In this document: positions 1 to 64,000 of the stretch, one piece after another | Layout: each line of letters opens with the position of its first letter | Position numbering within the stretch: position 1 is the first letter of the stretch | From: a virus | Strand: one strand, 5' to 3' | IMG/VR virus record: IMGVR_UViG_3300035212_002019 | Location: 1-64,000 of that record | Length of the DNA: 64,000 nucleotides | Notes under the pieces: generated by a model | Database searches by the model: none | Seen by the model: only the letters and a program-made list of their open reading frames with translations | What the model was told of the DNA's origin: nothing | Made by a program: the position numbers and the translations under genes

Positions 1-2327
1 GTGGTTCATCAGGTACTCGTGGATCATCAGGAACATCAGGTGTTAATGGTGCTGCTGGATCAAGTGGTACTTCAGGTTCATCAGGATCAAGTGGATCATC
101 AGGATCAAGTGGATCATCAGGATCAAGTGGATCATCAGGATCAAGTGGATCAAGTGGTTCATCTGGCGTTAGTGGTGCTTCGGGCACATCAGGTTTAGGT
201 GGTTCATCTGGTACATCAGGATCAAGTGGCTCTTCAGGTAGTTCAGGATCAAGTGGCTCATCAGGCTCATCAGGCTCATCAGGCTCATCAGGTACTCGTG
301 GATCATCAGGAACATCAGGTGTTAATGGTGCTGCTGGATCAAGTGGTACTTCAGGTTCATCAGGATCAAGTGGATCATCCGGTACATCCGGTCAATCCGG
401 TATGGATGGATCCAACTCTGGTAGATGGTTTTATAACTCAGGTGTTACTGCTCCAGCCGATCCAACTGTTACTAAATTTGCTATAAATGGTACTTTAGGA
501 TCTAATAGTTGGATTTCCATAAGTTCGACTAATATAAATGGTACTAACTATACCAATTGGCTTTCAGCTTTAAATACTGCTCATACAGCTGGTAACACTG
601 TTTATTTACAGTTATATGAAGTTGGCTCTACAAACATTATAGGTATCTGGACTGTTGCTACCACTGCTATTCAATCATATGGTATTGATATAAGAGTATC
701 ACCTCTTATAGCAAATGGTTCTTTAACTAATGGTAGATCTTACACAATTTCATGGGTATTTAATGGAGCTCCTGGATCATCGGGTACATCAGGCTCATCA
801 GGATCAAGCGGTTCATCTGGTTCGTCAGGATCAAGTGGATCATCAGGAACTCGCGGATCATCAGGTACATCAGGATCAAGTGGATCATCGGGATCAAGCG
901 GTTCTTCTGGTATAAGTGGTGGTGGTTCTGCTATTGATATACAAGATGAAGGTTCTTCTATAACAACTACCGCAACTTTCTTAAATTTCACAGGTGCTGG
1001 TGTTACGGCTACACTTAATGCTACTGGTGTTGATGTTACTATCCCTGGTGGTGGTGGTGCTTCTTACCTTAAAACTTTATTTGTGGATCCAAACGGAAAT
1101 GATGTCACAGCAGCAGCATCAGCAGCAGTTGGTACAGGTGGTAGAATAGATATACCGTTTGCTACTGTGTCAGGAGCATTAAACTGGTTATTTACAAATA
1201 ATCAAAGAAGATGGACCATTTGGGTATTTCCGGGTGATTATACAGAAATAGCACCTTGGGTATTTAAAAAATCCACAGGAACCGCAACAGGTAATATTGA
1301 AGGAACAACTATTAAATTAAATGGTAGTTGTACAATTACTTTCCCGTCAGGTATTACCGCAAATGGTTCTATAAGAATGTATCAAGCAGGTTGGTTTAGT
1401 ATTATAGGAGATGCTCCGGCAAAAGGTTATGGTGGTAATTTTACTGGACCATTTGGTGGTGCTAAAATAATTACCGCTCATAATCAGACATCTGGACTTC
1501 CTTCACCTCAGTTATATATAGGTGATGGTGATATATCACTTGGTGGTCAGAGTACTGGCTCACAAGATGAGATGAGTATTAAACTACATAATATTAATTT
1601 TGAGAATTATGGCGATGCTCAAGGAAGTAACGGATATTCTGGTTGTAATATAGTATTTGGTAGACATGGTCAGATGGATTTTGAAATTGATAATTGTAAA
1701 TTTACTGCTCTCGATTCTGTGAACTTTTATGCTACCAATGGTTATGTTCAAGGTAGTAATCCAAGCGGAGCAATAGAACCACTTACTAATTGGTATTTTA
1801 CTAATACTACATGGATGACTAATTATGGAACTGTTCCTGCGGGGGCCCCAACATATGCTTATCCAAACTGGGTTTTAAATATGTATAGAAACGGATCGAA
1901 TAAACAAAGAGTTCTTTTACACAATTCTAAGTTTATTGTCACCGGTAGTGATTATTTCTTCGGAGATACTGCTGGTGGTAGTAGTGGTGGTGTTGCTGGT
2001 AATAGCGGACATATTATAACAGACAGCTACAGTACGAAAGCACACTGGTTGATGTCTTGGTCTAATAATGTTTTTTATGCGCGTGGTCAACAAATTACTA
2101 CTCTTAGTGGTAATACTTTAACATGGCATATGTGGCTTGAGATGACTGTCTGGAACTTAGCTAACGGTCTAGACTGTCTTGGAAGTTCTATATCAGATAA
2201 TCAAATAGTTGGATATGCTGGTGGTGTCGGTACTCCTGTATTTATTGATACGTTGGGTAACTTTGCTGTAGCGTTATATGGTAATAATGCTGCTGGTTCT
2301 ATAATGAATTATATAGAACAAGCTTAA
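1..2327 (+). CDS. Tail fibre/spike with collagen-like Ser-Gly stalks and C-terminal beta-helix (5' partial)
   Basis: The reading frame is open from base 3 and has no start in the window, so the N-terminus lies upstream; the ATG at 402 is internal. Visible domains in order: a Gly-X-Y stalk made almost wholly of GSS/GTS triplets (bases 3-407), a globular domain of about 120 residues, a second GSS stalk (765-920), and a roughly 460-residue C-terminal part. That part opens with LFVDPNGND and GGRIDIPFATVSGAL, the usual entry to a right-handed beta-helix (pectate-lyase-like) of phage fibres. By family knowledge this is a receptor-binding fibre or spike at the baseplate. It is convergent with, and overlaps by 4 bases, the end of a sugar-nucleotide operon. 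The Ser/Thr-rich stalks are candidate O-glycosylation targets (inference). Confidence 0.9.
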   Translation, partial: GSSGTRGSSGTSGVNGAAGSSGTSGSSGSSGSSGSSGSSGSSGSSGSSGSSGSSGVSGASGTSGLGGSSGTSGSSGSSGSSGSSGSSGSSGSSGSSGTRGSSGTSGVNGAAGSSGTSGSSGSSGSSGTSGQSGMDGSNSGRWFYNSGVTAPADPTVTKFAINGTLGSNSWISISSTNINGTNYTNWLSALNTAHTAGNTVYLQLYEVGSTNIIGIWTVATTAIQSYGIDIRVSPLIANGSLTNGRSYTISWVFNGAPGSSGTSGSSGSSGSSGSSGSSGSSGTRGSSGTSGSSGSSGSSGSSGISGGGSAIDIQDEGSSITTTATFLNFTGAGVTATLNATGVDVTIPGGGGASYLKTLFVDPNGNDVTAAASAAVGTGGRIDIPFATVSGALNWLFTNNQRRWTIWVFPGDYTEIAPWVFKKSTGTATGNIEGTTIKLNGSCTITFPSGITANGSIRMYQAGWFSIIGDAPAKGYGGNFTGPFGGAKIITAHNQTSGLPSPQLYIGDGDISLGGQSTGSQDEMSIKLHNINFENYGDAQGSNGYSGCNIVFGRHGQMDFEIDNCKFTALDSVNFYATNGYVQGSNPSGAIEPLTNWYFTNTTWMTNYGTVPAGAPTYAYPNWVLNMYRNGSNKQRVLLHNSKFIVTGSDYFFGDTAGGSSGGVAGNSGHIITDSYSTKAHWLMSWSNNVFYARGQQITTLSGNTLTWHMWLEMTVWNLANGLDCLGSSISDNQIVGYAGGVGTPVFIDTLGNFAVALYGNNAAGSIMNYIEQA
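6..100 (+). repeat. 95-bp direct repeat, copy 1 (inside fibre stalk)
   Basis: Bases 6-100 recur at 285-379 with an offset of 279 bases and no difference that I can see. The repeat encodes GTRGSSGTSGVNGAAGSSG and flanking GSS triplets. It looks like a recent in-frame duplication that lengthens the collagen-like stalk. Confidence 0.9.
285..379 (+). repeat. 95-bp direct repeat, copy 2 (inside fibre stalk)
   Basis: Second copy of the element at 6-100. The two copies flank a variable run of GSS triplets, a situation that favours recombination and stalk-length variation. Confidence 0.9.
765..920 (+). repeat. Second collagen-like GSS stalk
   Basis: About 50 codons in which every third residue is Gly and the others are almost all Ser or Thr, beginning GAPGSSGTSG and ending SSGISGGG. 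At DNA level it is an imperfect 9-bp tandem repeat using gga/ggt, tca/agt codons. It joins the globular domain to the beta-helix part of the fibre. Confidence 0.85.
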
Positions 2328-3058
2328 TTAGGTATTGCTACGCCTCTCTTTGAAACAACTATTGAAGACATTTTATTGGCAAAAATAATAGATGATTTAA
2401 TATCACCGCTTTCTATATACTTTAGAATAAAAGAAGCGGTGAATGTATCACCTGCTCCACTAACATCAATAGTTTCTTGTGGATTTGGACTAGGATATAT
2501 TTTACCATTAAATTTAGTTCCTTTACTACCTAAAGTTATTAAGATATTATTACACTCTAATAACTCAGAGTTTTGTAAAGATTCTTTTTCATTTAATTTT
2601 ACAAATGAAAAAGAGCTTATAATTTCTTTACTTAGTTTTCTTTTTGAATCTAATATAGATATTTTTGAGTTTTTACCTATTTTTAATAAATCCTCATTGT
2701 TAATAAATCCTTTATCATAATCACTTACAATTACTATACTATATTCAGATAATAGATTTAATTTAAGATTTAATTTAGATATATTTGATTCACCTTCATC
2801 TAATCTTAAAAACATATGATTACTTTTCTTTTCTACAAATCTAGTTTTAGTAATAATTTCATCTTGATGCCAATGTTCTATTAAAACATCGTTATTCATA
2901 GCTTTTAAGTTTCTAACAACATTACCAGCCATTCCATCATTTTCAACTATTTCAATAGGGTTTAGAACAGGTACTGGTGCTTCTGGACTAAATCTAGAAA
3001 CATCACAATACATAAATCTATCTGTACATTTTTCTCCTATTACTAAAATCTTAATCAT
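2324..3058 (-). CDS. PfkB-family sugar kinase, HldE kinase-domain-like (heptose-7-phosphate kinase)
   Basis: A 244-residue ribokinase-fold protein. Near the N-terminus DVSRFSPEAPVPVL followed by GMAGNVVRNL closely matches the HldE/RfaE kinase signature (DVSRISPEAPVPVV, GGAANVA). The C-terminal VSGAGDTF (GAGD about 201-204) carries the catalytic Asp. It is shorter than the usual kinase domain of about 315 residues, having lost part of the middle. Its ATG overlaps the stop of the nucleotidyltransferase gene by 4 bases, so the two are probably translationally coupled. Together they correspond to the two halves of bifunctional HldE, which makes ADP-heptose. Expected reaction: C1 phosphorylation of a heptose 7-phosphate. 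Exact substrate is inferred. Confidence 0.85.
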   Translation of the reverse strand: MIKILVIGEKCTDRFMYCDVSRFSPEAPVPVLNPIEIVENDGMAGNVVRNLKAMNNDVLIEHWHQDEIITKTRFVEKKSNHMFLRLDEGESNISKLNLKLNLLSEYSIVIVSDYDKGFINNEDLLKIGKNSKISILDSKRKLSKEIISSFSFVKLNEKESLQNSELLECNNILITLGSKGTKFNGKIYPSPNPQETIDVSGAGDTFTASFILKYIESGDIKSSIIFANKMSSIVVSKRGVAIPN

Positions 3059-3459
3059 TTATTTTCTATAATTTTTGTAGATGAGTGACCATCTATTTTA
3101 TCAAAGAATATAACTTCTTTAACTAAATGAGAGCCTATTACCTTTTTATCTTTATAATCATTTCCTACTATGATAATATCAGCATTCCACTCTTTTATTC
3201 TATCACAAAGTTCTTCATCTGTTGAGAAACTAACAGAACTATTTACATATTTAATAGAATTCATAAAATAAATTCTATCATTAATATTATTTATAGGTCT
3301 TAATTCACCTTTGAATTGTTTAACTCTATCATCTGTGTCAATGCCAACTCTTATCTCACCAAATTGACTGGCAAATTCTAATAGTTTGATGTGACCTATA
3401 TGTAAAACATCAAAGGTTCCATTAACCCAAACTTTTACTTCTGTGAATCGCCTTTCCAT
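3055..3459 (-). CDS. Cytidylyltransferase-fold nucleotidyltransferase, HldE C-domain-like (ADP-heptose synthase)
   Basis: A 134-residue protein of the nucleotidyltransferase superfamily. NGTFDVLHIGHIKLL (HxGH at about 20-23) is the nucleotide-binding motif, DIIIVGNDYKDKKVIG and the terminal GHSSTKII are typical of the HldE/TagD/RfaE2 branch. It should transfer AMP from ATP to a heptose 1-phosphate. It lies between the cupin gene (overlap 25 bases) and the kinase gene (overlap 4 bases) in one minus-strand operon. In most bacteria the kinase and this domain are fused; here they are separate, as in HldA/HldC pathways. Confidence 0.87.
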   Translation of the reverse strand: MERRFTEVKVWVNGTFDVLHIGHIKLLEFASQFGEIRVGIDTDDRVKQFKGELRPINNINDRIYFMNSIKYVNSSVSFSTDEELCDRIKEWNADIIIVGNDYKDKKVIGSHLVKEVIFFDKIDGHSSTKIIENK

Positions 3460-3821
3460 ACTCTATATGAATCAGAATCTGAGTGTGTTGTTGATACTTC
3501 AAAGATAACTCCATCGGTTAAAGCTTCTAACTGATGAGGTTGACCAGGTCTTTGTCTTACTGTATCACCTTCAACTAATTTTTGTTCTATAACATCGGCA
3601 GTTTCAGTGTCTATCCAACGATATAAGAATTCACCTTTATCAACATACCAAGTTTCATCTTTAATCATATGATAGTGCATTGAAAACTTAGCACCTTTAT
3701 TAAAACAAAGTAACTTACCGCAGTAAAGTTCATTGTTTTCTATAATAATTTCTTTACCCCATCCTTTTGGGACACAACACCCTTCTGTATGAAGTGCGTT
3801 TATAACAATTGGTTTATCCAT
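3435..3821 (-). CDS. Single-domain cupin (sugar-phosphate isomerase-like)
   Basis: A 128-residue cupin. GWGKEIII near residue 20, SMHYHMIKDETWYV and the later RQRPGQPHQLEAL form the two cupin motifs with metal-binding His and Glu residues, and resemble small mannose-6-phosphate isomerase-type cupins found in sugar-nucleotide clusters. It directly abuts the heptosyltransferase gene upstream (0-1 base) and overlaps the nucleotidyltransferase gene. The context suggests a step in sugar supply, such as isomerisation, or a regulatory sugar-binding role. The exact reaction cannot be read from the sequence. Confidence 0.75.
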   Translation of the reverse strand: MDKPIVINALHTEGCCVPKGWGKEIIIENNELYCGKLLCFNKGAKFSMHYHMIKDETWYVDKGEFLYRWIDTETADVIEQKLVEGDTVRQRPGQPHQLEALTDGVIFEVSTTHSDSDSYRVWKGDSQK

Positions 3822-6005
3822 TTATAAAACTTGATTGATTTTGTCAATCACCATTTTTGAGGTAATACTTTTAGTACACTCAAATTGTCTTTCTGTATTT
3901 TGATGATCTGGACACCAATTCCAATCACTGGCATTTAATCTGTATCTATTGAAACATCCGGTACAAACATTCTTATTTATAACACGGTAAGTATCTAATG
4001 TTGTTTCGCTATATTCTTCACTAAATCCAGAAATTAAGACAACTGGTAGTTCACACGCCCAAGCTAACCAACTTAAACCAGATCCTAAGCCAACAAAGAA
4101 TTCACAAGAAGCCATATCTTCGATTAATCTTTCAATAGAACCTGCTTCAAATTTAGTTATACCTTTTGGATGAAAATTACCCATATAACCATCATTTTCC
4201 TTTGAATAAAGAACAACTTCATATCCTAAAGATGTTAAATAATCAACGACTTCTTGCCAACCAGTTGGATTGTTCCAATATTTTGCTTGACAAGTTGAGT
4301 GTAAACCAATTCCTACTTTCTTTTTCTTTTCCACTTTTGGAATATTTAATAATGGTCTAGTTTCTTTATAATCTAATCCTAAAATATCAGAGGCTGTTTT
4401 TTGTAAAGGCTCTTTTCTAAAATCATTTGGATTTTTAGATACATCAAATTTATCATCTTTATAAAACCAACCTATTTTATACATAGCATAAATATTGTTT
4501 GCTGCCATTCCCGGTTCTATAAATTCAATATCTGGGTAAGAATCTTTAAATAAATAATTCATAAAAGTAGAAACAATTAAGTGGCATTGATGTTTATCTT
4601 TGAATTCTCTAATATAAGGAACCCAAGATAAAGTATCACCTAAAGAACTACTATCTAAACAGATATAAACTCTTTTACCTTTTAAATCTAAGGTATAATC
4701 ATGTATTAAATATCCATCTTCCCAAATTTTGGTATTCCATTTCGTGAAATATTCTCTATTTAACTTAACCCAGTGGTTTATTGATAAGTTTTCTGAATAG
4801 TGACATCTTCCTTCTTCATCATAAAATTCAATCTTGAATTTACTCTCACTCACTCCTTTTATTTCTAAAAAAGGATTCAAAATAAAATTTTGAATAATCT
4901 CAGGTTTGGGAGTAAATACAGATTGTTCCATTACTGGCATTCTGTGAATTTTTTTATAGAAATTAGAGTAGTTATTCTCAAATGATTCAGACTCATCTTC
5001 TACTACATATTTATTTTCAGAAGAAAGAAGTGAGATTATTTTATATTTAGTTGATGTTATATCTCCATCTATTTCTGTTATGTATGGTGTAAACATATCC
5101 ATATATTGTTCAAGATTTCTTGACAATATTTTTAGTCCAAAAGAAGCGGCTTCTCTTAGAACTAACGGATTACACTCCCAAGTTGAGTTAAACATAAATA
5201 AATCTGCGGCTTTCATGAAATTTTCAACATCAGATCTCTCATCCCATACAGTTACATTTGATGGTAGGTCACTCATTATTGGTCCCCAATATTCTTCAAA
5301 ATTTGGTGCTTGATTTCCAATAAAATGAAATTGAATTTCTGGATTAGATTCTTCTAAAGACTTTGCTACTTCAACTCCTTCTTTTTGATTTTTACCAGAT
5401 GTCCATAAACCTACGTTAATAATATGTTTTTTATTAGGATCCATTCCTAATAAAGCTTTAGCTTCTAGTTTTTCTAAATATGTAGGTACTTTATTTTCTA
5501 TTGGAAAAGGTAGAACTTCAGCATATGATGGCATTTCCGAGAAGGTTTTAAATTTATGCCATGGTGTACAAAAAGCATATCCATCAGGATTATATCTTTT
5601 AGATGTATTTGGATTAAACCAAACATTATGACAAGTTTCTACTATTTTCCAAGTTCTATCATTGTTATATAAGTCATTAAACATAGAATCTGGTATTCTA
5701 TTTGAATGTTCAAAAGCTTCTAAAATCTCATCAGCATGTACTATATCTATATTATTATCTTTGATAATATTCATTAATAATGACTTATCTTCATATAGGG
5801 TAAAGAAATTTTCCGGCTTAATTATTTTTTTGATTTCATTTTTTTGAACAACATATGCCCATCCGCCAATATCAGCATATTCAACAACAAACAGTTCAAA
5901 GTTTTCGTTATTCATAAGAGCTTTTATTCTTCTTAATAGAAATGATGGCATTCCTCCTGTTGATAAATGAGGTGCTAAAAAAAGTATCTTTATTTTTTCC
6001 GACAT
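3822..6005 (-). CDS. Fused GT4-like glycosyltransferase and TibC-like O-heptosyltransferase
   Basis: A 727-residue two-domain enzyme. Residues 1 to about 370 resemble GT-B retaining glycosyltransferases (GT4): LAPHLSTGGMPSFLLRR at the start, NVGLWTSGKNQ, and NSTWECNPLVLREAASFG for the donor-binding helix. The rest resembles autotransporter O-heptosyltransferases (TibC/BAHT, GT9-like): SSLGDTLSWVPYI, PLQKTASDILGLDY, GLHSTCQAKYWNNP, and a C-terminal four-cysteine finger CTGC, WNWCP, FECTKSI (Cys 681, 684, 698, 710) matching the iron finger of that family. TibC adds heptose from ADP-heptose to serines. It heads the operon with HldE-like genes. The N-terminal domain could extend the first sugar. 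Acceptor is inferred, not shown. Confidence 0.85.
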   Translation of the reverse strand: MSEKIKILFLAPHLSTGGMPSFLLRRIKALMNNENFELFVVEYADIGGWAYVVQKNEIKKIIKPENFFTLYEDKSLLMNIIKDNNIDIVHADEILEAFEHSNRIPDSMFNDLYNNDRTWKIVETCHNVWFNPNTSKRYNPDGYAFCTPWHKFKTFSEMPSYAEVLPFPIENKVPTYLEKLEAKALLGMDPNKKHIINVGLWTSGKNQKEGVEVAKSLEESNPEIQFHFIGNQAPNFEEYWGPIMSDLPSNVTVWDERSDVENFMKAADLFMFNSTWECNPLVLREAASFGLKILSRNLEQYMDMFTPYITEIDGDITSTKYKIISLLSSENKYVVEDESESFENNYSNFYKKIHRMPVMEQSVFTPKPEIIQNFILNPFLEIKGVSESKFKIEFYDEEGRCHYSENLSINHWVKLNREYFTKWNTKIWEDGYLIHDYTLDLKGKRVYICLDSSSLGDTLSWVPYIREFKDKHQCHLIVSTFMNYLFKDSYPDIEFIEPGMAANNIYAMYKIGWFYKDDKFDVSKNPNDFRKEPLQKTASDILGLDYKETRPLLNIPKVEKKKKVGIGLHSTCQAKYWNNPTGWQEVVDYLTSLGYEVVLYSKENDGYMGNFHPKGITKFEAGSIERLIEDMASCEFFVGLGSGLSWLAWACELPVVLISGFSEEYSETTLDTYRVINKNVCTGCFNRYRLNASDWNWCPDHQNTERQFECTKSITSKMVIDKINQVL

Positions 6006-6030
6006 AATTATTTATATTTTTTCTTACAGA

Positions 6031-6040
6031 TTATATTAAA
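6031..6040 (-). promoter_or_regulatory. Candidate late promoter element for the heptose operon
   Basis: Minus-strand TTTAATATAA, 25 bases before the ATG at 6005. One mismatch to the recurring element of this genome, at the usual spacing. Confidence 0.4.
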
Positions 6041-6087
6041 AATTACAATAAAGTTATATAATGAATAATTAAAAAGTGCCTATAGAA

Positions 6088-6098
6088 TTTAATATATA
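6088..6098 (+). promoter_or_regulatory. Candidate late promoter element, 4 nt before ATG
   Basis: TTTAATATATA, then CAGT, then the ATG at 6103. It belongs to the short-spacing group; if the element is a -10 box the transcript would be leaderless or nearly so. Confidence 0.6.
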
Positions 6099-6102
6099 CA
6101 GT

Positions 6103-6867
6103 ATGAAACTTGTAAAATATTTTGAATTCAATCAACAAGATTTAGAACCTATTAAGTCTTTTTATCTTAAAGATGAATTGAATCCTAAGCTATGGGATGA
6201 TTTTAAATTAGAAGATGAAGTTAGAGAACAATTATTACAAATTGCTCAAGACTTTTATGAAAAAGTTGAATTATCTTCCGATGTTGTTGATATTGTTCTT
6301 ACTGGTTCTTTGTGTAATTATAACTGGTCTGAAAAATATTCAGATTATGATTTACACGTTATCATTGATTTTGATGATGTTGATGATAATTTCGAATTAG
6401 TTGAAAAGGCATGTGATTATGCTAAGAAAGTTTGGAATGCTCAACACGATATCAAAATTAAAAACTACGAAGTTGAAATAGCTATTCAAGATAATGATGA
6501 TTTAGGTAAAGCTATTGAAGGTGGTAGAATGGGCGGTGTTTTTTCACTATTAAATAATAGATGGATTAAAAGACCTGAAAGAGCAGATTTTGAACCAGAT
6601 GAAAAACTTATATCTGAAAAAGCTAAAACTATTATGATGTCGGTTGATGATATTGAAGAAGAATCAGAAGAAGATAAATATGAAGCTTTTGATGAAAAAA
6701 TATCTAAAGTTTGGAAAAAGATAAAAGATTATAGACAAAGTGGTTTAGAATCTGAGAGTGGTGAGTATTCAGTAGGTAACTTAGTTTTTAAGTTGCTAAG
6801 AAGAAATGGTTACGTTGGTAAAATAATGGAACTAAAGAGAAAAGTTTACGATAATCAATTTAAATAA
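6103..6867 (+). CDS. Pol-beta-fold nucleotidyltransferase with capsid-targeting-like N-terminus
   Basis: The start at 6103 is preferred over an in-frame GTG at 6076 because the promoter-like element ends 4 bases before it and the product then begins MKLVKYFEFN, like the capsid-targeting family in this phage. In the 254-residue product, LTGSLCNYNW followed by SDYDLHVIID (Gly68-Ser69, Asp81, Asp83) is the hG[GS]...DhD signature of the DNA polymerase beta nucleotidyltransferase superfamily, and Glu125 in EVEIA can be the third carboxylate. Such enzymes transfer NMP to proteins, RNA or small molecules; the target is unknown. The C-terminus is helical and acidic. Followed after 2 bases by the next gene. 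Confidence 0.8.
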   Translation: MKLVKYFEFNQQDLEPIKSFYLKDELNPKLWDDFKLEDEVREQLLQIAQDFYEKVELSSDVVDIVLTGSLCNYNWSEKYSDYDLHVIIDFDDVDDNFELVEKACDYAKKVWNAQHDIKIKNYEVEIAIQDNDDLGKAIEGGRMGGVFSLLNNRWIKRPERADFEPDEKLISEKAKTIMMSVDDIEEESEEDKYEAFDEKISKVWKKIKDYRQSGLESESGEYSVGNLVFKLLRRNGYVGKIMELKRKVYDNQFK

Positions 6868-6869
6868 TT

Positions 6870-7565
6870 ATGGAAATTAAAATATCAGAAATAGAACAAG
6901 TGTTCAAAGATGTCTTTGTTGAAGAAAAAGGCGTAGTAAATACAGTTGAATCTGTATATGAGATGTCAAGAGATGAAGAGTTTTATAAATTAGTTATTTC
7001 AATTCACGGTCTATCTACACAAGATACATCTATTATACACACTAAATTTATATTTAAGACGGATTTAGATAAAAGAAATATAATTGATAACTCTTTTATT
7101 TATTTATATGATATTAACTGTATTTACCATAAGATAGAATTTACAAATGTGGTTGATATGAAAAAGAAGATAGAAGATATCATAGAATCTAAAAACTTTG
7201 GTGAAGATTTACAGATTCTTTCTGACTTTATTGAGGCACCAGCAATGTTCTTAAACTATTATATGAGAAGAGATGACATTACTGATTATTCAATCTTTGA
7301 TGTTGAGTATGAACCTAAGTTCAAAACAACTCCTTGTGATAAAACAACATTTGATTTCAATATTAACATTAATAATAACTATGATATGGAATTGTCTATT
7401 CATAAAATAGACAGAGTTGATGAAGAGGAATTAGATACTTATAAGTTTCAATTCAAATTTATGGATGAGATTGAAACATTTGAAACAGATACAATCAAAA
7501 ACGTTCACTTTTTCATTGGAGATCATATTGCTAAAATCTTAGATAGAAAATTAAAGAATAAGTAA
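6870..7565 (+). CDS. Hypothetical acidic protein
   Basis: A 231-residue protein with no motif I recognise; mixed alpha/beta composition, acidic, single Cys residues, no signal peptide or membrane segment. It sits 2 bases after the nucleotidyltransferase gene and its stop overlaps the next ATG (TAATG), so the three genes form one unit and are probably translationally coupled. Confidence 0.85.
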   Translation: MEIKISEIEQVFKDVFVEEKGVVNTVESVYEMSRDEEFYKLVISIHGLSTQDTSIIHTKFIFKTDLDKRNIIDNSFIYLYDINCIYHKIEFTNVVDMKKKIEDIIESKNFGEDLQILSDFIEAPAMFLNYYMRRDDITDYSIFDVEYEPKFKTTPCDKTTFDFNININNNYDMELSIHKIDRVDEEELDTYKFQFKFMDEIETFETDTIKNVHFFIGDHIAKILDRKLKNK

Positions 7566-8224
7566 TGAGATATCTTGAGAATTTTGTTAATTATCTAAAT
7601 GAATCCGCTGAAGACATTACTGATTTATCTAAAGAAGAATTAGATGAATTACTTATTCCTATTACAGATTTAGGCGTTCAATATACATTTTCATCACCAA
7701 GAGTTATTACTGATGGTGAATTTTCCGGATATAAATCAATGAATATAGTTTTTAGAAACTATTTTCAATTAGGTCCATCTGGTGGATATACCGACCAAAT
7801 TATTGATGAGAAATTTTGGGATTTCTTAGATGAGTTAATAGCTCTTAAAAATCGTTTAGAAAGTGCTAAAGTTTCTATCGGTACTAACTGGAGACATCAC
7901 ATAGTTGTTACTTTTATACAAAAAGCTAAAGTTGAGGGTGATTTATTTACAATACAAAAGTTGTATAATGATATGAATCTAAGAACCAACGCCTCAAAGA
8001 GTGATTTTACAAATAATATGACTAAGAATTTAGATAAAGAAAATTTAAAAATCACTGTTAGATGTAATGGTGGTTTTGGATCCTCTGATTATACAGATAG
8101 AAAGTGGAATGGTCTTTTTAGAGGTATAGATTTTTCTAATTTTAATCTAGAAAAAGAAATTACTGAAGATAGATTTGGTGGTAAATCAGCTGTTGTTACA
8201 ATTACACTTAAAAGCAAATCATAA
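7565..8224 (+). CDS. Hypothetical protein with capsid-targeting-like N-terminus
   Basis: A 219-residue protein beginning MRYLENFVNYLNESAED. The first 13 residues match the pattern of T4 capsid-targeting peptides (basic, aromatic, ending LNE), and cleavage after LNE would fit the gp21 protease rule (L/I-x-E). The remainder has no domain I know. The start overlaps the preceding stop by one base. Likely an internal head protein (inference from the N-terminus only). Confidence 0.85.
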   Translation: MRYLENFVNYLNESAEDITDLSKEELDELLIPITDLGVQYTFSSPRVITDGEFSGYKSMNIVFRNYFQLGPSGGYTDQIIDEKFWDFLDELIALKNRLESAKVSIGTNWRHHIVVTFIQKAKVEGDLFTIQKLYNDMNLRTNASKSDFTNNMTKNLDKENLKITVRCNGGFGSSDYTDRKWNGLFRGIDFSNFNLEKEITEDRFGGKSAVVTITLKSKS

Positions 8225-8235
8225 TTTAATATATA
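8225..8235 (+). promoter_or_regulatory. Candidate late promoter element
   Basis: TTTAATATATA followed by AG and TTATAAAA, 23 bases before the ATG at 8259. Confidence 0.6.
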
Positions 8236-8258
8236 AGTTATAAAAATAAATAAGTCAA

Positions 8259-9752
8259 ATGTCTCATATATTATTAAAGAAAGTACAAGATAACTTGATA
8301 TCTGCTCCAGCTTCAAACTACGTTAAATTTTTCAGCAACGATAGTGATGGTGGTCTTTTGTATTATATGAATAGTTCAGGTGTTGCTACACCTATTGGTT
8401 CTTATAATCCAATTATAGATACTACATATTCAAATTTGTATTCTTTATATAGTTCTGATGGTTTTGCTACTGGTTCTTATTATTATATAAATGACTTTCA
8501 AACTATTTATGAGCAACCTGATTTTTATTTTGATGATAAACCTAAAACAGTTTTAAGTCTTACATCCAGTACATCTTATCCAATTGTTGTTTTAGCTACT
8601 TCAAAAAATACCTTAGCAGTTGATGCTTATCAACCTGATTATCCAAAAGATAAAATTAAATATGATTTTACTTGGAACGAAACAGAGTTTGGTAATCCGG
8701 CTAAAGGTAGAATCACTGAAAGAATTGATGTTGATGGTAATAGAACAGACTATGATCATAGAACTATAAAATTCAAAAGATATCAAAACTATGAAAGAGA
8801 TTTACAACTGAATGGTTTCATCAATAATTGGGATTGTATAAGTGGAACGGTTAGTGGTACTGCTACGACTTTTATGTCGGAGCTTTCTATTGGAGATATT
8901 ATAATTTTAGATTCACATAGTGTTTGGGGTGGTGATAAAAGTTATACTATTGGTTTAAAAGTTAAAACTAAAGTTAATGATACTACAATTACTGTAGAAG
9001 TTGATAGTTTATATACTGGTGGTGTTCCTTCTACTGTCTTATTAAATAATGGTTCTCAAATAGCACCAACGAATTATACATTTGGTGTACCAACAACACC
9101 TCTTTTGACTTTCCACTCAACAATTCCTACCGGTGATTTTACTAGTTATAAAGAAGTTTATTTTGGTCAATTTGATGATAATGATTTTGATGATCTTTAT
9201 ACGTTTCAAGTAGGTGGTACTAGTGTGAATAATTATATAGGAAATTATTCTCAAAAGTATTTAAGTGGTTCTTATAATAATACTTTGATATTATCAAATA
9301 ATGTTTTTACTAATCCTTATTCTAGTTATAATAAATTGGAGGGCGCTTGCTATAATAATCATTTTGAACAACCTGCTAAAAACAATATAATATATGCTGG
9401 TAGTGATTTCTTTAATGGTAATAATTTTAATAATAATATAATAAATGGTCCTTTTAATAATAATATAATAAATTGTTCTTTTAATAATAATATAATAGGT
9501 AATATGCTTTATAATTCATTTTATGGTGAATTTTATCATAATTTTACTGATATGAGTAGTATTTTTCGAAATAACTCTATAAAATGTGAAGTTAGTAATT
9601 TAAATTTAATGGTAGGATATTTTACCGGTGGTTTACCTACACATATTTATGGAACGTATAGTTGTGATATAATTTTAACTTCGGGATTGGATGTTAAATT
9701 ATCTTATTATAACGGATCTAATGCTTTGACTGTTGTTGATATTACCGCTTAA
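8259..9752 (+). CDS. Fibre-like virion protein with Asn-rich beta-helix
   Basis: A 497-residue protein. The N-terminus (SNYVKFFSNDSDGGLLYYMNSSGVATPIG, here abbreviated to its recognisable parts FFSNDSDGGLLYYM and SSGVATPIG) is of the type seen at the start of phage fibre and neck-appendage proteins. Residues about 330-430 contain stacked NNxIINGPFNNNIIN-like repeats, consistent with a parallel beta-helix with Asn ladders. No enzymatic motif is seen. It overlaps the convergent gene on the other strand by 4 bases. Probable accessory fibre or decoration protein. Confidence 0.85.
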   Translation: MSHILLKKVQDNLISAPASNYVKFFSNDSDGGLLYYMNSSGVATPIGSYNPIIDTTYSNLYSLYSSDGFATGSYYYINDFQTIYEQPDFYFDDKPKTVLSLTSSTSYPIVVLATSKNTLAVDAYQPDYPKDKIKYDFTWNETEFGNPAKGRITERIDVDGNRTDYDHRTIKFKRYQNYERDLQLNGFINNWDCISGTVSGTATTFMSELSIGDIIILDSHSVWGGDKSYTIGLKVKTKVNDTTITVEVDSLYTGGVPSTVLLNNGSQIAPTNYTFGVPTTPLLTFHSTIPTGDFTSYKEVYFGQFDDNDFDDLYTFQVGGTSVNNYIGNYSQKYLSGSYNNTLILSNNVFTNPYSSYNKLEGACYNNHFEQPAKNNIIYAGSDFFNGNNFNNNIINGPFNNNIINCSFNNNIIGNMLYNSFYGEFYHNFTDMSSIFRNNSIKCEVSNLNLMVGYFTGGLPTHIYGTYSCDIILTSGLDVKLSYYNGSNALTVVDITA

Positions 9753-10024
9753 TCATTCATAAAAGAAATAACTAAGTCTAAGTTTTCTCTATTAAATCCA
9801 TCTGGTAAAGGTTTTCCACCTTGTTTTAGATAATCACTATATATATTATTGTATTCGTCTATTGTATAGAATCCATTATCAATTTCTGATAGAATCACAT
9901 TTGTATCGTGAAAAGAAACAGTTTTATTTTGTAACCTTGTTTCACCATATGCTGGTCCAATTGGACCAACTAATTCAGTACCTGATACTTCTTCGTTAAT
10001 AAACTGTTTGAATGATTTAATCAT
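9749..10024 (-). CDS. Small protein with capsid-targeting-like N-terminus
   Basis: A 91-residue protein beginning MIKSFKQFINEEVSG, the closest match in this window to the T4 internal-protein leader (MKTYQEFIAEA). Cleavage after INE (residue 11) is predicted under the L/I-x-E rule. The body (GPIGPAYGETRLQ, SFHDTNVILSEID) has no recognised domain. Its ATG overlaps the end of the upstream gene by 8 bases. Confidence 0.8.
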   Translation of the reverse strand: MIKSFKQFINEEVSGTELVGPIGPAYGETRLQNKTVSFHDTNVILSEIDNGFYTIDEYNNIYSDYLKQGGKPLPDGFNRENLDLVISFMND

Positions 10025-10478
10025 TTTTTGATTCTATTTTTTCAAAATATTCATCTTGTTCTTCTAATGAATATTCATCTTTCTTAATGTTATATATTAA
10101 ATTATAAAGGAACTTATCATGTAATTTATGATGTTCATCATGAATCATAGTTATTTTACAGGTTTCTTCCTCAAAATTGTTTTCAATTTTAACTATTTCC
10201 ATTCCAAACTTACCATTTCTATCGTGTAGATTACAAATAACTTTGATACCATTTTCAAGTAATTCTAAAATCTTACTAAAAGTAGTGTTTTTAGATAAAT
10301 ATAAGAAGTCTTTTAAGTCTTCTTTTTTAGTAGTTGATTGATATAATTCTAAAAAGTTAATCTCTCTCTTAGTTAGAGTCTTTCTTTTATTGATTTTATC
10401 CTTTATCTTATTTAATTCCATATCCTTAATAGATTCTTTAAATAAATAGTACTTAATCATTCTTTCAATTTTTCTCAT
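10017..10478 (-). CDS. Hypothetical basic protein
   Basis: A 153-residue protein rich in Lys and Glu with a helical N-terminal half (IERMIKYYLFKESIKDMELNK) and no recognised domain. First gene of a two-gene minus-strand unit; the downstream partner overlaps by 8 bases. A consensus AATATATA element lies 23 bases upstream. Confidence 0.8.
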   Translation of the reverse strand: MRKIERMIKYYLFKESIKDMELNKIKDKINKRKTLTKREINFLELYQSTTKKEDLKDFLYLSKNTTFSKILELLENGIKVICNLHDRNGKFGMEIVKIENNFEEETCKITMIHDEHHKLHDKFLYNLIYNIKKDEYSLEEQDEYFEKIESKND

Positions 10479-10501
10479 ACAAATATAATACTTTATTAAT
10501 T

Positions 10502-10511
10502 TATATATTAA
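10502..10511 (-). promoter_or_regulatory. Candidate late promoter element
   Basis: Minus-strand TTAATATATA, 23 bases before the ATG at 10478; divergent partner of the element at 10527. Confidence 0.55.
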
Positions 10512-10526
10512 GAAGTATTTGTTTAT

Positions 10527-10536
10527 TTTATATATA
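10527..10536 (+). promoter_or_regulatory. Candidate late promoter element
   Basis: TTTATATATA, 23 bases before the ATG at 10560. Divergent from the element serving the minus-strand gene at 10478. Confidence 0.5.
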
Positions 10537-10559
10537 CATTGTAAAATTTATATTATTTA

Positions 10560-13500
10560 ATGGATAAGAAGTTACTAGATAGTTTAAGTAATTTGTCTTT
10601 AGCACTAGAAGACATTGCTGCCGCTCTTAAAGATAAGAGTGAGGCACAGTCTGCTACCGCAAAAGCCATGAAGGGTGGAGACTTTGTTAAAGAAATCAAA
10701 GAAATTAATGTAGGTGTTAAAGCCTTACAAAAAGATACTAAACAAATCTTAGCTAATCAACAAACCATTATGGGTATGGCTAAGAGTAAAGGTGGTAAAA
10801 AAGAAAATGTCGCTGAAGGTTTAGGTAAAGATAAAACGGCTCAAAAGAATTTCAAAGAAGGTCTCGGTGTTATCTTACTTATTGCTGTTGCTGTATTGGC
10901 AATTGGTGTTGCTTTTCTTTTAATTGGTAAAGTTAATTTCTTATCAGTTATTGCCTTGTCTATAGCTCTGCCCTTACTGGCTATAGGATTTGCTAAAGTA
11001 CATAAGTCATTAAAAGAAGTAGGTTTTGATGCTAAAAAAGATGCTAAAAACTTTATAATAGCCATAACTGCTATTTCTGTTGGTATAACCGCCGCTTCTT
11101 GGATATTATCAATGATTACTCCTTTATCGTTTAGTAAGTTCTTCACAGCTACATTTATTGCTTTGACTTTTGCTATGCTTGCGCCTTCAATTTTCAAGTT
11201 TTTAATGGCATTTAAAAAAATGTCGTGGTCTGATTTGATAAAATCTGTTGTAGGTTTTATTATTATCTTACCTGCTATTGCCTTGGGTATAGCATTTGCT
11301 TCTTGGGCTTTTCAATTGATTAAGCCAATAGGATTTTCTCAGTTCTTAACAGCTGTTGGTATAGGTATCGTATTCGCTATTATATCATTTGGTATTAGAA
11401 AATTATTAAAATCATTTAAGGGTATCGGTGTTAAAGATTTAATGGAAGCTGTTATTTTCTTACCTTTAATATTACCGGCTATTGCCTTAGGTATTGCTGG
11501 TGCTTCATATGCTTTTCAATTGATTAAACCAATTGGATTTATCCAGTTTTTAACTGCGGTTGGTATTGCTATAGTTTTTGCTGTGATATCCTATGGTATT
11601 AGAAAATTACTAAAATCTTTTGAAGGTTTGAATCCGGCTACTGTGGCAGTTGCGGCTATAATGCTTCCTATTTTGTTGGTAGCCGTTTCATACGCTATTG
11701 CTTATTCATCAGTTGCTTTAGGTAAAATAAAACCAATTAGTTTTTCTCAATTCCTAACGGCTATTGGTGTTGCTGCGGTTTTTGTTGTTCTTTCTTTTGG
11801 TATTGCTAAAATAGTAAATGGTATTAGAAGAATGAACTACTCGGATTTACCTAAAATACCAGTATTTATGGTTCTGGTAGCAATAGCTATAACCGCATCT
11901 TCTTATATTTTAGCAATGGCTAAGGTTATACCTGCGGCTACGTTATTAAAGATAGTACTATATGGTATTGCTTTGGCTATTGTTGCTGCCTCTATAGGTG
12001 GTGTTATGGCTTTATTTAAAAAAATGAAAGTTGGTATTAAAGATGCTCTTATGGGAACTCTTTTAATAGTTGTTATTGCTGTTGCTGTTATGGTATCATC
12101 TCATATTTTAGCATTAGGTAATTATAAAAACTATCCTGATTGGAAATGGGCACTTGGAGTTGGATTATCTTTAATCGCATTTACTCCGGCTATTGTACTA
12201 TTAGGAGCTATCGCCATGTCTGGATTTGGTGCTCTTGCTATATTAGCTGGTGCTGGAATGGTTCTTATAGTTGCGGCTACTATTACTGCTGCTTCTTATA
12301 TACTTGCTGCTGGTAAGTATGGTAATTATCCACCTTTGTCTTGGTCGGCTTCTGTTGCTATTTCTATGGCGGCATTTACTGCTGGTATGGTTGTCCTAGG
12401 TGCTCTTATTATAGGTACATTTGGAATTGGTGGTCTTATGTTAGCCGCTGGATCCGAGGCTGTTTTAACAGTAGCTGAAACAATTGTACAAGCATCTCTT
12501 ATTTTAGAAAAAGGTAAATATACTGGTGGTCCTACTTTAGCTTGGGCAGGTGGTATAGCTTTAGCTTTAGGTGCTTTTGCTCCTGTTTATGCTATGATGA
12601 TGGCAAATTCAATACTTTCATTATTTGGAGGTGGTGGAGTTGGTCCAGATGATTTTGCTACAGCTATTAAAACAGTATCTCGTGGTATAGTTGATGCTGC
12701 TGGTTTCTTTGCTGAAAATAAAGCCGCCTTTATTAATGGTCCATCTAAAGAATGGTCTCAAGGAGTAGGTTTAGCAATTGGTGCTTTTGCTCCTGTTTAT
12801 AAAATGTTGGAAGATTTCCCGTTCAGTGGTGGTCAAAAAATGAGCGCGGCTATTATAACTATTTCAAGAGGTATTATTGATTCTGCTAATATATTTGCCG
12901 CAAATAAAGCTACCTTTGATGAAGGTTATCCTTCTGAAAATTGGGGTAAAGGTGTAGGCGCGGCATTGAATGCTTTTGCTCCTGTCTTTAAGTCTCTTAG
13001 TGAAGATACAGGTTGGTTTACTTCAGGTGATGAGGTTATTGGTAATATGTTGAAAGGTATTAAATATATTACTGCTGCTTTAGTTTCTTCTGGTCTTGCT
13101 TTCTTTAAGGCTGGTGATATTTGGGGTTCTTATCCAAGTGAACAATGGGCCAGTGGTGTGAAATCAACTGTTGTTGGATTTATGGACATTTTCCAAGCAA
13201 TAGAAGATAAGGGTCTTACAATAGCTAGATTTACAATAAATTCTATGGTTTTAAGAAGTGCTATATCTAATATATCTTCTTCGGCTAAAATGCTTTCTCA
13301 AAGTGAAAAATATTTTAAATTTAAGTTAGATCCTTCTTGGGTAATGAATTTGTCAAAAAATGTTTTGCCTTATGCCGCATTAACCAGTCAACTTGATAAA
13401 ATACTAGGCTCTGATGAAAAATCAACGCTAAAACAAGGAGGTTTCTTAGGGTTTGGTCAAACAACAACAACAACAACAGTTAGAAAAATGAAAGATGTTT

Positions 13501-14423
13501 CTATTATTAATAGAATCGTTAGTCAAATGGTTGATACTGCTAGAATATTATGGAGTAATCAAAAGTTTTTTAAAGAGTTTAAATTGGATTCTAATTGGGT
13601 TTATAATCTACACTGGAATTTACAAAATTATGCTAAATTAACTAGAATACTTGAAAAAATTCTTACTATTAACGAGGTTAAAACTATGAGTCTTGGTCCG
13701 TTTGGTAAGTATTCTATTGAAACTACTAGAGCCGCTGATGTTGGAATTATTAATAAAGTTGTAAATCAATTGGTTGTTACTGCTCGTATTCTTCATAAGA
13801 ATAAAGGATTATTTGGATTTAAAATAGATCCAAATTATATGAAGAGTATAGCATCAAATGTTATGACATTTGCTGAATTAGCAAATAATCTTTCTAAAAA
13901 ACAAAAAGGTCAATCCGTTCTTGATGAGATGTTAGGATTAGATCCTATTTCTAGAGTTGCTAAAGGTATGGTTAAGATTGCTAATGCTTATGATACTTTG
14001 GCTAAAGCTGTTAAGAATTTTAGTGGAGCTATTAATGGTTTAAATGTTGGTAAATTACATGAATTTAGAGTATTGACTGGTAACTTAGCAATGTTATCTG
14101 CTATGGATTCTACTATGTTTAGTAATATGTTAAAAGTATTAGAAAGTAGAAGTGGTGTATTTGCTAATATGTTACAAATACAAACTGCTGAATTAGGCAA
14201 AAGACCAGCCGTAAAGGCAGGCGCTGGTGCTACCGGTGTTCAAAGTAAAAAAGCAGATGAATCATCATATCATAAAGATGCTAAAGGTGAAACACAATTA
14301 CAAAAACTAGATAAAGTTATTTTATTATTGAAAACAATTAAAGATGAGGCTCAGGGAATTAACTTATACTTACATAATCCAAAAGAAACAAATGCTGACA
14401 TGGGAAGTAAGGGTGATGGTTAA
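10560..14423 (+). CDS. Giant hydrophobic repeat protein, possible tail tape measure
   Basis: A 1287-residue protein with three parts. Residues 1-90 are polar and helical. About 100-680 is a long series of hydrophobic segments, including near-identical repeats containing LIKPIGFSQFLTAVGI and GIRKLLKSF (around residues 255-395), then units of the form GKYGNYPPLSW...AFT. About 690-1200 continues with repeats NKAAFINGPSKEWSQGVGLAIGAFAPV and YPSENWGKGVG, each about 70-80 residues, and the C-terminus is charged. Size, repeats and membrane-like segments fit a tape measure protein, which sets tail length and enters the host membrane, but no decisive motif was seen. An alternative is another internal or membrane-penetrating virion protein. 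Confidence 0.7.
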   Translation: MDKKLLDSLSNLSLALEDIAAALKDKSEAQSATAKAMKGGDFVKEIKEINVGVKALQKDTKQILANQQTIMGMAKSKGGKKENVAEGLGKDKTAQKNFKEGLGVILLIAVAVLAIGVAFLLIGKVNFLSVIALSIALPLLAIGFAKVHKSLKEVGFDAKKDAKNFIIAITAISVGITAASWILSMITPLSFSKFFTATFIALTFAMLAPSIFKFLMAFKKMSWSDLIKSVVGFIIILPAIALGIAFASWAFQLIKPIGFSQFLTAVGIGIVFAIISFGIRKLLKSFKGIGVKDLMEAVIFLPLILPAIALGIAGASYAFQLIKPIGFIQFLTAVGIAIVFAVISYGIRKLLKSFEGLNPATVAVAAIMLPILLVAVSYAIAYSSVALGKIKPISFSQFLTAIGVAAVFVVLSFGIAKIVNGIRRMNYSDLPKIPVFMVLVAIAITASSYILAMAKVIPAATLLKIVLYGIALAIVAASIGGVMALFKKMKVGIKDALMGTLLIVVIAVAVMVSSHILALGNYKNYPDWKWALGVGLSLIAFTPAIVLLGAIAMSGFGALAILAGAGMVLIVAATITAASYILAAGKYGNYPPLSWSASVAISMAAFTAGMVVLGALIIGTFGIGGLMLAAGSEAVLTVAETIVQASLILEKGKYTGGPTLAWAGGIALALGAFAPVYAMMMANSILSLFGGGGVGPDDFATAIKTVSRGIVDAAGFFAENKAAFINGPSKEWSQGVGLAIGAFAPVYKMLEDFPFSGGQKMSAAIITISRGIIDSANIFAANKATFDEGYPSENWGKGVGAALNAFAPVFKSLSEDTGWFTSGDEVIGNMLKGIKYITAALVSSGLAFFKAGDIWGSYPSEQWASGVKSTVVGFMDIFQAIEDKGLTIARFTINSMVLRSAISNISSSAKMLSQSEKYFKFKLDPSWVMNLSKNVLPYAALTSQLDKILGSDEKSTLKQGGFLGFGQTTTTTTVRKMKDVSIINRIVSQMVDTARILWSNQKFFKEFKLDSNWVYNLHWNLQNYAKLTRILEKILTINEVKTMSLGPFGKYSIETTRAADVGIINKVVNQLVVTARILHKNKGLFGFKIDPNYMKSIASNVMTFAELANNLSKKQKGQSVLDEMLGLDPISRVAKGMVKIANAYDTLAKAVKNFSGAINGLNVGKLHEFRVLTGNLAMLSAMDSTMFSNMLKVLESRSGVFANMLQIQTAELGKRPAVKAGAGATGVQSKKADESSYHKDAKGETQLQKLDKVILLLKTIKDEAQGINLYLHNPKETNADMGSKGDG

Positions 14424-14452
14424 ACAAATTAATATTAAATAATATAATTAAT

Positions 14453-14899
14453 ATGGCAAATAAAATTTCTTTTTTTAAAAAAATAAAAATATTTAGAGAA
14501 TTTAGGAAAATTCTTAAATTAAATAAGATCGAACTAGAACAAGTTTTTGGTGCTAGAATTGATAATGCTTATAGAATATATAATGTTCTTAATATACCTG
14601 CTGAAATGATAGGAGAACCTTATAATCTTAGAAAGTCTGATATTGATAAACTGGCTGAGACATCTATAAGAGAATATACCGTTAAGATTTCAGAGTATTT
14701 AGACTCAAAGGGATTAAAAGAAATGTATGATTTTTATGAGGTTAAAAAAGTTGATAAATATTCATATCTTGTTGTTTTAGGATTTTCACTACCTAACGAC
14801 ACATTTAGAAGTAATAAGTATTATGATAATTTAAGATATAGAGTAATTCCAGTTGTTTCAGTTATATCTTTAATTTTATTACTTATTTTACTTTTTTAA
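14453..14899 (+). CDS. Small C-tail-anchored membrane protein
   Basis: A 148-residue protein, basic at the N-terminus (KISFFKKIKIFREFRKIL), with one strongly hydrophobic segment at the extreme C-terminus (residues about 130-148, VSVISLILLLILLF). This is the layout of a tail-anchored inner-membrane protein with a cytoplasmic domain. Lies 29 bases after the giant hydrophobic protein. Function not recognised. Confidence 0.8.
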   Translation: MANKISFFKKIKIFREFRKILKLNKIELEQVFGARIDNAYRIYNVLNIPAEMIGEPYNLRKSDIDKLAETSIREYTVKISEYLDSKGLKEMYDFYEVKKVDKYSYLVVLGFSLPNDTFRSNKYYDNLRYRVIPVVSVISLILLLILLF

Positions 14900-14952
14900 G
14901 TAAACTTTCACCACTACAGAACTTATAAATAAAAAATATAAATTCTAAAAAT

Positions 14953-15384
14953 ATGGATAAATTTTATGAGGTATCAGAAGACGCAATCGCAAGATTTTAT
15001 GAAGTCTTTAACAAAAAGTCCTTCCCAGTGAGTATTAAATTCCAATTCGTAGGTTGCGAAAAACAAAAAGAACTTATCAAAGTAACAAAGATTCCGGATC
15101 ATTTTGCTTTTGTTCTTCAAAAAGAAATCTTAGTTTCTATTAATGATGACTTAGTTAGTGTTTTTGATGATGAATCGATTGTAATTTTAATGGAACAAGA
15201 AATTGATAAAATCAATATCAACATTGAAACTGGTAAAATCAAGTTTATTAAAACTGATTTAAATACTTTCTCAGCTATTGTTAATAAATATGGTGTTGAA
15301 AAAGTAGCAAGAGCTAATAAAGTTGAAGAGCTTTACCAAGAACAAAAGAAAGATGGTAAAGTAGAAGATGAATTTATCGCTTAA
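14953..15384 (+). CDS. Phage metallopeptidase-like protein lacking the HExxH histidines
   Basis: A 143-residue protein. The order of segments (PDHFAFVLQKEILVSIN, then DDESIVILMEQEIDKI, then KTDLNTFSAIVNKYG) parallels the small phage metallopeptidase family, where the middle segment is L-x-HELxH and the last is HDxxDFxxIxxxYG. Here the helix reads EQEID and the third ligand position reads TDL, so all zinc-binding histidines appear replaced. If the relation is right, this is a non-catalytic member. Family membership is inferred from pattern only. It follows the tail-anchored gene by 53 bases and precedes a helical protein gene by 27. Confidence 0.6.
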   Translation: MDKFYEVSEDAIARFYEVFNKKSFPVSIKFQFVGCEKQKELIKVTKIPDHFAFVLQKEILVSINDDLVSVFDDESIVILMEQEIDKININIETGKIKFIKTDLNTFSAIVNKYGVEKVARANKVEELYQEQKKDGKVEDEFIA

Positions 15385-15411
15385 TAAAAAATAAAATAAA
15401 TAAAATTATAT

Positions 15412-16086
15412 ATGGAAAAGATTGAAACAAAAGTAGTAAAACCAGAAACATCATTTTTTGAAAATGAGATGGATAATTTAATCATAACAGCTCAAGAAGA
15501 GTCTTTATTGGATTCTAAAATTAAAGACATTGAGAGTTTTATGAAAAATAACTCAGGTAAAGGTAAATCTGAGGGAGAAAAAGATAGTCTTTATTTAGAA
15601 TCTCAAGGTTTGTGGAGTTCTTACTCAGCGGCTCTTAAAGAAGCTAAGTATAATTTTCAATTAAATAGACCTCAGCATAAGTTTTTAACAGATTTAATTC
15701 TTACTAAAATGGAATATGATGTTAATACAGTATTCTTTGCTATTGAATTGACAAATATGTTAGGTTCTATGAAAGAAGCTAAATATACAAATGATGATGA
15801 TTTGATTGCTTTTGCTGTTAATGCTACAGAAATCACTTATATCTATCATTTGATTTCTAAACATAAAGTAAAAGGTCTTACTAAAGATGCTTATACTTTC
15901 TCTAAAATTCTTTTAAGAATTGGTGGTATCAGTAAAATGTTTAATTATTATGAAGCAGCAAGTAAAAACCTTTCACAAGATATCCAAGATTGGGTTCTTA
16001 CATTTGAGGATGGTGTTGTATCTGATAAGTTTGAAAATGTATCTGAGACAAATACTAAATCTAAAAAAGAAAAAGTAACTGAATAA
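15412..16086 (+). CDS. Hypothetical helical protein
   Basis: A 224-residue, mostly alpha-helical protein without recognised domains. The middle (residues 90-190) is moderately hydrophobic and the C-terminal 25 residues are highly charged (SETNTKSKKEKVTE). Last gene of a plus-strand run; a strong hairpin follows 18 bases after the stop. Confidence 0.85.
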   Translation: MEKIETKVVKPETSFFENEMDNLIITAQEESLLDSKIKDIESFMKNNSGKGKSEGEKDSLYLESQGLWSSYSAALKEAKYNFQLNRPQHKFLTDLILTKMEYDVNTVFFAIELTNMLGSMKEAKYTNDDDLIAFAVNATEITYIYHLISKHKVKGLTKDAYTFSKILLRIGGISKMFNYYEAASKNLSQDIQDWVLTFEDGVVSDKFENVSETNTKSKKEKVTE

Positions 16087-16104
16087 TAAATTAGTTAATT
16101 AAAA

Positions 16105-16137
16105 AAAACCTCTGTTTTCACAGAGGTTTTTTTATTT
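16105..16137. terminator. Bidirectional intrinsic terminator
   Basis: AAAACCTCTG, loop TTTTCA, CAGAGGTTTT followed by T7 and flanked by A8 on the other side. Sits between convergent genes and can serve both strands. Confidence 0.9.
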
Positions 16138-19100
16138 TAATAAATTGGAGTTATTGGTTGAAATGGACCTATTAAATCAATATAAGTAGTTGGTTCCGTT
16201 AAATCTTTAAGACCTCTTATTTCATAATTCTTTTTATCTCTATAAATTAAACCATAACCATTGTCTGAGGTAACTTCAATCACAATAAATGGATCTATAT
16301 TAGAATCAATTGTAAAATTAAAAGGTAATATTGGATTTGAATTATTGCCTTTCGGTGAGTAAACTTCTAACGTATTTGAATCAATAGGAATGCTAGATGG
16401 TGGCATTGGATTTGAATTACCACCTATCTGTGGGTAAACTCTTGTATCATCTGGTTTATTAATTTTTCTAAACTCCTTAATAGTTTGTACTGGTTCATAA
16501 TTTATTTCTTTCCATTCGGTTATTTTTAACCAATTGTCACTATCATTTATTGGTGGTATGATAGAACTAGCAGTAGATGACATAGTTCCTAATCCACTAT
16601 AAACAAAAACATCTCTGTTATATTCAACCGTGGTAGTTACTGAATATGAACCACCCGAAACCCAGCTTGTTAAGTTTTCATACTTTTTCGGATTTTTAAT
16701 TTTATTACCGTCAACTTGTGACTCGTATAATTTACCGTAGTATGAAATTTTATCACCAGTATTATAAGTTGTAAATGGTGCCCATTCTTTATATGTTTTA
16801 TAAGTTCTTATTGTTATATCAAAATAATCAGGTAAATCAAGATTAGATCCATTAAATGGTTTAGGTGGTGTTAGTAATCCTGTTGGATTTTTATCAGCAC
16901 CAACACCATCTACTATTGAATAGAAATCAATTACACAGTTATATACGGTTGATCCACTATTAATAGGCATAAGATAAACTTCATTCAATTTGAATGAAAT
17001 TGGTGTCATATTTTGTCTAATATTAATCATTTGAATATCATATGATGTGTGTGTTATTTCAGTTTGATTTTTGAAATAAGCTCTACCTGTTATGTCTAAT
17101 ATCTTATGAGTTAAAGGTATAATATTTCTTTTTAACCAGTATTTAAGACCTTGTAATTTAATAATTACCTCATCAATTGAATAATTAATGATATTATTTC
17201 CATCTTTATCAGTTATGTTATATGTTAAGTTAAACATTCTAGTTTCTTCATAATCATCATTAGGGAAGTTATTTGTAATGAAGTCACTTTCAGTCCAACC
17301 CTCAACCGTATTATCAAATATATCAGGTATTTCCTGCTTAAATAATTTTAAGAATTTTTCAGACTCTGGATTTATATTTCTATAATACTCATTTAATTGT
17401 AAATCGTTATAACCAAAAAAGTTAATAGCATTAATAATTGATTTATAAGCACCGATATAAGGATATATCAAGTGTTTCATCATTAACATTTCTTTTCTCT
17501 TCTTATTAAGATAAGTCCAATCAATACCACCTTCTAAAACATCATAGTCTTTGAAAATAAATACTTCATTTGGTGCTATTAATTTACCAACATTGCCCAA
17601 TTCTGTTTTGAATCGTATATCCTCAATCTCAGTTTGACCATAAGTTATGAATCTTCCAATTTCTCTATCAATTACGTTAATATCAAATTTACAATACGTT
17701 GTATTTCCTGAAGTTGGATAATTCGAAATTAAAGTACTTTCAGTAAATAAATAATCATTTATTCCTAAGAAATCAACAATAAGAGTTTTATAAAATACAC
17801 TCCTAATTTTAAAAACTGAACCATTATTATGTGAGATATACTGATTCTTTTTATTCATATTATCTTTTATGTAAACGGCTATTAGTTGTCCTTCTTTAAG
17901 ACCTTTTTCTGTAAAGTATTCAGATGAGTTTGTATTTAATTTTATCAAACCTCTTTTATCTGGTCCATTTGGATCTAAAGTTTCTAAAGTTATAAAAGTG
18001 TTATTAGTAGATGTTGAATTAATTGATAAAGAGACATCTTCTTTTTTATAAAGCTGTAATATCGATCTTATTGCTCCTTCATCATCAGCTCTAAATCCTA
18101 AGAATAATTCTAAAGGTTCTGGTGATGTTGATATATTTGTTTCGTCATCAATATAACTTAATGGGTAGTAAACCTCATCAAATATTGTTTGTTGATATTC
18201 CGGAGAATCTAATTTTGTTAAATCTTTATTAGGCTTTTTATTTAAAACAACCGTTGGTAAAGGTTTAGGTCCTGTGTATGAATAACTACCTGAATTAGTT
18301 AACTGAGTTCCTGAGAAGTCATAAATAAAGAATTCTGGTGATACATCAGAATACCATTTCCAATAGTATTCGACTCTTGCCTCTTGAGAAAAATTCTCTC
18401 TTGGTTTTCTTAAATATTCTTTAGTTTTTAACCATAAACTATCATGTGGTACATAATCTGGATTTAATGTACCATATCTATTATCTTCTGATATAGGAAC
18501 CGATGGTACTATTTCAGGTGTTATTGTGCTATTAAGTGTAACCTCAACCTCTATTATAGAATTTAATCCTGGTTGTATAGTCCAAATTGATTTTCTTTCA
18601 GGATTATAGATTATTCTATCAGTCATCGAAGTCATTGGATTGATATTAAGAGATGTTCCATCTACTGGGTTAATAACCACTATAGCACTAGATCCTTTGG
18701 ATGACATGTAAACACTTCCGTCATATTGATTTAATACTAAATAACCATAATTACCAAGATAAGTTGTAAATCCTACATTATTTGTAGTTAAATCAATTCC
18801 TCTGAAAGCTGTTGATGAGTCAGATAAATCCATCTGACCAGTTAAATTATTAAATATAATGTCTGAGAATCCAGTTACTGATACGCCTGATATAGAAACT
18901 GTTAATCCATTATCAATTTTCCAAAGATTTGATGTATCGTAAGCATAAACTGACTCATTTACTGGTTCATAAAATAAAGAACCCGTTAAACCTGATATGC
19001 CATAAGATGTTTGTATAGTTCTATTTGTATTTACTCTTATAACTTGACCTGATACTCCAAAAGTTTGAATATACATATCACCTTCAAATTCATTGAATGC

Positions 19101-22058
19101 CATTTTTCCGGTTGATACAACACCTGACGGGAAGTTTGTTGTAGATCCTGATAAAGTAGTATAGTAATTGTTACTTGAGTTATAAATATCAACTGTTGGT
19201 GAATTTATAAAAGAAATATACATGTCACCATTTGATGTGTTAAATTTAACATCATCAATAATCAATGATGTATTTGAGAATGTCATCGATTTAACTACTG
19301 TGTTTATTAAAGGGTCAATAGCGTAAATGATTTTATTAGAAACACAATATAAGTAGTTATTAACTGGATTAAATTCCATTTTTTTACTTTGTGTATTTCC
19401 TGGTAAAGGAATATTTGTTAAGTAATCTGTTAAGAACGCATCCATTACTACAACCTCATCTCCAAAAGCATAAATTGCGTTAGATAATTGAACATAAGAT
19501 ATATCAACTAAATTATTAGTACCATTATATTGTTGTAGGTTATATGTATTTGTTGTGTAAACATTTGGATTATAGGCTAAACTAAACGCACTACTAAATT
19601 GTTGTAAATTAAATGGACCGCCACTTGAACCTCCAGTTGGTCCAATAATTGGATCACAAGCAGTTTGTCCAAATCCAATTTCAAATGCTAGTGTTATAAA
19701 AGCTGATGAGTTACAAGTGGGGTCTTTAGTGCCCCAGAATGGTCCTTGGTAACTTAAATTCATAACTTCTGGATCTAAAAACTGAACATTAAACTCTGTA
19801 TTATTCCAAGTGTGAAATGTGTTATTTATGGAAAATGCCATTCCGGTTGCGAAACCAGCATCTTCAAATGAATAAGTACCTGAAGCAGAATCTGGTAGTC
19901 TAACTTCATTAGATGTTATAACTACACCATTATTTCCTTTAATTTTTTTAGTAATTATATAATCACTCATACCTGGTAAAGAACTCTTACCGGTTGTTAT
20001 AGTATAATCTAGTCTTCTATCTAATTTTTTAACATCAAATTTTAATAAATTGTGTATATTAGTTACTAATATTCCATAATTTGCTAAGTATGATCCATGT
20101 TCATCTACCCAAGCTTGTAATGTAGCTGGTATATTAGGATATTGTGAATAAGTTCCTGTTAAATATATTGTACTTTGGTCATAAGTATCACTATTGATTT
20201 CTAATGATAAGTAACTACCCATATCATTGAATAAAACTTTTGAGTGTTCTATGTAATAATTAGCAGTTGTTCCAACTTTAACATCATTTACATACATTTC
20301 AACATTTGGATATTCTGTGTGTAATTTTATTGAGTTGTAAAAAGGTGAAGTAAATGATCCAATATATTGTAAATCGGCTATTATTCCTAATTTTTGAAGA
20401 TTGATATAATTTCTTGTTAACCAAGTTCTAAGAGTTCTATCAATAGTTCTTACCATGTCTGGTCCGATACCACTATAAACCCATGCTATTTCTTCTTCAA
20501 ATACTTGTTTATTTACTATTAATTTAAAACCATATTCATCTAAGTCAGTAAATACTATATTAACTGAATGATTTGATGAGAAGTTATAATTTAATTCCTT
20601 TGTTAATGGTTCTGATACTTGAATTAGTCTTTCATATGTTTGTTTAATATTACCAATAGAATATGTTGGACCAACTGATCCTTGATAGTAATTTACCTCT
20701 ACATATTTACTTGGATACATCAAATCAGCCTTCAATTGACCTTTTTCGTAAAAAAGTTCAACATTGAATGATTTTAAGTCACTTGCGTATTTTTCAGCAG
20801 CAGATGCTAAAGTCACTTGCGAGCTTTGTGTATAGCCGTGTGAGAAATAAAGTTTATCAGTAGTTAGATAAACTTGACAACTTGATAAGAATTCCGGAGT
20901 TATTTGTTGGTCAACTTTTACATGAGAAATTATATCTGTCCAATATGTTGGCTCATTTGTCGGTGTTATAAATTGTGTCGATTCTAAAGCAAAACTTTGA
21001 GTATAAGCTTGAATACACTCATATATTTTATTATTAAATAATACCTGAGATTTAACATCATAAAATGTTTGTTGACTATTTCCGTAAAATGTTGGAATAC
21101 TAGCGACTGTAAAGAAATTTTGATTATTATTAGAGCCAATTACTTTAAATTCTCTACCTGACTTTAAAACTTGTGGTACTAGTCCACCAAAAACTAATTT
21201 ATTGATTTCAGGTGTAGACCAAGTTCCAGCAGTGTATTCAAATGATAATGAACCTTCATATATTTTAGGTAAATCAGTTTTTGAAGCAACTTCTATAATC
21301 AAATCTTGATTATTATCTATATTTGAAGTGTAGTATTCAAAAAATCTAGTATCTGTTATTTCTTTTTCTAAAACAGTGACCGTTTTATTATTAAACTCAC
21401 TATTTATAATATTAAGTTTTTTTCTTTTGTATAATTTATCATAAAAACTTGGTTCATTCCAAGCTGATAAATTATCTTTATAAGAACCATCTATGTAATT
21501 ATAAACACCTATTGCGTTAATGGCTGATATAGATTTGCCTAAGTAAGTATCATTGTATATGTATTCATTATAATAGTTAACTTCAAATGTGGCGTTATCC
21601 ACAGAGCTTATAATCATTATAGCTCCTTTTTTTACAGATACAACGGTATATGTTTGTAATGGATTAGTGAATTCTAAAAATGACGAATTGAATCTAATAA
21701 TAGTTCCAATTGGAAAAAATATATCAAACTTTTCACCATAAATCCATTTTGAATAAAAGTTAGGATCGTTGTTAATAGGTTCAATCTTTGTTACGGATTG
21801 AGTAAAATATTTACCCTCGTAAAAGTCAAATCCAAATTCATTGAATAACTGAAATTTACTCAAATACATTTCACCTGGTTTTTCAAACTCAAAAGATGGA
21901 ATCTTTTCTAATGTATAAATACCCGCAGTTTTAAACGTATCGTTTGAGTTCTCATGAAACATTATAGATCCTTCGAATCTATCATTTATATCACTATAAT
22001 TAAAATTTAAATTATCCCCTTCTTTATTGAAAAATAATAAGTTCTTATGATTTGACAT
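16137..22058 (-). CDS. Very large baseplate/tail protein with beta-propeller-like region (gp7/Tail_P2_I-like C-region)
   Basis: A 1973-residue protein. The N-terminal 750 residues are beta-rich with many short Asn/Tyr/Thr-rich strands. Residues roughly 860-1150 contain repeats such as KKMEFNPVNNYLYCVSN, VKFNTSNGDMYISF, MAFNEFEGDMYIQTF and LNQYDGSVYMSS, spaced about 40-45 residues, as in YVTN/NHL-type beta-propellers. About 1480-1640 (WTYLNKKRKEMLMMKHLIYPYIG, INAINFFGYNDLQLNEYY) resembles P2 gpI/T4 gp7 wedge proteins. C-terminus has carbohydrate-binding-like Trp motifs (WAPFTTYNTGDKISYYGKLY). Likely a baseplate wedge component that also carries host-binding modules. Length is nearly twice T4 gp7. 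Function is inferred. Confidence 0.65.
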   Translation of the reverse strand: MSNHKNLLFFNKEGDNLNFNYSDINDRFEGSIMFHENSNDTFKTAGIYTLEKIPSFEFEKPGEMYLSKFQLFNEFGFDFYEGKYFTQSVTKIEPINNDPNFYSKWIYGEKFDIFFPIGTIIRFNSSFLEFTNPLQTYTVVSVKKGAIMIISSVDNATFEVNYYNEYIYNDTYLGKSISAINAIGVYNYIDGSYKDNLSAWNEPSFYDKLYKRKKLNIINSEFNNKTVTVLEKEITDTRFFEYYTSNIDNNQDLIIEVASKTDLPKIYEGSLSFEYTAGTWSTPEINKLVFGGLVPQVLKSGREFKVIGSNNNQNFFTVASIPTFYGNSQQTFYDVKSQVLFNNKIYECIQAYTQSFALESTQFITPTNEPTYWTDIISHVKVDQQITPEFLSSCQVYLTTDKLYFSHGYTQSSQVTLASAAEKYASDLKSFNVELFYEKGQLKADLMYPSKYVEVNYYQGSVGPTYSIGNIKQTYERLIQVSEPLTKELNYNFSSNHSVNIVFTDLDEYGFKLIVNKQVFEEEIAWVYSGIGPDMVRTIDRTLRTWLTRNYINLQKLGIIADLQYIGSFTSPFYNSIKLHTEYPNVEMYVNDVKVGTTANYYIEHSKVLFNDMGSYLSLEINSDTYDQSTIYLTGTYSQYPNIPATLQAWVDEHGSYLANYGILVTNIHNLLKFDVKKLDRRLDYTITTGKSSLPGMSDYIITKKIKGNNGVVITSNEVRLPDSASGTYSFEDAGFATGMAFSINNTFHTWNNTEFNVQFLDPEVMNLSYQGPFWGTKDPTCNSSAFITLAFEIGFGQTACDPIIGPTGGSSGGPFNLQQFSSAFSLAYNPNVYTTNTYNLQQYNGTNNLVDISYVQLSNAIYAFGDEVVVMDAFLTDYLTNIPLPGNTQSKKMEFNPVNNYLYCVSNKIIYAIDPLINTVVKSMTFSNTSLIIDDVKFNTSNGDMYISFINSPTVDIYNSSNNYYTTLSGSTTNFPSGVVSTGKMAFNEFEGDMYIQTFGVSGQVIRVNTNRTIQTSYGISGLTGSLFYEPVNESVYAYDTSNLWKIDNGLTVSISGVSVTGFSDIIFNNLTGQMDLSDSSTAFRGIDLTTNNVGFTTYLGNYGYLVLNQYDGSVYMSSKGSSAIVVINPVDGTSLNINPMTSMTDRIIYNPERKSIWTIQPGLNSIIEVEVTLNSTITPEIVPSVPISEDNRYGTLNPDYVPHDSLWLKTKEYLRKPRENFSQEARVEYYWKWYSDVSPEFFIYDFSGTQLTNSGSYSYTGPKPLPTVVLNKKPNKDLTKLDSPEYQQTIFDEVYYPLSYIDDETNISTSPEPLELFLGFRADDEGAIRSILQLYKKEDVSLSINSTSTNNTFITLETLDPNGPDKRGLIKLNTNSSEYFTEKGLKEGQLIAVYIKDNMNKKNQYISHNNGSVFKIRSVFYKTLIVDFLGINDYLFTESTLISNYPTSGNTTYCKFDINVIDREIGRFITYGQTEIEDIRFKTELGNVGKLIAPNEVFIFKDYDVLEGGIDWTYLNKKRKEMLMMKHLIYPYIGAYKSIINAINFFGYNDLQLNEYYRNINPESEKFLKLFKQEIPDIFDNTVEGWTESDFITNNFPNDDYEETRMFNLTYNITDKDGNNIINYSIDEVIIKLQGLKYWLKRNIIPLTHKILDITGRAYFKNQTEITHTSYDIQMINIRQNMTPISFKLNEVYLMPINSGSTVYNCVIDFYSIVDGVGADKNPTGLLTPPKPFNGSNLDLPDYFDITIRTYKTYKEWAPFTTYNTGDKISYYGKLYESQVDGNKIKNPKKYENLTSWVSGGSYSVTTTVEYNRDVFVYSGLGTMSSTASSIIPPINDSDNWLKITEWKEINYEPVQTIKEFRKINKPDDTRVYPQIGGNSNPMPPSSIPIDSNTLEVYSPKGNNSNPILPFNFTIDSNIDPFIVIEVTSDNGYGLIYRDKKNYEIRGLKDLTEPTTYIDLIGPFQPITPIY

Positions 22059-22079
22059 CTATTATTATAAACTTTTACA

Positions 22080-22089
22080 TATATATTAA
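22080..22089 (-). promoter_or_regulatory. Candidate late promoter element
   Basis: Minus-strand TTAATATATA, 21 bases before the ATG at 22058; divergent partner at 22113. Confidence 0.6.
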
Positions 22090-22112
22090 TTTATCTTTTC
22101 TTAGTAGGTGAA

Positions 22113-22123
22113 TTTAATATATA
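22113..22123 (+). promoter_or_regulatory. Candidate late promoter element
   Basis: TTTAATATATA followed by AGAG and TATCAAAA, 25 bases before the ATG at 22149. Confidence 0.6.
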
Positions 22124-22148
22124 AGAGTATCAAAATAAACTAATAATT

Positions 22149-22547
22149 ATGAAACACATTAAAAAATTTAATGAAACCAAAAAAGAAGACAAGATTGAAG
22201 ACCAAGAAGTTCTTTTTAATGCTGAAGTTTTAGTAGATAAAGATGAGAAACCATCATTTACGACCGATGTCGAAGACCAAGAAAAAGTTAAAAAAGAATT
22301 TGATAAACTAAGAAAAGTTAAAAGCTTTGAAAACTTTACAATTGAAGTTGAGGTTGAGGTTAAACCTGAAGGTGAAGAAGAATCTGAAGAAGAATATAAC
22401 ACTCCACATTCTTTTGAACCTGAGCAAGAAGAAGAGGGTTGTGGTTGTCAAGACTGTGATTGTGGTTCTGAAGAAGAATCAAATCCAGAAACTGATGTTA
22501 AAGTTATGAATATAGCTGACTTTATGAACTCAATTGCTGGTCAATAA
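22149..22547 (+). CDS. Acidic protein with capsid-targeting-like N-terminus and Cys cluster
   Basis: A 132-residue, strongly acidic protein. It begins MKHIKKFNETKKED, one of the family of short basic-aromatic leaders in this phage. Residues about 75-115 are Glu-rich and enclose CGCQDCDCG, five cysteines in nine residues, a possible metal-binding patch. No known domain. First of four closely spaced plus-strand genes with similar leaders. Confidence 0.8.
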   Translation: MKHIKKFNETKKEDKIEDQEVLFNAEVLVDKDEKPSFTTDVEDQEKVKKEFDKLRKVKSFENFTIEVEVEVKPEGEEESEEEYNTPHSFEPEQEEEGCGCQDCDCGSEEESNPETDVKVMNIADFMNSIAGQ

Positions 22548-22562
22548 ATAAAAATATAATTT

Positions 22563-23324
22563 ATGAAAATTATTAAATTCACAGAATCTGTAAATATATC
22601 AGAATCTCTTAAATATCATTTAGAGAATAATAAACCTATTACTGAAAATATATTCAGACCGGGTTCTGATGCTTTCTATGAAGTAATCAAAGAAGCAAGA
22701 GAGTTATTTGATTTAGGTAGAGTTAATCTATGTGATGTTGATAAAGAATTATACGAATCAACTGATATTGGTAAGTTTGGAATGTACAATGGTGAACTAG
22801 TTCCTTTAGATTTACCAATGGAATTTGTTGTTGAGACAAATCAACCAGCATTTTCTATACATGATGTAACACCTGATTTCAAATATGATGTTATGGGTAA
22901 AATGGTTACAAATATTAAACCATTAGCTTGGGTTAAAAACGGAGAAGCGGCTTGTACTTCTTTTGAAGGAGAATTTGATGGTCAACCTTGTAAGTGTAAA
23001 TATGATGATGGTCAAGATGCTTATGTATTTGAGGCTAAATATCACAATAAAGAAGTTAAGTTAAACTACCCAATGCGTGGTGGTTCTAAGAAGTATCAAG
23101 TTTATGTTAAGAATCCTAAAACTGGTAAGGTTAAAAAGATAGCATTTGGTGATGTTCATGGTGGATTAACAGCTAAAGTTAGTAATCCTAAAGCTAGAAA
23201 GTCATTTGCGGCTAGACATAACTGTGATATGAAGAAAGATAAAACTAAAGCAGGATATTGGGCTTGTAGAATTAATAAATATGGACACCTTTGGGGTGGT
23301 AAAACTTATCCCGGATTCTGGTAA
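22563..23324 (+). CDS. Capsid-associated protein with conserved T4-like phage C-terminal domain
   Basis: A 253-residue protein starting MKIIKFTESVNISES, a targeting-like leader. The C-terminal 90 residues (KYQVYVKNPKTGKVKKIAFGD, KARKSFAARHNCDMKKDKTKAGYWACRI) form a basic Cys-containing domain that I know from T4-like phages including cyanophages, where it occurs at the ends of virion-associated proteins. The two cysteines of HNCD and WACR plus His could bind metal. Role in the head is inferred. Starts 15 bases after the previous stop and ends 2 bases before the next gene. Confidence 0.8.
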   Translation: MKIIKFTESVNISESLKYHLENNKPITENIFRPGSDAFYEVIKEARELFDLGRVNLCDVDKELYESTDIGKFGMYNGELVPLDLPMEFVVETNQPAFSIHDVTPDFKYDVMGKMVTNIKPLAWVKNGEAACTSFEGEFDGQPCKCKYDDGQDAYVFEAKYHNKEVKLNYPMRGGSKKYQVYVKNPKTGKVKKIAFGDVHGGLTAKVSNPKARKSFAARHNCDMKKDKTKAGYWACRINKYGHLWGGKTYPGFW

Positions 23325-23326
23325 TT

Positions 23327-24130
23327 ATGAAACACTTAAAAACATATAAAATATTTGAAAACTTATTTTTCACAATCAGTGACGAGAGAAGAAAAAAGTT
23401 AATTGATTTTATAAATAGTAGTTTAGACGGAACTGATATGGATTTTTCTTCTTGGATATATCAAAATATAATTAGAGGAAAAGAAGAACATATAGAACTT
23501 AATAATTTTATTCAAAAATTATCCCCTAGTTGGAAAAAAATCCTTGATGAATACTTATCTAAGTATAAAAGTGGAGTAATGAAAATTGTACAGGATGATC
23601 AAAATGAGTGGTTTGGTGTAAATTATAACTCAAGTCTTAAACAAAAAGAAGTAATAGGTGACCAGGAGATAACAAAAAACTTTTATGTAACATTTGAGAA
23701 AAGCGAAGATAACCTGAAAAGATGGTTCAATGGACTCGCAACTCTTATAAGTGACTTTTACAAAGCTTGTACAGAAGGTGAATTAAAAAACTCGGCAATT
23801 TCTTTCAAGTGTGGATATGATGCTAAACATTTTATTGAAGATAATGACCATCTAAAGTTTTATTGGTATAAAGATGATGACAAAAATAAAGTATTAGAAG
23901 TATATAATAATTGGTTGAAGAAAACTGGTATACAAACTAAGAAAAGAGCTTATGATTTTGGAATAGATACCGCAAAAGGTAGAGATAAAAATAGCTTTGG
24001 TCTAATGGTCGCAAATAAAGTGAATGATCAGTTTCAAAAACTTAAATCACAGTATGGGAAAAAGTTTACATCCGAACAATATGCGGATTACATAATAGAT
24101 ATGTTAAACAAAACAAAGTTTAAAATATGA
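23327..24130 (+). CDS. Hypothetical protein with capsid-targeting-like N-terminus
   Basis: A 267-residue protein beginning MKHLKTYKIFENLFF. The body is mixed alpha/beta, lysine-rich, with a segment FKCGYDAKHFIEDNDHLKFYWYKDDD and a C-terminal helical part; I do not recognise the domain. Its stop region overlaps the start of the mini-cupin gene by 4 bases (ATGA). The leader suggests packaging in the head. Confidence 0.8.
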   Translation: MKHLKTYKIFENLFFTISDERRKKLIDFINSSLDGTDMDFSSWIYQNIIRGKEEHIELNNFIQKLSPSWKKILDEYLSKYKSGVMKIVQDDQNEWFGVNYNSSLKQKEVIGDQEITKNFYVTFEKSEDNLKRWFNGLATLISDFYKACTEGELKNSAISFKCGYDAKHFIEDNDHLKFYWYKDDDKNKVLEVYNNWLKKTGIQTKKRAYDFGIDTAKGRDKNSFGLMVANKVNDQFQKLKSQYGKKFTSEQYADYIIDMLNKTKFKI

Positions 24131-24393
24131 TACTTCCTTTCCAAGAAACTAAATTAAGTGATAATGAATTTATCAGAGTGTTCAGCCAAGATACCGATTC
24201 TGGCGAATATATGTGGCACCGTGATAGAGAAGATAGAATAATTGAATCTATTGGTGATACAGATTGGAAAATACAAATAGATAATGAGTTACCTAAAGTA
24301 ATAGATAAGGCATTTATACCAATGGGTGTTTATCATCGAGTTATAAAAGGTACAGGAGATTTGAAAATAAAGTTAATAAAAAACCCATCTTAA
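24127..24393 (+). CDS. Mini-cupin-like conserved phage protein
   Basis: An 88-residue protein with MWHRDREDRIIESIGDTDWK and FIPMGVYHRVIKGTGDLKI. This combination (WHRD...YHRVIKG) is typical of a small conserved cupin-fold protein in T4-like phages; the two His and the Glu/Asp could bind a metal. Its function in phage biology is not established to my knowledge. The stop codon lies inside the stem of the following terminator. Confidence 0.8.
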   Translation: MILPFQETKLSDNEFIRVFSQDTDSGEYMWHRDREDRIIESIGDTDWKIQIDNELPKVIDKAFIPMGVYHRVIKGTGDLKIKLIKNPS

Positions 24394-24410
24394 AGATGGG
24401 TTTTGTTTTT
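24381..24410. terminator. Bidirectional intrinsic terminator overlapping a stop codon
   Basis: AAACCCATCTT-TA-AAGATGGGTTT followed by TGTTTTT. The TAA at 24391-24393 is in the loop region. Lies between convergent genes. Confidence 0.85.
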
Positions 24411-25533
24411 AGTCAGCTTTGACTTTATAATTTTCATTGTATATCTTAATGACTTCATCAAATTCATTTACAATTCCTGATTTGAACTTATCATTATCAT
24501 ACTTTTGTTTCAAGATATACTCTTTAATATAATCTTCATATTCTAATTGAACAGATATTTCCATTCCATTCTCGTCTAGTTCAACTTCTAATGATTCATT
24601 TACATCTTCACCATCAACTAACTCTTTGGTAATATCGTCAATATATTCTACAGAAGCAAAATTACCTTTCTCCAACATAACTTCTAACTTTCTACGAAGC
24701 TTTCTGTTATTAATTAACAGGTTATTTGAGATAGCTAAATCAATATAATCTTTAGTTCCTCTTAATTCATCTAATTTGTCAATATCTTCTTCATTAGCAA
24801 CTCTAAATTTTCTAAATATTGGAGAGTATGTGTTAGGTACAAAATCAATTTTATCACTACTTAGGTCGAGAATGGTGATACCTTTTTGGTCTCCCATATC
24901 ATTTCTGTCCATTTGGTATGGAGAGCCTATAAACGAGAAATTTTCATTTGTTTGTCGAATGTGAATATGTCCACTAAAAACATGTTTGTATTTCTTAAAC
25001 TCATCAACATCAATTTTATCAGCATTTCTATGTGCTACTGAATTTAAATGCATGCGGCAACCATTTAAGTCAGAGTGACAAAATAAATAATCACCTTGGT
25101 TATTAGTGATTTCTTTAATCATATCTAATCTTTTTTCAGCCCAAGGCATTAGTACTAATTTCTGACCGTCCACTTCAATAGTAGTTGTATTAGTATAAAC
25201 ATTTACATTATTAACGTGGTTAAATAATCTAACCGAATTAATATCATTTGAACCTTTATTCCATAAGTCGTGATTGCCTACAATAATATGTAGTGGAAGT
25301 ATCTCAGACAACTCTAGGAGTATCTTCTCTGCTTTATATGAAGCAATGATAGGAATAGATGTTCTGTTGTCATATAAGTCACCACAGTGTATTAAAATAT
25401 CACCTGGTTTAGCATTTTCTCTGATGTAAGGAATAAAAGAGTTATAGAAATAATCTTCCATCATATCTAACCACTTATCTAAGTTATTAAGATATACTCC
25501 AAAATGCCAATCTGTTGTAATAAAAACTTTCAT
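24409..25533 (-). CDS. 47: Recombination endonuclease subunit gp47 (SbcD/Mre11 family)
   Basis: A 374-residue calcineurin-like phosphoesterase. The metal-binding motifs are all present: TDWHFG (Asp8, His10), HCGDLYD (51-52), VGNHD (86-89), FCHSD and FSGHIHIRQ. This is the order of Mre11/SbcD/T4 gp47. With gp46 (not in this window) it forms the ATP-dependent nuclease that resects DNA ends for recombination-dependent replication. Slightly longer than T4 gp47 (about 340) because of an acidic C-terminal extension. Stands alone between two terminators/intergenic regions on the minus strand. Confidence 0.93.
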   Translation of the reverse strand: MKVFITTDWHFGVYLNNLDKWLDMMEDYFYNSFIPYIRENAKPGDILIHCGDLYDNRTSIPIIASYKAEKILLELSEILPLHIIVGNHDLWNKGSNDINSVRLFNHVNNVNVYTNTTTIEVDGQKLVLMPWAEKRLDMIKEITNNQGDYLFCHSDLNGCRMHLNSVAHRNADKIDVDEFKKYKHVFSGHIHIRQTNENFSFIGSPYQMDRNDMGDQKGITILDLSSDKIDFVPNTYSPIFRKFRVANEEDIDKLDELRGTKDYIDLAISNNLLINNRKLRRKLEVMLEKGNFASVEYIDDITKELVDGEDVNESLEVELDENGMEISVQLEYEDYIKEYILKQKYDNDKFKSGIVNEFDEVIKIYNENYKVKAD

Positions 25534-25561
25534 TAAAAATTTCTTTTCTTTTTATATGAAA

Positions 25562-25909
25562 TTATTGTGATATTGTTTCTTTTCTTCTGGCTTCTCTGGC
25601 ACATTTCTCACATCCACTACCAGCATATAAATGAGCATTTGGTGTTTGTTCAAACTCTTCGTGAACTGGACATATTATTTTAACTTTACTTCTACAGTTT
25701 TCATAAAGCACTAAGTCATAATTATATTTATTGTCATGTTTAATATTTGACTTTTCAACAAAATCTTTACTTTTTTTACTTCTTCTATTAAGAGCCTTTA
25801 ATTCTTTTGATATAGCCTTTTCTTTAGATTTACAGTTTTTATTACAAAACTTTCTATCTGGTCTACCCCAAATAATCTCTTTATTACAATATCTATAATT
25901 ACAGTTCAT
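25562..25909 (-). CDS. Zinc-finger/DUF723-like protein, homing-endonuclease-associated domain
   Basis: A 115-residue protein with an N-terminal CNYRYC...FCNKNC zinc finger and a domain KSKDFVEKSNIKHDNKYNYD, YENCRSKVKIICPVHEEFEQ, ending GCEKC. The second part matches the zinc-ribbon domain (DUF723 type) commonly attached to phage homing endonucleases. No GIY-YIG or HNH catalytic part follows, so this is either a stand-alone DNA-binding protein or the remnant of an endonuclease. Confidence 0.75.
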   Translation of the reverse strand: MNCNYRYCNKEIIWGRPDRKFCNKNCKSKEKAISKELKALNRRSKKSKDFVEKSNIKHDNKYNYDLVLYENCRSKVKIICPVHEEFEQTPNAHLYAGSGCEKCAREARRKETISQ

Positions 25910-25989
25910 ATATTGTATTTATTAAAAAGTGGAAATGGCATTTTTTACAACATAATATTTTAAAATAGAGCTAAAGAGAGAACAAATAA

Positions 25990-25998
25990 AAATATATA
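25990..25998 (+). promoter_or_regulatory. Candidate late promoter element for the tail tube gene
   Basis: AAATATATA, 3 nt, TATAAAAA; 26 bases before the ATG at 26025. Confidence 0.5.
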
Positions 25999-26024
25999 AT
26001 TTATAAAAAATAATTAAAAAAAAT

Positions 26025-26645
26025 ATGCCATTACCACATTTTACTCAACTTTTGAACACAGGTTCACCAGGGGGTCCTGGTACGCTACCTGATGAAGTAG
26101 TATATCTTAATTTATTTGAGATTACCTTTGTATTACCTGTTATTTTACAGGCTCAAGGTAGAAACCCAATTTTACTTCTTCAAAATGCGTTGAATATTGA
26201 TATGAACTTAACACAATTTGACGTTGGTGTTAAAGAACAAAGATTCAAGTATTCAACTCGTCAGTTCTTGACAACTCCAACTAAAACCGCTGGTGAATTT
26301 AACATCAAGTTCAATGTTAACGTTAACCAACAAGGTTCTATGGAGACTTGGAATGCTTTGAAGGCTTGGTACGATTTAGTATTTAACTCACAAAATGGTT
26401 CACTTCACTATAAAAGTGATATTATTGGAACTGTTATTGTTAACCAACACGATAAAAAAGGTGTTGTTTTAAGACGTGTTACTTTCCAAAACGTACAAAT
26501 TAAACAATTAGCTGGTTACGCTTTAGACTGGTCATCAAACAACATTATTGAGTCATCTCAAGCTGACTTTATCTATGATTACTTTATTGATGAGTACATT
26601 GATAATAACTTTACTATCAATCCTCCAATTTTATCTGGATACTAA
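26025..26645 (+). CDS. 19: Tail tube protein (gp19)
   Basis: A 206-residue protein with the T4 gp19 fold signature: LYLNLFEITF-like strand (YLNLFEITFVLP), the helix-loop NALNIDMNLTQFD, and C-terminal VTFQNVQIKQLAGYALDWSSNNI with ADFIYDYF. It forms the inner tube of the contractile tail. It has its own promoter-like element and is closed by a strong terminator, fitting a highly expressed single-gene unit. Slightly longer than T4 gp19 (163) by an N-terminal Gly/Pro loop. Confidence 0.93.
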   Translation: MPLPHFTQLLNTGSPGGPGTLPDEVVYLNLFEITFVLPVILQAQGRNPILLLQNALNIDMNLTQFDVGVKEQRFKYSTRQFLTTPTKTAGEFNIKFNVNVNQQGSMETWNALKAWYDLVFNSQNGSLHYKSDIIGTVIVNQHDKKGVVLRRVTFQNVQIKQLAGYALDWSSNNIIESSQADFIYDYFIDEYIDNNFTINPPILSGY

Positions 26646-26661
26646 TAGAAATAATAAAATT

Positions 26662-26690
26662 AAAAACCCATCTTTTAAGATGGGTTTTTT
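26662..26690 (+). terminator. Intrinsic terminator after tail tube gene
   Basis: AAAAACCCATCTT-TT-AAGATGGGTTTTTTTT, 16 bases after the tube stop codon. Confidence 0.9.
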
Positions 26691-26705
26691 TTATGTCTAA
26701 TAAAC

Positions 26706-26730
26706 AAAAAACCCACCAATTGGTGGGTTT
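26706..26730 (-). terminator. Intrinsic terminator for the minus-strand hub/sheath-side genes
   Basis: Perfect palindrome AAACCCACCAATTGGTGGGTTT with a T-tract on the minus-strand side, 5 bases beyond the end of the minus-strand gene. Confidence 0.85.
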
Positions 26731-26734
26731 AATT

Positions 26735-26989
26735 TTAATATTTCGGTATGCTATTTGACATATTAGAAGCATTTCTCATCATTGAATTAGCATCAAAGTT
26801 TGGCATTCCTTTTTGCTGATCTTGTTCTTGTTTCTTTCTAGAGCTATCTTCCTCTTCAACAATCTCATTAACCAACTTAATGTTTTCTTCAAACATCCAA
26901 AAGGGCCATTCATCCATAGCATATTCTTGTGTATGAAAGTGCTTTTGTAGTAATAACTTATTCTTTAATATATGCTTCAAAGGCATCAT
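26735..26989 (-). CDS. Small baseplate hub/tail assembly protein (gp51/gp26-like, tentative)
   Basis: An 84-residue protein from the first of two adjacent ATGs (26989 and 26986): PLKHILKNKLLLQKHF, DEWPFWMFEENIKLVNEIVEEED, then a Gln/Asn/Met-rich tail. The frame also stays open to a GTG at 27052. The pattern (hydrophobic helix, WPFW-x-FEE, acidic helix) is that of small tail assembly partners that follow hub genes in T4-like phages. It overlaps the 3' end of the hub gene by 32 bases in another frame, so its translation may depend on termination or frameshifting of that gene. Function inferred from position. Confidence 0.65.
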   Translation of the reverse strand: MMPLKHILKNKLLLQKHFHTQEYAMDEWPFWMFEENIKLVNEIVEEEDSSRKKQEQDQQKGMPNFDANSMMRNASNMSNSIPKY

Positions 26990-27896
26990 GAATAACGAAA
27001 ATACCTGACGCTCCGTTGGGAAATTGCATGTCTGTGTGGACCTCCTCACCACACGAACATTTTTTCTTCAATTCTTTGATACCAAAAGTCATTTTACCAA
27101 CAGCCGCATTTAAGAATTGGAAAGAAATATCATCAATTTCTTCAAACTCTTTTAATTTAGATTTGATACCTTCATAAGTAACAGAAGTTCTACCAGCTAA
27201 CATAAAAGGAATAATTTTTAAGAAAGAAAGATTTGGAGTTCTTTTTTCATTATTTTCTTTTAAGATATAGTCAGTAAAAGCTTTTTGAAGACCAATATTT
27301 GGCGGAGTTAATTCAAACTCTTTACCATTTACTGTTGTAAAGTGATAAGATCTTGTAGAGTTACTAAAGTATCTATCAAGTTTTTCATCGATCTCGTGGA
27401 ATGAAAAATGGTCTCTTTTCAATTCTAATTGTAATTCTTCTCCACAACCACATTTTGTAGTTACTGTTAATGAATTACCTTGTTGAAATGTTAATTCTCT
27501 AATTAAGAAAATTAAAAATAATCTATCTTGGTCTTTCACATCAAGATAAGAACCCATCTTACCATCTGAATATTTAATTCTAACACAAGATTGAAGAATG
27601 TCATTCATTTTTTCAACGATATCGTAAAAGTTTTGGTCATCAACCATTGAGTAAGATTGAATTTCTTTTACTTGAGCAGGTCTTACCATAAATACGGTAC
27701 CTGTTGGGTAAAAAGTACCACATGGAAGTTCTTTAATATCAAAGTTAAAATATTGAAGATCTGTAGTTCTTGTATTGTCAATTTTTGGTTGCTCTACAAA
27801 TGGAATATCAGAGTTGTTTTGATTTTTAGAAGATTCTAAATTACCAATATGTTTCTTTAAGTATTCTTCTTCACTCATATTATTTTGTTCAGACAT
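26958..27896 (-). CDS. Baseplate hub protein, T4 gp26/gp28 family
   Basis: A 312-residue protein. KELPCGTFYPTGTVFMVRPAQVKEI followed by the helical NFYDIVEKMNDIL region matches the T4-type baseplate hub subunit family (shown here as LPCGTFYPTG, VRPAQVKEI). Two Cys pairs, KCGCGEEL in the middle and KCSCGEEV near the end, look like a zinc ribbon split by an insertion. It sits between the sheath gene and a small assembly gene on the minus strand. T4 proteins of this family are needed for hub assembly. Confidence 0.8.
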   Translation of the reverse strand: MSEQNNMSEEEYLKKHIGNLESSKNQNNSDIPFVEQPKIDNTRTTDLQYFNFDIKELPCGTFYPTGTVFMVRPAQVKEIQSYSMVDDQNFYDIVEKMNDILQSCVRIKYSDGKMGSYLDVKDQDRLFLIFLIRELTFQQGNSLTVTTKCGCGEELQLELKRDHFSFHEIDEKLDRYFSNSTRSYHFTTVNGKEFELTPPNIGLQKAFTDYILKENNEKRTPNLSFLKIIPFMLAGRTSVTYEGIKSKLKEFEEIDDISFQFLNAAVGKMTFGIKELKKKCSCGEEVHTDMQFPNGASGIFVIHDAFEAYIKE

Positions 27897-27917
27897 ATAA
27901 TGTTGTTATTTTTTATT

Positions 27918-27926
27918 TATATATTC
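27918..27926 (-). promoter_or_regulatory. Candidate late promoter element for hub genes
   Basis: Minus-strand GAATATATA, 21 bases before the ATG at 27896. Confidence 0.45.
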
Positions 27927-27970
27927 ATAGAATAGTTACTCCTATGAATTTACCTTATGGTTATAACAAA

Positions 27971-28005
27971 AAAAAAGAGAAAAGTTTTCACTTTTCTCTT
28001 TTTTA
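27971..28005 (-). terminator. Intrinsic terminator after tail sheath gene
   Basis: AGAGAAAAG, loop, CTTTTCTCT flanked by A and T runs on both sides; lies just downstream of the sheath stop on the minus strand. Confidence 0.8.
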
Positions 28006-28024
28006 TTATAAAATTTATTAATTA

Positions 28025-31000
28025 TTATCCGTTGATGAATCCACCCGCAGAGATAGCACCAGTTCTCAAGATAGTAATATTGTTTACAATAATACCCATA
28101 CCCTTGATTGGTTCAACATATGTATCAAGAACACCAATTTGGTTATCAATGATTTCATTAGTGTTGTTTTCTTCATCCATTTTATTAAAGTAGTTGTATA
28201 AACCATTCTTACTTACATAAGTTTCACAGATAACGTCTGCTCTAAGTTTAATTTCTGCTCTAATATCAGGTGTATTAAATTTCCATTGGAAGTCTAATAA
28301 CATTCTTGACAATTCTCTTTCAAGTTCGATAAGAACTTCTCTAACGTGTAAGTATGAAAGAGCTGAGTCGTAAAGTGTTTGACCTGTATTTTCAGTTTCA
28401 ATTACGTTTCCTCTGTTTCTCTTGAACACAATTGGGTTCATTTGAGCTTGGTTAATCCACTCGATATCAGTATTAGTGAAATCCATTTCAGTTGAAACTA
28501 TATTAGTAATTCTACCATTAGTAACACCTGCTGCGATTGTCCAAGGAGTCATTCCACTTATATTTGAAGTATGTTTTCTCATATAAGTTGTTCCTACCCA
28601 TGCTGCTGGTGGAACTTCAATTGGTCTACCATTATCATTTACAGTTAAGTAAGGCATAAAGTAACCTACTGCTGTAGTACCTGCTCCGTCACCGAATGAA
28701 TAAAGGAACGCAGGAGAGCTTTCTGGGTCACCACCCTTAGCAACGTACTCAAGTTGTAAAACACCTTCAGCATTTACGAAAGTAGGAGATGATGAGTTCT
28801 TAAATGATTTCATAGAAGGCATATTCAAGATTCCAAGAGCATCTAATCTTTCTCCACAGATATCAACTAATTGTTGTTTAGATCTTTCAGTTAAACCAAG
28901 ACCAAATGAGTCAATTAAATATCTGAAGTCGATTGCTTCTTTATTAGTAATTGCTTTGAATAAAGGAGTTCCTTTAGCAACTAAGTTAAGTATAGCATTT
29001 TGTCTAGTTTCAGTACCATCAGGTAAAGAAGCTTGTCTAATTCTAAATCCTTTAAGAGAGATAGCTTTATAAGTAGTAGCGTAGTTATCAATAGGTGTGT
29101 ATCTAGTTGTTTGATAATCACCACTATAGTTAGTTTTTTCAATTCTAGCATCACAAGTAACCTCTACTAATGTAGTATCACCAGCATATTGTTTTTTACT
29201 TAAAATTCTTGTAAGTTTTCTAGCAACTTCACCAGTTTGTAATACAACTGTTGGGTCAACATAAGCGGCTAAGAAGTCACCAACTTTAACCTCAGTGTAT
29301 CTAGAACCAGTAATAAGAATCTTATTAGGAACTTGAACATATCCTGTAGGAATTTCAATTTCAACAGTTTGTTTGAAGTTTGATTTAGCTGATTGTACAT
29401 AGAATGTATTATTAGATACCGTATCAACTGCTTCAATAGATGTAAATCCTTCATCCATGAAATCAACTTCTAATGTTCCGTTATTATTTAAGTACATTTT
29501 TAAGTAATGTTTCTTTAAGAAATCATAAATAGTACTTACATTTAATACTTCTTCGTAAGCAACTTCTTCACTTACTTCATATGCCCAGTAGTAAGCTCCT
29601 ACTGTACTTGTGTAACCAAGATTTGTAGCTAAAGTAGATGGGTTAGAAGCATTAGTAATTGTAAATGATCCAGTATTAATACTTGAATCAGGAACAATGA
29701 ATTGATCATATGTAGCATATGATGGATTTGTATTTGAAGTAGTTTCAAATATTACATAGTTGTAACCAGCATATGATGAAGTAGTACCTGCGGCAATTTC
29801 ACCATCTATGAAAATAACATTCATAGTTTCTTGTGCGGCTACTAAAGCTTGTGGTACTTTATTAGCATAGAAGTAATCTCCTGTGTTAATAATACCGTCA
29901 TAAAAATTAGAATAAAATTTAGAGTATCTAGCAACAACACCATCAGTCATAGACCAAACATTTGAAGTTGTGGATACTTTATCTGAGCCAAGTAAAAATT
30001 CATTATCTACTGTGTAGATTACAAAGTAACCATCAAGAATATCACTTAATTGAGCATCAGTTAAACCAGTATTTAAGATAAATGATTTATTAGATGTTGA
30101 TGAGCTAACAATATTTGTAATTGTTATAGTAGATAAACTAACTTTATCAAACGCATGATTAGGTCCTAAACATAAAGTCATTTTATTTTTATTAGCAGAG
30201 TCAATTAAATCAACTAATCTATTGAATAATTTGAATCTTCTGTATTGTGCGTAATTTGCTACAGAAGGTACAGTATTTGTATTTTCAAATGTAACTTTAA
30301 TTACACCAGAATCTGGAGTACTTTGAGTTGCGATGTGATAATCATCAGAAGCACTAGTACCAAAACTAAAGTCTATGAAACCAACTGTGTCAATATTTAC
30401 ATCAGTAACTGTTACTGTTGGTGCTGCGATATCACCATTAGCCATATCAAATTCTACATAACCTAATACGATATCACTTGCTGATACTGTAGGTTTTGTA
30501 GGTGTTGAACCATAAGCAACACCAGTTGTGTTAGATACTACAGATAATGAACCTGTTGAGTCTAAAACATAAGCTGATACAAATGATAATGTACCGTATG
30601 AAGCGCTATAATCACTAGCACTAATTGTTAATGTATTTCCAGTTACTGGAACCATTTTATCACCAATTACAGCGAAAGCGTCAGCAGTAGCTGTGTAAGT
30701 TAATGCGATAGAAGCAGATGATGATGTTAAAGTATCTTTAGTTACATCATAAACAAATCCTTCACCAAACCAAGCAGTTCTGTTATCACCATTATCAATA
30801 ACACCTGTTTCAGTTGGAACTAAACCAAATGCGTGAGGATCTTGGTTAATATAACCATTTCCTGTAAATACACCACCTAACAAGGCAGTTACGTTACCAG
30901 GTAAGTCTAAAGGCACTGCTGTGATTTCAATTGATTCAGCGATAGTTTCTTTATAAGATAAGAATTCTATTTCAGTTTCATTCACACCAGCAACTGTTTG

Positions 31001-31930
31001 TCCAACTAAGTCTAAAAGACCGTTGTAGTAATCTGTTTCAACTAAATCTGAGTTGAAAGCACAGAATACTCCAGTTTTATCTGTATCTCTGTTAATTGTA
31101 GTTTCAATAAAAATATTAGTACCATTGGCATCTCTAAAATATGGAATTAAGGACAATCCTTCGTAATAAGCTAATAAAGTAACATTTCTATCATTAGCAA
31201 AGTTTCTAATTTGACTCTTAACAAGACCAGACGCATTGAAGTAAGCACTCCATCTATTATCAATAGCCAAGTTTTGGTAGTCAGACCAGTCACCACCTAC
31301 AACAATAACATCTACTAAATAGTCAGATGCGTAATCGTTAGCGTTAACATATGGCGGAAGTTTTTCTTGAGAACCATACCATTCGATTAAAGTTCTATCA
31401 AAACCAGTTCTAGCACTTTTCACAACAAATACAGTAACGAATCTGTCAGAAAGGTTAGTAATACTAAAAGCTCTTTCAGTATAACCAGCATTTGGTTTAG
31501 TTAAATTAATGAAAGACTCAGTATCTCTTTTCCAGAAACCTGTTGTATCGAAGAATCTTCTATAAGCTCCATTTCTTTCGATATCATTAATATAACCAGA
31601 TGATGATGATAATGATTTATACTCAATAGTATCTAATGTATCATCTGTGCTTAAAAGATTGATAGCGAATACTGGAGCTGATTCCAACATTTTTTGAATA
31701 GTTCTGTGGAAAAATGAACCTTTTCTTTCTAATCCTCTATCAAGTTGACCAAAGATAGACTCTAAGTCATTGACTGTAGTAAGTCTAATAGGTGTATTTA
31801 CTGGTCCCTTTTTTGAAACACCAATAACCATATTAGTAATACCCTCAACCACTGGAGTTGTAATGATTGAATTGTCAAACTCTTCTATGAAGATTCCTGG
31901 TCTTTTGTATTTTCCAATTTGAATTGCCAT
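28025..31930 (-). CDS. 18: Tail sheath protein (gp18), enlarged
   Basis: A 1301-residue contractile sheath protein, about twice T4 gp18 (659). The N-terminus (YKRPGIFIEEFDNSI, VIGVSKKGPVNTPIRLT, FGQLDRGL) and C-terminus (WTIAAGVTNGRI, IEWINQAQMNPIVF, LSYLHVREVLIELERELS, VLDTYVEPIKGMGIIVNNI) are typical of the family. Between them, residues about 350-850 hold a large beta-rich, Ser/Thr-rich insertion that probably lies on the outer surface of the tail. C-terminal part provides the subunit-linking strand and contraction core by family knowledge. Own promoter-like element upstream and terminator downstream. Confidence 0.95.
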   Translation of the reverse strand: MAIQIGKYKRPGIFIEEFDNSIITTPVVEGITNMVIGVSKKGPVNTPIRLTTVNDLESIFGQLDRGLERKGSFFHRTIQKMLESAPVFAINLLSTDDTLDTIEYKSLSSSSGYINDIERNGAYRRFFDTTGFWKRDTESFINLTKPNAGYTERAFSITNLSDRFVTVFVVKSARTGFDRTLIEWYGSQEKLPPYVNANDYASDYLVDVIVVGGDWSDYQNLAIDNRWSAYFNASGLVKSQIRNFANDRNVTLLAYYEGLSLIPYFRDANGTNIFIETTINRDTDKTGVFCAFNSDLVETDYYNGLLDLVGQTVAGVNETEIEFLSYKETIAESIEITAVPLDLPGNVTALLGGVFTGNGYINQDPHAFGLVPTETGVIDNGDNRTAWFGEGFVYDVTKDTLTSSSASIALTYTATADAFAVIGDKMVPVTGNTLTISASDYSASYGTLSFVSAYVLDSTGSLSVVSNTTGVAYGSTPTKPTVSASDIVLGYVEFDMANGDIAAPTVTVTDVNIDTVGFIDFSFGTSASDDYHIATQSTPDSGVIKVTFENTNTVPSVANYAQYRRFKLFNRLVDLIDSANKNKMTLCLGPNHAFDKVSLSTITITNIVSSSTSNKSFILNTGLTDAQLSDILDGYFVIYTVDNEFLLGSDKVSTTSNVWSMTDGVVARYSKFYSNFYDGIINTGDYFYANKVPQALVAAQETMNVIFIDGEIAAGTTSSYAGYNYVIFETTSNTNPSYATYDQFIVPDSSINTGSFTITNASNPSTLATNLGYTSTVGAYYWAYEVSEEVAYEEVLNVSTIYDFLKKHYLKMYLNNNGTLEVDFMDEGFTSIEAVDTVSNNTFYVQSAKSNFKQTVEIEIPTGYVQVPNKILITGSRYTEVKVGDFLAAYVDPTVVLQTGEVARKLTRILSKKQYAGDTTLVEVTCDARIEKTNYSGDYQTTRYTPIDNYATTYKAISLKGFRIRQASLPDGTETRQNAILNLVAKGTPLFKAITNKEAIDFRYLIDSFGLGLTERSKQQLVDICGERLDALGILNMPSMKSFKNSSSPTFVNAEGVLQLEYVAKGGDPESSPAFLYSFGDGAGTTAVGYFMPYLTVNDNGRPIEVPPAAWVGTTYMRKHTSNISGMTPWTIAAGVTNGRITNIVSTEMDFTNTDIEWINQAQMNPIVFKRNRGNVIETENTGQTLYDSALSYLHVREVLIELERELSRMLLDFQWKFNTPDIRAEIKLRADVICETYVSKNGLYNYFNKMDEENNTNEIIDNQIGVLDTYVEPIKGMGIIVNNITILRTGAISAGGFING

Positions 31931-31960
31931 ATTTTTAATATTTTTTTTTATGTTATAGAG

Positions 31961-31970
31961 TATATATAAA
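31961..31970 (-). promoter_or_regulatory. Candidate late promoter element for tail sheath
   Basis: Minus-strand TTTATATATA, then CTC and TATAACAT; 30 bases before the ATG at 31930. Confidence 0.55.
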
Positions 31971-31997
31971 ATGTAAAAAATGATATTTTTTCTATTT

Positions 31998-32558
31998 TCA
32001 CTTCTCTTTTGAGATTTTCTTTATATTATCCATCATATTCTTCTCTACATCGAGCATTTTTTTATTTAATGATGATTGGGCATCAGATATTTCTTTGGTT
32101 AACGATGCTATAGAAGCAGCATTTGTTGATATTCTATTAGTTATATCAGTTATTTTGCCAGTAACGGCTTGCTTTGTAGAGTCATCCTTAGATAATTTTA
32201 ATTCTTCACTAAAATCATCTTTTTTAACCTTATCATTCGCAATATCTTTTTGAATATTATTAACTTTTCTTGTTAAACTAGCAATGTGTAGATACTCAAC
32301 TAAGAAAGGATTTCTATCCTGACCTGGTAAGGCATCTATTTTACCAACAATCGATTCTATTTTCTTTTGTAAGTCAGCATCTATTTTGATTGTTAGATAT
32401 GCGGTGTCTATTAGAGGCTTCTTTGTTTTATATTCAGTAAGTTGATTTTTAAGAGTTGTCAACTTTTCTTTAGCCATTTTAATATCTGGTTGGTCTGTTA
32501 TATTAACATCAAATTCAGCTTCTTCTAAAAAGATTCTATATGATTTTAGGTTCCTCAT
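31998..32558 (-). CDS. Coiled-coil protein with capsid-targeting-like N-terminus
   Basis: A 186-residue protein starting MRNLKSYRIFLEEAEFD, with a predicted gp21-type cleavage after LEE (residue 13). The rest is almost entirely helical with heptad-like Leu/Ile spacing (LTTLKNQLTEYK, KKIESIVGKIDAL, ISTNAASIASLTKEI). Its start overlaps the stop of the 945-residue upstream protein by one base. Probable internal head protein or core component. Confidence 0.8.
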   Translation of the reverse strand: MRNLKSYRIFLEEAEFDVNITDQPDIKMAKEKLTTLKNQLTEYKTKKPLIDTAYLTIKIDADLQKKIESIVGKIDALPGQDRNPFLVEYLHIASLTRKVNNIQKDIANDKVKKDDFSEELKLSKDDSTKQAVTGKITDITNRISTNAASIASLTKEISDAQSSLNKKMLDVEKNMMDNIKKISKEK

Positions 32559-35395
32559 TACTTTTTCTCCATTTTGGTTTTGGATATATTATCAGCACCC
32601 GAAACGGTCTTAAATCCTCCAATTGTTGAAATTCTATCTCCTATTTTTTTATTTAATACAAATCTTGTTTTATCTGATGATGTTTCAACATCTTTTGTAT
32701 TCTCATATAAAGTATAACAGTTTACAACACTAATACTTTCTGGTTTATCTGATAAAGTTGATTTAGTATTTGCGTTATTTGATTTTCCATCAAACTTAGT
32801 TAAGTATGTTATCTCATAGTCTCCTGTTAACTTAAACTTACCATCTTTTCCTATTAGATTATCAATTTTCTTTTTAGTAGCTTTTATTTTATAATCTAAA
32901 TTTGATTCCTTGCCATCTTCATCTATTTGTTCTTTTCCTTGTTTATTCAAGAATATTTCTCTTGGAAGATCTCCTTTTGTTAATTTATTAGGTATTCCTG
33001 ATTCTGTGATATATTTTTGAAAGAAGTAAAAAGATCTTGAATATGTTATATAAGCAATGTCACCAACAACTTCTTGTATAAAGAAGTAAACCACACTTTT
33101 ATTAGTTGATACAGCAAAGAATGATTTAGCTAAATCATCATTTGATTCAAATTTAATAGGATCTTTTGTGAAAAGTAGATTTTTGGCTCCAGGTATAGAA
33201 TCAGCATTTTTTGAATTGCCTTCTTGCTCTTCAGATCCTCCAAAGTTTGTTTTATTTGGATCATCCTCTTTATAACCAAAGTACTGATCTAAAAATTTAG
33301 CTTGTAACCCTTTAGCATCTTTACCAGTTTTGTAAAGTTCATCACCATCAAGCATATCCGTCATGAATTTACGAAGATTTGCTCCTGCTTTATCTATTAA
33401 GTCATTACCTACTTTTAATTTAGTACCAATGTTAAAAATTGGTTGATATTTTTTATCTCTTTGTATATCTAATACAGTATCTTCCCATTGATTAAAAATG
33501 GCGTTATTTCTATATGGTCCACCAGACTTGCCAGCAGTACTTGGATCACCTGATCCAAAAGTAGTATATTCCATAAACACACTATTTGATACTCTACCTC
33601 CACTTCTTCCAGATGGAATTACTTGTGTTGTGTGTATTTTATAAGCTCTATTGAAACACTTGACAATATCTAAAACAGGATCAATTCCATTTATTACAAT
33701 AGAATCTTTTCTTTCTTTTTCAATTTTATCAAATTTTTCTTTCATTTTAATAACTTCTGTTTTTTCCATTACAAAAGCCTTAATATCTATCTTTTTACTC
33801 CAATAGTCTTTAATTTTTTGAGATGTAGTCATTGTATCAGGAGCACCAACTTTTGATTCTTCCTCATTTTCTTCAGTCTCTTCACCTTCTTCAGCTTCTT
33901 TTAATAATGATATAAATTTATCATATTTAAATAAAGATGATTCTTTTTTAACTTCTTCTTTAGGTTTCTCTTCAGTTTTAACTTCAGCTTTTTTCTCAGT
34001 AGGTTTTATTGTCATTGTAGATTTAATTCCTTCTACAAATGCTTGTAAGCCTTTACCTGTTTCTCCTAGACCACCATATAATCCTTCTTTGTCAAATTGT
34101 AAAGCAGTTTTAGCAAATCTTGCTATTTTCTCAGCTACAACAATTTTTTTGTTTTTATCTGAGATTATTTCCATACTTTCTTTATACAAAGGAGTGCTAG
34201 AAGCATTTAATGTTTCTTTTTTATCACCAACTAAATATCTGTTGATTTCTGTAAAAAGAGATTTAATAACTTCTTTGTTTTTAGAATCTAGTGATTTTGA
34301 TGTTATATCATTTAAGAATTTAACATCTACACCAACGCCTTTATCTTTTGGTGATTCCAATACTTCAATAGCTTTCTTTAACTTAGCAAAAGCTTGTGTT
34401 AGATGGTCTTCACCTCCTTTAATATTTGCTCTATCTGGACTTGCGCCATCACCAATAGCTTCTAATAAAGTATAACTTTCCATTACAAGAACTAAACCAG
34501 CAGGCATTGTTTGATTATCTTTTGGATATTTTGCCAATTGAGGGTTTTTAGCTCTAATATCAGCCGATGCTAATTTTTTTGAATTGGCTTTAGTATTCTT
34601 TTGAATCTTTTCAACAGTATCTCCGGCTACAGTAGTGTATGTTACTTTAGTACTTTGTCTAGTTTCTTTATTACTTAATGTCGTTGTTGCTAACTTAACC
34701 TCTTTGTAATGTGATAATATAGAAGTTAATGATTTTAATGTTTTGATCATAGTAGGATACATGGATTCTGAAGAATTTGAGCCCTCTCCTTCTTTATCAC
34801 CCTCTCCTTCTTTATCACCTTCTCCTTCACCTTCTCCTTCACCCTCTCCTTCTTCTTTATCAGCATCTGCTTCGGATTTTCCACCTTCATCATCCTTAAA
34901 TTGTTCTAAGAATTTTAAAAATTCTTCTAACTGACTTATTAAACTATCTTTATTTTCAAAGTCTTCAAAGTTTTTAATATCTGAAATTGCTGCTTTTGTT
35001 AAATTTCTAATATCACCTACGCTAGCTTCTTCCTCTACAGCTTTTTGTAAACTATCAAGAAAAGAAAAAACAGTAAGTCTTTTGAATTCTTTTTTATCCT
35101 CTTCTGATAATTCAGCTTCAGCTGAACCACCTAAGAGATCATCAAACGCATATCTTAGTCTTTTAGCTACGCCTTTTATTCTAACAAGATTAGCACCAAT
35201 CTTTGCTTTTCTAATAGTAGAGTTTATTAATCTACCTAGTAAAGAGTCACCCCAAGGTATATCATTAGCAAATGGTCCGCTATTTTCAACGTCTTCATTT
35301 ATTTTAACCAAATCTTTATCTTCTAAAGACTTATATTCATCTATTTTGTTTATGCTTCTTTTAAGGAACTCATCTCTATTACTAAGATACTTCAT
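32558..35395 (-). CDS. Large acidic internal-type protein with LysM-like domain
   Basis: A 945-residue protein. It begins MKYLSNRDEFLKRSI, a variant of the leader family. Residues about 165-200 are a GEGEGEGDKEGEG acidic low-complexity run. About 260-310 reads TYTTVAGDTVEKIQKNTKANSK...NPQLAKYPKDNQTMPAGLVLVM (in pieces: VAGDTVEKIQ, NPQLAKYP, MPAGLVLVM), the shape of a LysM domain, a peptidoglycan-binding fold. The C-terminal half is alpha/beta with no recognised enzyme motif. The stop overlaps the next start by one base. Possibly a large injected or core protein; position next to the sheath gene would also allow a tail role. Confidence 0.75.
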   Translation of the reverse strand: MKYLSNRDEFLKRSINKIDEYKSLEDKDLVKINEDVENSGPFANDIPWGDSLLGRLINSTIRKAKIGANLVRIKGVAKRLRYAFDDLLGGSAEAELSEEDKKEFKRLTVFSFLDSLQKAVEEEASVGDIRNLTKAAISDIKNFEDFENKDSLISQLEEFLKFLEQFKDDEGGKSEADADKEEGEGEGEGEGEGDKEGEGDKEGEGSNSSESMYPTMIKTLKSLTSILSHYKEVKLATTTLSNKETRQSTKVTYTTVAGDTVEKIQKNTKANSKKLASADIRAKNPQLAKYPKDNQTMPAGLVLVMESYTLLEAIGDGASPDRANIKGGEDHLTQAFAKLKKAIEVLESPKDKGVGVDVKFLNDITSKSLDSKNKEVIKSLFTEINRYLVGDKKETLNASSTPLYKESMEIISDKNKKIVVAEKIARFAKTALQFDKEGLYGGLGETGKGLQAFVEGIKSTMTIKPTEKKAEVKTEEKPKEEVKKESSLFKYDKFISLLKEAEEGEETEENEEESKVGAPDTMTTSQKIKDYWSKKIDIKAFVMEKTEVIKMKEKFDKIEKERKDSIVINGIDPVLDIVKCFNRAYKIHTTQVIPSGRSGGRVSNSVFMEYTTFGSGDPSTAGKSGGPYRNNAIFNQWEDTVLDIQRDKKYQPIFNIGTKLKVGNDLIDKAGANLRKFMTDMLDGDELYKTGKDAKGLQAKFLDQYFGYKEDDPNKTNFGGSEEQEGNSKNADSIPGAKNLLFTKDPIKFESNDDLAKSFFAVSTNKSVVYFFIQEVVGDIAYITYSRSFYFFQKYITESGIPNKLTKGDLPREIFLNKQGKEQIDEDGKESNLDYKIKATKKKIDNLIGKDGKFKLTGDYEITYLTKFDGKSNNANTKSTLSDKPESISVVNCYTLYENTKDVETSSDKTRFVLNKKIGDRISTIGGFKTVSGADNISKTKMEKK

Positions 35396-35418
35396 AAATT
35401 AATGTAATTTTTTCAACA

Positions 35419-35429
35419 TATATATTAAA
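35419..35429 (-). promoter_or_regulatory. Candidate late promoter element
   Basis: Minus-strand TTTAATATATA, 23 bases before the ATG at 35395. Confidence 0.6.
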
Positions 35430-35529
35430 AAACTTTTATTGAAAATTAGTTAAAATGAATAATTATGATTATCTTTGTTTAAGATAATTGATTAAAATAG
35501 ATTATAAAACAAAAAAATAATAAATAAAA

Positions 35530-35560
35530 TTTGTAAATTCACTAATTATCCTTATATTTG
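35530..35560 (+). promoter_or_regulatory. Bacteroidota-type housekeeping promoter
   Basis: TTTG at 35530-35533, a 19-base spacer, and TATATTTG at 35553-35560. This is the -33/-7 consensus (TTTG, 19-21 nt, TAnnTTTG) of Bacteroidota primary sigma. It lies about 30 bases before the ATG at 35592 and implies early transcription by host RNA polymerase. Confidence 0.75.
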
Positions 35561-35591
35561 TATAACAAAATAACCACTAAAAGAAAATAAT

Positions 35592-36062
35592 ATGAAATTC
35601 GACATCAACAAAGTAATCTGTATCAGCTTAAAGTCTCACAACGATCAACAATTGAAAGCTATCTCTGAAGTTTATAAATTAGATTTCAATGCTTTGATTA
35701 TCGTCAAAGATTGTTCATCTAAAATCTGGGTTGAGGCAGGTGGTGATTGGGTAATTGCTGGTTGTGATATAGTAACTAATGAATTTAGTGTTTGTGAGAG
35801 ATTTTGTCCAATCACAAAAAGAGAAAAAGACTCTTTGTTGAAAATTCAACCAATCAAAACTCCAAAGATGCCAAAAGCCACAAGAGTTGTTGATACTAAA
35901 GTTGATAACACTGTAGAAGTTTCTAATGTTTTCATCGAAGATTTAATCGCCGAATTCGACGTAGTTTTAGATGTAGACACTATCTTAGAAAAAATCAGTG
36001 CTACTGGTATGAAGTCTTTGACTAAAGCAGAATTAGACTTTTTGAATAGCCTTAGTAAATAA
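35592..36062 (+). CDS. Probable early-expressed hypothetical protein
   Basis: A 156-residue protein with two parts: an N-terminal alpha/beta part (ICISLKSHNDQQLKAISEVYKL, VEAGGDWVIAGCDIV) and, after a linker, a C-terminal helical tail TILEKISATGMKSLTKAELDFLNSLSK (here its ends: TILEKISATG, KAELDFLNSL). That tail resembles a short motif found at the C-termini of many Bacteroidota proteins (ILxKIsxxGxxSLTxxExxFL). Unlike its neighbours it is served by a host-type promoter and followed by a strong terminator, so it is a single-gene early unit. Codons such as atc and gaa with wobble C (gacatcaacaaagtaatc) look more host-like than in late genes. Function unknown. Confidence 0.85.
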   Translation: MKFDINKVICISLKSHNDQQLKAISEVYKLDFNALIIVKDCSSKIWVEAGGDWVIAGCDIVTNEFSVCERFCPITKREKDSLLKIQPIKTPKMPKATRVVDTKVDNTVEVSNVFIEDLIAEFDVVLDVDTILEKISATGMKSLTKAELDFLNSLSK

Positions 36063-36090
36063 AAAAAATCATTTTTTTCCATATTCTTAA

Positions 36091-36120
36091 AAAACCGGGC
36101 ATATGTCCGGTTTTTTTATT
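36091..36120 (+). terminator. Intrinsic terminator
   Basis: AAAACCGGGCATATGTCCGGTTTTTTT; stem CCGGGCAT/ATGTCCGG with one G-T pair and a T-run. Confidence 0.9.
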
Positions 36121-36196
36121 TTAAAATATATTTTTTTTTACCCACCTTTGAAATTTTAATAAAATCCACGATTGTCGATTTGATAATAAAAAATTA

Positions 36197-36205
36197 GAAT
36201 ATATA
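36197..36205 (+). promoter_or_regulatory. Candidate late promoter element
   Basis: GAATATATA, 24 bases before the ATG at 36230. Confidence 0.45.
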
Positions 36206-36229
36206 AGACATACAAATTCATATTTTATT

Positions 36230-36523
36230 ATGAGATATTCAGAACTAAATTATCGTGGTAAGACTTACACAAGTGCTAATGAAATCAACGATATTCTCGT
36301 TAAAGAGAAATTCTACTGGCTTATTGACTCAGAGATTGAGAACGCTCAGTTAGAAATAAAAAACAACACACTTATATGGAAAAATGGCAGTTTCTACACA
36401 GGAGATTGGTACTATGGTATTTTTAAAGATGGTAGCTTCTATGGAAACTGGGAAAATGGTATATGGGAAAACGGCAATTTCGGTGGTAAATGGCGCAGTG
36501 GTATTAATCTTACACAGATATAA
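36230..36523 (+). CDS. Small MORN-like repeat protein
   Basis: A 97-residue protein. After an N-terminal 50 residues it has short repeats WKNGSFYTGDWYYG, FKDGSFYGNW, ENGIWENGNFGGKW of the W-x-NG-x-F/W-x-G type, a compact beta-strand repeat related to MORN-like sheets. Such small repeat proteins are common in large phages; function unknown. It is followed after 9 bases by the next gene. Confidence 0.8.
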   Translation: MRYSELNYRGKTYTSANEINDILVKEKFYWLIDSEIENAQLEIKNNTLIWKNGSFYTGDWYYGIFKDGSFYGNWENGIWENGNFGGKWRSGINLTQI

Positions 36524-36532
36524 AAAATTAAC

Positions 36533-37003
36533 ATGATTACTATGAAGAGAAAAAGAATTACTCTTGAAAAACAACAAGAGAAGGAAATTTTGAATCAAAG
36601 AGAGTTAAGGGTTACTAAAGAAGGAAATGATTACTTCTTTGAAATCGGACCAGAAATGACATCAGACGTAGCTGAAGCAGTTTCAATTCTAATGAGAAAA
36701 ATTGACTGGAACGACCCTATTTGGAACACGACAATTGATAAAAAAATGATATATGAAAACATAACCCCAGAAAAATCACTATACTGGTTATCTGGTGGAT
36801 ATAAAGAATGGAACACATTAGACCATTATAATAGACCTTGGTGTGATTGTTACTTAGAGTTTCAAGAAGAGTTTGGTTTTCTTATAGTAAATTTAGTTAA
36901 AAAATCAAAAACATTATTAGACGTAAGAAACGCATTTATGAAATACCTAAATCTACCAACACTATATAATTTCGCAATAAGTAAAAATATGGTAAGAGTA
37001 TAA
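36533..37003 (+). CDS. Hypothetical protein
   Basis: A 156-residue protein; a second in-frame ATG at 36542 (MKRKRITLEK) is an equally good start. Basic N-terminal helix, then a compact domain with YWLSGGYKEWNTLDHYNRPWCDCYLEF. No recognised family. Probably co-transcribed with the MORN-like gene and ended by the hairpin at 37028. Confidence 0.8.
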   Translation: MITMKRKRITLEKQQEKEILNQRELRVTKEGNDYFFEIGPEMTSDVAEAVSILMRKIDWNDPIWNTTIDKKMIYENITPEKSLYWLSGGYKEWNTLDHYNRPWCDCYLEFQEEFGFLIVNLVKKSKTLLDVRNAFMKYLNLPTLYNFAISKNMVRV

Positions 37004-37027
37004 AAAATAGAAAAATATATATTTAAG

Positions 37028-37058
37028 AAATCCTGTCAGAAATGATGGGATTTTTTAT
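37028..37058 (+). terminator. Intrinsic terminator
   Basis: AAATCCTGTCA-GAAA-TGATGGGATTT with T-run; 11-bp stem with two G-T pairs and a GAAA loop. Its T-run leads directly into the next promoter-like element. Confidence 0.85.
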
Positions 37059-37068
37059 TTAATATATA
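37058..37068 (+). promoter_or_regulatory. Candidate late promoter element, 4 nt before ATG
   Basis: TTTAATATATA, CTTT, ATG at 37073. Short-spacing group. Confidence 0.6.
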
Positions 37069-37072
37069 CTTT

Positions 37073-37354
37073 ATGGAACAAATGAAAACAGTTTGTAGAA
37101 ATCCTTGGTGTAAAGGACATTTCTATTATACAGAGTCAGATATGGTAGAAGTAAAAAGTGATATCAGAACATCTAAAATAAATGATGTTTTAAGTGAAGT
37201 TCAAAAAACTCCACCAAGTCAATGTCCAAAGTGTAGAAGCTTTGATAGTGAACTAAGTGGTGGTGTTGAGTGGAAAGATAAAGAATATGAAGGTAGTAGA
37301 TTTGATGGCATGCCTCATCAACTTAAATATAAAGTAACAAATTATAAATTATAA
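37073..37354 (+). CDS. Small zinc-ribbon protein
   Basis: A 93-residue protein with CRNPWC (N-terminal) and CPKC (middle), four cysteines placed as in a zinc ribbon; acidic and Lys-rich C-terminus. Its stop overlaps the next ATG by one base (TAATG). Function unknown; may bind nucleic acid or protein. Confidence 0.8.
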   Translation: MEQMKTVCRNPWCKGHFYYTESDMVEVKSDIRTSKINDVLSEVQKTPPSQCPKCRSFDSELSGGVEWKDKEYEGSRFDGMPHQLKYKVTNYKL

Positions 37355-38199
37355 TGAAAGCACACTTTTTTGACTTAGATACAATATTGACAACTGATAA
37401 TAAAGTTTGGTTAGTGGATAAGACTATTCCAAATATACCTATTATGAAAATATCACAAAGTGATTTTAATTTAATTAAAAAAGGTATTTATAAAAGCCAA
37501 GGAAACTCTATAAATTTTAGTGGACACACTTATTGGTTACCAACAGATTTATTTGAGAAGATAAAAATTAAAGCTAAAAATCACAGAGCCGATATTTCTA
37601 ATTTAGCTTTTTCTTTACAAGAGTTTATGAATAAAGAATTAATTGAAAATTTAGATTATGATATTAATTTAGAAAATATTTTACATTTGAAAAATACAGA
37701 TGATGATATTTATGTAATATGCTCAAAGAATACTAAGAGAAACTATGAGTTAATGATATCTAAAATAGAAGATAAATTAAAAGAAAATGGTCTAATTATT
37801 AAAAAGTTCTATTTTATATCAGAAACATTCTATAATAAAGTATCTGATGATATTTCTCATAAGAAAGTTAGATTATTATTACAACATATAGTTGGTCTTA
37901 AAACTGAAGGTGATAAGTTTACTGAAGAAAAGTTAGGTCAATATGATGAATTATTCTTCTATGATGATGAAGAAAATGTTATTAAACTAGCAAAAGAATC
38001 TAATAAACTTTTAACTGTTTTGTTATCAAACACTGATAATAAATTAAAAGAAATTATTAAAGAAGATTTGAAATCTAAAAAATACACATTATATGTTAAT
38101 TTAATAACTGGTAATAAAGTAAATAGATTTGTAACTACAAAAGTAGATATTCAATTTAGTAATTTAATAACAGTGTTTGAAAGTTTTAAATGGAGATAA
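37354..38199 (+). CDS. HAD-fold protein, putative phosphatase-like
   Basis: A 281-residue protein starting MKAHFFDLDTILTT: the DxD of HAD motif I (Asp7, Asp9). IYVICSKNTKR is in the place of motif II (Ser/Thr), and FFYDDEENVIKLA of motif IV (DD). The helical cap is long. The usual TGR/TxR of motif II is reduced to CSKN. It overlaps the zinc-ribbon gene by one base and converges with the small terminase gene with no gap. Role not known; HAD proteins in T4-like phages often act in nucleic-acid end repair. Confidence 0.7.
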   Translation: MKAHFFDLDTILTTDNKVWLVDKTIPNIPIMKISQSDFNLIKKGIYKSQGNSINFSGHTYWLPTDLFEKIKIKAKNHRADISNLAFSLQEFMNKELIENLDYDINLENILHLKNTDDDIYVICSKNTKRNYELMISKIEDKLKENGLIIKKFYFISETFYNKVSDDISHKKVRLLLQHIVGLKTEGDKFTEEKLGQYDELFFYDDEENVIKLAKESNKLLTVLLSNTDNKLKEIIKEDLKSKKYTLYVNLITGNKVNRFVTTKVDIQFSNLITVFESFKWR

Positions 38200-38838
38200 T
38201 TATTTATCTTTCTCTTTACTAATCATAGCATTCTTAATTAAATCATTAAGCTTTCTATTATCCATTATTTCTCCACCACCTATTGACTCACCAGCCGATT
38301 CTTCAGCCGCTATATTTTGAGCTTTAATAACTTCTGGATTCTCAATTTCATTAAGACCTAAATCTTTTCTTAGTCCTTTATAAAATTTCTCAAGTTCAGT
38401 TCTTTGTGTGGATGAGAATTTAGAGTTTTCTCTAATTTGACCAATTGTTTGATTGACAACTTCATGCATTCTAGCAGAATTATCTCCATTATCAACTTGT
38501 CTTAACTGTGATAAGAAGTTCTTTCTAGTCATTTTTGATAAGAAGATTGTTTCAGCATAAACTTTAGCATCTTCTCTCATTTTATTTCTTATATAAGGAT
38601 GTTCTTTTAATTGAGGTACATCACTTAAATATAAATCAATAAGTGATTCTAATACTTCCATAGACTGTTGGCTAGCAACTGTCATGTCTGAATCATAATC
38701 ATATATTTCTATTTCACCTAAATCTGGTAAATCCTCAGGTCTAGCAAGGTGTTTACTTATATCAAATTCGCCACTTTCCGATTGGATTTCATCGAATTCA
38801 TCTTTGATTCTATTTCTTTCGTTCTCTGTTTTTGACAT
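38200..38838 (-). CDS. 16: Small terminase subunit (gp16-like)
   Basis: A 212-residue protein. FDISKHLARPEDLPDLGEIEIYD parallels the T4 gp16 N-terminus ([24 protein letters not shown]; matched parts: DISK, DLPDLGEIEIYD), and the central helices (MREDAKVYAETIFLSKM, HEVVNQTIGQI, KFYKGLRKDLGL) fit the gp16 oligomerisation domain. It is divergent from the large terminase gene 49 bases away. It recognises phage DNA and stimulates the packaging ATPase. The opposite orientation to gene 17 differs from T4, where 16 and 17 are co-directional. Confidence 0.75.
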   Translation of the reverse strand: MSKTENERNRIKDEFDEIQSESGEFDISKHLARPEDLPDLGEIEIYDYDSDMTVASQQSMEVLESLIDLYLSDVPQLKEHPYIRNKMREDAKVYAETIFLSKMTRKNFLSQLRQVDNGDNSARMHEVVNQTIGQIRENSKFSSTQRTELEKFYKGLRKDLGLNEIENPEVIKAQNIAAEESAGESIGGGEIMDNRKLNDLIKNAMISKEKDK

Positions 38839-38855
38839 AGAAGGCGGTTTTTTAC

Positions 38856-38868
38856 AATATATATTAAA
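38856..38868. promoter_or_regulatory. Overlapping divergent late promoter elements between terminase genes
   Basis: Minus-strand TTTAATATATA (38858-38868) lies 19 bases before the ATG at 38838; the same bases read on the plus strand give AATATATA (38856-38863), 24 bases before the ATG at 38888. One near-palindromic site could drive both terminase genes. Confidence 0.6.
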
Positions 38869-38887
38869 AAATATCTTTTCCTAAAAT

Positions 38888-41035
38888 ATGGCATTTGCTC
38901 CACAACAAGAAAGACAAATGGTTTTTACAACCAAACTAGTAGAAGAGGCAACTGATAAGATTAATGATGGTATAGTCGTTAAACGATATCAAAATCCTTG
39001 GTTAAAGAGTGAAGTAGGCTTGAGAAGAGCCGGTGTTTCATTTAGGATGACTGCTGATGAACAACAAGAGTATGTTAGATGTGCCTTAGATGTTCATTAT
39101 TTTGTGGAAAAATATTGTAAAGTAAAACGAGAAGATGGCTCTATTGGCTCTATTAAGTTAAGAGATTACCAAAAAGAGATGCTTGATAGTTTTGTTAATA
39201 ATAGATTTAGTATCTTAATGGCATCTCGTCAGGTTGGTAAAACAATCTCATCTTCTATTTTCATGTTACACAAGATATTATTTGATAATGATAAGAATAT
39301 AATGATTGTTGCTAACAAAGGCGATACGGCTGTTGAGATTGTTGATAAAATCAAATCTATTTACTCTTTACTACCATTTTTCTTAAAACCAGGTATTAAA
39401 ACTTGGAATCAGAAGTCGTTAACATTTGAGAATGGTTGTAGAATTAAAACATCAGCTAGAACAAAGACTCCAGCGATCGGTTTTACTATTGACGTACTTT
39501 ACTTAGATGAGTTTGCTCACATTCCTTCAAATATTATTGAACCATACTATACTGCTGCTTTTCCGACAACCGCTGCTGTTCAAAATTCAAAGATTATCAT
39601 CACTTCTACTCCAAATGGTATGAACCTATTCCATAGGTTATTAACTGATGCTGAAAGACCTGAGGGTGATCCAATGAAGAATAACTATAAGCCAATGAGA
39701 GTTTACTGGTATCAAGTACCTGGTCGTTTTGTTACTTATATTAGATTAAATCCACATAAAATGTATGAATATGGTGTAACTAAAGAAGAGATATTTGATT
39801 TAGTTAATCAGAAGTGGGGTAGTCAGACAAAAGTCTTTATGGAATATAATATGGACTTACTCAAAGATGTGATTAATATCTTTAATGATGATAAATGTAC
39901 AGATGAAGATGTTAAGAAATTAACATTTATTGATAAGAATGGTTTTGAAGTTCCTATTATGGCTATTGCTGAGGTTACAACTTGGAAAGAAGAAGCTATA
40001 AAAGATATTGGTGGTGAGGATGCCTTCAACCAAGAGTATGGTTTAAGATTTATTAATGCTTCTAAATCATTATTGAATGAGGCAATTATTGATGAGTTAT
40101 TGAAAAATAAAAAACATTATGTACATGAGCCTATATTCGAGTTTGATAAAAAACTAAAATTTAGTTATACTGATTTAAAATGGGTTGAGGATGATAATGT
40201 TTTTATACCATTAATGAGGAAAGATTATAAGATTGTAATATCTGTCGATATATCAGAGGGACTTGGACAAGATTATTCTATTATAAACATATTTAGAGTT
40301 TCTGAGAAACCAAAAGATTTAACAGAATTACAAAAACCATCATATAAATCAATAGTTGATTTCTTTAGATTAGAGCAAATAGGTATTTATAGAAACAATT
40401 ATATTTCTGTTAAGCAGTTAGCCGAATTACTTTATATGATTGTATTTGAATACTTAAATCCTGATAACTGTAAAGTAGTTGTCGAGTTGAATAACTATGG
40501 TAATACTTTATTTGCTGAGCTACCTCACGTTTTTGATGGTAATAATAATTATGGCTCTTCTGTATTTGTTAGATATAAACATAGAGCCGATGCTACTGAA
40601 GAAAAGGTGGGGTTAAAGGTAGGAGAAAATAAGAATCTCATGGTTAAAGATTATCAGGATCTCATGCAAACTAAAGGATTCGTTATTACTAATGAAGATA
40701 ATATTAGAGAAATCACAACATTTGTTAAACATACTACATCAGCCGGTAACACAAGATATGCGGCAGACGTTGGTCATGATGATACTGTTATGACTATCGT
40801 AAATGCTACAACTGTTTTTAGTAGACACGATTTTTCTGAAATGATTGAAGAGTGGTCTAGTAAGTTTGTTGATAAAGAGTATATGAACTATGTTAGAGAG
40901 ACACTAAAAGGAATAGATTATGTTGAGGGTGTTGATTATGGTCAAGTTTTGAAAATAAGAAGACAACAAATGAATAGGTATAAAGCTAATAATAATGGCT
41001 TTGGTGGGAATGGAACTAACTGGTTTGGTAAATAA
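38888..41035 (+). CDS. 17: Terminase large subunit (gp17)
   Basis: A 715-residue DNA-packaging motor. ATPase: Walker A ASRQVGKT (about 112-119), Walker B VLYLDEFAH (203-211), coupling motif ITSTPNGMN. The region SDIIEPYYTA-type (NIIEPYYTAAFPT) and the nuclease part with SVDISEG (near 450), VVVELNNYG and ADVGHDDTVM give the RNase H-like headful nuclease aspartates. C-terminus is Asn/Gly-rich. It packages concatemeric DNA into the prohead through the portal and cuts at headful. Size is somewhat larger than T4 gp17 (610). Confidence 0.97.
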   Translation: MAFAPQQERQMVFTTKLVEEATDKINDGIVVKRYQNPWLKSEVGLRRAGVSFRMTADEQQEYVRCALDVHYFVEKYCKVKREDGSIGSIKLRDYQKEMLDSFVNNRFSILMASRQVGKTISSSIFMLHKILFDNDKNIMIVANKGDTAVEIVDKIKSIYSLLPFFLKPGIKTWNQKSLTFENGCRIKTSARTKTPAIGFTIDVLYLDEFAHIPSNIIEPYYTAAFPTTAAVQNSKIIITSTPNGMNLFHRLLTDAERPEGDPMKNNYKPMRVYWYQVPGRFVTYIRLNPHKMYEYGVTKEEIFDLVNQKWGSQTKVFMEYNMDLLKDVINIFNDDKCTDEDVKKLTFIDKNGFEVPIMAIAEVTTWKEEAIKDIGGEDAFNQEYGLRFINASKSLLNEAIIDELLKNKKHYVHEPIFEFDKKLKFSYTDLKWVEDDNVFIPLMRKDYKIVISVDISEGLGQDYSIINIFRVSEKPKDLTELQKPSYKSIVDFFRLEQIGIYRNNYISVKQLAELLYMIVFEYLNPDNCKVVVELNNYGNTLFAELPHVFDGNNNYGSSVFVRYKHRADATEEKVGLKVGENKNLMVKDYQDLMQTKGFVITNEDNIREITTFVKHTTSAGNTRYAADVGHDDTVMTIVNATTVFSRHDFSEMIEEWSSKFVDKEYMNYVRETLKGIDYVEGVDYGQVLKIRRQQMNRYKANNNGFGGNGTNWFGK

Positions 41036-41038
41036 AAA

Positions 41039-41068
41039 AAGACATACTAAAAGTATGTCTTAGAATTT
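41039..41068. terminator. Intrinsic terminator after terminase
   Basis: AAGACATACT-AAA-AGTATGTCTT, 9-10 bp stem beginning 4 bases after the terminase stop. A-rich 5' and weak T-run 3' side, so it may work on both strands; it overlaps the end of the minus-strand micro-ORF. Confidence 0.7.
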
Positions 41069-41152
41069 TCCAAAGATTTGTCTATTCTGAACTTCATCAA
41101 CATATTTTTGTATTTCTGCTAGATAGTTCCAAATATTTTTAAGGTATTTCAT
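41060..41152 (-). CDS. 30-residue micro-ORF coupled to clpS
   Basis: ATG overlaps the clpS stop (TAATG), and the frame encodes MKYLKNIWNYLAEIQKYV followed by 12 more residues. It has the leader pattern of this phage (MKYLKxxxxYLAE, with LAE as possible gp21 cleavage site) and otherwise looks like one amphipathic helix. The one-base overlap and the leader argue for a real gene; its 3' end runs into the terminator stem. No homologue known to me. Confidence 0.5.
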   Translation of the reverse strand: MKYLKNIWNYLAEIQKYVDEVQNRQIFGKF

Positions 41153-41436
41153 TAGTTGTTTGCCTCCATCGTAGCACTTAGTCCAGCACTTCTGAGTTTA
41201 TCTTTCATAGTTGCTATTGTTTCAATATCTCCGTATTTAACATCACACTTTCCATTGTAGTGAACAATATGAGCGCATTGAGTAGCTTGTTCGGTTTCAT
41301 GCTTACATATCTTCATAAGACAAGTAATAACCCACTCAAATGTATTGTGATCATCATTGTGTAAAACCAGTTTGTATGGTTTAGATAAAATTTCTTCTAC
41401 TTTAGAAGATGTTTTCTTTTTTGTAATTGTTGCCAT
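41152..41436 (-). CDS. clpS: ClpS-like adaptor protein
   Basis: A 94-residue protein with the ClpS core: YKLVLHNDDHNTFEWVI (Asn-Asp-Asp...Asn-Thr forms the N-degron pocket), LMKICKHETEQATQCAHIVHYNGKCDVKYG and the C-terminal KDKLRSAGLSATME (given here as AHIVHYNGKCDVKYG and RSAGLSATME). ClpS binds proteins with N-terminal Leu/Phe/Tyr/Trp and hands them to ClpA(P). The N-terminal 20 residues are a Lys/Ser/Thr-rich tail, as needed to engage ClpA. Length is normal for bacterial ClpS. In a phage it could redirect host proteolysis. Element at 41448 lies 11 bases upstream. Confidence 0.92.
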   Translation of the reverse strand: MATITKKKTSSKVEEILSKPYKLVLHNDDHNTFEWVITCLMKICKHETEQATQCAHIVHYNGKCDVKYGDIETIATMKDKLRSAGLSATMEANN

Positions 41437-41447
41437 AAATTGAATAT

Positions 41448-41456
41448 TATATATTA
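41448..41456 (-). promoter_or_regulatory. Candidate late promoter element for clpS
   Basis: Minus-strand TAATATATA, 11 bases before the ATG at 41436; spacing between the two common classes. Confidence 0.4.
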
Positions 41457-41458
41457 TT

Positions 41459-41977
41459 TTAGAAAATAGTTTCTTTTTTGTTTACAACATCAACTACTGT
41501 AACTTGAACGTGATGTTCTTCCGCCCATTCTTCAAATTTAACTAAGTGTTCTTGTCTATCATCATACATAACAAATTCATGAACGCCAAGTTCTTCAATT
41601 TTTTCTTCAAATAATTTAGTTTTGAAGTGGTATGTATCACCGCCCCAGTTTAAATGAATTTCATCAAATGATAGGTTATGTTGATTTAAAATAGTTTGGA
41701 TATGACTAGACATACCTTCTTTCTTTTTAAGACGACCAGTTGCTAATATAACATAGTTTTCTGGATCAGATACGGCTTCTAAATATTTTTTATAAACCCA
41801 TTGATTCAATGGAATGTTAAATATTTCAGGGTCAATACTTTCTGGACGACCCCACCAACCACTATATGGCCAATCTGTTCCTGTTTTTTCCTTCCAGATT
41901 TTTTCGCCTTCTTCAGGTTTTGGTGTATGGAATAAAGTGTCATCAAAATCGAAAGATATTAGTCTTTTATACGTCAT
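41459..41977 (-). CDS. HAD phosphatase of the SAK RNA-repair type
   Basis: A 172-residue HAD protein: SFDFDDTLFHTPKP (motif I, two Asp), YVILATGRLKKK (motif II), FKTKLFEEKIEE (Lys motif III), FVMYDDRQEHLVKF (motif IV). The WPYSGWWGRPESI segment between motif I and the core is characteristic of the HAD_SAK family that occurs in Swiss-army-knife RNA repair proteins. It may process 5' or 3' phosphates on RNA. It has its own upstream element and precedes clpS by 22 bases. Confidence 0.8.
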   Translation of the reverse strand: MTYKRLISFDFDDTLFHTPKPEEGEKIWKEKTGTDWPYSGWWGRPESIDPEIFNIPLNQWVYKKYLEAVSDPENYVILATGRLKKKEGMSSHIQTILNQHNLSFDEIHLNWGGDTYHFKTKLFEEKIEELGVHEFVMYDDRQEHLVKFEEWAEEHHVQVTVVDVVNKKETIF

Positions 41978-41998
41978 AGTTTTTTAAATATTTACAAA

Positions 41999-42008
41999 TA
42001 TATATAAA
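41999..42008 (-). promoter_or_regulatory. Candidate late promoter element
   Basis: Minus-strand TTTATATATA, 21 bases before the ATG at 41977; divergent from 42041. Confidence 0.5.
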
Positions 42009-42040
42009 ATTTCTCAAAAATAAAAGGTCGGTTTGGTAAA

Positions 42041-42050
42041 ATAATATATA
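42041..42050 (+). promoter_or_regulatory. Candidate late promoter element
   Basis: ATAATATATA, 22 bases before the ATG at 42073. Confidence 0.5.
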
Positions 42051-42072
42051 ATTCCAAAAATAATAAGTTTTT

Positions 42073-42489
42073 ATGAAATTGGATATTAAATCAATTTTGA
42101 TATTAATCTTACTTGGACTGACACTTTTATTTGGTTTTAAGTGGTTCTTCTCAGGTGATAAAGCATCAAAAGAAAGAGTTAAACAACTAGAGCAACAATT
42201 CAAAGAATTAGAAGCTCAAAAGAAAGCTGTTGATTTAGAAATCACCACTTGGAGAGCAAAATCTGATAGTCTTAGACAATTAGACATTAAATTACAAGCT
42301 GAAATAACTAAACAAGAGGCTTTAACTAGAAAGGCAGAAGCTGAGGCTAACAAGTCTAAAGCTAACTTGAATAAGTTGAGAAGTGATTTAGCTGAAACTC
42401 AACATAAGATTGAAGAGATTAAGAATCATCCTCCTAATAGAACAGGAGATGCTCTTTTAGAATCATTAAAAAATAAAACAAAACATTAA
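42073..42489 (+). CDS. Membrane-anchored coiled-coil protein (spanin-like?)
   Basis: A 138-residue protein with one N-terminal membrane segment (residues about 6-27, SILILILLGLTLLFGFKWFF) and a long periplasmic coiled coil (RVKQLEQQFKELEAQ, LRQLDIKLQAEITKQEA, KANLNKLRSDLAETQHK). This N-in/coil-out layout is that of inner-membrane spanins (Rz) and of some virion-associated proteins. One base separates it from the next gene, which encodes an exported coiled-coil protein. The pair could span the envelope at lysis. Family not proven. Confidence 0.75.
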   Translation: MKLDIKSILILILLGLTLLFGFKWFFSGDKASKERVKQLEQQFKELEAQKKAVDLEITTWRAKSDSLRQLDIKLQAEITKQEALTRKAEAEANKSKANLNKLRSDLAETQHKIEEIKNHPPNRTGDALLESLKNKTKH

Positions 42490-42490
42490 T

Positions 42491-43006
42491 ATGAAAAAGT
42501 TTTTATCACTTATAGTTGGTTTAGTGTTGAGTTTAAGTGCTTACTCACAATACTCACAGGCTAAAATAGATTACCCTAAATTTGAAACAGATTCAAATGG
42601 TCAACAAGTTATTGTAATGACTATTGAACAAGCTCAGTCACTTGATAATGGTACTGACTTATTGGCTCTTTTAGAAAAACAAAGTACTCAAATTGGTCAA
42701 TATGATTCAGTTTGTGTTAGAGTTATCAATGATAAAGAACAAGTAATTGCTTCTCAAAAATTGGAAATTGCTAAATTAAAAGAGTCTTTGAACAATAAAG
42801 ACCAACAAATTAAATCATTACAAGGTGAAGTTGCTGCTTATCTTAAAAAGATTCTTATTTTAGAAGAACAAGTTGATAATAGACAACAAGTTATTGATGA
42901 AAAGAATCTACAAATAAGAAAAATGAAAACTAAAATGGTCTTTGGTGGTATCGGTGGAGGTGTCGCTATTATTGGTTTAGTACTCGGTTTATTACTAGTA
43001 CACTAA
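42491..43006 (+). CDS. Exported coiled-coil protein with C-terminal membrane segment
   Basis: A 171-residue protein with a signal peptide (KKFLSLIVGLVLSLSAYSQ; cleavage likely near AYSQ, a usual Bacteroidota ending), a central coiled coil (QKLEIAKLKESLNNKDQQIKSL, split here as KLEIAKLKESL and NKDQQIKSL) and a C-terminal hydrophobic segment (GGIGGGVAIIGLVLGLLLV, residues about 150-170). It follows the preceding coiled-coil gene by one base. The pair resembles a two-component envelope-spanning system, possibly lysis-related. Function inferred only from layout. Confidence 0.75.
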   Translation: MKKFLSLIVGLVLSLSAYSQYSQAKIDYPKFETDSNGQQVIVMTIEQAQSLDNGTDLLALLEKQSTQIGQYDSVCVRVINDKEQVIASQKLEIAKLKESLNNKDQQIKSLQGEVAAYLKKILILEEQVDNRQQVIDEKNLQIRKMKTKMVFGGIGGGVAIIGLVLGLLLVH

Positions 43007-43029
43007 TTGATAAAAAATGAGTTTTTTAG

Positions 43030-43040
43030 TTTAATATATA
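43030..43040 (+). promoter_or_regulatory. Candidate late promoter element
   Basis: TTTAATATATA, 3 nt, TATAAAAA; 25 bases before the ATG at 43066. Confidence 0.6.
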
Positions 43041-43065
43041 ATCTATAAAAAATATTCAAATACAA

Positions 43066-43728
43066 ATGAAGCATATCAGAACATATGAAAACTATCGTAT
43101 TAAAAAGAACAGAGAAGAAATCATTAAAGAATCGGTTCTTCAAGTAAACGATATTTACAAAGTAAAGACAATGATTGATATTCCTCAATCTTTAATCAAT
43201 GCTTATGTGAAAAAAGTAAAAGACACTACAGGTAAAAACCTACGCACGTTCTTTGGTGATGTTGATATTGCTGAAGAAATTGTAAAGTTTATTAATATGG
43301 ATAACTTAGATGTTGAGAAAATTCCTGGTGGTGCTTTAATGGGTGGTGGTCAATCACAAACTCAAACACAACCTCAGGCTCAACCTCAAGTTCAAGTAGA
43401 GGCTCAACCTCAAGCTCAAACTCAAGAAGCTCCTCAGGCACAAGCTCAACCAGCTCAAACTCAAGAAGCTCCTCAAGCACAAGCTCAAGAAGCTCCAGCA
43501 CAAGGTGAATTTGAAGAACCTCAAGCACAAGCTCAACCTGCTCAAGGTCAGGCTCAAGAAGCTCCAGCACAAGGAGAAGAAGCTCAACCAGCACAAGGAC
43601 AAGCTCAACCAGCACAAGGACAAGCTCAACCAGCACAAGGACAAGCTCAACCAGCACAAGGTGAAGAAGAAGAAAAAGAAGAAGGTGAAGAAGAAAAAGA
43701 AGAAGGTGAAGAAGAATTACCTCTTTAA
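43066..43728 (+). CDS. Capsid-targeting-type protein with Gln/Ala/Pro repeats and acidic tail
   Basis: A 220-residue protein beginning MKHIRTYENYRIKK. Residues 1-95 are folded-looking (VYIKVKTMIDIPQSLINAYV region). About 100-198 is a low-complexity Q/A/P/E domain with heptapeptide QAQPAQG units, and the last 20 residues are Glu/Lys/Gly. The leader suggests an internal head protein; the Q/A/P arm is probably disordered. The DNA repeat at 43582 makes length variation likely. A strong terminator follows. Confidence 0.85.
   Translation: MKHIRTYENYRIKKNREEIIKESVLQVNDIYKVKTMIDIPQSLINAYVKKVKDTTGKNLRTFFGDVDIAEEIVKFINMDNLDVEKIPGGALMGGGQSQTQTQPQAQPQVQVEAQPQAQTQEAPQAQAQPAQTQEAPQAQAQEAPAQGEFEEPQAQAQPAQGQAQEAPAQGEEAQPAQGQAQPAQGQAQPAQGQAQPAQGEEEEKEEGEEEKEEGEEELPL
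43582..43661 (+). repeat. 21-bp tandem repeat (about 3.9 copies) coding QAQPAQG
   Basis: Unit gctcaaccagcacaaggac plus aa, at 43582, 43603, 43624 and a partial at 43645. Copies are nearly identical, inside the Q/A/P domain of the preceding gene. Confidence 0.9.
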
Positions 43729-43750
43729 TCTATAAAATATTCAAAGAATT

Positions 43751-43782
43751 AAAACCCATCAAATATTTTGATGGGTTTTTTA
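43751..43782 (+). terminator. Intrinsic terminator
   Basis: AAAACCCATCAAA-TAT-TTTGATGGGTTTTTT, 22 bases after the stop of the Q/A/P protein. It abuts the next promoter-like element. Confidence 0.9.
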
Positions 43783-43793
43783 TTTAATATATA
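43783..43793 (+). promoter_or_regulatory. Candidate late promoter element, 4 nt before ATG
   Basis: TTTAATATATA, CTTT, ATG at 43798; identical to the arrangement at 37058. Confidence 0.6.
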
Positions 43794-43797
43794 CTTT

Positions 43798-44409
43798 ATG
43801 AAATTCCTTAAAACATTTGAGAGTCATAGTAGTGGAACATTAATTATAGTTGATGTTCAAAAATCATTTAGAAAGTTCTTTTCAGAAATGTATCTTAATG
43901 AATTAAAGAAGTATTGTAATAACTTTCAAAATGTTTATCAAATTTGGGATAATCATACAGATGGTAAGAATGTAGATAAAGATTATTTATATGATGAAAC
44001 ACCTGTAATTCCTATTCATAAAGATCTTTATCATTTTACTAATCAAAAAGACCTTATTGAGAAAAGGTATAACTACAAAGTAGATGCTGATTTCTATAAA
44101 AAGATATTAGACAAAGATGTTTATCAAGAAATTTCTGATAAAGAAGATAAGAGTTTATTAAAGAAAGGTGATATATTCAATACTAAAGAAGGAACTATTA
44201 TTACTTACATAAACAATAATCACGTTTGGTTTCACTGTCCTATAAAACTATATGAATTATTAAAGTCACTTAATGGTAAAGAAGTTACAATTGTCGGTGG
44301 TGCTGATTCTGAGTGTTTAGAAGATGTTGTTACTACTGCTGAGAGTTTAGGAGTTAAAATTAAAAGAGATTATAAGTATATTTATACTGCTAATAGTTGC
44401 CCTATTTAA
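43798..44409 (+). CDS. Isochorismatase-like cysteine hydrolase with capsid-targeting-like N-terminus
   Basis: The start at 43798 is chosen because an upstream in-frame ATG at 43768 lies inside the terminator stem. The 203-residue product begins MKFLKTFESHSSG, then GTLIIVDVQKSF (Asp19, the usual first catalytic residue of isochorismatase/nicotinamidase folds) and near the end VTIVGGADSECLEDVVTTA (Cys173 in the nucleophile position), followed by a SLGV strand. The middle is unusual and the catalytic Lys is not obvious. Enzymes of this fold hydrolyse amides or vinyl ethers, including nicotinamide. Substrate unknown. Overlaps the convergent GNAT gene by 8 bases. Confidence 0.75.
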   Translation: MKFLKTFESHSSGTLIIVDVQKSFRKFFSEMYLNELKKYCNNFQNVYQIWDNHTDGKNVDKDYLYDETPVIPIHKDLYHFTNQKDLIEKRYNYKVDADFYKKILDKDVYQEISDKEDKSLLKKGDIFNTKEGTIITYINNNHVWFHCPIKLYELLKSLNGKEVTIVGGADSECLEDVVTTAESLGVKIKRDYKYIYTANSCPI

Positions 44410-44800
44410 TAAAGTGTAGTAAATAAGGATCTTTTGAATCAGCAACTGTAGCACCACACCTTTGCCAGAACTTTTTACTATCCTTTGTACATCTTACAAA
44501 GACCTCATCTTCTAAATAAATGTCTAAAACTTTCTTAGCAAGATACTCACCTAATCCTTTACCTCTCATATCTGAGAATGCTGACATTATTTCAGGTTTA
44601 CCGTAATTCGAATTTGGATTAACTTCTATTTCAACTATAGGTTTGCCTTCGAGTCTTAATTGATAAAAATCGGTTTCACCTTTTTTAGCACCAAATGATG
44701 GTTTAAATAAAGTTTTTTCACCTGAAGGAACTTTATAAAACTCCATGTTAGATATTAGTTCATTATCAATATAAGACTCAAATGTTTTAATGTATCTCAT
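44402..44800 (-). CDS. GNAT acetyltransferase with capsid-targeting-like N-terminus
   Basis: A 132-residue protein starting MRYIKTFESYIDNE. SDMRGKGLGEYLAKKVLDIY is the acetyl-CoA pyrophosphate-binding motif A (RGKGLG), and FVRCTKDSKKFWQRCGA (motif B, W-x-R-x-GA) is typical of GNATs. The fold is compact for the family. The leader suggests head packaging and delivery. Acceptor unknown; T4 internal proteins that modify host enzymes (Alt ADP-ribosyltransferase) are a precedent. Promoter-like element at 44805 is 4 bases upstream. Confidence 0.8.
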   Translation of the reverse strand: MRYIKTFESYIDNELISNMEFYKVPSGEKTLFKPSFGAKKGETDFYQLRLEGKPIVEIEVNPNSNYGKPEIMSAFSDMRGKGLGEYLAKKVLDIYLEDEVFVRCTKDSKKFWQRCGATVADSKDPYLLHFIK

Positions 44801-44804
44801 AGTC

Positions 44805-44815
44805 TATATATTTAA
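44805..44815 (-). promoter_or_regulatory. Candidate late promoter element, 4 nt before ATG
   Basis: Minus-strand TTAAATATATA, GACT, ATG at 44800. Overlaps the last codons of gene 25 upstream. Confidence 0.55.
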
Positions 44816-45186
44816 GTTACGACAGCATAAACCTCATAGTCTGCTATTTGAAAATTTATTTCCATGTACTCTTGATATCTTTCAGGATCCTCATAAAAAT
44901 TAACTTCTAGTGTATAATTTATAGATTCTAGTTCGGTAATATATTCTCTTACTTGAGCTCTTAATTCACTTTCTATTGTTTCGGCTGATAGCCTTGTTTC
45001 GTGTAAATATTTTGGCAAATCACCTCCAAATTCAGGATCACAAAATAATTCACCTTTGTTTGTGAATATCATTAGTTCCCATTTTTGTATAATAACTCTA
45101 ATAACATCATCTTCAATGATTTGGATATCATTAAATCTTGGATGTCCTGGGTAAATAATATAAAAGTCTGAAAAGTCAAAAGCCAT
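44812..45186 (-). CDS. 25: Baseplate wedge protein (gp25-like)
   Basis: A 124-residue protein of the gp25/gpW-like family: VIRVIIQKWELMIFTNKGELFCDPEFGGDLPKYLHE (characteristic pieces: FTNKGELFCDPEFGGDL) and SELRAQVREYITELE. The GExxxDPxFG motif is the EPR-type signature of this conserved sheath-initiating wedge protein. It polymerises the first sheath ring on the baseplate. Preceded by an AATATATA element 4 bases from its ATG. Confidence 0.9.
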   Translation of the reverse strand: MAFDFSDFYIIYPGHPRFNDIQIIEDDVIRVIIQKWELMIFTNKGELFCDPEFGGDLPKYLHETRLSAETIESELRAQVREYITELESINYTLEVNFYEDPERYQEYMEINFQIADYEVYAVVT

Positions 45187-45190
45187 AACA

Positions 45191-45200
45191 TATATATTAA
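45191..45200 (-). promoter_or_regulatory. Candidate late promoter element, 4 nt before ATG
   Basis: Minus-strand TTAATATATA, TGTT, ATG at 45186. Confidence 0.55.
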
Positions 45201-45218
45201 TATATTATGGCTCTTTTG

Positions 45219-46181
45219 TTACAATAGTTTATCTCTGAATTTACCAATAATGGTAAGACCTAAAACAATTGGGTCTGTATTGGTTTCTAATTTAGATGAA
45301 TAATCTGATATAATGAAATTACATTCAAATAGTTTATCTATATTTTTACTTTCTGATATAGACCAATCAATAAATGGTTTTCCTAAAAGTCTAATCATTA
45401 CATCAATCTTTTCAGCACCAAAGTTAGTCATCAAGAAGTGATAGATTTTCTCATAGTCTAATGACTTATCATAGATACAAGAGTATAAATCTAATTTTAC
45501 TTTATTAGATACATTGGATGAATTTTCACCTAAACTACCAGTTTCTAAATAGTTTTGAACTTCAACCATTATAGACCTAAAGTCTGGAAACTTTTTAGTA
45601 ATAATAGAAGCTAAATCTTCTTTAGGAATCTCTTTACCTTCTTTGGGTAAAATTACATTATTGATTCTTTTATAAACTTCTTGTTTAAGATACTTCTCTT
45701 CTTCAAGACTTTGACAGTCAAAGTTGATTTGAGGAATTCTAGACTTAATACCATCAGAAATTTTATTTAAGTGATTGGTTGTGATAATGAATCTAACATT
45801 CTTATTATACTTTTCAATAAATGCTTTGAAGGCATCTTGAAATTGAGCCGACACTCTTTCAAACTCATCTAAGAAGATGTATTTAATATCAGAGTCAGTC
45901 TCCATCATTGGTGTAAATTTACAGAAATCTTCGATCTCACTTCTTAACACATCAATAGATGTATATAAAGATGAGTTTAATTCAAGATACGGCTTATCCT
46001 TTGTGTATTTACCAATAAGTATTCTAGCCAAACTGGTTTTTCCGGTACCAAAGTGACCGTAAAATATAAAGTTTTGGTTAACACCATTTTCAAAATGTTT
46101 TTTAATTCTAGGTAAAAGAATAACATCATCCATAGTTTTTGGACGCCACTTTTCCCATAAGAGTAATGATTTAACAGACAT
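45219..46181 (-). CDS. 44: Sliding clamp loader large subunit (gp44-like AAA+ ATPase)
   Basis: A 320-residue AAA+ protein: LLWEKWRPKTMDDVILLPRI near the N-terminus as in RFC/gp44, Walker A GHFGTGKTSLA (42-52), Walker B YIFLDEFERV (Asp105-Glu106), sensor 1 IITTNHLNKI, and GIKSRI as the SRC-type motif. It loads the gp45 sliding clamp for replication and, in T4, for gp55-dependent late transcription. It lies just upstream of the gp25 gene on the same strand. Confidence 0.93.
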   Translation of the reverse strand: MSVKSLLLWEKWRPKTMDDVILLPRIKKHFENGVNQNFIFYGHFGTGKTSLARILIGKYTKDKPYLELNSSLYTSIDVLRSEIEDFCKFTPMMETDSDIKYIFLDEFERVSAQFQDAFKAFIEKYNKNVRFIITTNHLNKISDGIKSRIPQINFDCQSLEEEKYLKQEVYKRINNVILPKEGKEIPKEDLASIITKKFPDFRSIMVEVQNYLETGSLGENSSNVSNKVKLDLYSCIYDKSLDYEKIYHFLMTNFGAEKIDVMIRLLGKPFIDWSISESKNIDKLFECNFIISDYSSKLETNTDPIVLGLTIIGKFRDKLL

Positions 46182-46203
46182 ATTTATTCAATTAGTTAAT
46201 AGG

Positions 46204-46211
46204 TATATAAT
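46204..46211 (-). promoter_or_regulatory. Weak late promoter-like element
   Basis: Minus-strand ATTATATA, 22 bases before the ATG at 46181; right spacing but a poor match. Confidence 0.3.
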
Positions 46212-46232
46212 CTCATGAAGAGAAAGTTTATA

Positions 46233-46243
46233 TTTAATATATA
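46233..46243 (+). promoter_or_regulatory. Candidate late promoter element, 5 nt before ATG
   Basis: TTTAATATATA, CCGAT, ATG at 46249. Short-spacing group. Confidence 0.55.
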
Positions 46244-46248
46244 CCGAT

Positions 46249-47307
46249 ATGATAGGAGAAAGATTTAATTTTGAAGACGTATTTTTTAGAGATTTAACAG
46301 TTTGTGTTTTAGATACGTTAGAAGGACAAATAAAATGGATTAATAGATTTACATCTGGTGATGTTTATGTTCAAGTTCCTTTTTATTACTCTTTAACAGG
46401 AGATGAAAGATTTCTTTTAGATTCATTTTCTGATGATATAGTTTCTGAAAATAGATTTGTTGAATTAAATACAGATATGATACCAAGAGGTCATTTAACT
46501 ATGACCGGTTTCAATATTAAATCTGATGAATTTGCTAATCCTAATGTTTGGTTGAGAATGGTTGTTGAGAATGAAGTTGAGATTAGAAAAGTAATCGCTA
46601 AAGTTAGAGCAGTTCCTATTACAGTGAATTATGATTTAGAAATATTATTAAGTTCTGAGATAGACACATTCAAATGTTCTCAGGCTATTATGGATACTCT
46701 TTGGTTATATAAGTTTATGTACTTTGAGTATAACTTTATGAATATTGATGCTGTTATTTTAATGCCTGATTCAAATCAAATTGAAATGTCTAGAGAAAAG
46801 AATTTAACATCTGATAATAATATCAAGATGAAAGTTTCTTTTACAGTTGAAACTTACTATCCCGCATTTAGAAGTGATAGAATTAATAGTACTGGTTATC
46901 CACAATCATATGGTTCAGGTATGAGTGATTTGAATGGATTTGCTCTTAATGGTGGTGTTTCTGATTATTTTCAACAACCTGGTATGCCAGGTGGACCTGG
47001 TGGTGCCAATCAAACACCTGGTGGTCCTGGTACTCCTGGTGGATCTAGAACTGACACTAGCTCTGGTGGTGGATTAGGCGTTAGAGATGTTCCTCCTTAT
47101 GGCGCAACTACTAGTTTCTATAATACACAATCATCAGCATCTTCTCCTAGTGATGGATATGGATCGTTTACTAACTCTGATTACTTGATTGTTTCTCCTA
47201 AGAGAACAAGATGGTTTAATAATATATTAAAAGCAAGAGAAAAAGCATCAGGAAATATAATAAATCCGAATGGTTCTCAAGGACCCGCAGACGCATCAAA
47301 CCCTTAA
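46249..47307 (+). CDS. 15: Tail sheath stabilizer/completion protein (gp15-like)
   Basis: A 352-residue protein whose first 220 residues match the T4 gp15/gp3 terminator fold: an N-terminal helix, INRFTSGDVYVQVPFYYSLTGDERFLL (parts: SGDVYVQVPFYY), IPRGHLTMTGFNI, VPITVNYDLEILLSSEID and VSFTVETYYPAF. The 130-residue C-terminus is a Gly/Pro/Ser-rich linker (PGMPGGPGGANQTPGGPG) with a final basic segment, an extension not present in T4. In T4, gp15 caps the sheath and tube and joins the tail to the head. Confidence 0.75.
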   Translation: MIGERFNFEDVFFRDLTVCVLDTLEGQIKWINRFTSGDVYVQVPFYYSLTGDERFLLDSFSDDIVSENRFVELNTDMIPRGHLTMTGFNIKSDEFANPNVWLRMVVENEVEIRKVIAKVRAVPITVNYDLEILLSSEIDTFKCSQAIMDTLWLYKFMYFEYNFMNIDAVILMPDSNQIEMSREKNLTSDNNIKMKVSFTVETYYPAFRSDRINSTGYPQSYGSGMSDLNGFALNGGVSDYFQQPGMPGGPGGANQTPGGPGTPGGSRTDTSSGGGLGVRDVPPYGATTSFYNTQSSASSPSDGYGSFTNSDYLIVSPKRTRWFNNILKAREKASGNIINPNGSQGPADASNP

Positions 47308-47348
47308 TAATAAATAAATTTAAAAATGGTAAAAAATGACTTTTTATC

Positions 47349-47359
47349 TATAATATATA
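47349..47359 (+). promoter_or_regulatory. Candidate late promoter element
   Basis: TATAATATATA, then GAG and TATATAAAA, 28 bases before the ATG at 47388. Confidence 0.55.
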
Positions 47360-47387
47360 GAGTATATAAAAAAAAATATTTTAAAAT

Positions 47388-48671
47388 ATGAAGAATCTTA
47401 AACTTGAGTTATTTAACTTCAAAAAGGACCTTACTCTTGACCAGGAGGAAGTTTCTGTGATAGTTGAGGGACATATGAATGCTTGTAATCAGTTATCTGA
47501 AAAGCAAATCATAGTTTCTCTTAACGATAGACTTAAACCATACACTTATGATAAGAGCGTTAAATCTCTTTTAGAGAATCTTAATGATGATATGAAAAAT
47601 TATGAATTATTATATGAATTAAAAAATTTATATAATGTTCTTAACTCTAAGAATCAAGGAGAACTTTACAGACAACCTTTGAATGTTGTTCTTCAAACTA
47701 TTAATTTAGAAACTGACCAAGATAGAATGTCAAAAATTCTTAATGAATTGGCTGTTTATGACTGGGTTCCAGAAGTTAAGTTATTTGTTCATAATTTAAC
47801 AAAATCACCTGAAAAAAGATCAAATCTTTTAAGTGGTGGTAAAGGTGAGTCTACATTCACTATTGTTGAGCAAGTAGAAGATGGTCACGTTGCTTTAGTT
47901 AAAGATTCATGGTTCTTATTATCTGAAAATACAATTGAAAAAACATTATTAGAAAATCACGTTAAAGATGAAGAATCTTTAAAATCTTTAAGAATGTTAG
48001 AAACAGCAATGAAGTATGCTCAAGTTTCTGAAGATAGAGTTAACTTTAGAATTTCTGAATACTTAACAATTGGTTTAGCTGTTGGTAAAAAATCTGGTCT
48101 TTATATCAACGATGATGAATTAAATGAAGAAACTACATTAGAATCTTTATTCTCTTCTCCAATTATTCCAATCGTAAACAAAAATTTCTATCCTATTTTA
48201 GTTGAAGTTTCTAAAAACTTAGATAAATTTGTAGAGTTAGATGTTGTTAAAAAAGTTAACAACTTAATCAACCCTTATTTAGAATTATTTGCTTTCAATT
48301 ACAAAAACAATACTTTTGTTTACAGATGTGATGAAAGATATGGTAACTCATTCTTCAAATACGAATCTGCTTTAGAATTAGTAAACGAAGTAAGAAACGA
48401 ATTAAACTATGATTTAACTTATTTCTTTGAAAATAAATTAGATAAAGAATTAATCGTTAAAAGAAAACTTGAAGATAAAGAAAGAGAAATCACTTTGAAA
48501 TTAGAAGATGTTAATTTCAATATCTCTAAAGTTAAAGGTTCTATCCAAATGATTGGTGAATCAGAAGTTTTAACTACAGCTCTTAAAAACTTAGAGAAAA
48601 GAAAAGACAACTTAGATACTGAATTACAAGCTACTAAAGAACTTCAATATAACGAAAGAATTAAACTTTAA
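47388..48671 (+). CDS. Hypothetical abundant-type protein with C-terminal coiled coil
   Basis: A 427-residue, largely helical protein of unknown family. It starts MKNLKLELFNFKKDLTL; the centre has WVPEVKLFVHNL and SWFLLSENTIEKTL; the last 80 residues are a coiled coil (KRKLEDKEREITLKLEDV, ALKNLEKRKDNLDTEL). It has its own promoter-like element and a perfect terminator and uses many C-ending codons (aac, atc) toward the 3' end, as do the capsid and tube genes, suggesting high expression. Possibly a virion structural protein. Confidence 0.85.
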   Translation: MKNLKLELFNFKKDLTLDQEEVSVIVEGHMNACNQLSEKQIIVSLNDRLKPYTYDKSVKSLLENLNDDMKNYELLYELKNLYNVLNSKNQGELYRQPLNVVLQTINLETDQDRMSKILNELAVYDWVPEVKLFVHNLTKSPEKRSNLLSGGKGESTFTIVEQVEDGHVALVKDSWFLLSENTIEKTLLENHVKDEESLKSLRMLETAMKYAQVSEDRVNFRISEYLTIGLAVGKKSGLYINDDELNEETTLESLFSSPIIPIVNKNFYPILVEVSKNLDKFVELDVVKKVNNLINPYLELFAFNYKNNTFVYRCDERYGNSFFKYESALELVNEVRNELNYDLTYFFENKLDKELIVKRKLEDKEREITLKLEDVNFNISKVKGSIQMIGESEVLTTALKNLEKRKDNLDTELQATKELQYNERIKL

Positions 48672-48685
48672 TATTAAATATTAAT

Positions 48686-48716
48686 AAAAATCCTCAAAGA
48701 AATTTGAGGATTTTTT
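48686..48716 (+). terminator. Intrinsic terminator
   Basis: AAAAATCCTCAAA-GAAA-TTTGAGGATTTTTT: 13-bp stem with a GAAA tetraloop and T-run. Confidence 0.92.
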
Positions 48717-48733
48717 ATTTTAAAATAAACTTA

Positions 48734-48757
48734 CATGTTACATAAACGTATAACATG
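48734..48757. promoter_or_regulatory. Inverted repeat (possible operator) upstream of the late sigma gene
   Basis: CATGTTA, 10 bases, TAACATG: perfect 7-bp arms with about 17 bp between centres, the geometry of a dimeric repressor site. Located 44 bases before the ATG at 48801. A second small hairpin (CTCT...AGAG, 48764-48777) lies in the presumed leader. Confidence 0.4.
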
Positions 48758-48800
48758 AAAGGTCTCTAAAGTTAGAGCCTTAAAAAATAAGTATCAATGA

Positions 48801-49166
48801 ATGTACCTAAACAACAAAGACTTATACATTGAAGTAATAGTATCAAAAGCACAAGGCAAACTAACTAGAAACGCAGAGAAAATGTTAGAACTACTTGCCA
48901 AAAAAACAATCAAAAAAATGAGATATTGGTCTAATGATGATAAATTAGACTGTTACCAATCAGGACTATTAGATATGTTCCAAAACTGGTATAATTTTAA
49001 TGAAGATAAATCTGTTAATGCCTTCGCATACTTTACAGAGGTCTTCAAAAGAGGAATTGCCAAAGGTTATAATGAACTTTACAAGAAAAAAGGCGATAAC
49101 GAACACTTAATCAAATTAATTTCAATTGAAGGTTCAAACGATGGACAAGGACTCCACTCACTTTAA
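48801..49166 (+). CDS. 55: Late-transcription sigma factor (gp55-like)
   Basis: A 121-residue protein. YLNNKDLYIEVIVSKAQGKLTRNAEKMLELLAKKTIKKM followed by DCYQSGLLDMFQNWYNFNEDKSVNAFAYFTEVFKRGIAKGYNELYKK (recognisable pieces: YLNNKDLY, NAEKMLELL, FNEDKSVNAFAYFTEVF) parallels T4 gp55 (YVNNKELL..., [21 protein letters not shown]), a minimal sigma-2 region. It directs RNA polymerase to late promoters; in T4 it contacts the sliding clamp. It is shorter than T4 gp55 (185) and lacks an obvious clamp-binding tail. A short out-of-frame ATG lies 4 bases upstream. Probably not driven by the late element, as none is near. Confidence 0.85.
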   Translation: MYLNNKDLYIEVIVSKAQGKLTRNAEKMLELLAKKTIKKMRYWSNDDKLDCYQSGLLDMFQNWYNFNEDKSVNAFAYFTEVFKRGIAKGYNELYKKKGDNEHLIKLISIEGSNDGQGLHSL

Positions 49167-49302
49167 TCTAAAAACATTTGATATAGTTATGACACCAGCA
49201 TTTAGTACTAGTAGCATACCTATAACTATATTTCCTTCAAGACAGAAAAGACGAAAGGAAAAAATTCAAAACATCTTTAAAATAAAAAATCCACTCAATT
49301 GA
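49141..49302 (+). CDS. Possible 53-residue ORF overlapping the end of gene 55
   Basis: An ATG at 49141 opens a different frame overlapping the last 26 bases of gene 55; a further in-frame ATG is at 49189. The product contains TSSIPITIFPSRQKRRKEK and ends within the following terminator. No homologue known; basic. Could be a small gene or chance. Confidence 0.3.
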   Translation: MDKDSTHFNLKTFDIVMTPAFSTSSIPITIFPSRQKRRKEKIQNIFKIKNPLN

Positions 49303-49314
49303 GTGGATTTTTAC
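49285..49314. terminator. Bidirectional intrinsic terminator
   Basis: AAAAATCCACTCAATTGAGTGGATTTTT, perfect 14-bp palindrome between gene 55 and the end of the convergent glutamine synthetase gene. Confidence 0.9.
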
Positions 49315-49330
49315 TTTATAATCATTTATG

Positions 49331-50425
49331 TTATGCTTCTGTTGAAACCTCAAATTCAGAATAAACTGTTTGTAACATTCTAAGTGATACTTGGTAAGGA
49401 TCACAGTTAGAAGCTGGTCTTCTATCTTCAAAGTAGCCTTTTCCTTCAACAATTGCTTGTGCTGGAATTCTGATAGATGTGTCTCTTGTAGAGAAGCCGT
49501 AACTGAAATCATTGATACTTGATGTTTCGTGAGCACCAGTTAATCTTTGGTCGTTATGTAATCCGTAAACCGCAATGTGTTCTCTTTGATACTTTTCTAA
49601 TTTAGACATAGTTTCTTTAATGATGTCTAATCCGCCTTCTTCTCTCATTTCTTTAGTAGAGAAGTTAACATGACAACCTGTTCCGTTCCAGTCGCCTTTT
49701 AGTGGTTTAGGATGTAAAGAAACTTTAACATTATATTTTTCAGCAACTCTTTGTAACAAATAACGAGAAACCCATAATTGGTCAGAACCTTCTAAAGCAG
49801 TAACTGGTCCAATTTGATATTCCCATTGTCCTAAAAGAACTTCAGCATTAATACCGGAAATATCTAAACCAATTTCCATACACATATTCATATGTTCTTC
49901 AACAATGTCTCTACCAACTACATTATCAGATCCGATACCACAGTAGTAGTCACCTTGAGGTCTTGGTGTTGAATTTGGATCCAAAGTAAATCCTAATGGA
50001 ATACCTTCACCAATGCCAAATGGAATCATTGGTTTGTGTGTAAGAGTGTATTCTTGTTCCCAGCCAAACCAAGGAAGTTCTAATTTATCACCTGAATTGA
50101 TGCCCAATTCATTAACTTTTTCAGCTAATGTTCTTCTGTTGTTTGTTTCGTGTTGTGTTCCGTCTGGGTTAAGAACTTCACAGAAAACTAATTTGTTTAA
50201 TCCTTTTCTAAATGGATCGTATGTTACAAATACGGGTTTTAATAAACAGTCTGTGTTTTTACCTTTACCTGATTGTGCTTGTAACGTTGAACTTCCGTCA
50301 AATGACCATATTGAATAGTCAGAAGGATTCATAGAATTAATTTCTGAGGCGATTTTAGTTTTACTTCTAAGTTGTTGAGGGTTTGAACCATCAAGCCAAA
50401 TGTACTCTAGTTTGATATTACTCAT
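49331..50425 (-). CDS. glnII: Type II (eukaryotic-type) glutamine synthetase
   Basis: A 364-residue GSII enzyme, near full length for the family. Signature motifs: SIWSFDGSST, the FGWEQEYTL metal site, PRPQGDYYCGIGSDNVVGRD, INAEVLLGQWEYQIGP, HPKPLKGDWNGTGCHVNFST, HEDQRLTG-type YGLHNDQRLTGAHET, and RDTSIRIP. All expected catalytic residues appear present. It condenses ammonia and glutamate using ATP. This type is usual in eukaryotes and some bacteria, including Bacteroidota. It is an auxiliary metabolic gene here, on its own between terminators. Alternate role: control of glutamine level for nucleotide synthesis. Confidence 0.95.
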   Translation of the reverse strand: MSNIKLEYIWLDGSNPQQLRSKTKIASEINSMNPSDYSIWSFDGSSTLQAQSGKGKNTDCLLKPVFVTYDPFRKGLNKLVFCEVLNPDGTQHETNNRRTLAEKVNELGINSGDKLELPWFGWEQEYTLTHKPMIPFGIGEGIPLGFTLDPNSTPRPQGDYYCGIGSDNVVGRDIVEEHMNMCMEIGLDISGINAEVLLGQWEYQIGPVTALEGSDQLWVSRYLLQRVAEKYNVKVSLHPKPLKGDWNGTGCHVNFSTKEMREEGGLDIIKETMSKLEKYQREHIAVYGLHNDQRLTGAHETSSINDFSYGFSTRDTSIRIPAQAIVEGKGYFEDRRPASNCDPYQVSLRMLQTVYSEFEVSTEA

Positions 50426-50507
50426 AAATGATTTGTTTTTTTTTATTTTATGTTTTTTACTAAACTTTGTTTAATTAGATCACTAAAATAAATACAAAAA
50501 TTTAAAA

Positions 50508-50813
50508 ATGAATAAAGTAATATTACAACTTTGGGAAGAATCTAATACCAAAGAGGGATTTCTTAGTGATGGGTGTTCATTACATTTAAATGTTAAAGAA
50601 AGAGATATCTATGTATCTTCTATCTATGGAAGTCGAGATAATTCAATTATTCCTAATGAATATGATAGAATTGTTGGAGAATGGATAGAAGTTTTTGTAG
50701 AAGATAAAATATTTAATATGATTATTGAAGAGAAGTCTGTTAAAATTAATGAATCAGCTTTTCAAAATTTATTAAAATTTGAAGAAATAATATTTAACAC
50801 CGATACTATATGA
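50508..50813 (+). CDS. Small hypothetical protein
   Basis: A 101-residue protein: LQLWEESNTKEGFLSDGCSLHLN, then YVSSIYGSRDNSIIPNEYDRIVGEW (read as IYGSRDNSIIPNEYDRI). It resembles small phage proteins of unknown role; no motif. ATG 82 bases from the divergent glutamine synthetase start. Overlaps the next gene by 4 bases (ATGA). Confidence 0.75.
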   Translation: MNKVILQLWEESNTKEGFLSDGCSLHLNVKERDIYVSSIYGSRDNSIIPNEYDRIVGEWIEVFVEDKIFNMIIEEKSVKINESAFQNLLKFEEIIFNTDTI

Positions 50814-51157
50814 TGATTACCCTATTTTACCTAATATCTATTTTATTTGCTTTTAACGAAGTTTATTATGTTTTTAATAAAACTAGATTAGATATTAGTA
50901 TCAAGTCTTTAGATGTTAAGTCTTTTAGTAGATTTGATATCTTACATTATGTCTTCAGACTAATGTTTTGGATTTGGTTGATTATTGGTATTTGGTCATC
51001 TCAATCAAGTTTGTTTATATTTTTAACATTTTTACACTTACTTAGATTTCCATTCTATCATATAAGTAGAAAACTTTACATTATATGGGATAATATTTTA
51101 CCAAGTATCTCTATAATATTTATTTTAATTATACTTATTTATAAAATTAAAGGTTAA
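50810..51157 (+). CDS. Small polytopic membrane protein
   Basis: A 115-residue protein with three or four hydrophobic segments: residues 2-22 (ITLFYLISILFAFNEVYYVF), about 50-68 (FRLMFWIWLIIGIWS), 70-84 (SLFIFLTFLHLL) and 95-112 (ILPSISIIFILIILIYK). Overlaps the upstream gene by 4 bases, so it is coupled to it. Could be a holin-like or host-membrane-modifying protein; not assignable. Converges on gene 4 with an 11-base overlap. Confidence 0.75.
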   Translation: MMITLFYLISILFAFNEVYYVFNKTRLDISIKSLDVKSFSRFDILHYVFRLMFWIWLIIGIWSSQSSLFIFLTFLHLLRFPFYHISRKLYIIWDNILPSISIIFILIILIYKIKG

Positions 51158-51674
51158 ATTTCTTTAGATGTTGTTCTGTTATGATAATAAATTCATAACC
51201 TTTCATATTACACCAATTAATCATAGTTTCCCATTTGTTCTTATTCTTGTAAGCCATTTTAAGGTCATACTCGAAGTTTTTTAACTTCTTCATTCCATTC
51301 TCAGGAACGACCAGGTTGCCTTCATTTAAGTCTTGAACCATCTTATACTCTTTGAATGGTTTAACCTCTACAACGACTTGTTTAAGTACTCCTTCAGAGT
51401 TTCTCATCTCATAATAGAAGTCTGGATAATAACAATGTTCTTTTACTTTAGTGTCACCATTATCAAAGTGTGTCATTTGGTATGGTACTCTCATACACTC
51501 AGCACCCCATTTAGTAATAGTTTTATTATTATCTAACCAAGTCATTATCTTCTTTTCCCAAGAACTTCTATAATATACACCACCTTGTGTATTCAATTTA
51601 ATTACTTTGTCTTTATACTTTGGTATATAGTTGCCTTGATTGTAGTTAGCATTATTTGGTTTTGAATTTAACAT
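51147..51674 (-). CDS. 4: Head completion nuclease (gp4-like)
   Basis: A 175-residue protein matching T4 gp4 (gp50): GGVYYRSSWEKKIMTWLDNNKTITKWG, MRVPYQMTHFDNG, YYPDFYYEMR, QVVVEVKPFKEYK, and FEYDLKMAYKNKNKWETMINWC. The PD...ExK residues form a restriction-endonuclease-like nuclease site. In T4 it is required for joining tails to filled heads. It is divergent from a gene 2-like gene, keeping the T4 neighbourhood of genes 2 and 4. Confidence 0.88.
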   Translation of the reverse strand: MLNSKPNNANYNQGNYIPKYKDKVIKLNTQGGVYYRSSWEKKIMTWLDNNKTITKWGAECMRVPYQMTHFDNGDTKVKEHCYYPDFYYEMRNSEGVLKQVVVEVKPFKEYKMVQDLNEGNLVVPENGMKKLKNFEYDLKMAYKNKNKWETMINWCNMKGYEFIIITEQHLKKFNL

Positions 51675-51691
51675 ACCTTGGATTAGTTTAT

Positions 51692-51701
51692 TTTATATAT
51701 A
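51692..51701 (+). promoter_or_regulatory. Candidate late promoter element
   Basis: TTTATATATA, 17 bases before the ATG at 51719. Confidence 0.4.
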
Positions 51702-51718
51702 AAAGAAAACAGATTTCC

Positions 51719-52414
51719 ATGGGAGAATTAGTAGATAGAATAGGATTAAGAATGTTAGTTGATGGTGATGGATTGGCTGATAACTTCAAAAACAATTCAC
51801 TTTATTTTTATGAAAAATATCAAAAATCTGATAAAAGTGTAAAGTCTATTAGTGTTAGTGATATATTACCTGGTAATTTTTATCATTTTCATTATTTAGA
51901 TGATTCCAATTGGATGAAGTGGTCTCCGATTTTTGTTACTAACTATAAAAAGATAAGCAATCAAATAATTATATTTGGTGTGAATTTTAACTTTATACCA
52001 TTAGAAGTCAGAGCTTTTTTATTTGATAATTTTATGAAGGAAGAAGATTTTGAAAAAGATCAGCCATTAGCGGTTAGTTATGAGGGTATGTATGCTGAGT
52101 TAATTAAATATGGATTTGAATATGCTTTAGTCGAATATAATGCTTTACAAATTAAAATGGTACATAGAATAGAAATGAATTCTGTTCCAAGATTTTTAAT
52201 TGCTGGTCATCCTAAAAATAAATACGATCCAGGTAAATTATTTAGTATATGGCAAGCTAAGTTAAAGGATAAAGATAAAAGAAATCAAGAGATTATGAAT
52301 TCAACAATAGATGACTTCTATGACACTAGAGGTGAGATTAATGAAAAGTATGTTTTGTTAAAAGACCATATTAAAAGAATTCAGACCAATTTGCGAAAAT
52401 ATGGTAATAGATAA
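51719..52414 (+). CDS. Probable DNA end protector (gp2-like)
   Basis: The start at 51719 is preferred; the frame is open further upstream but would overlap gene 4. The 231-residue product has ILPGNFYHFHYLDDSNWMKWSPIFV and NQIIIFGVNFNFIPLEVRAFLFDNFM (pieces: PGNFYHFHY, GVNFNFIPLEVRAFL), the layout of the family annotated as gp2-like DNA end protectors in T4-like phages (Y-x-F-x-Y...PL...G-x-N-x-x-x-L/IP). In T4, gp2 binds packaged DNA ends and protects them from RecBCD. Adjacency to gene 4 supports this. Identification is moderate. Confidence 0.6.
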   Translation: MGELVDRIGLRMLVDGDGLADNFKNNSLYFYEKYQKSDKSVKSISVSDILPGNFYHFHYLDDSNWMKWSPIFVTNYKKISNQIIIFGVNFNFIPLEVRAFLFDNFMKEEDFEKDQPLAVSYEGMYAELIKYGFEYALVEYNALQIKMVHRIEMNSVPRFLIAGHPKNKYDPGKLFSIWQAKLKDKDKRNQEIMNSTIDDFYDTRGEINEKYVLLKDHIKRIQTNLRKYGNR

Positions 52415-52423
52415 TAATATATA
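52413..52423 (+). promoter_or_regulatory. Candidate late promoter element
   Basis: AATAATATATA, CTC, TATAAAAA, 23 bases before the ATG at 52447; overlaps the previous stop codon. Confidence 0.55.
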
Positions 52424-52446
52424 CTCTATAAAAATTACAATTTTAA

Positions 52447-52923
52447 ATGAGACATTTAAGAAAATTTGAAGAACTTGATTATTCTACATATATGAGTGCT
52501 GCTGATAAAATGGCTGGATATGGTCAAGTTAAGAAAGCAGAAGAAGTTAAATCACATGCTAAAAGCATGGCTATGATGCTTATCAAAAATATGGAGTTTG
52601 ATATTTTAGTTGGTAATGTTAAAGAATTTCCAATGGCAAAATTTCATAGTGCTAGAATATTTAAATCAGGAACAGCTTGGACTCTTCAAGTTATGTTCGA
52701 ATCTAATGGTGGTTATACACATAGTGTGATGTCCAAGGCTACACCTGAAGGTGAAATTAGTTGGCAAGAAGGTAATAAATTTATGAATAGAAAATCTACA
52801 ATTAAGTTTAATCAACTTATTGAACAACTTTGTCTTTTTCAACCAGATTTTGTTGGATACTTAAAAGAGTATAGCTTAAATTCTGGTGATCTTAAATTAA
52901 TACAAAGAACTTATTATTTATAA
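52447..52923 (+). CDS. Hypothetical protein with capsid-targeting-like N-terminus
   Basis: A 158-residue protein starting MRHLRKFEELDYS. Helical first third (ADKMAGYGQVKKAEEVKSHAK) and a beta-rich remainder (SARIFKSGTAWTLQVMFESNGG). No known domain. It is followed by an intrinsic terminator and then the portal gene. Likely an internal head protein. Confidence 0.8.
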   Translation: MRHLRKFEELDYSTYMSAADKMAGYGQVKKAEEVKSHAKSMAMMLIKNMEFDILVGNVKEFPMAKFHSARIFKSGTAWTLQVMFESNGGYTHSVMSKATPEGEISWQEGNKFMNRKSTIKFNQLIEQLCLFQPDFVGYLKEYSLNSGDLKLIQRTYYL

Positions 52924-52929
52924 TCTATA

Positions 52930-52966
52930 AAAAACCTACTGACACCAGTGGGTTTTACTCTTTTTG
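52930..52966 (+). terminator. Intrinsic terminator
   Basis: AAAACCTACTG-ACAC-CAGTGGGTTTT followed by ACTCTTTTT; one T-G pair and a moderately T-rich tail. Confidence 0.75.
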
Positions 52967-52981
52967 GAGGGACTTTGGATT

Positions 52982-52992
52982 TTTAATATATA
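52982..52992 (+). promoter_or_regulatory. Candidate late promoter element for portal
   Basis: TTTAATATATA, 20 bases before the ATG at 53013. Confidence 0.6.
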
Positions 52993-53012
52993 AACGAAAT
53001 ACTTATTAATAA

Positions 53013-54725
53013 ATGGCATCATATAATCAATTTAACGCAGGTTCAGGTCAAACAAATTTCGCCTACACCAACAGTGCTGTTGAGAATAAAGGACTTTTTA
53101 ATAGAATTTTAAGAGGTTTATCATCTTATGGTATGAACTATGATGATATGATTGTTAGAAACCAAGTTGGTATTGGTATTAACGAAGATCCATATGCGGC
53201 TAGAGGTAACTCAATGTATGACTTCTTCTCTCAAAGAGCCGTAGCTTCTGTCTTAAATAGAAAATCAATTCCTTACTTAGATAAAGCTTATGGTGATAAA
53301 AGAAGAATTTTAAGAGAATATTCAATTAAAGATGAAATTAGAGACTTTATTAGTTCATTAGCTGATGAAAGTATTGTTTATAATGATGAAAGAGATTTCT
53401 GTTCTCCTAAGCCTTTATCAAATGATTATTCACAAGAGATTAAAGATAAGTATCAAGAATATTTTGAAAAGATTTATAATAAGTTTGGATTCTCTGATAG
53501 TATTACTGCCTGGAATATGATGAAAGACTTTTTAATTGATGGTTATTTAGCATTAGAAATTATCTATGATGATAAGAAAAAGAATATTATTGGTTTTAAC
53601 AGATTAAGACCAGATACTTTAGTTCCAGCATTTGAGCCATCTATTGGTCACTTATGGATTCAGTTTCCTGAAGATCCTCAATTGAGAAGAATCTTCTTAG
53701 ATTCTCAGTTAGTTTATATTTCTTATTCATCTCAAAATGATTATTCAGAAACATCTTATGTAGAAGGTTTAATTAAACCATATAACCAATTAAAGATTCT
53801 TGAGCAAACAAGAGTAATGTTTAACATTATTAATGCTACAGTTTATCAAAAGTTTACTATTCCTATTAAAGGTTTATCAAGACAAAGAGCTGAAGAACAA
53901 ATTGGTCAATTAATCAATGATTATTCAGAAGAAGTTGAATGGGATGATTCATTAGGTACATTAACTATCAATGGGGCTAAACACTTACCTTATAATAAAC
54001 AAATTTGGTTCCCTGAAGGAGATGCTGGTACACCAGCTATGGAATTAGTTTCACCTGAAGGACATAACTTAAATGAGTCGGATATGTTGACTTGGTTCTA
54101 CAATGCCCTAAAAAGAGCTTCTAAGATTCCTTTCCAACGTTTTGATAAAGAAAATGGTGGTGGTAACTTAATCAATGACTCGGCTGATATGACGAGAGAT
54201 GAGATTAAATTTTACAACTTTATTAATAGATTAAGAGCTAACTTCAAAGAACTTATTGTTAAGCCTTTGAAACTACAAATGTTAATTGAGTTTCCTGAGT
54301 TGAAAGAAGATGAGATTCTTATGAATCAAATTGATATTAACTTTAACTCAAATCAAGTATTTGAAGAATGGAAGAAATTAAATAACTTGGCTAAGAAAGC
54401 AGAAATATTTGGTACTTTAGTTGGAATTATGAATGGTGAAAAACCTTACTTCCACGTTGAGTATTTAATTGATAATGTATTTAAATTGACACCAGAAGAA
54501 AAAGCTGAAAATCAAAAATACTGGGCTAAAGATGCTCTCGGTGTTGCTGGTGGTGGTGCGGCCGCTGGTGCTGAAGGTGGTGCTCCTGCTGAAGGTGCTC
54601 CTGCTGAAGGTGGTGAGGCTCCAGCTGAGGGTGGTGAAGCCGCTCCTGAGGCACAAGCCGCTCCTGAGGCACAAGCCGCTCCTGAAACTCCTCCTGCTGA
54701 AGGTGGTGGTGAATTTGAATTCTAA
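53013..54725 (+). CDS. 20: Portal protein (gp20)
   Basis: A 570-residue T4-type portal. Typical parts: ILREYSIKDEIRDFISSLADESI near residue 110 (as YSIKDEIRDF), WNMMKDFLIDGYLALEIIYD, IIGFNRLRPDTLVPAF, LIKPYNQLKILEQTRVMFNI, IPFQRFDKENGGGN and SADMTRDEIKFYNFINRLR. It forms the dodecamer at one capsid vertex for packaging and tail joining. The final 50 residues are a Gly/Ala/Glu/Pro low-complexity tail (AEGGAPAEGAPAEGGE) not known from T4. Closed by a terminator. Confidence 0.96.
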   Translation: MASYNQFNAGSGQTNFAYTNSAVENKGLFNRILRGLSSYGMNYDDMIVRNQVGIGINEDPYAARGNSMYDFFSQRAVASVLNRKSIPYLDKAYGDKRRILREYSIKDEIRDFISSLADESIVYNDERDFCSPKPLSNDYSQEIKDKYQEYFEKIYNKFGFSDSITAWNMMKDFLIDGYLALEIIYDDKKKNIIGFNRLRPDTLVPAFEPSIGHLWIQFPEDPQLRRIFLDSQLVYISYSSQNDYSETSYVEGLIKPYNQLKILEQTRVMFNIINATVYQKFTIPIKGLSRQRAEEQIGQLINDYSEEVEWDDSLGTLTINGAKHLPYNKQIWFPEGDAGTPAMELVSPEGHNLNESDMLTWFYNALKRASKIPFQRFDKENGGGNLINDSADMTRDEIKFYNFINRLRANFKELIVKPLKLQMLIEFPELKEDEILMNQIDINFNSNQVFEEWKKLNNLAKKAEIFGTLVGIMNGEKPYFHVEYLIDNVFKLTPEEKAENQKYWAKDALGVAGGGAAAGAEGGAPAEGAPAEGGEAPAEGGEAAPEAQAAPEAQAAPETPPAEGGGEFEF

Positions 54726-54742
54726 AACTTATATAAAAAAAG

Positions 54743-54771
54743 AAAACCTCTCAAATTTGAGAGGTTTTTTT
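54743..54771. terminator. Bidirectional intrinsic terminator
   Basis: AAAACCTCTCAAATTTGAGAGGTTTTTTT palindrome between the portal gene and the convergent gene ending at 54770. Confidence 0.92.
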
Positions 54772-55219
54772 ATGCTGTCATTTTCGGATAAATAAAGTAG
54801 AAGGATTTAACTTGATTATCTACTATGTTTTGTTTGAGTTCTAGTTCAACTTCTGATTCAATTAAGTCTCTAATAATTTTTCCCCATTCAGTGGTCATTG
54901 TTTTAATTGTTACTTCTAATTCTAAAACATTGTTACCTTTAAGTATGAATTTCATAAACTTTATTGCTGATGATGCTTTTTTAAGAACATCGTAGTCATA
55001 AGCATCATCAACTATAACATTTACATACATAACACCGTGAGCGTGACCAGATATATCTAAAGTAAACTCAATTTTTTTATCTTCTAAAACAGAGTTTAAT
55101 TTAATCTCTCTTTTATATTCAGACCAATTATTAAAATTAGATAATAATTTCTCGTATTGTTCCAAGGTATTATTATCTAATTCAATATTAAAAGACTTTG
55201 TTACACTCCACCCTTCCAT
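54770..55219 (-). CDS. Hypothetical protein
   Basis: A 149-residue protein with SFNIELDNNTLEQYEKLLSNF and FTLDISGHAHGVMYVNVIVDDAYD, alpha/beta, no known domain. It directly follows the RNase R gene (no gap), so is likely co-translated with it. Confidence 0.8.
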   Translation of the reverse strand: MEGWSVTKSFNIELDNNTLEQYEKLLSNFNNWSEYKREIKLNSVLEDKKIEFTLDISGHAHGVMYVNVIVDDAYDYDVLKKASSAIKFMKFILKGNNVLELEVTIKTMTTEWGKIIRDLIESEVELELKQNIVDNQVKSFYFIYPKMTA

Positions 55220-57100
55220 TTACAATATTGTAAAATCTATCTGTTTTCTTTCTAAGTCTACTGATTTAACTACAACTTTAAGAGAATCTCCTAATCTGAT
55301 TTTTTCACCATTTTCGCTTGTTATTGTATAGTTAGCTGTATCAGCTGACCATTTTCCTTCAAGTGATTGGTATCTAACCATTCCTTCACATTTACTTTCA
55401 ATCAATTCAACATACATGCCCCAATCAGTTACACCTGAAACGATACCATCAAATACTTTACCAATCTTATCTAAGAGATATTCAGCTTGTTTGTATTTAA
55501 TTGAATCTCTTTGAGCTTTAGCAGCTACTAATTCTCTAGCAGAACACCATTTAGCTTGTTCTTCAATCTTACCAGGATTACCTTGAGTTTTCTTATCTAA
55601 GAAATCAAGTAATATTCTGTGTGTGATTAAATCTGGATATCTACGAATCGGTGAAGTAAAGTGAGAGTAGTGAGTAAATCCTAAACCATAGTGACCAATG
55701 TTCTTAATTGTGTAAGTTGCTTTAGACATACATCTAGTTACTAAAGTTTCAATCATATTTTCTTCAGGAGTATCTTTAATTTCTTTTAATAAAGAATTAA
55801 GTGATTTTTTAATTTCAGTTGAATCATCATATATCTCTATATCATATCCAAAAGTTTTACAAACACCAACTAAAGCATTCAACTTCTCCATATTTGGAGT
55901 ATCGTGAACTCTATAAACGTTTGCCCAACTAGCTTCTGATAAAGTTTTAGCAACTGACTTGTTAGCCAATAACATAAATTCTTCAATTAACTTGTTAGAT
56001 TCTTTTTGTTCTTTGAAATAAACACCAATTGGTTTCTTATTATCTTCGGCTAATTTGAATTTAACTTCAATGCCTCCCATTTCAATAGAACCTTCTTTGA
56101 TTCTTTTCTTTCTAATCTTTCTAGCTAAAGTATCAAGTAATCTAATTTCGGTTGAATAATCACCTTCACTACCTTCAATTATTTCTTGGGCATCTTCATA
56201 AGCAAATCTTCTATCAGAGTGAATAACGGTTTTACCTTGCCAAGTATTTAAGATGTTACCATCACCATCTAAAGTAAAGATAACAGAAAAAGCTAATCTA
56301 TCTTCATGTGGTTTAAGTGAACATATACCATTACTTAAACGTTCTGGTAGCATTGGAACACATCTATCAACTAAATATACTGATGTGGCTCTTTTGAAAG
56401 CCTCATCGTCTAATTTAGTTCCTGGTTTAACATAGTGACCTACGTCAGCAATGTGAACTCCTATTTCAATTTTATTATCATTAATTATATTAACTGATAA
56501 AGCATCATCAAAATCTTTAGCATCAACTGGGTCAATAGTTAAAGTAGTAACACCTCTCATATCTTTACGAGAAGAAATTTCCTTTTCAGTAATAACTTCA
56601 GGTACTAACATTGATTCGTTAATAACTTCTTGAGGAAATTCAACAGGTAGTCCATATTCGAACATAATTGAATTCATCTCAGCATTGTTATCACCGGAAT
56701 CTCCTAAAACTTTAATTATTTTTCCTTGTGGTGATTTTGTATCTTCCCACTTTATTAACTCGATTACAACTTTTTGGTCGTGTTCGGCTTTTAATCCACC
56801 TTTAATATAAAAGTCTACTGGAATTTTATTACTATCAGGAACTACGAATATAGTTTTCTTCCCAATTTGTACTTTTCCAACAAACTCTGTTTTAAATCTT
56901 GAAATAACTTCAATAACTTTTCCTTCTAACTTTTTTTCAGCTTTGAATATCTGAACTTTTACTTTATCTAAATGTAATGAGTTAGTCGTGTTTTTCTTGT
57001 AAATGAAGATTTCTTTATCTTCTACTAATAAGGACGCGTTACCACTTGTTGAGAATTCAATCTGTCCTTCGTAAACATCCCCTTCTTTTAATTCTATCAT
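55220..57100 (-). CDS. rnr: RNase R/II family 3'-5' exoribonuclease
   Basis: A 626-residue RNB-family enzyme. N-terminal cold-shock-like domains are short; catalytic RNB domain has RGVTTLTIDPVDAKDFDDALSV (residues about 183-203, with the four Asp that bind Mg), HIADVGHYVKPGTKLD, RATSVYLVDRCVPMLPERLS and CSLKPHEDRLAFSV; GLGFTHYSHFTSPIRRYPDLITHR (as HYSHFTSPIRRYPDL) and a C-terminal S1 domain FDGIVSGVTDWGMYVEL. It degrades structured RNA processively. Smaller than E. coli RNase R (813). No obvious upstream AATATATA element. Confidence 0.95.
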   Translation of the reverse strand: MIELKEGDVYEGQIEFSTSGNASLLVEDKEIFIYKKNTTNSLHLDKVKVQIFKAEKKLEGKVIEVISRFKTEFVGKVQIGKKTIFVVPDSNKIPVDFYIKGGLKAEHDQKVVIELIKWEDTKSPQGKIIKVLGDSGDNNAEMNSIMFEYGLPVEFPQEVINESMLVPEVITEKEISSRKDMRGVTTLTIDPVDAKDFDDALSVNIINDNKIEIGVHIADVGHYVKPGTKLDDEAFKRATSVYLVDRCVPMLPERLSNGICSLKPHEDRLAFSVIFTLDGDGNILNTWQGKTVIHSDRRFAYEDAQEIIEGSEGDYSTEIRLLDTLARKIRKKRIKEGSIEMGGIEVKFKLAEDNKKPIGVYFKEQKESNKLIEEFMLLANKSVAKTLSEASWANVYRVHDTPNMEKLNALVGVCKTFGYDIEIYDDSTEIKKSLNSLLKEIKDTPEENMIETLVTRCMSKATYTIKNIGHYGLGFTHYSHFTSPIRRYPDLITHRILLDFLDKKTQGNPGKIEEQAKWCSARELVAAKAQRDSIKYKQAEYLLDKIGKVFDGIVSGVTDWGMYVELIESKCEGMVRYQSLEGKWSADTANYTITSENGEKIRLGDSLKVVVKSVDLERKQIDFTIL

Positions 57101-57113
57101 ATAGGTATTCTAT

Positions 57114-57509
57114 TTAAGAAACCTCATTTTGTTTATCTCTTTTTGATATATTATCTACACCATACTTCTCTATAAGCGTATTTTTCATTTTACTAAGAAC
57201 TTTTTTATTCTGTATTGGATAGTCAACTCCAAAGTTTTTTCTTAATGTTTCTTTTCTTTTTGATTCAGAACATTTTCTACAATAATATTCTCCAAAGTTG
57301 TTATCATATTTAACATAGTTTTTGAATATTACTTCTTTTTCGATTCCACAACCGTCACACTTACATTTTATTTTATAATGTGATCCTTTTGACATTAATT
57401 CAATTGGTATTTTAATAATCTCTCCAATTGCTACATCATATCCTAAATCATCATAGTACTGATAATTCGACTCATTAATTTTTATCTCTATCTCTCTTGT
57501 AAGGATCAT
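57114..57509 (-). CDS. Zinc-ribbon N-terminal part of a homing-endonuclease-like protein
   Basis: A 131-residue protein: HYKIKCKCDGCGIEKEVIFKNY and EYYCRKCSESKRKETLRKNFGVDYPIQNKKVLSKMKNTLIEKYGVDNIS (pieces: CKCDGCGIEKE, YYCRKCSESKRKE, FGVDYPIQN, EKYGVDN). This is the DNA-recognition module (zinc ribbon plus repeated GVD-P-Q/S motifs) placed before nuclease domains in many phage homing endonucleases. The nuclease part is missing, so it is probably truncated. It sits 14 bases upstream of RNase R, and just before the protease-scaffold gene. Confidence 0.7.
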   Translation of the reverse strand: MILTREIEIKINESNYQYYDDLGYDVAIGEIIKIPIELMSKGSHYKIKCKCDGCGIEKEVIFKNYVKYDNNFGEYYCRKCSESKRKETLRKNFGVDYPIQNKKVLSKMKNTLIEKYGVDNISKRDKQNEVS

Positions 57510-57642
57510 AAAAAACCGCTCAATTTCTTTTATTTATTAAAAATCACTTCTCTCCTCCATGGTTTTATACATGTTAAACCCAGCCTGAAACCTATCACTA
57601 CTATAAAAAATCCACGTTGAAAAAAAGACGGTTTCTTACTGA

Positions 57643-57651
57643 TTATATATA
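57643..57651 (+). promoter_or_regulatory. Candidate late promoter element for protease-scaffold gene
   Basis: TTATATATA, CTC, TATATTTT; 29 bases before the ATG at 57681. Confidence 0.5.
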
Positions 57652-57680
57652 CTCTATATTTTAAAAAATAATAAACTTAA

Positions 57681-59804
57681 ATGAAACCAGTATTAATTAT
57701 AGAAAATTCACAAAACTCTCTTATTAGAGAGAACAATGGTTCAACTAAGAAGGATTACATTCTAGGTGGTACGTTCACAGAGTTCGGTGTTAAAAACCGT
57801 AATGAAAGAATTTATACTGCTGATAAATTTCTTCCAGCTTTAAATGAATTAAATGAAAGAATGAGCAGTTTAGGCGTTGTTTACGGTGAGTTTGATCACC
57901 CAGATGTTTTTGACACATCTCTTTCAAGAGCATCACACATTATCACAAAAGCTAATTATGTAAAAGAATCAAATTTAGTTAATGGTGAAATTAGATTACT
58001 AAACACTTATTGGGGTAAAGAAGCAAAGGCATTAGTTGATGACGGATGTCCTGTTTTCGTTTCTTCAAGAGCCGCTGGTATCACTGAATCAGATGGTACT
58101 GTTTCATTGAAAAAATTATTTACATATGATATCGTTGCTGATCCAGGTTTTGCTTCTGCTAAAATGTCGGTTAAGAATATCAACGAATCATTAGGATATA
58201 ATGAAAACTCTAACTTTAGGATATATGAAATGTCCGATGAGTCCAAAATAAATCAACTATTTGATATGAACAAAAATGAATTTGTTACAAAGCAACAATT
58301 AACTGAATATTCTCAGTATTTAGTTAAAGAACTAGCTTCTACAAAGAAAGAAGTTAAAGGTGCTCTTACTAAAGGTAATTTATCTCCAAAGAAAATGGAG
58401 CAACTTTTAGAGTACTATGAAGAGTTAAATTCTACTAATTCTCAAGTTGTTAAATATTTAGATTATTTGGCTGAAAAAGTTCAAATTATGGTTAATGAAA
58501 ACAAGTCGTTAAAGGAAACTACTGACAAACTTATTAAACATAATGACTATTTAGCTGAAAATTTAGAAAAAGCTGTTAACTACTCTGAATACTTAGCTGA
58601 AAACTTAGACAAAAATATTGAGTATTCTGAATACTTAGCTGAAAATCTTGATAAGAACATTTCTTATTCAGAATATATCGCTGAAAATCTTGATAAGAAC
58701 ATTTCTTATTCTGAATACTTAGCTGAAAACTTAGACAAAAATATTGAGTACTCTGAGTACTTAGCTGAAAATCTTGATAAGAATATTGCTTATTCAGAAT
58801 ATATCGCTGAAAACTTAGACAAAAATATTTCTTACGCAGAATATATTGCTGAGCACGTTGATAATTCAATTGCTTATTCTGAATACTTAGCTGAACACGT
58901 TGAAGGTAACATCGCTTACTCTGAATACATTGCTGAACATTTAGATGATAATATTGCTTACTCTGAATACATTGCTGAAAATCTTGATAAATCAATTAAC
59001 TACCAAGGTTTAATCGTTGAAAAATTAAATTCAAGAAAATTAAATGAATCAATGAGTGAAGAAGAAGAAGCTTTCCCATCATTACAAGCGGCAGGTTTTG
59101 AAAATACTCAAGAAGATGAGAATGAAGAAGAAGAAAATGAAGAAGAAGCATACAATGGTATTGCTTCAGCTCATGAAGAAGAAGCATATAATAAAGAAGA
59201 AGAAGATGAAGACTGTGGTCCATCTGCTACTGAAGAAGAAAATAATGATGAAGAAGCTCATGATTACAAAGTAACTGGTAACAGTGATTCTGAATTATCT
59301 GAGTCAATCAACAAATTAATAGAAGAAGCTAAAAAACGTAAAGTTTCTGAATCAACTGACTTGAATTTCTTAAAATTCTTAAACAAGTCACAAGTAGATA
59401 GTTACTACGCTTTGTCTGATGAAGACCAAGAGGCTGTTAAATTTCACATAAACGAAAGAAATTACTTCACATCTAAAGATGTGTTAAGCCTAATCGCAGA
59501 AGCGCTATCATCAAAGAATGAATCTCTTGAAGAAAGAGTAATCAGATTAATGCCTGAAAACACTAAGGCTATCTGGAGTCAAATGAATGAATCTGCTAAA
59601 AAATCTATCTTATCACAAGCTAGACTTTACCCAGCTGAAGTTTTAATGACTGAATCACAAGTTGAGCATTTCTGGTTAACTAGAAAGCTTAAAACAAACG
59701 AGTCTGTAACTAAAAAGTTAGTAGCTCATGAAAGTTTAATACAAGAAGATAAACTTTCTGATAATGACGTTACTGCGATTATGGAAAGATTCAAAAACAT
59801 TTAA
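57681..59804 (+). CDS. 21: Prohead protease fused to scaffold (gp21-gp22 fusion)
   Basis: A 707-residue fusion. Residues 1-175 are a herpesvirus-type/T4 gp21 maturation protease: YGEFDHPDV (His73) and PVFVSSRAAG (Ser128-129, Arg130) provide the catalytic triad elements. The rest is a core/scaffold: a helical part, ten 14-residue repeats (see separate entry), a Glu-rich low-complexity segment (about 455-530) and a helical C-terminal domain rich in KFLNKSQVDSYYALSDEDQ-type sequence. T4 has protease and scaffold as separate genes 21 and 22. The repeats each have an L/I-A-E site that the protease would cut, so the scaffold may destroy itself. Begins MKPVLIIENSQ with IIE and IRE sites. Confidence 0.9.
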   Translation: MKPVLIIENSQNSLIRENNGSTKKDYILGGTFTEFGVKNRNERIYTADKFLPALNELNERMSSLGVVYGEFDHPDVFDTSLSRASHIITKANYVKESNLVNGEIRLLNTYWGKEAKALVDDGCPVFVSSRAAGITESDGTVSLKKLFTYDIVADPGFASAKMSVKNINESLGYNENSNFRIYEMSDESKINQLFDMNKNEFVTKQQLTEYSQYLVKELASTKKEVKGALTKGNLSPKKMEQLLEYYEELNSTNSQVVKYLDYLAEKVQIMVNENKSLKETTDKLIKHNDYLAENLEKAVNYSEYLAENLDKNIEYSEYLAENLDKNISYSEYIAENLDKNISYSEYLAENLDKNIEYSEYLAENLDKNIAYSEYIAENLDKNISYAEYIAEHVDNSIAYSEYLAEHVEGNIAYSEYIAEHLDDNIAYSEYIAENLDKSINYQGLIVEKLNSRKLNESMSEEEEAFPSLQAAGFENTQEDENEEEENEEEAYNGIASAHEEEAYNKEEEDEDCGPSATEEENNDEEAHDYKVTGNSDSELSESINKLIEEAKKRKVSESTDLNFLKFLNKSQVDSYYALSDEDQEAVKFHINERNYFTSKDVLSLIAEALSSKNESLEERVIRLMPENTKAIWSQMNESAKKSILSQARLYPAEVLMTESQVEHFWLTRKLKTNESVTKKLVAHESLIQEDKLSDNDVTAIMERFKNI
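58578..58997 (+). repeat. Ten 42-bp repeats coding [x]YSEY(L/I)AENLDKNI
   Basis: Ten consecutive in-frame units of exactly 42 bases (14 residues, two heptads). Units 1-6 are nearly identical (YSEYLAENLDKNI); units 7-10 diverge (AEHVDNSI, AEHVEGNI, AEHLDDNI, AENLDKSI). Every unit has Tyr-(Leu/Ile)-Ala-Glu. Confidence 0.95.
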
Positions 59805-59845
59805 TCTATAAAAAATCCACACTTGAAATTATTGAAATTTTGAAG

Positions 59846-59856
59846 GATAATATATA
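59846..59856 (+). promoter_or_regulatory. Candidate late promoter element for major capsid protein
   Basis: GATAATATATA followed by GA and TAAACACAAAA; 29 bases before the ATG at 59886. Confidence 0.55.
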
Positions 59857-59885
59857 GATAAACACAAAAAAAAATTAAAAAAATT

Positions 59886-61601
59886 ATGTCACACATTAGA
59901 ATAGACAAATCAAAAGCAGTTAAGAAATGGGCTCCAGTTTTGGAAAACATGGGTGTAACTGAAGATAGAGTAGAATGGATGTCAGAAATGGCTGAGTATC
60001 ACTCAATCAATGAGAATGCGTATGTAAACGCATCAAACGTAGCAGGTATGGGAGCTGTATTGAATCCAGTTGTTGGTTCATTAGCTGGTAATCCTGGTAA
60101 CTACTCAAATGCTTACGGTAACGTAGCAGGTTCTGGAGACGTAGGTCAAAACTTACTTCCAGTAGCTATGAAAATTGCTGCTCAAACAATCGGTTTAGAC
60201 TTAGTAGCTGTTAAACCAACTCCAGGTCCAAAAATCGATTTATTATACATCGATTTCCAATACGATGATGTTAATAACTTAACAGATGGTTATGAAAAGC
60301 CACAAGTTTTCAAATTATATGCTAGTAACATTACTGACATCAATGCTGTTATTGCTGCTGACGTTGCTGGTACAGATAGAAATGGTTATACTTTAGCTCC
60401 GTTACAACAAACAACTGGTGGATTACAAGGTGGTAGATTATTCTACGGTATCACTGCTTCATCAGCATTTGTAAGTAACACTTTACCAGCATCTAAAACA
60501 AATGTAGTTGAATTCTTAGGTTTCTCTCGTATCGATGGTTACCCAATGTTCAGAGTATTCAGACAAGCAAATACATCAGGTAACATTTCTGTTCCTCATA
60601 CATTTGTTGCTGCTGACAACACATTTGCTGCTACAGGTAGTATGCTTTCTCAAATTTTAGGTTTAGCTGGTTTAGTTCCTAACGCAGGAACAAAAGAAGT
60701 TCAATTGATCTCTGCTTTAGAAGATCATATCCCAGGATTCACATCTAACTGGACTGCTGCTTCAGGTGGTGCTTTAGGTAACTATCCAATGGATCGTGCT
60801 TCTGATGATAACAGTTATGCTGGTGTTATCGGACCAAAAATCTCTTCTAAAACTGTAGCAGTTGGTACTATTGAAGTATCTTCAGCTCTTAGAAGAACTG
60901 AAATCGAAGATATCAAAGCTAACACAGGTATGGATATCGTTCAAAAAATGGAGTCTATCCTTGTTAACGAATTGTCTCAAACAATTTCTAAACAAATCGT
61001 TGCTAAAATCTTCGAAATGGGTGCTCTTAATGCTGTTAATGCTCCTGCTGCTCCAGCTGGTTCTGCTAACAGTGGAGGTACTATCTTCGATTTGAACACT
61101 GCTTATGCTGCTACTACTTATGTTGGTGGTGAAACTACTCACGCTGTTCAACGTAAGTTAATCACTAAGATTGCTCACGCTTCTAACTACATTGCTACTG
61201 AAGGTCGTGTAGGTCCTGCTCAATACCTTATCACAAACGGAGGTCTTGCTGCTGCTTTACAAGATATCGCTGGTTACACAATTAACCCAGTTAAATCTAA
61301 ATTAAACGGACAAGGTCAATTATACCCTGTAGGTTCAATCGGAGACATCTCTATCTATGTAGATCCATATATGAGATATAACGATAACAGAATCGTATTA
61401 GGTCGTAAGAACAACCCTGACCAACCAGGTATCATTTTCGTACCTTACTTAATGGCTCAGTCTATCTCAGTTATCTCTGAAGCTACATTCGCTCCAAGAA
61501 TGTTGTTACGTTCAAGATATGCTGTAACTGAAGTTGGTTGGTTCCCACAAAAACAATACATGACTATTACAGTTACTGACGCTGCTCAGTTATTAAACTA
61601 A
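59886..61601 (+). CDS. 23: Major capsid protein (gp23)
   Basis: A 571-residue T4 gp23-type capsid protein. The N-terminal propeptide (about 43 residues, helical) ends in SINE, a gp21-type I-x-E cleavage site; mature protein would begin NAYVNASNV. Family features: LLPVAMKIAAQTIGLDLVAVKP, IDLLYIDFQYDD, SALRRTEIEDIKANTGMDI, ASNYIATEGRVGPAQYLIT, and the C-terminal RYAVTEVGWFPQKQYMTITV. Codon use is enriched in C-ending codons compared with neighbours, consistent with high expression. Hexamer building block of the head. Confidence 0.97.
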   Translation: MSHIRIDKSKAVKKWAPVLENMGVTEDRVEWMSEMAEYHSINENAYVNASNVAGMGAVLNPVVGSLAGNPGNYSNAYGNVAGSGDVGQNLLPVAMKIAAQTIGLDLVAVKPTPGPKIDLLYIDFQYDDVNNLTDGYEKPQVFKLYASNITDINAVIAADVAGTDRNGYTLAPLQQTTGGLQGGRLFYGITASSAFVSNTLPASKTNVVEFLGFSRIDGYPMFRVFRQANTSGNISVPHTFVAADNTFAATGSMLSQILGLAGLVPNAGTKEVQLISALEDHIPGFTSNWTAASGGALGNYPMDRASDDNSYAGVIGPKISSKTVAVGTIEVSSALRRTEIEDIKANTGMDIVQKMESILVNELSQTISKQIVAKIFEMGALNAVNAPAAPAGSANSGGTIFDLNTAYAATTYVGGETTHAVQRKLITKIAHASNYIATEGRVGPAQYLITNGGLAAALQDIAGYTINPVKSKLNGQGQLYPVGSIGDISIYVDPYMRYNDNRIVLGRKNNPDQPGIIFVPYLMAQSISVISEATFAPRMLLRSRYAVTEVGWFPQKQYMTITVTDAAQLLN

Positions 61602-61621
61602 TAGTAATATTGGAAATATTG

Positions 61622-61650
61622 AAAAAAGACCCTTTATGGGTCTTTTTTCT
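61622..61650 (+). terminator. Intrinsic terminator after major capsid gene
   Basis: AAAAAAGACCC-TTTAT-GGGTCTTTTTT, 20 bases after the capsid stop codon. Confidence 0.9.
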
Positions 61651-61667
61651 TTTTAAACAATTTCTAA

Positions 61668-61677
61668 TTAATATATA
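61668..61677 (+). promoter_or_regulatory. Candidate late promoter element, 4 nt before ATG
   Basis: TTAATATATA, CAGT, ATG at 61682. Same spacer as at 6099. Confidence 0.6.
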
Positions 61678-61681
61678 CAGT

Positions 61682-62386
61682 ATGAAATATTTACTAATTG
61701 AAAATAGAGGTGATGATTCTGAAGATCGTGAAGATAAAGATATCATTATTAAGTATTTTGATGACTTAAATGATGTTTATTCATATATCTGTCATGAATT
61801 AATATATGAGGATTTAGATATAGAAGATTTTAACAATGATCCTTATAGTGGGGTAGAAGAAAGAATTGAAGAACATGGTTCTAGTTATTATATTTTTGAA
61901 GGTGAAAACGAGATAATGTCATTAAAAATAGGTAGTATAAAGGATGGTGATTGGAATAAATTCACTAATTTTTGTTTAGGTGGTATAAAAGAAAGTAGAA
62001 TAATGAATTATAAATCATTTAATGAGTCTAAAAAAGATAAATTCCCTAATATTCAAAAATTAGAAATAGAAGGATTTGTTGTTTATGTTGGTAAAGATGC
62101 TAAATCTAATGACCATTTGACATTTAATGTTGCTGATAAAGAAGATATTTGGTTCCATGTTAAAGGTGTTCCTGGTAGTCACGTTGTTATTCGTGTAAGA
62201 GAAAATTTACCTACAGAAACTGTTATTAAATCTGCTGCTCAATTAGCTAAAAAGAATAGTAAAGGATCTAAAGAATCTAGTGTAACTGTTGTTTATTGTC
62301 AAAGAAGATTTGTAAAGAAAGAGTCTGGTATGAATGATGGTCAAGTTAAAGTGGATTATACAAATTCATATCAAATTGTAGTTTAA
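61682..62386 (+). CDS. Two-part protein with C-terminal NFACT-R domain and two targeting-like leaders
   Basis: The start at 61682 is preferred since the frame upstream runs through the terminator. The 234-residue product has an acidic N-terminal part (MKYLLIENRGDDSED..., 107 residues) of unknown fold. At residue 108 a new leader-like segment MNYKSFNESKKDK begins (ATG at 62003), followed by an NFACT-R domain: VYVGKDAKSNDHLTF, DIWFHVKGVPGSHVVIR, SAAQLAKKNSKGS, and VVYCQRRFVKK. NFACT-R (DUF814) is the RNA-binding domain of RqcH/NEMF, ribosome quality control factors. The second part may also be made separately from 62003. Looks like two former genes fused. Confidence 0.8.
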   Translation: MKYLLIENRGDDSEDREDKDIIIKYFDDLNDVYSYICHELIYEDLDIEDFNNDPYSGVEERIEEHGSSYYIFEGENEIMSLKIGSIKDGDWNKFTNFCLGGIKESRIMNYKSFNESKKDKFPNIQKLEIEGFVVYVGKDAKSNDHLTFNVADKEDIWFHVKGVPGSHVVIRVRENLPTETVIKSAAQLAKKNSKGSKESSVTVVYCQRRFVKKESGMNDGQVKVDYTNSYQIVV

Positions 62387-62388
62387 TA

Positions 62389-62399
62389 TTTAATATATA
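62389..62399 (+). promoter_or_regulatory. Candidate late promoter element
   Basis: TTTAATATATA, 24 bases before the ATG at 62424, starting 2 bases after the preceding stop. Confidence 0.6.
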
Positions 62400-62423
62400 T
62401 AACATAATAAAATAAATTAAAAA

Positions 62424-63779
62424 ATGGCAGATACTAATGAACCTGTAAGAGTTAAATTTTCCGAAGAACTTCATGATTTATTAAAAGTTTTAGAAGATGA
62501 GAATAGTTATATCGCATTTGAAATGCTTTGGCTAAATGAACCTAATTCTAAATATCATAATGGTTTAGGAATTACTGATGTTAATATATCTAAGACAAAA
62601 TCTTGTTTAGATGTTACATCTAGAGGTAAAGTACACCCTATGAAAATAGAAAATTTTATTAAATTTTACTTTAAAAATTATTTTCAAACTGCTGATATTC
62701 AAGATTTTATTGAACAATATGATATATTAGCAGGTGGTGGATCTGTTGAAAGTATTGCTGTTAATAGAATTACACCAGAGCCTTTTAGTTATAACCCTAA
62801 AGACGTTAGAAGTACATTTATTTCATTAGTTACTAAGACATATCCTCACGGACACGAAGAAGAAGTAATGGCTTTTATGCCTAAATTGGATAAAGATATT
62901 GTAGGTAACTATTATAAGATTATTGGCGAGAATTCAACAACAATGTTTACGTCTCACTTAGATACTGCTGATAGAAAACAAGGCATTACTAAACTTCTTT
63001 CTAAGAAAGATGATAAAGGTGATGAAATTATCTATACAGATGGTTCTACTATATTAGGTGCTGATGATAAATCAGGTGTTGCTGTTATGCTTTATATGAT
63101 GGCTCATAATGTACCAGGTCTTTATTACTTCTTTATGGGTGAAGAAAGAGGTGGTATTGGTTCAGGTTTATTATCTTCAGTGTATGAACAAGTTGAATAT
63201 CTTAAAAATATTAAGAGATGTGTTTCTTTTGATAGAAGAGATGTTTGTTCAGTTATCACTTCTCAATTAGGCAGAACTTGTTGTTCTGATCAATTTGGAA
63301 CTGCTTTGGCTAAACAATATAATTCACACGGTCTTAATTTATCATTAGATCCAGGTGGTATATACACAGATTCTGCTTCATTTATTGACCAAATTCCTGA
63401 ATGTACTAACATTTCAGTTGGTTATTATAGTGAACATACTGGTAAAGAAAGACAAAATATCAACTATTTAGAAAGACTTGCTAAAGCTAGTGTAAAAGTA
63501 AATTGGGATTCATTACCAACTACTAGAAAGATAGGAATTGATGAAGAAACTATTAGAAAATATGGTAAGTTAATTAGTGATATAAAAGCAACACCATTTG
63601 GTATTGATGTTAAAATAGCATCTGATAGAGCTACTACATTTATTCAATGTGATTTAGAAGAAGGTTATATTGATGAAACATATGAGGCTTTAACAACATT
63701 ACAATTCTTATTAAACAAACACAAAGTAAGTCAAAAGGTTTATTTTGACGCAGAATACATAAAAATAGATTTACTATAA
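62424..63779 (+). CDS. M28/M20/M42-type zinc aminopeptidase-like protein
   Basis: A 451-residue protein. Residues 1-130 are a separate N-terminal part of unknown type. From about 140 the peptidase: TMFTSHLDTADR (metal His/Asp), STILGADDKSGVAVML (bridging Asp), YFFMGEERGGIGS (catalytic Glu-Glu), KRCVSFDRRD (Asp ligand), and SVGYYSEHTGKE (final His). All ligands of a dinuclear zinc M20/M28-like exopeptidase appear present. It should trim peptides; role in the phage not known. It has no signal peptide, so acts inside the cell. Its stop overlaps the next ATG by one base. Confidence 0.88.
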   Translation: MADTNEPVRVKFSEELHDLLKVLEDENSYIAFEMLWLNEPNSKYHNGLGITDVNISKTKSCLDVTSRGKVHPMKIENFIKFYFKNYFQTADIQDFIEQYDILAGGGSVESIAVNRITPEPFSYNPKDVRSTFISLVTKTYPHGHEEEVMAFMPKLDKDIVGNYYKIIGENSTTMFTSHLDTADRKQGITKLLSKKDDKGDEIIYTDGSTILGADDKSGVAVMLYMMAHNVPGLYYFFMGEERGGIGSGLLSSVYEQVEYLKNIKRCVSFDRRDVCSVITSQLGRTCCSDQFGTALAKQYNSHGLNLSLDPGGIYTDSASFIDQIPECTNISVGYYSEHTGKERQNINYLERLAKASVKVNWDSLPTTRKIGIDEETIRKYGKLISDIKATPFGIDVKIASDRATTFIQCDLEEGYIDETYEALTTLQFLLNKHKVSQKVYFDAEYIKIDLL

Positions 63780-64000
63780 TGAAACTTAAAAAATTTAATC
63801 AATTATTTGAACGTGAGGGTTTTGATGATATCGATGGATATGATTATGAAGATGATTACGATTATTCAAGAGAAGATGAATATAAAGGTGATGATGATGA
63901 TGATTCAGATGATGATATGTCACATCTTTGTTATCTTTTAAGATCCATGTTTAATAATAGTAATGTAGATGTTAATGTTGAAAATAGTGGATTGGATTTA
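63779..64000 (+). CDS. Very acidic protein with capsid-targeting-like N-terminus (3' partial)
   Basis: ATG overlaps the previous stop (TAATG). The visible 74 residues start MKLKKFNQLFEREGFDD and continue with Asp/Tyr/Glu-rich sequence (DDYDYSREDEYKGDDDDD). The leader fits the internal head protein group. The gene runs past the window end. Confidence 0.75.
   Translation, partial: MKLKKFNQLFEREGFDDIDGYDYEDDYDYSREDEYKGDDDDDSDDDMSHLCYLLRSMFNNSNVDVNVENSGLDL

Follow-up and report, generated by a model that had tools for sequence, protein, structure and literature searches.

The closest described relatives of the transferase discussed here are the autotransporter O-heptosyltransferases of the Aah/TibC type (BAHT; TIGR04414), represented by TibC (PDB 4rap). 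According to PMC4358343, TibC acts on beta-helix repeats, and roles have been assigned to its catalytic base (Asp110), its donor residues (Thr226, Lys230 and Trp305) and its iron-finger cysteines; the same source reports that Arg286 contacts the adenine and is essential for that contact. Glycosylation of phage virions was reported for mycobacteriophages, on capsid and tail-tube subunits (as cited in PMC12619734). A third related system is the ADP-heptose gene set of the cyanophages S-CAM1, S-SM2 and Sf-CH8.

The locus described in this study resembles each of these systems only in part. As in TibC/AAH loci, a repeat-protein gene adjoins the enzyme gene, and the family cut-off is passed with the catalytic Asp, Thr226, Lys230, Trp305 and the four cysteines kept. 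In contrast to canonical BAHTs, which score about 655 bits and lie next to AIDA-like proteins, enzymes of the type found here score about 300 bits and the neighbour is a protein of G-[ST]-[ST] repeats; the enzyme is also fused to a GT4 domain and does not keep Arg286. The cyanophages have a related kinase, nucleotidyltransferase and cupin, but no TibC relative was found in them at E 1e-5, and their records list, in addition, an epimerase, a short "phosphoheptose isomerase" or both. As in the mycobacteriophages, glycans are proposed to be carried by phage virion proteins, but the proposal made here concerns a collagen-like fibre and a heptosyltransferase.

Organisation of the locus

The source is an 82,062-base IMG/VR virus record (IMGVR_UViG_3300035212_002019), whose first 64 kb constitute the stretch analysed here, called the window. 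Tail-sheath, portal, protease, capsid and terminase genes are present on the record, which therefore belongs to a contractile-tailed phage. Four minus-strand genes (2324-6005), encoding a kinase, a nucleotidyltransferase, a cupin and a glycosyltransferase, form an operon that is convergent with a fibre open reading frame (Table 1). The fibre and kinase genes overlap by 4 bases (2324-2327), the nucleotidyltransferase and kinase genes by 4 bases and the cupin and nucleotidyltransferase genes by 25 bases, and the stop codon of the transferase gene directly abuts the ATG of the cupin gene. An operon of this composition, with a TibC-like enzyme and converging with a 4-base overlap on a GSS/GTS fibre, had been described in the sequence-only reading of this DNA, and both the open reading frames and the HMM searches confirmed it. 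Promoter and terminator scans gave results at chance level only.

The fibre is incomplete in the window, its 5' end missing at the contig edge. The visible part has 64 collagen-like triplets (46 + 18) containing 104 Ser/Thr, followed by a non-collagen C-terminus. In relatives, the repeat-bearing open frame exceeds 2,600 codons (2694 in locus L011 and 2626 in L032, both of which run off the locus). The same cassette was found close to contig ends in several relatives (L006-L010), as would be expected if assemblies break within the repeats.

Table 1. Features of the fibre and glycosylation genes in the window
Feature	Position	Strand	Basis
GSS/GTS-repeat tail-fibre-like protein, putative acceptor	3..2327	+	774 aa ORF, 5' open at contig edge; Collagen PF01391 E 2.6e-21; PHROG tail fibre families
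First visible GSS/GTS triplet run	3..416	+	46 triplets, 74 Ser/Thr
Second GSS/GTS triplet run	765..926	+	18 triplets, 30 Ser/Thr
Non-collagen C-terminal fibre part, putative tip	1002..2327	+	tblastn, PDB sequence search
Short HldE-N/HldA-like PfkB kinase, 244 aa	2324..3058	-	PfkB; rfaE_dom_I 118 bits; phrog_8133; PDB 4e84
HldE-C-like nucleotidyltransferase (heptose-1-P adenylyltransferase-like), 134 aa	3055..3459	-	rfaE_dom_II 89 bits; phrog_7878
Small cupin, 128 aa	3435..3821	-	HxH-x4-E and later His invariant; frequent partner of phage heptose genes
Two-domain glycosyltransferase, 727 aa	3822..6005	-	N-terminal GT4 type and C-terminal TibC-type O-heptosyltransferase
TibC/AAH-type domain	3825..4865	-	TIGR04414; aligned TibC residues
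GT4-type domain, possible second sugar step	4866..6005	-	PF00534; tblastn

Proposed pathway

What we observed is the gene content, the homology, the conservation of the catalytic residues and, in phage as well as cellular genomes, the proximity of the enzyme to GTS/GSS repeats; from this we infer a probable acceptor and donor, an order of steps and a benefit to the phage. The sugar might stiffen the stalk, shield it from proteases or host defences, or tune receptor binding. We propose, with a probability of roughly three in four, that the TibC-type enzyme acts in the cytoplasm and heptosylates the GSS/GTS stalk of the fibre that the phage itself encodes, and that phage enzymes boost the supply of ADP-heptose. 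The operon would be a virion-glycosylation cassette, in which the TibC-type domain would move heptose from ADP-heptose to Ser/Thr of the Gly-[Ser/Thr]-[Ser/Thr] repeats on the adjoining fibre, the transfer preceding or accompanying assembly of the tail and taking place in the cytoplasm of the host. The GT4 domain fused to it probably attaches a second sugar or else works on the same product. Starting from heptose phosphates, the kinase and the nucleotidyltransferase would supplement the donor supply, and the cupin, presumably in the same pathway, may be a cupin-type phosphoheptose isomerase. Among the matches listed in a search of the open literature, which scarcely covers subscription papers and preprints, there was nothing on a phage-encoded BAHT or on heptosylated collagen-like fibres.

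The TibC-type transferase

Residues 386-726 of the transferase matched TIGR04414 with 296 bits (E 2.7e-88), above the curated cut-off of 200 bits, and the C-terminal domain matched TibC itself (PDB 4rap) with an E value of 1.5e-64. Residues 186-332 corresponded to Glycos_transf_1 (GT4 type), a domain absent from the earlier description of the enzyme. The N-terminal GT4-type domain had a tblastn match in 57 of 80 TibC loci, and a second glycosylation step is therefore likely. When the protein was aligned to TibC, D457, T571, K575 and W646 fell on Asp110, Thr226, Lys230 and Trp305, and the four iron-finger cysteines on C681, C684, C698 and C710; all of these equivalents were invariant in 18/18 aligned phage domains. 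The four-Cys iron finger is kept in the transferase, and iron binding is predicted. Arg286 was kept in the four canonical rows (4/4) and in 3/20 non-canonical rows, and it was replaced in the other 17, including the enzyme of the window, which has Leu. The loss of this residue is a real difference, and it could affect donor choice.

By sequence family the enzyme is a BAHT, and we filed it as a variant subfamily because neither an autotransporter neighbour nor Arg286 was found when both were looked for. The most fitting description is a subfamily akin to the BAHTs that would modify a triplet repeat and not an autotransporter beta-helix. The structure model of the full-length transferase had a pLDDT of 51.6, too poor for use in a fold search.

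Identity as an LPS-type heptosyltransferase (WaaC/F) was set aside on the HMM scores: all 18 aligned phage domains matched TIGR04414 at E 0.001 or better (best E 9.3e-99), and the LPS heptosyltransferase I model matched 12/18, weakly (best 7.9e-9). No family match supporting a role in DNA modification was obtained in the profile searches. A place among DNA- or LPS-modifying enzymes, which the sequence-only reading had named as speaking against itself, was not what these scores gave.

These scores also bear on the idea that the operon alters LPS or other glycans on the surface of the host, for instance to keep out superinfecting phages. Such is the usual reading of phage rfaE and glycosyltransferase genes, and those of pelagimyophages have been interpreted as O-chain modification (PMC7029224). 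The record encodes further glycosyltransferases, which would fit a surface role, as would the cyanophages, where the related kinase, nucleotidyltransferase and cupin genes lie among other sugar genes and none of which is among the four records with a TibC match. The transferase of the window is, however, of the TibC type, with far weaker matches to LPS heptosyltransferase models, and the pairing of enzyme and GTS/GSS repeat was also seen on bacterial contigs (see below); we therefore regard modification of the host surface as unlikely.

Pairing of enzyme and repeat in phages

The best 80 of the 259 TibC-type viral loci found were analysed, and they were also counted as clusters at 90% identity because near-copies were included. 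A G-[ST]-[ST] (GST) run was present inside the locus in 34/80 loci, equivalent to 25/50 clusters, and when the remaining 46 records were searched over their full length, two more (L038 and L052) proved to carry the strict pattern, giving 36/80. The claim of the sequence-only reading that the TibC-type enzyme acts on the GSS/GTS fibre of the phage gained support from this association, from the collagen control and from the bacterial pairing described below; the 44/80 viral records without the repeat, many of which are short fragments, count against it.

Viral contigs were also picked by the repeat itself, using either the G-[ST]-[ST] pattern or a control repeat (G with Pro, Ala, Gln, His, Asp or Glu). 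A check for an open collagen frame kept 104 of the 120 GST stretches and 108 of the 118 control stretches, and 50 per set, taken in number order and with L155 omitted (same contig as L103), were searched for TIGR04414. The family was found in 17/50 GST-collagen records (15 over the cut-off) and in 0/50 control-collagen records (Fisher p 3e-6), which favours self-glycosylation of the fibre; the 33/50 GST-collagen records with no TIGR04414 match speak against it. The GST records were larger than the controls (2.75 vs 1.66 Mb in all), but the contrast held among records of 20-100 kb alone (9/27 vs 0/28, p 7e-4).

In 12 of the 17 records, repeat and transferase were no more than 7 kb apart; in one they were separated by 13 kb, and in four the fetched stretch contained no repeat. 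Among records longer than 40 kb, 9/12 had the repeat within 7 kb, where uniform placement would give 2.8 to 4.3 if the repeats are assumed to span 8 or 20 kb (P 1e-4 to 4e-3). Enzyme and GTS/GSS repeat were within about 5 kb of each other in the isolate Microcystis phage Mel-JY01 and in a 735-kb megaphage; a 636-kb megaphage had the enzyme and no such repeat within 12 kb.

The acceptor could instead be the non-collagen C-terminus of the fibre or another tail protein, with the GST stalk as a bystander. The beta-helix repeats on which TibC acts would be a precedent, and in one phage group the enzyme lies beside a giant Ser/Thr-rich protein (20-23% Ser/Thr), with no GSS repeat in the fetched loci. 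Yet outside its own record the C-terminal part of the fibre had a homologue solely in contig 3300032292_001093 (78%; tblastn, loci L001-L101), whereas the GST repeat recurs, and the bacterial partners are GTS/GSS proteins whose remainders differ, as judged by eye. We consider it quite unlikely that the stalk is a bystander, and heptosylation of the stalk remains the reading that we prefer. The C-terminal part of the fibre had no PDB sequence match at E 0.1. That the giant-tail-protein group is wholly without GST repeats was rejected, as two of its records (G151, which is L038, and G160, which is L052) carry them outside the fetched locus. The sequence-only reading had also named the operon in phages without Ser-rich fibres as speaking against itself; with repeats elsewhere in two records and a Ser/Thr-rich neighbour protein, this group would be no clear case.

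Pairing in bacteria

A scan of bacterial assemblies yielded 13 relatives. An open reading frame carrying four or more G[ST][ST]G motifs was present in 11/13 loci, in 10 of them within 1.2 kb. One of the loci (L440, binned Rickettsiaceae) was judged by eye to be phage-like in gene content; without it, 10/12 bacterial loci had a GTS/GSS open reading frame, nine within 1.1 kb, and none was found at L447 (a 4.9-kb contig) and L450. The bacterial GTS/GSS partners were 102-484 aa long, and in several of them the N-terminus looks, by eye, like that of a lipoprotein or of a protein with a signal peptide.

Among 151 genomes sampled from the order of Methylobacter, TIGR04414 was over the cut-off in nine. 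Three of these had, together, four canonical genes (about 655 bits), each adjoining an open reading frame of 617-2902 aa in which NSGG repeats were recognised by eye, and Pfam gave an AIDA match in the one that was scanned; the canonical genes are a positive control, showing that the neighbour tells the acceptor in the TIGR04414 family. The other six genomes had the enzyme at about 300 bits (L441, L442, L444 and L459-L461) with a GTS open reading frame adjacent to it (within about 250 bases) and carrying 6 to 17 motifs. The strict six-triplet pattern was found in 5/6 genomes with the about-300-bit type vs 6/145 others (p 4e-6), and none of the 6 others was one of the canonical three; in two of the five positives (G192 and G331) the strict match was located elsewhere in the genome. 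The reversed strict pattern matched 7/151 genomes, none of them among the six, and part of the background is therefore plain DNA repeats.

That the pairing reflects nothing but a shared genome region or lineage, since the tail-fibre regions of large phages gather repeats and glycosyltransferases (a common hypervariable region holds both kinds of gene in pelagimyophages, according to PMC7029224) and the GST records were the larger ones, is very improbable in view of the 0/50 obtained with other collagen repeats, the contrast kept among 20-100 kb records and the same adjacency on bacterial contigs.

Relationships among the enzymes

The tree comprised 59 rows, where the label bactGTS was given to all 15 cellular rows, including L447 and L450 without a GTS open reading frame, and the label phage_noGTS refers to the absence of a run in the fetched stretch and not in the whole record (L063 has one six-triplet run). 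The canonical enzymes formed one separate group with support of 100/99, and the phage and bacterial rows near GTS repeats interleaved, a pattern that favours self-glycosylation, as do the two pairings above. Seven phage rows of the giant-tail-protein group formed a single clade (100/99), whose sister was the GTS-associated L020 (93/87, not starred). L038 is a member of this clade and L052 a further member of the giant-tail-protein group, both being the records with GST repeats elsewhere. The other rows without a nearby run were scattered or long-branched, and the deep forks were poorly supported.

A wider reading, on which we are evenly divided, is that Gly-[Ser/Thr]-[Ser/Thr] triplet repeats have a separate heptosyltransferase subfamily of their own, found in bacteria as well as in large phages, and that its products are collagen-like rods densely covered with heptose; in phages the enzyme would travel with a cupin that replaces GmhA. 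The rods would be, in phages, tail fibres whose Ser/Thr may reach or exceed a thousand and, in methanotrophs and other bacteria, short GTS proteins that are apparently exported. Should the enzyme indeed act on the triplet repeats, glycosylated phage fibres could be sought by a sequence rule, the recurrence of Ser/Thr-rich collagen-like stalks in phages would have a possible reason, phage "LPS" genes such as rfaE would gain another reading and the bacterial GTS-repeat proteins would have a probable modifying enzyme.

Donor genes and the cupin

The best NCBIfam matches of the kinase (rfaE_dom_I) and the nucleotidyltransferase (rfaE_dom_II) were below the equivalog cut-offs of 345 and 181 bits, respectively, the kinase being a shortened protein. 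The best PDB match of the kinase was a D-beta-D-heptose 7-phosphate kinase (E 5e-13), and the protein contains a GAGD motif. In the PDB, the nucleotidyltransferase matched cytidylyltransferases, which share its fold (best E 7.7e-19).

Four residues of the cupin, H49, H51, E56 and H96, were invariant in 22 and 19 rows; HxH, E and H presumably make up the cupin metal site. The SIS_2/GmhA family (PF13580) was found in 0/50 cupin records, and it was over the cut-off in 0/40 TibC records, none of which had a cupin match in the locus and two of which gave weak hits below the cut-off. These 90 related records without a GmhA-family match over the cut-off were chosen from two sets of 80 loci, 50 from the cupin set and 40 from the TibC set, with longer contigs favoured. 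Because GmhA was found in none of the cupin records and the metal-site residues are invariant, it is thinkable that the cupin is a phosphoheptose isomerase that replaces GmhA in ADP-heptose synthesis. The fold search gave generic cupin matches, with oxalate decarboxylase at the top and cupin phosphoglucose isomerase ranking 36th and 43rd, and is not diagnostic; the cupin profile gave two weak, chance-like hits against PDB sequences. At the same time, the TibC records without a cupin match in the locus likewise gave no GmhA over the cut-off, and hosts may supply the step.

The earlier claim that the phage makes its own donor stood as far as the kinase and the nucleotidyltransferase are concerned, both of which are encoded; it did not extend to the remaining steps, given that the 90 related records gave no GmhA-family match over the cut-off and the 82-kb record no match to the cyanophage epimerase or the short presumed phosphatase. 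The 107-aa protein of S-CAM1 was considered as a HAD phosphatase and rejected, as Pfam gave no hit; the idea came from its DxDGT motif.

Within 8 kb of the cupin, in the best 80 of 181 viral loci, a nucleotidyltransferase was present in 58/80 and a kinase in 54/80; the cupin is therefore a steady member of the phage heptose gene set. Near TibC, in the best 80 of 259 phage loci, a kinase or nucleotidyltransferase was present in just 27/80 and the cupin in 7/80. TibC was found in just 8/80 of the same cupin loci, and the heptose gene set therefore also serves other transferases.

TibC-type enzymes and repeat proteins in other phages and in bacteria

In Microcystis phage Mel-JY01, the TibC-type domain formed the C-terminal end of a large protein annotated as methyltransferase FkbM, and ORFs with GTS repeats were found on both sides of it (Table). 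The GT4 and TibC genes were separate in a group of phage loci (L034, L038, L043, L050 and L068), where the gene before them encoded a protein rich in Ser and Thr, roughly 2,300 aa long (the L043 locus ends short of it), and the NTase and kinase genes came after them in all but L050. By eye, a terminase-like ORF came after this gene set where the locus extended that far. The L038 record also contained GST repeats, located away from the GT4/TibC locus.

TibC-like enzymes were also encoded within about 1.1 kb of genes for short GTS/GSS-repeat proteins, apparently exported, in Methylobacter, Methylomicrobium, Polaromonas and other proteobacteria (loci L441, L442, L443, L444, L446, L448, L449, L451, L452, L459, L460 and L461).

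Other genes

The small protein of Synechococcus phage S-CAM1 annotated as phosphoheptose isomerase gave no match in Pfam; a DxDGT stretch near its start resembles a HAD motif.

The window's phage record carried a second sugar-transfer gene group, one product of which (1211 aa) had GT2, GT25 and GT4-type matches. It also held a gene for a NADAR-domain protein. Pfam returned no match for the protein of window 6076-6867, in which a GS...SDYDLHV stretch looks, by eye, like a polymerase-beta-type nucleotidyltransferase motif. A similar protein was encoded in the phage-like locus L440.

Table. Positions of the genes described (L002, stretch of the window's phage record beyond the window)
Feature	Locus	Positions	Record positions
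Mel-JY01 TibC-type protein, 1227 aa	L003	4747-8430	
S-CAM1 protein, 107 aa	L340	9808-10131	
Second sugar-transfer group	L002	7959-14792	71,959-78,792
NADAR-domain protein	L002	759-1262

Follow-up and report, generated by a model that had tools for sequence, protein, structure and literature searches.

Why should a phage build its prohead protease into the same chain as its scaffold, and why should that scaffold present a possible site for the protease every 14 residues? The question is raised by an intact open reading frame (ORF) of 707 amino acids (57681–59804, plus strand) within the window, by which is meant the whole 64,000-nucleotide stretch analyzed here, part of an 82,062-base virus record. 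The ORF lies between the gene for a gp20-type portal protein (53013–54725, plus; PF07230, E = 2.6e-57) and that for a gp23-type major capsid protein, or MCP (59886–61601, plus; PF07068, E = 4.8e-28), the order being portal, fusion, MCP, with minus-strand genes in the gap between portal and fusion. One gene in this gap (55220–57100, minus) resembles by eye an RNase R/RNase II-type exonuclease, and the ORF at 49331–50425 (minus) resembles, also by eye, glutamine synthetase. Adjoining the capsid gene is an ORF with an NFACT-R RNA-binding domain (61610–62386; PF05670, E = 6e-17), and the 634- and 642-kb phages have similar ORFs after their capsid genes. Low-complexity tandem repeats at 57–912, 34782–34852, and 43350–43716 are probably coding (Gly-Ser rich and others).

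The nearest annotated records are LR745206 (634 kb), LR756502 (642 kb), LR756501 (735 kb), LR756504 (636 kb), and LR756500 (462 kb). The four largest complete genomes in a survey of huge phages were of 634, 636, 642, and 735 kb, and the Mahaphage clade comprises all of the largest genomes of that survey as well as Lak, with Bacteroidetes as predicted hosts (PMC7162821). A Shine-Dalgarno motif was found at the start of only one of 41 ORFs of the window phage, a near-absence that is expected given such hosts. The best explanation, which as a whole we regard as rather probable, is that the source is a Mahaphage-type huge phage and that the fusion ORF encodes its prohead core protein.

The chain begins with a gp21-type prohead protease domain (residues 1–169; 57681–58187, plus), in agreement with the preliminary description of this locus, where such a protease and the core were said to be parts of one polypeptide. 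The domain matches PHROG 207 (E = 1.6e-30), and its AlphaFold2 model (pLDDT mostly 65–87 over these residues) matches T4 gp21 (5jbl) in Foldseek, with E about 5e-8 and TM 0.65–0.71 on the target. H73 and S128 align with the catalytic H85 and S140 of T4 gp21 and are invariant in 33 relatives. The curated cut-off of Pfam S77 (PF03420) was missed (20.6 vs 27 bits), but that cut-off is a matter of scoring and not of biology, and the fold, the residues, and PHROG 207 confirm the domain as a divergent member of the gp21-type (S77) family. Two sites in the domain may be targets of the protease itself (an arrow marks the predicted cut). LIIE8↓N, near the N-terminus (E8 at 57702–57704, plus), is the predicted site of self-cleavage; the form [LIVM]xE is present in 33 of 33 relatives, and the counterpart in T4 gp21 is LIE-9 (PMC9026906). 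At the domain end, I167-N168-E169↓S170 (58179–58187, plus) is conserved as [ILV]NE, likewise in 33 of 33 relatives, and Lak has RVNE↓S at the equivalent position. Judging from sequence, INE169↓S is a good candidate for the cut that would free the protease from the scaffold. Conserved Glu sites at 56, 59, and 136 lie within the folded domain and are probably structural.

The repeats occupy residues 301–440 (58581–59000, plus), where ten strict units of 14 residues follow the pattern YSEY(L/I)AE↓(N/H)xxxxIx (consensus YSEY(L/I)AE↓NLDKNIx), each with L/I-x-E. They are the same ten repeats that were earlier put at 58578–58997, read in another phase; Tandem Repeats Finder reports a 42-bp period with 10.4 copies at 58544–58981. 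The array is preceded directly by a degenerate but good first unit, HNDYLAENLEKAVN (58539–58580, plus), and followed by a degenerate last unit, YQGLIVEKLNSRKL (59001–59042, plus). An early degenerate unit, YLDYLAEKVQIMVN (58455–58496, plus), is in register but not adjacent. Since [LI]-x-E is found in 12 of the 12 contiguous units, the idea that each repeat carries a gp21-type site is borne out, and the figure of about 1.6 kDa for a ladder unit agrees with calculation: a peptide cut at successive sites would be NLDKNISYSEYLAE, with a computed mass of 1659 Da, and its variants would range from about 1.61 to 1.70 kDa. Mean nucleotide identity among the units of the window protein is 68%, and variation affects most positions other than Glu7, which is retained; the array is therefore not an artefact of recent duplication.

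The coiled coil proposed for the repeats is supported only in part. AlphaFold2 predicts a near-continuous helix over residues 236–450, but at a pLDDT of only about 45–60, and the solved structures that match the repeats, for the most part coiled coils of artificial design and helical bundles, are uninformative. The alignment given to AlphaFold2 left out three rows from the annotated collection. More broadly, long helices are predicted at low confidence over residues of about 204–450, including a linker from protease to repeats (residues 204–258; 58290–58454, plus). After the repeats comes an acidic, variable segment, predicted to be disordered (residues 455–535; 59043–59285, plus; pLDDT 25–36), whose amino acid conservation is low (0.54–0.61), and then a C-terminal helical scaffold domain (residues 536–707; 59286–59801, plus), with pLDDT 75–80 over most of 560–667.

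Between protease and scaffold, codons 178–189 (58212–58247, plus) show unusually low synonymous variation among 63 relatives, as do codons 548–556 and 616–632 of the same gene. The junction string AACTTTAGGATATATGA is preserved even in the 735-kb phage and could be an internal promoter, a translation signal, or an RNA signal; the window contains no second good copy of the string, such as a repeated promoter might have. M196 is invariant in relatives and M184 is not conserved. An internal start at M184, with AGGA 8 nt upstream as a Shine-Dalgarno sequence, was considered and rejected, because the ATG is replaced by TTA or CTA in 13 of the 63 relatives and because the phage in general does not use Shine-Dalgarno sequences. 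Cleavage at the junction at RIYE183↓M was also rejected as a general feature, since relatives of the 735-kb type have RIYD.

How faithfully is the putative cleavage site kept? In a set of 784 units drawn from 66 distinct proteins, 780 have Glu7, 726 have Tyr4, and 718 have Tyr1 (65 have His there instead), and at position 5 only I, L, or V occurs. In relatives of the 735-kb phage, 94% of the units retain [LIVM]xE. The expectation that the repeats of close relatives would keep the site thus held for these proteins and held less well in a sister clade of the 462-kb type (clade B, about 35% identical to the window protein), where [LIVM]xE occurs in about 71% of units. With about 29% of its units lacking the site, clade B does not depend on a cut in each one. 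The rule of the T4 protease is L/I-x-E (PMC9026906), and the MCP of the window phage has a predicted propeptide site of this form, I41-N42-E43↓N44 (60006–60014, plus). The full N-termini of relative MCPs read [ILM]-x-E↓N, except for one with E↓S, and the context resembles that of T4 gp23, FLTE65↓AEIGGDHGYNATN. The inferred MCP maturation site of the window phage obeys the same rule as the repeat unit.

The first half of the unit has a further likeness, to a capsid-targeting sequence of T4. IPII and IPIII of T4 begin with MKTYQEFIAE↓A (read from NC_000866), and in amber-suppression genetics, targeting was traced to residues 4 and 7 and processing to residues 8 and 10 (PMC9026906). These residues map to unit positions 1, 4, 5, and 7, where the unit has, at the same spacing, the same kinds of residue: aromatic, aromatic, aliphatic, and Glu. 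Both sequences thus have the architecture aromatic-x-x-aromatic-aliphatic-x-Glu↓, and by reproducing the targeting sequence the unit suggests a part in docking and not in dismantling alone. The T4 sequence is single and N-terminal, whereas in the huge phages the motif is tandem and internal in the scaffold and N-terminal on dozens of other ORFs. The repeats, being internal, do not have the location of the T4 sequence; only the separate tagged ORFs do.

Those ORFs came from a scan for a tag, defined as Ar-x-x-Ar-[LIVM]-x-E starting within a few residues of the initiator Met, that covered all of the 735-, 642-, and 462-kb genomes together with the 636-kb genome up to 320 kb. With ORFs called mechanically and paralogues not independent, the 735-kb genome has 57 tagged ORFs out of 1014, the 642-kb genome 27 out of 967, the 462-kb genome 23 out of 677, and the scanned half of the 636-kb genome 19 out of 511; slightly larger numbers (60, 36, 31) are obtained from the same genomes when the search span is widened or the residue class is relaxed a little. 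Among 420 arrangements of the residue classes, the tag ranks 1st, 8th, 2nd, and 1st in the 735-, 642-, 462-, and 636-kb genomes, respectively. In the 735-kb phage the other arrangements average 4.5 ORFs, against 57 for the tag, and in the 642-kb phage several of those that outrank it reflect a second type of tag. Ar-x-x-Ar precedes [LIVM]xE in 9–15% of N-terminal sites but in 2% of internal ones, an enrichment of 5–8 times (Fisher p = 7e-27, 9e-11, 7e-9, and 1e-9 in the four genomes). The bodies behind the tags are mostly unrelated, falling by BLASTP into 39, 28, 15, and 18 families in the four genomes, and where a tagged ORF has a homologue in the 642-kb genome, the homologue too is tagged in 9 of 17 cases, against a background of 3%. 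No tag was found among 128 SPO1 ORFs or 50 E. coli ORFs, and four matches were found in T4, IPII and IPIII among them. In the window itself 3 of 64 ORFs are tagged (p = 0.05), with N-termini mrylenFVNYLNE↓ (7565–8221, plus), miksFKQFINE↓ (9752–10024, minus), and mrnlksYRIFLEE↓A (32001–32558, minus).

The resemblance between tag and unit is one of architecture rather than sequence, as follows from searching each phage with a matrix derived from the units of its own scaffold: the 735-kb phage alone gave clear N-terminal matches (20, against 2 internal), and the signal was weak in two others and absent in the fourth (2 vs 2). Full scaffold units do occur on two other proteins. One is a small basic ORF of LR745206 (460483–460635, minus), with MNYEDYIAE and three to four scaffold-like units, which resembles a T4 internal protein. 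The other is a 207-aa ORF of LR756501 (620138–620275, plus) that has GVSGSAG repeats and, close to its C-terminal end, three scaffold units; near it lies an ORF that looks by eye like a single-strand DNA-binding protein. Two adjoining ORFs at W03 715658–716573 have the tag-like N-termini YSDYVGE and YDEYLRE and hydrophobic C-terminal segments that resemble membrane anchors. No Pfam match at E 1e-3 was obtained for 16 of the 20 tagged proteins scanned. A match to polyphosphate kinase 2 (E = 1.1e-76) makes one tagged ORF of the 735-kb phage (L174:12222–13433; MISNYDNFMNE↓S) a candidate packaged enzyme, and the homologue of this ORF in the 642-kb phage is likewise tagged. As for the second tag, M-K-H-L-(K/R)-x-(Y/F)-N-E-S, it is very uniform, is found on about 38 ORFs of LR756502 (642 kb) and in the window at 22149–22544 and 52447–52920, and ends in a possible NE↓S cut site.

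Perhaps the array is nothing more than a structural helical repeat, with Glu7 serving for packing or salt bridges and no cut in each unit. Long helices are indeed predicted, and clade B keeps the 14-residue period even where the site has been lost. A merely structural or generic-coil role is argued against, however, by the contrast between Glu7 and its heptad equivalent, position 14: once near-duplicates are removed, Glu7 has the lowest entropy of the 14 positions (0.40 bits) and position 14 the highest (2.47). The site in the unit obeys the same [ILMV]xE rule as that in the MCP, and clade B has mostly lost Ala6 (present in 25% of units) while retaining Glu7 (71%), which fits an L/I-x-E motif with a free middle residue. 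We therefore consider a purely structural repeat quite improbable. The self-dismantling rod of the preliminary description, if that were the array's sole role and its likeness to the targeting sequence just reflected a common protease substrate, would accommodate all of the evidence from site conservation. T4 gp22 is cut into many fragments (PMC9026906), and T4-like gp22 proteins carry 10–24 scattered [LI]xE sites, both of which are in keeping with such a rod. Yet neither the conservation of Y1 and Y4, which lie outside the cleavage motif, nor the enrichment of aromatic residues before the N-terminal sites of unrelated ORFs would be explained, and a rod without docking seems to us unlikely, if worth keeping in mind.

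It had also been supposed that the number of repeats might follow capsid size, in which case the array could be a molecular ruler. Within a clade the number is fairly constant (11–13 units in most), as a ruler might require, but it does not track genome size: the 634-, 636-, 642-, and 735-kb genomes have 12, 11, 12, and 13 units, one close relative has 16, and Lak-B8, at 552 kb, has the fusion without any 14-residue repeats. A ruler can accordingly be given very little credence.

We lean instead toward a scaffold that is a tandem array of a motif for core docking and cleavage, of which cargo proteins carry single copies. From domain identity, gene order, motif positions, conservation, and tag enrichment, all of them observed, we infer the cleavages, the docking of like to like, and the exit of peptides. 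According to the model, the first half of the unit, Y-S-E-Y-L/I-A-E↓, would be at once a protease site and a surface for core assembly and docking. Chains would assemble into the core by means of their helical array and C-terminal domain, the MCP shell would form around it, and internal proteins with one similar motif at their N-termini would dock into the core, assembly and docking both making use of the aromatic-aliphatic face. The protease would then release itself at LIIE8↓N and INE169↓S, cut each unit after L/I-A-E to give peptides of about 1.65 kDa, cut the MCP propeptide at INE43↓N, and trim the tags from the cargo; finally the peptides would leave and the head would expand. Taken to its end, the hypothesis of a code shared by scaffold and cargo would have one motif as assembly unit, cargo address, and cleavage site, with the 19–57 tagged proteins per genome scanned packaged and injected along with the DNA. 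This fuller version is possible, but we hold it only tentatively.

Much in this scheme has parallels. The protease is like T4 gp21 (S77, 5jbl) in fold, His and Ser residues, gene position, N-terminal LIE-type site, and L/I-x-E rule, but T4 gp21 is a separate protein, while the window protease is fused to a scaffold and its sequence falls under the Pfam S77 cut-off. The scaffold part shares with T4 gp22 a place between protease and MCP, a helical character, and many L/I-x-E sites, which are scattered in gp22 and form a regular array here, one site per 14 residues. Homology of the repeat and C-terminal part to gp22 was not found by hhalign (probability 0.4%), and for this reason the scaffold, which appears to work like gp22, is not assigned to the gp22 family. 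The gp22 proteins of T4 and HTVC008M have one tag-like segment, which is suggestive only. In E. coli phage 121Q, as in T4, the gp21 and gp22 genes are separate. Lak comes closest, with protease (E = 3.6e-34) and a weakly similar C-terminal domain (hhalign probability 66%, E = 5.6e-5, against that of the window protein) in one chain but without the 14-residue repeats. Farther afield, protease and scaffold are joined in herpesvirus UL26 (with UL26.5) and in lambda C (with Nu3), so that such fusions are already known, and in both systems the scaffold alone (UL26.5, Nu3) is also made from an internal start. We know of no protease-scaffold fusion in phiKZ or SPN3US. These phages, like the window phage, employ a gp21-like protease in head maturation and have a large load of internal proteins and multi-site propeptides (PMC5694885, PMC9026906); they differ in their cleavage rule (SxE/AxE) and in that a counterpart of gp22 is not confirmed.

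Three things are new to us: that the array is regular, that it resembles a targeting sequence, and that so many ORFs are tagged. The literature searched contained no report of them, which is not proof that none exists. There has been little progress on the structure of T4-type cores or on how head size is determined (PMC3012670), and with one motif regularly repeated, the core becomes accessible to biochemical and structural study. The conserved INE↓S after the protease suggests a route by which a fused protease may be released. If the tags are targeting sequences, they provide a sequence-based list of proteins, most without a recognizable family, that may be packaged in the heads of the largest known phages and injected from them, and as candidate handles they might serve to bring proteins into very large capsids.
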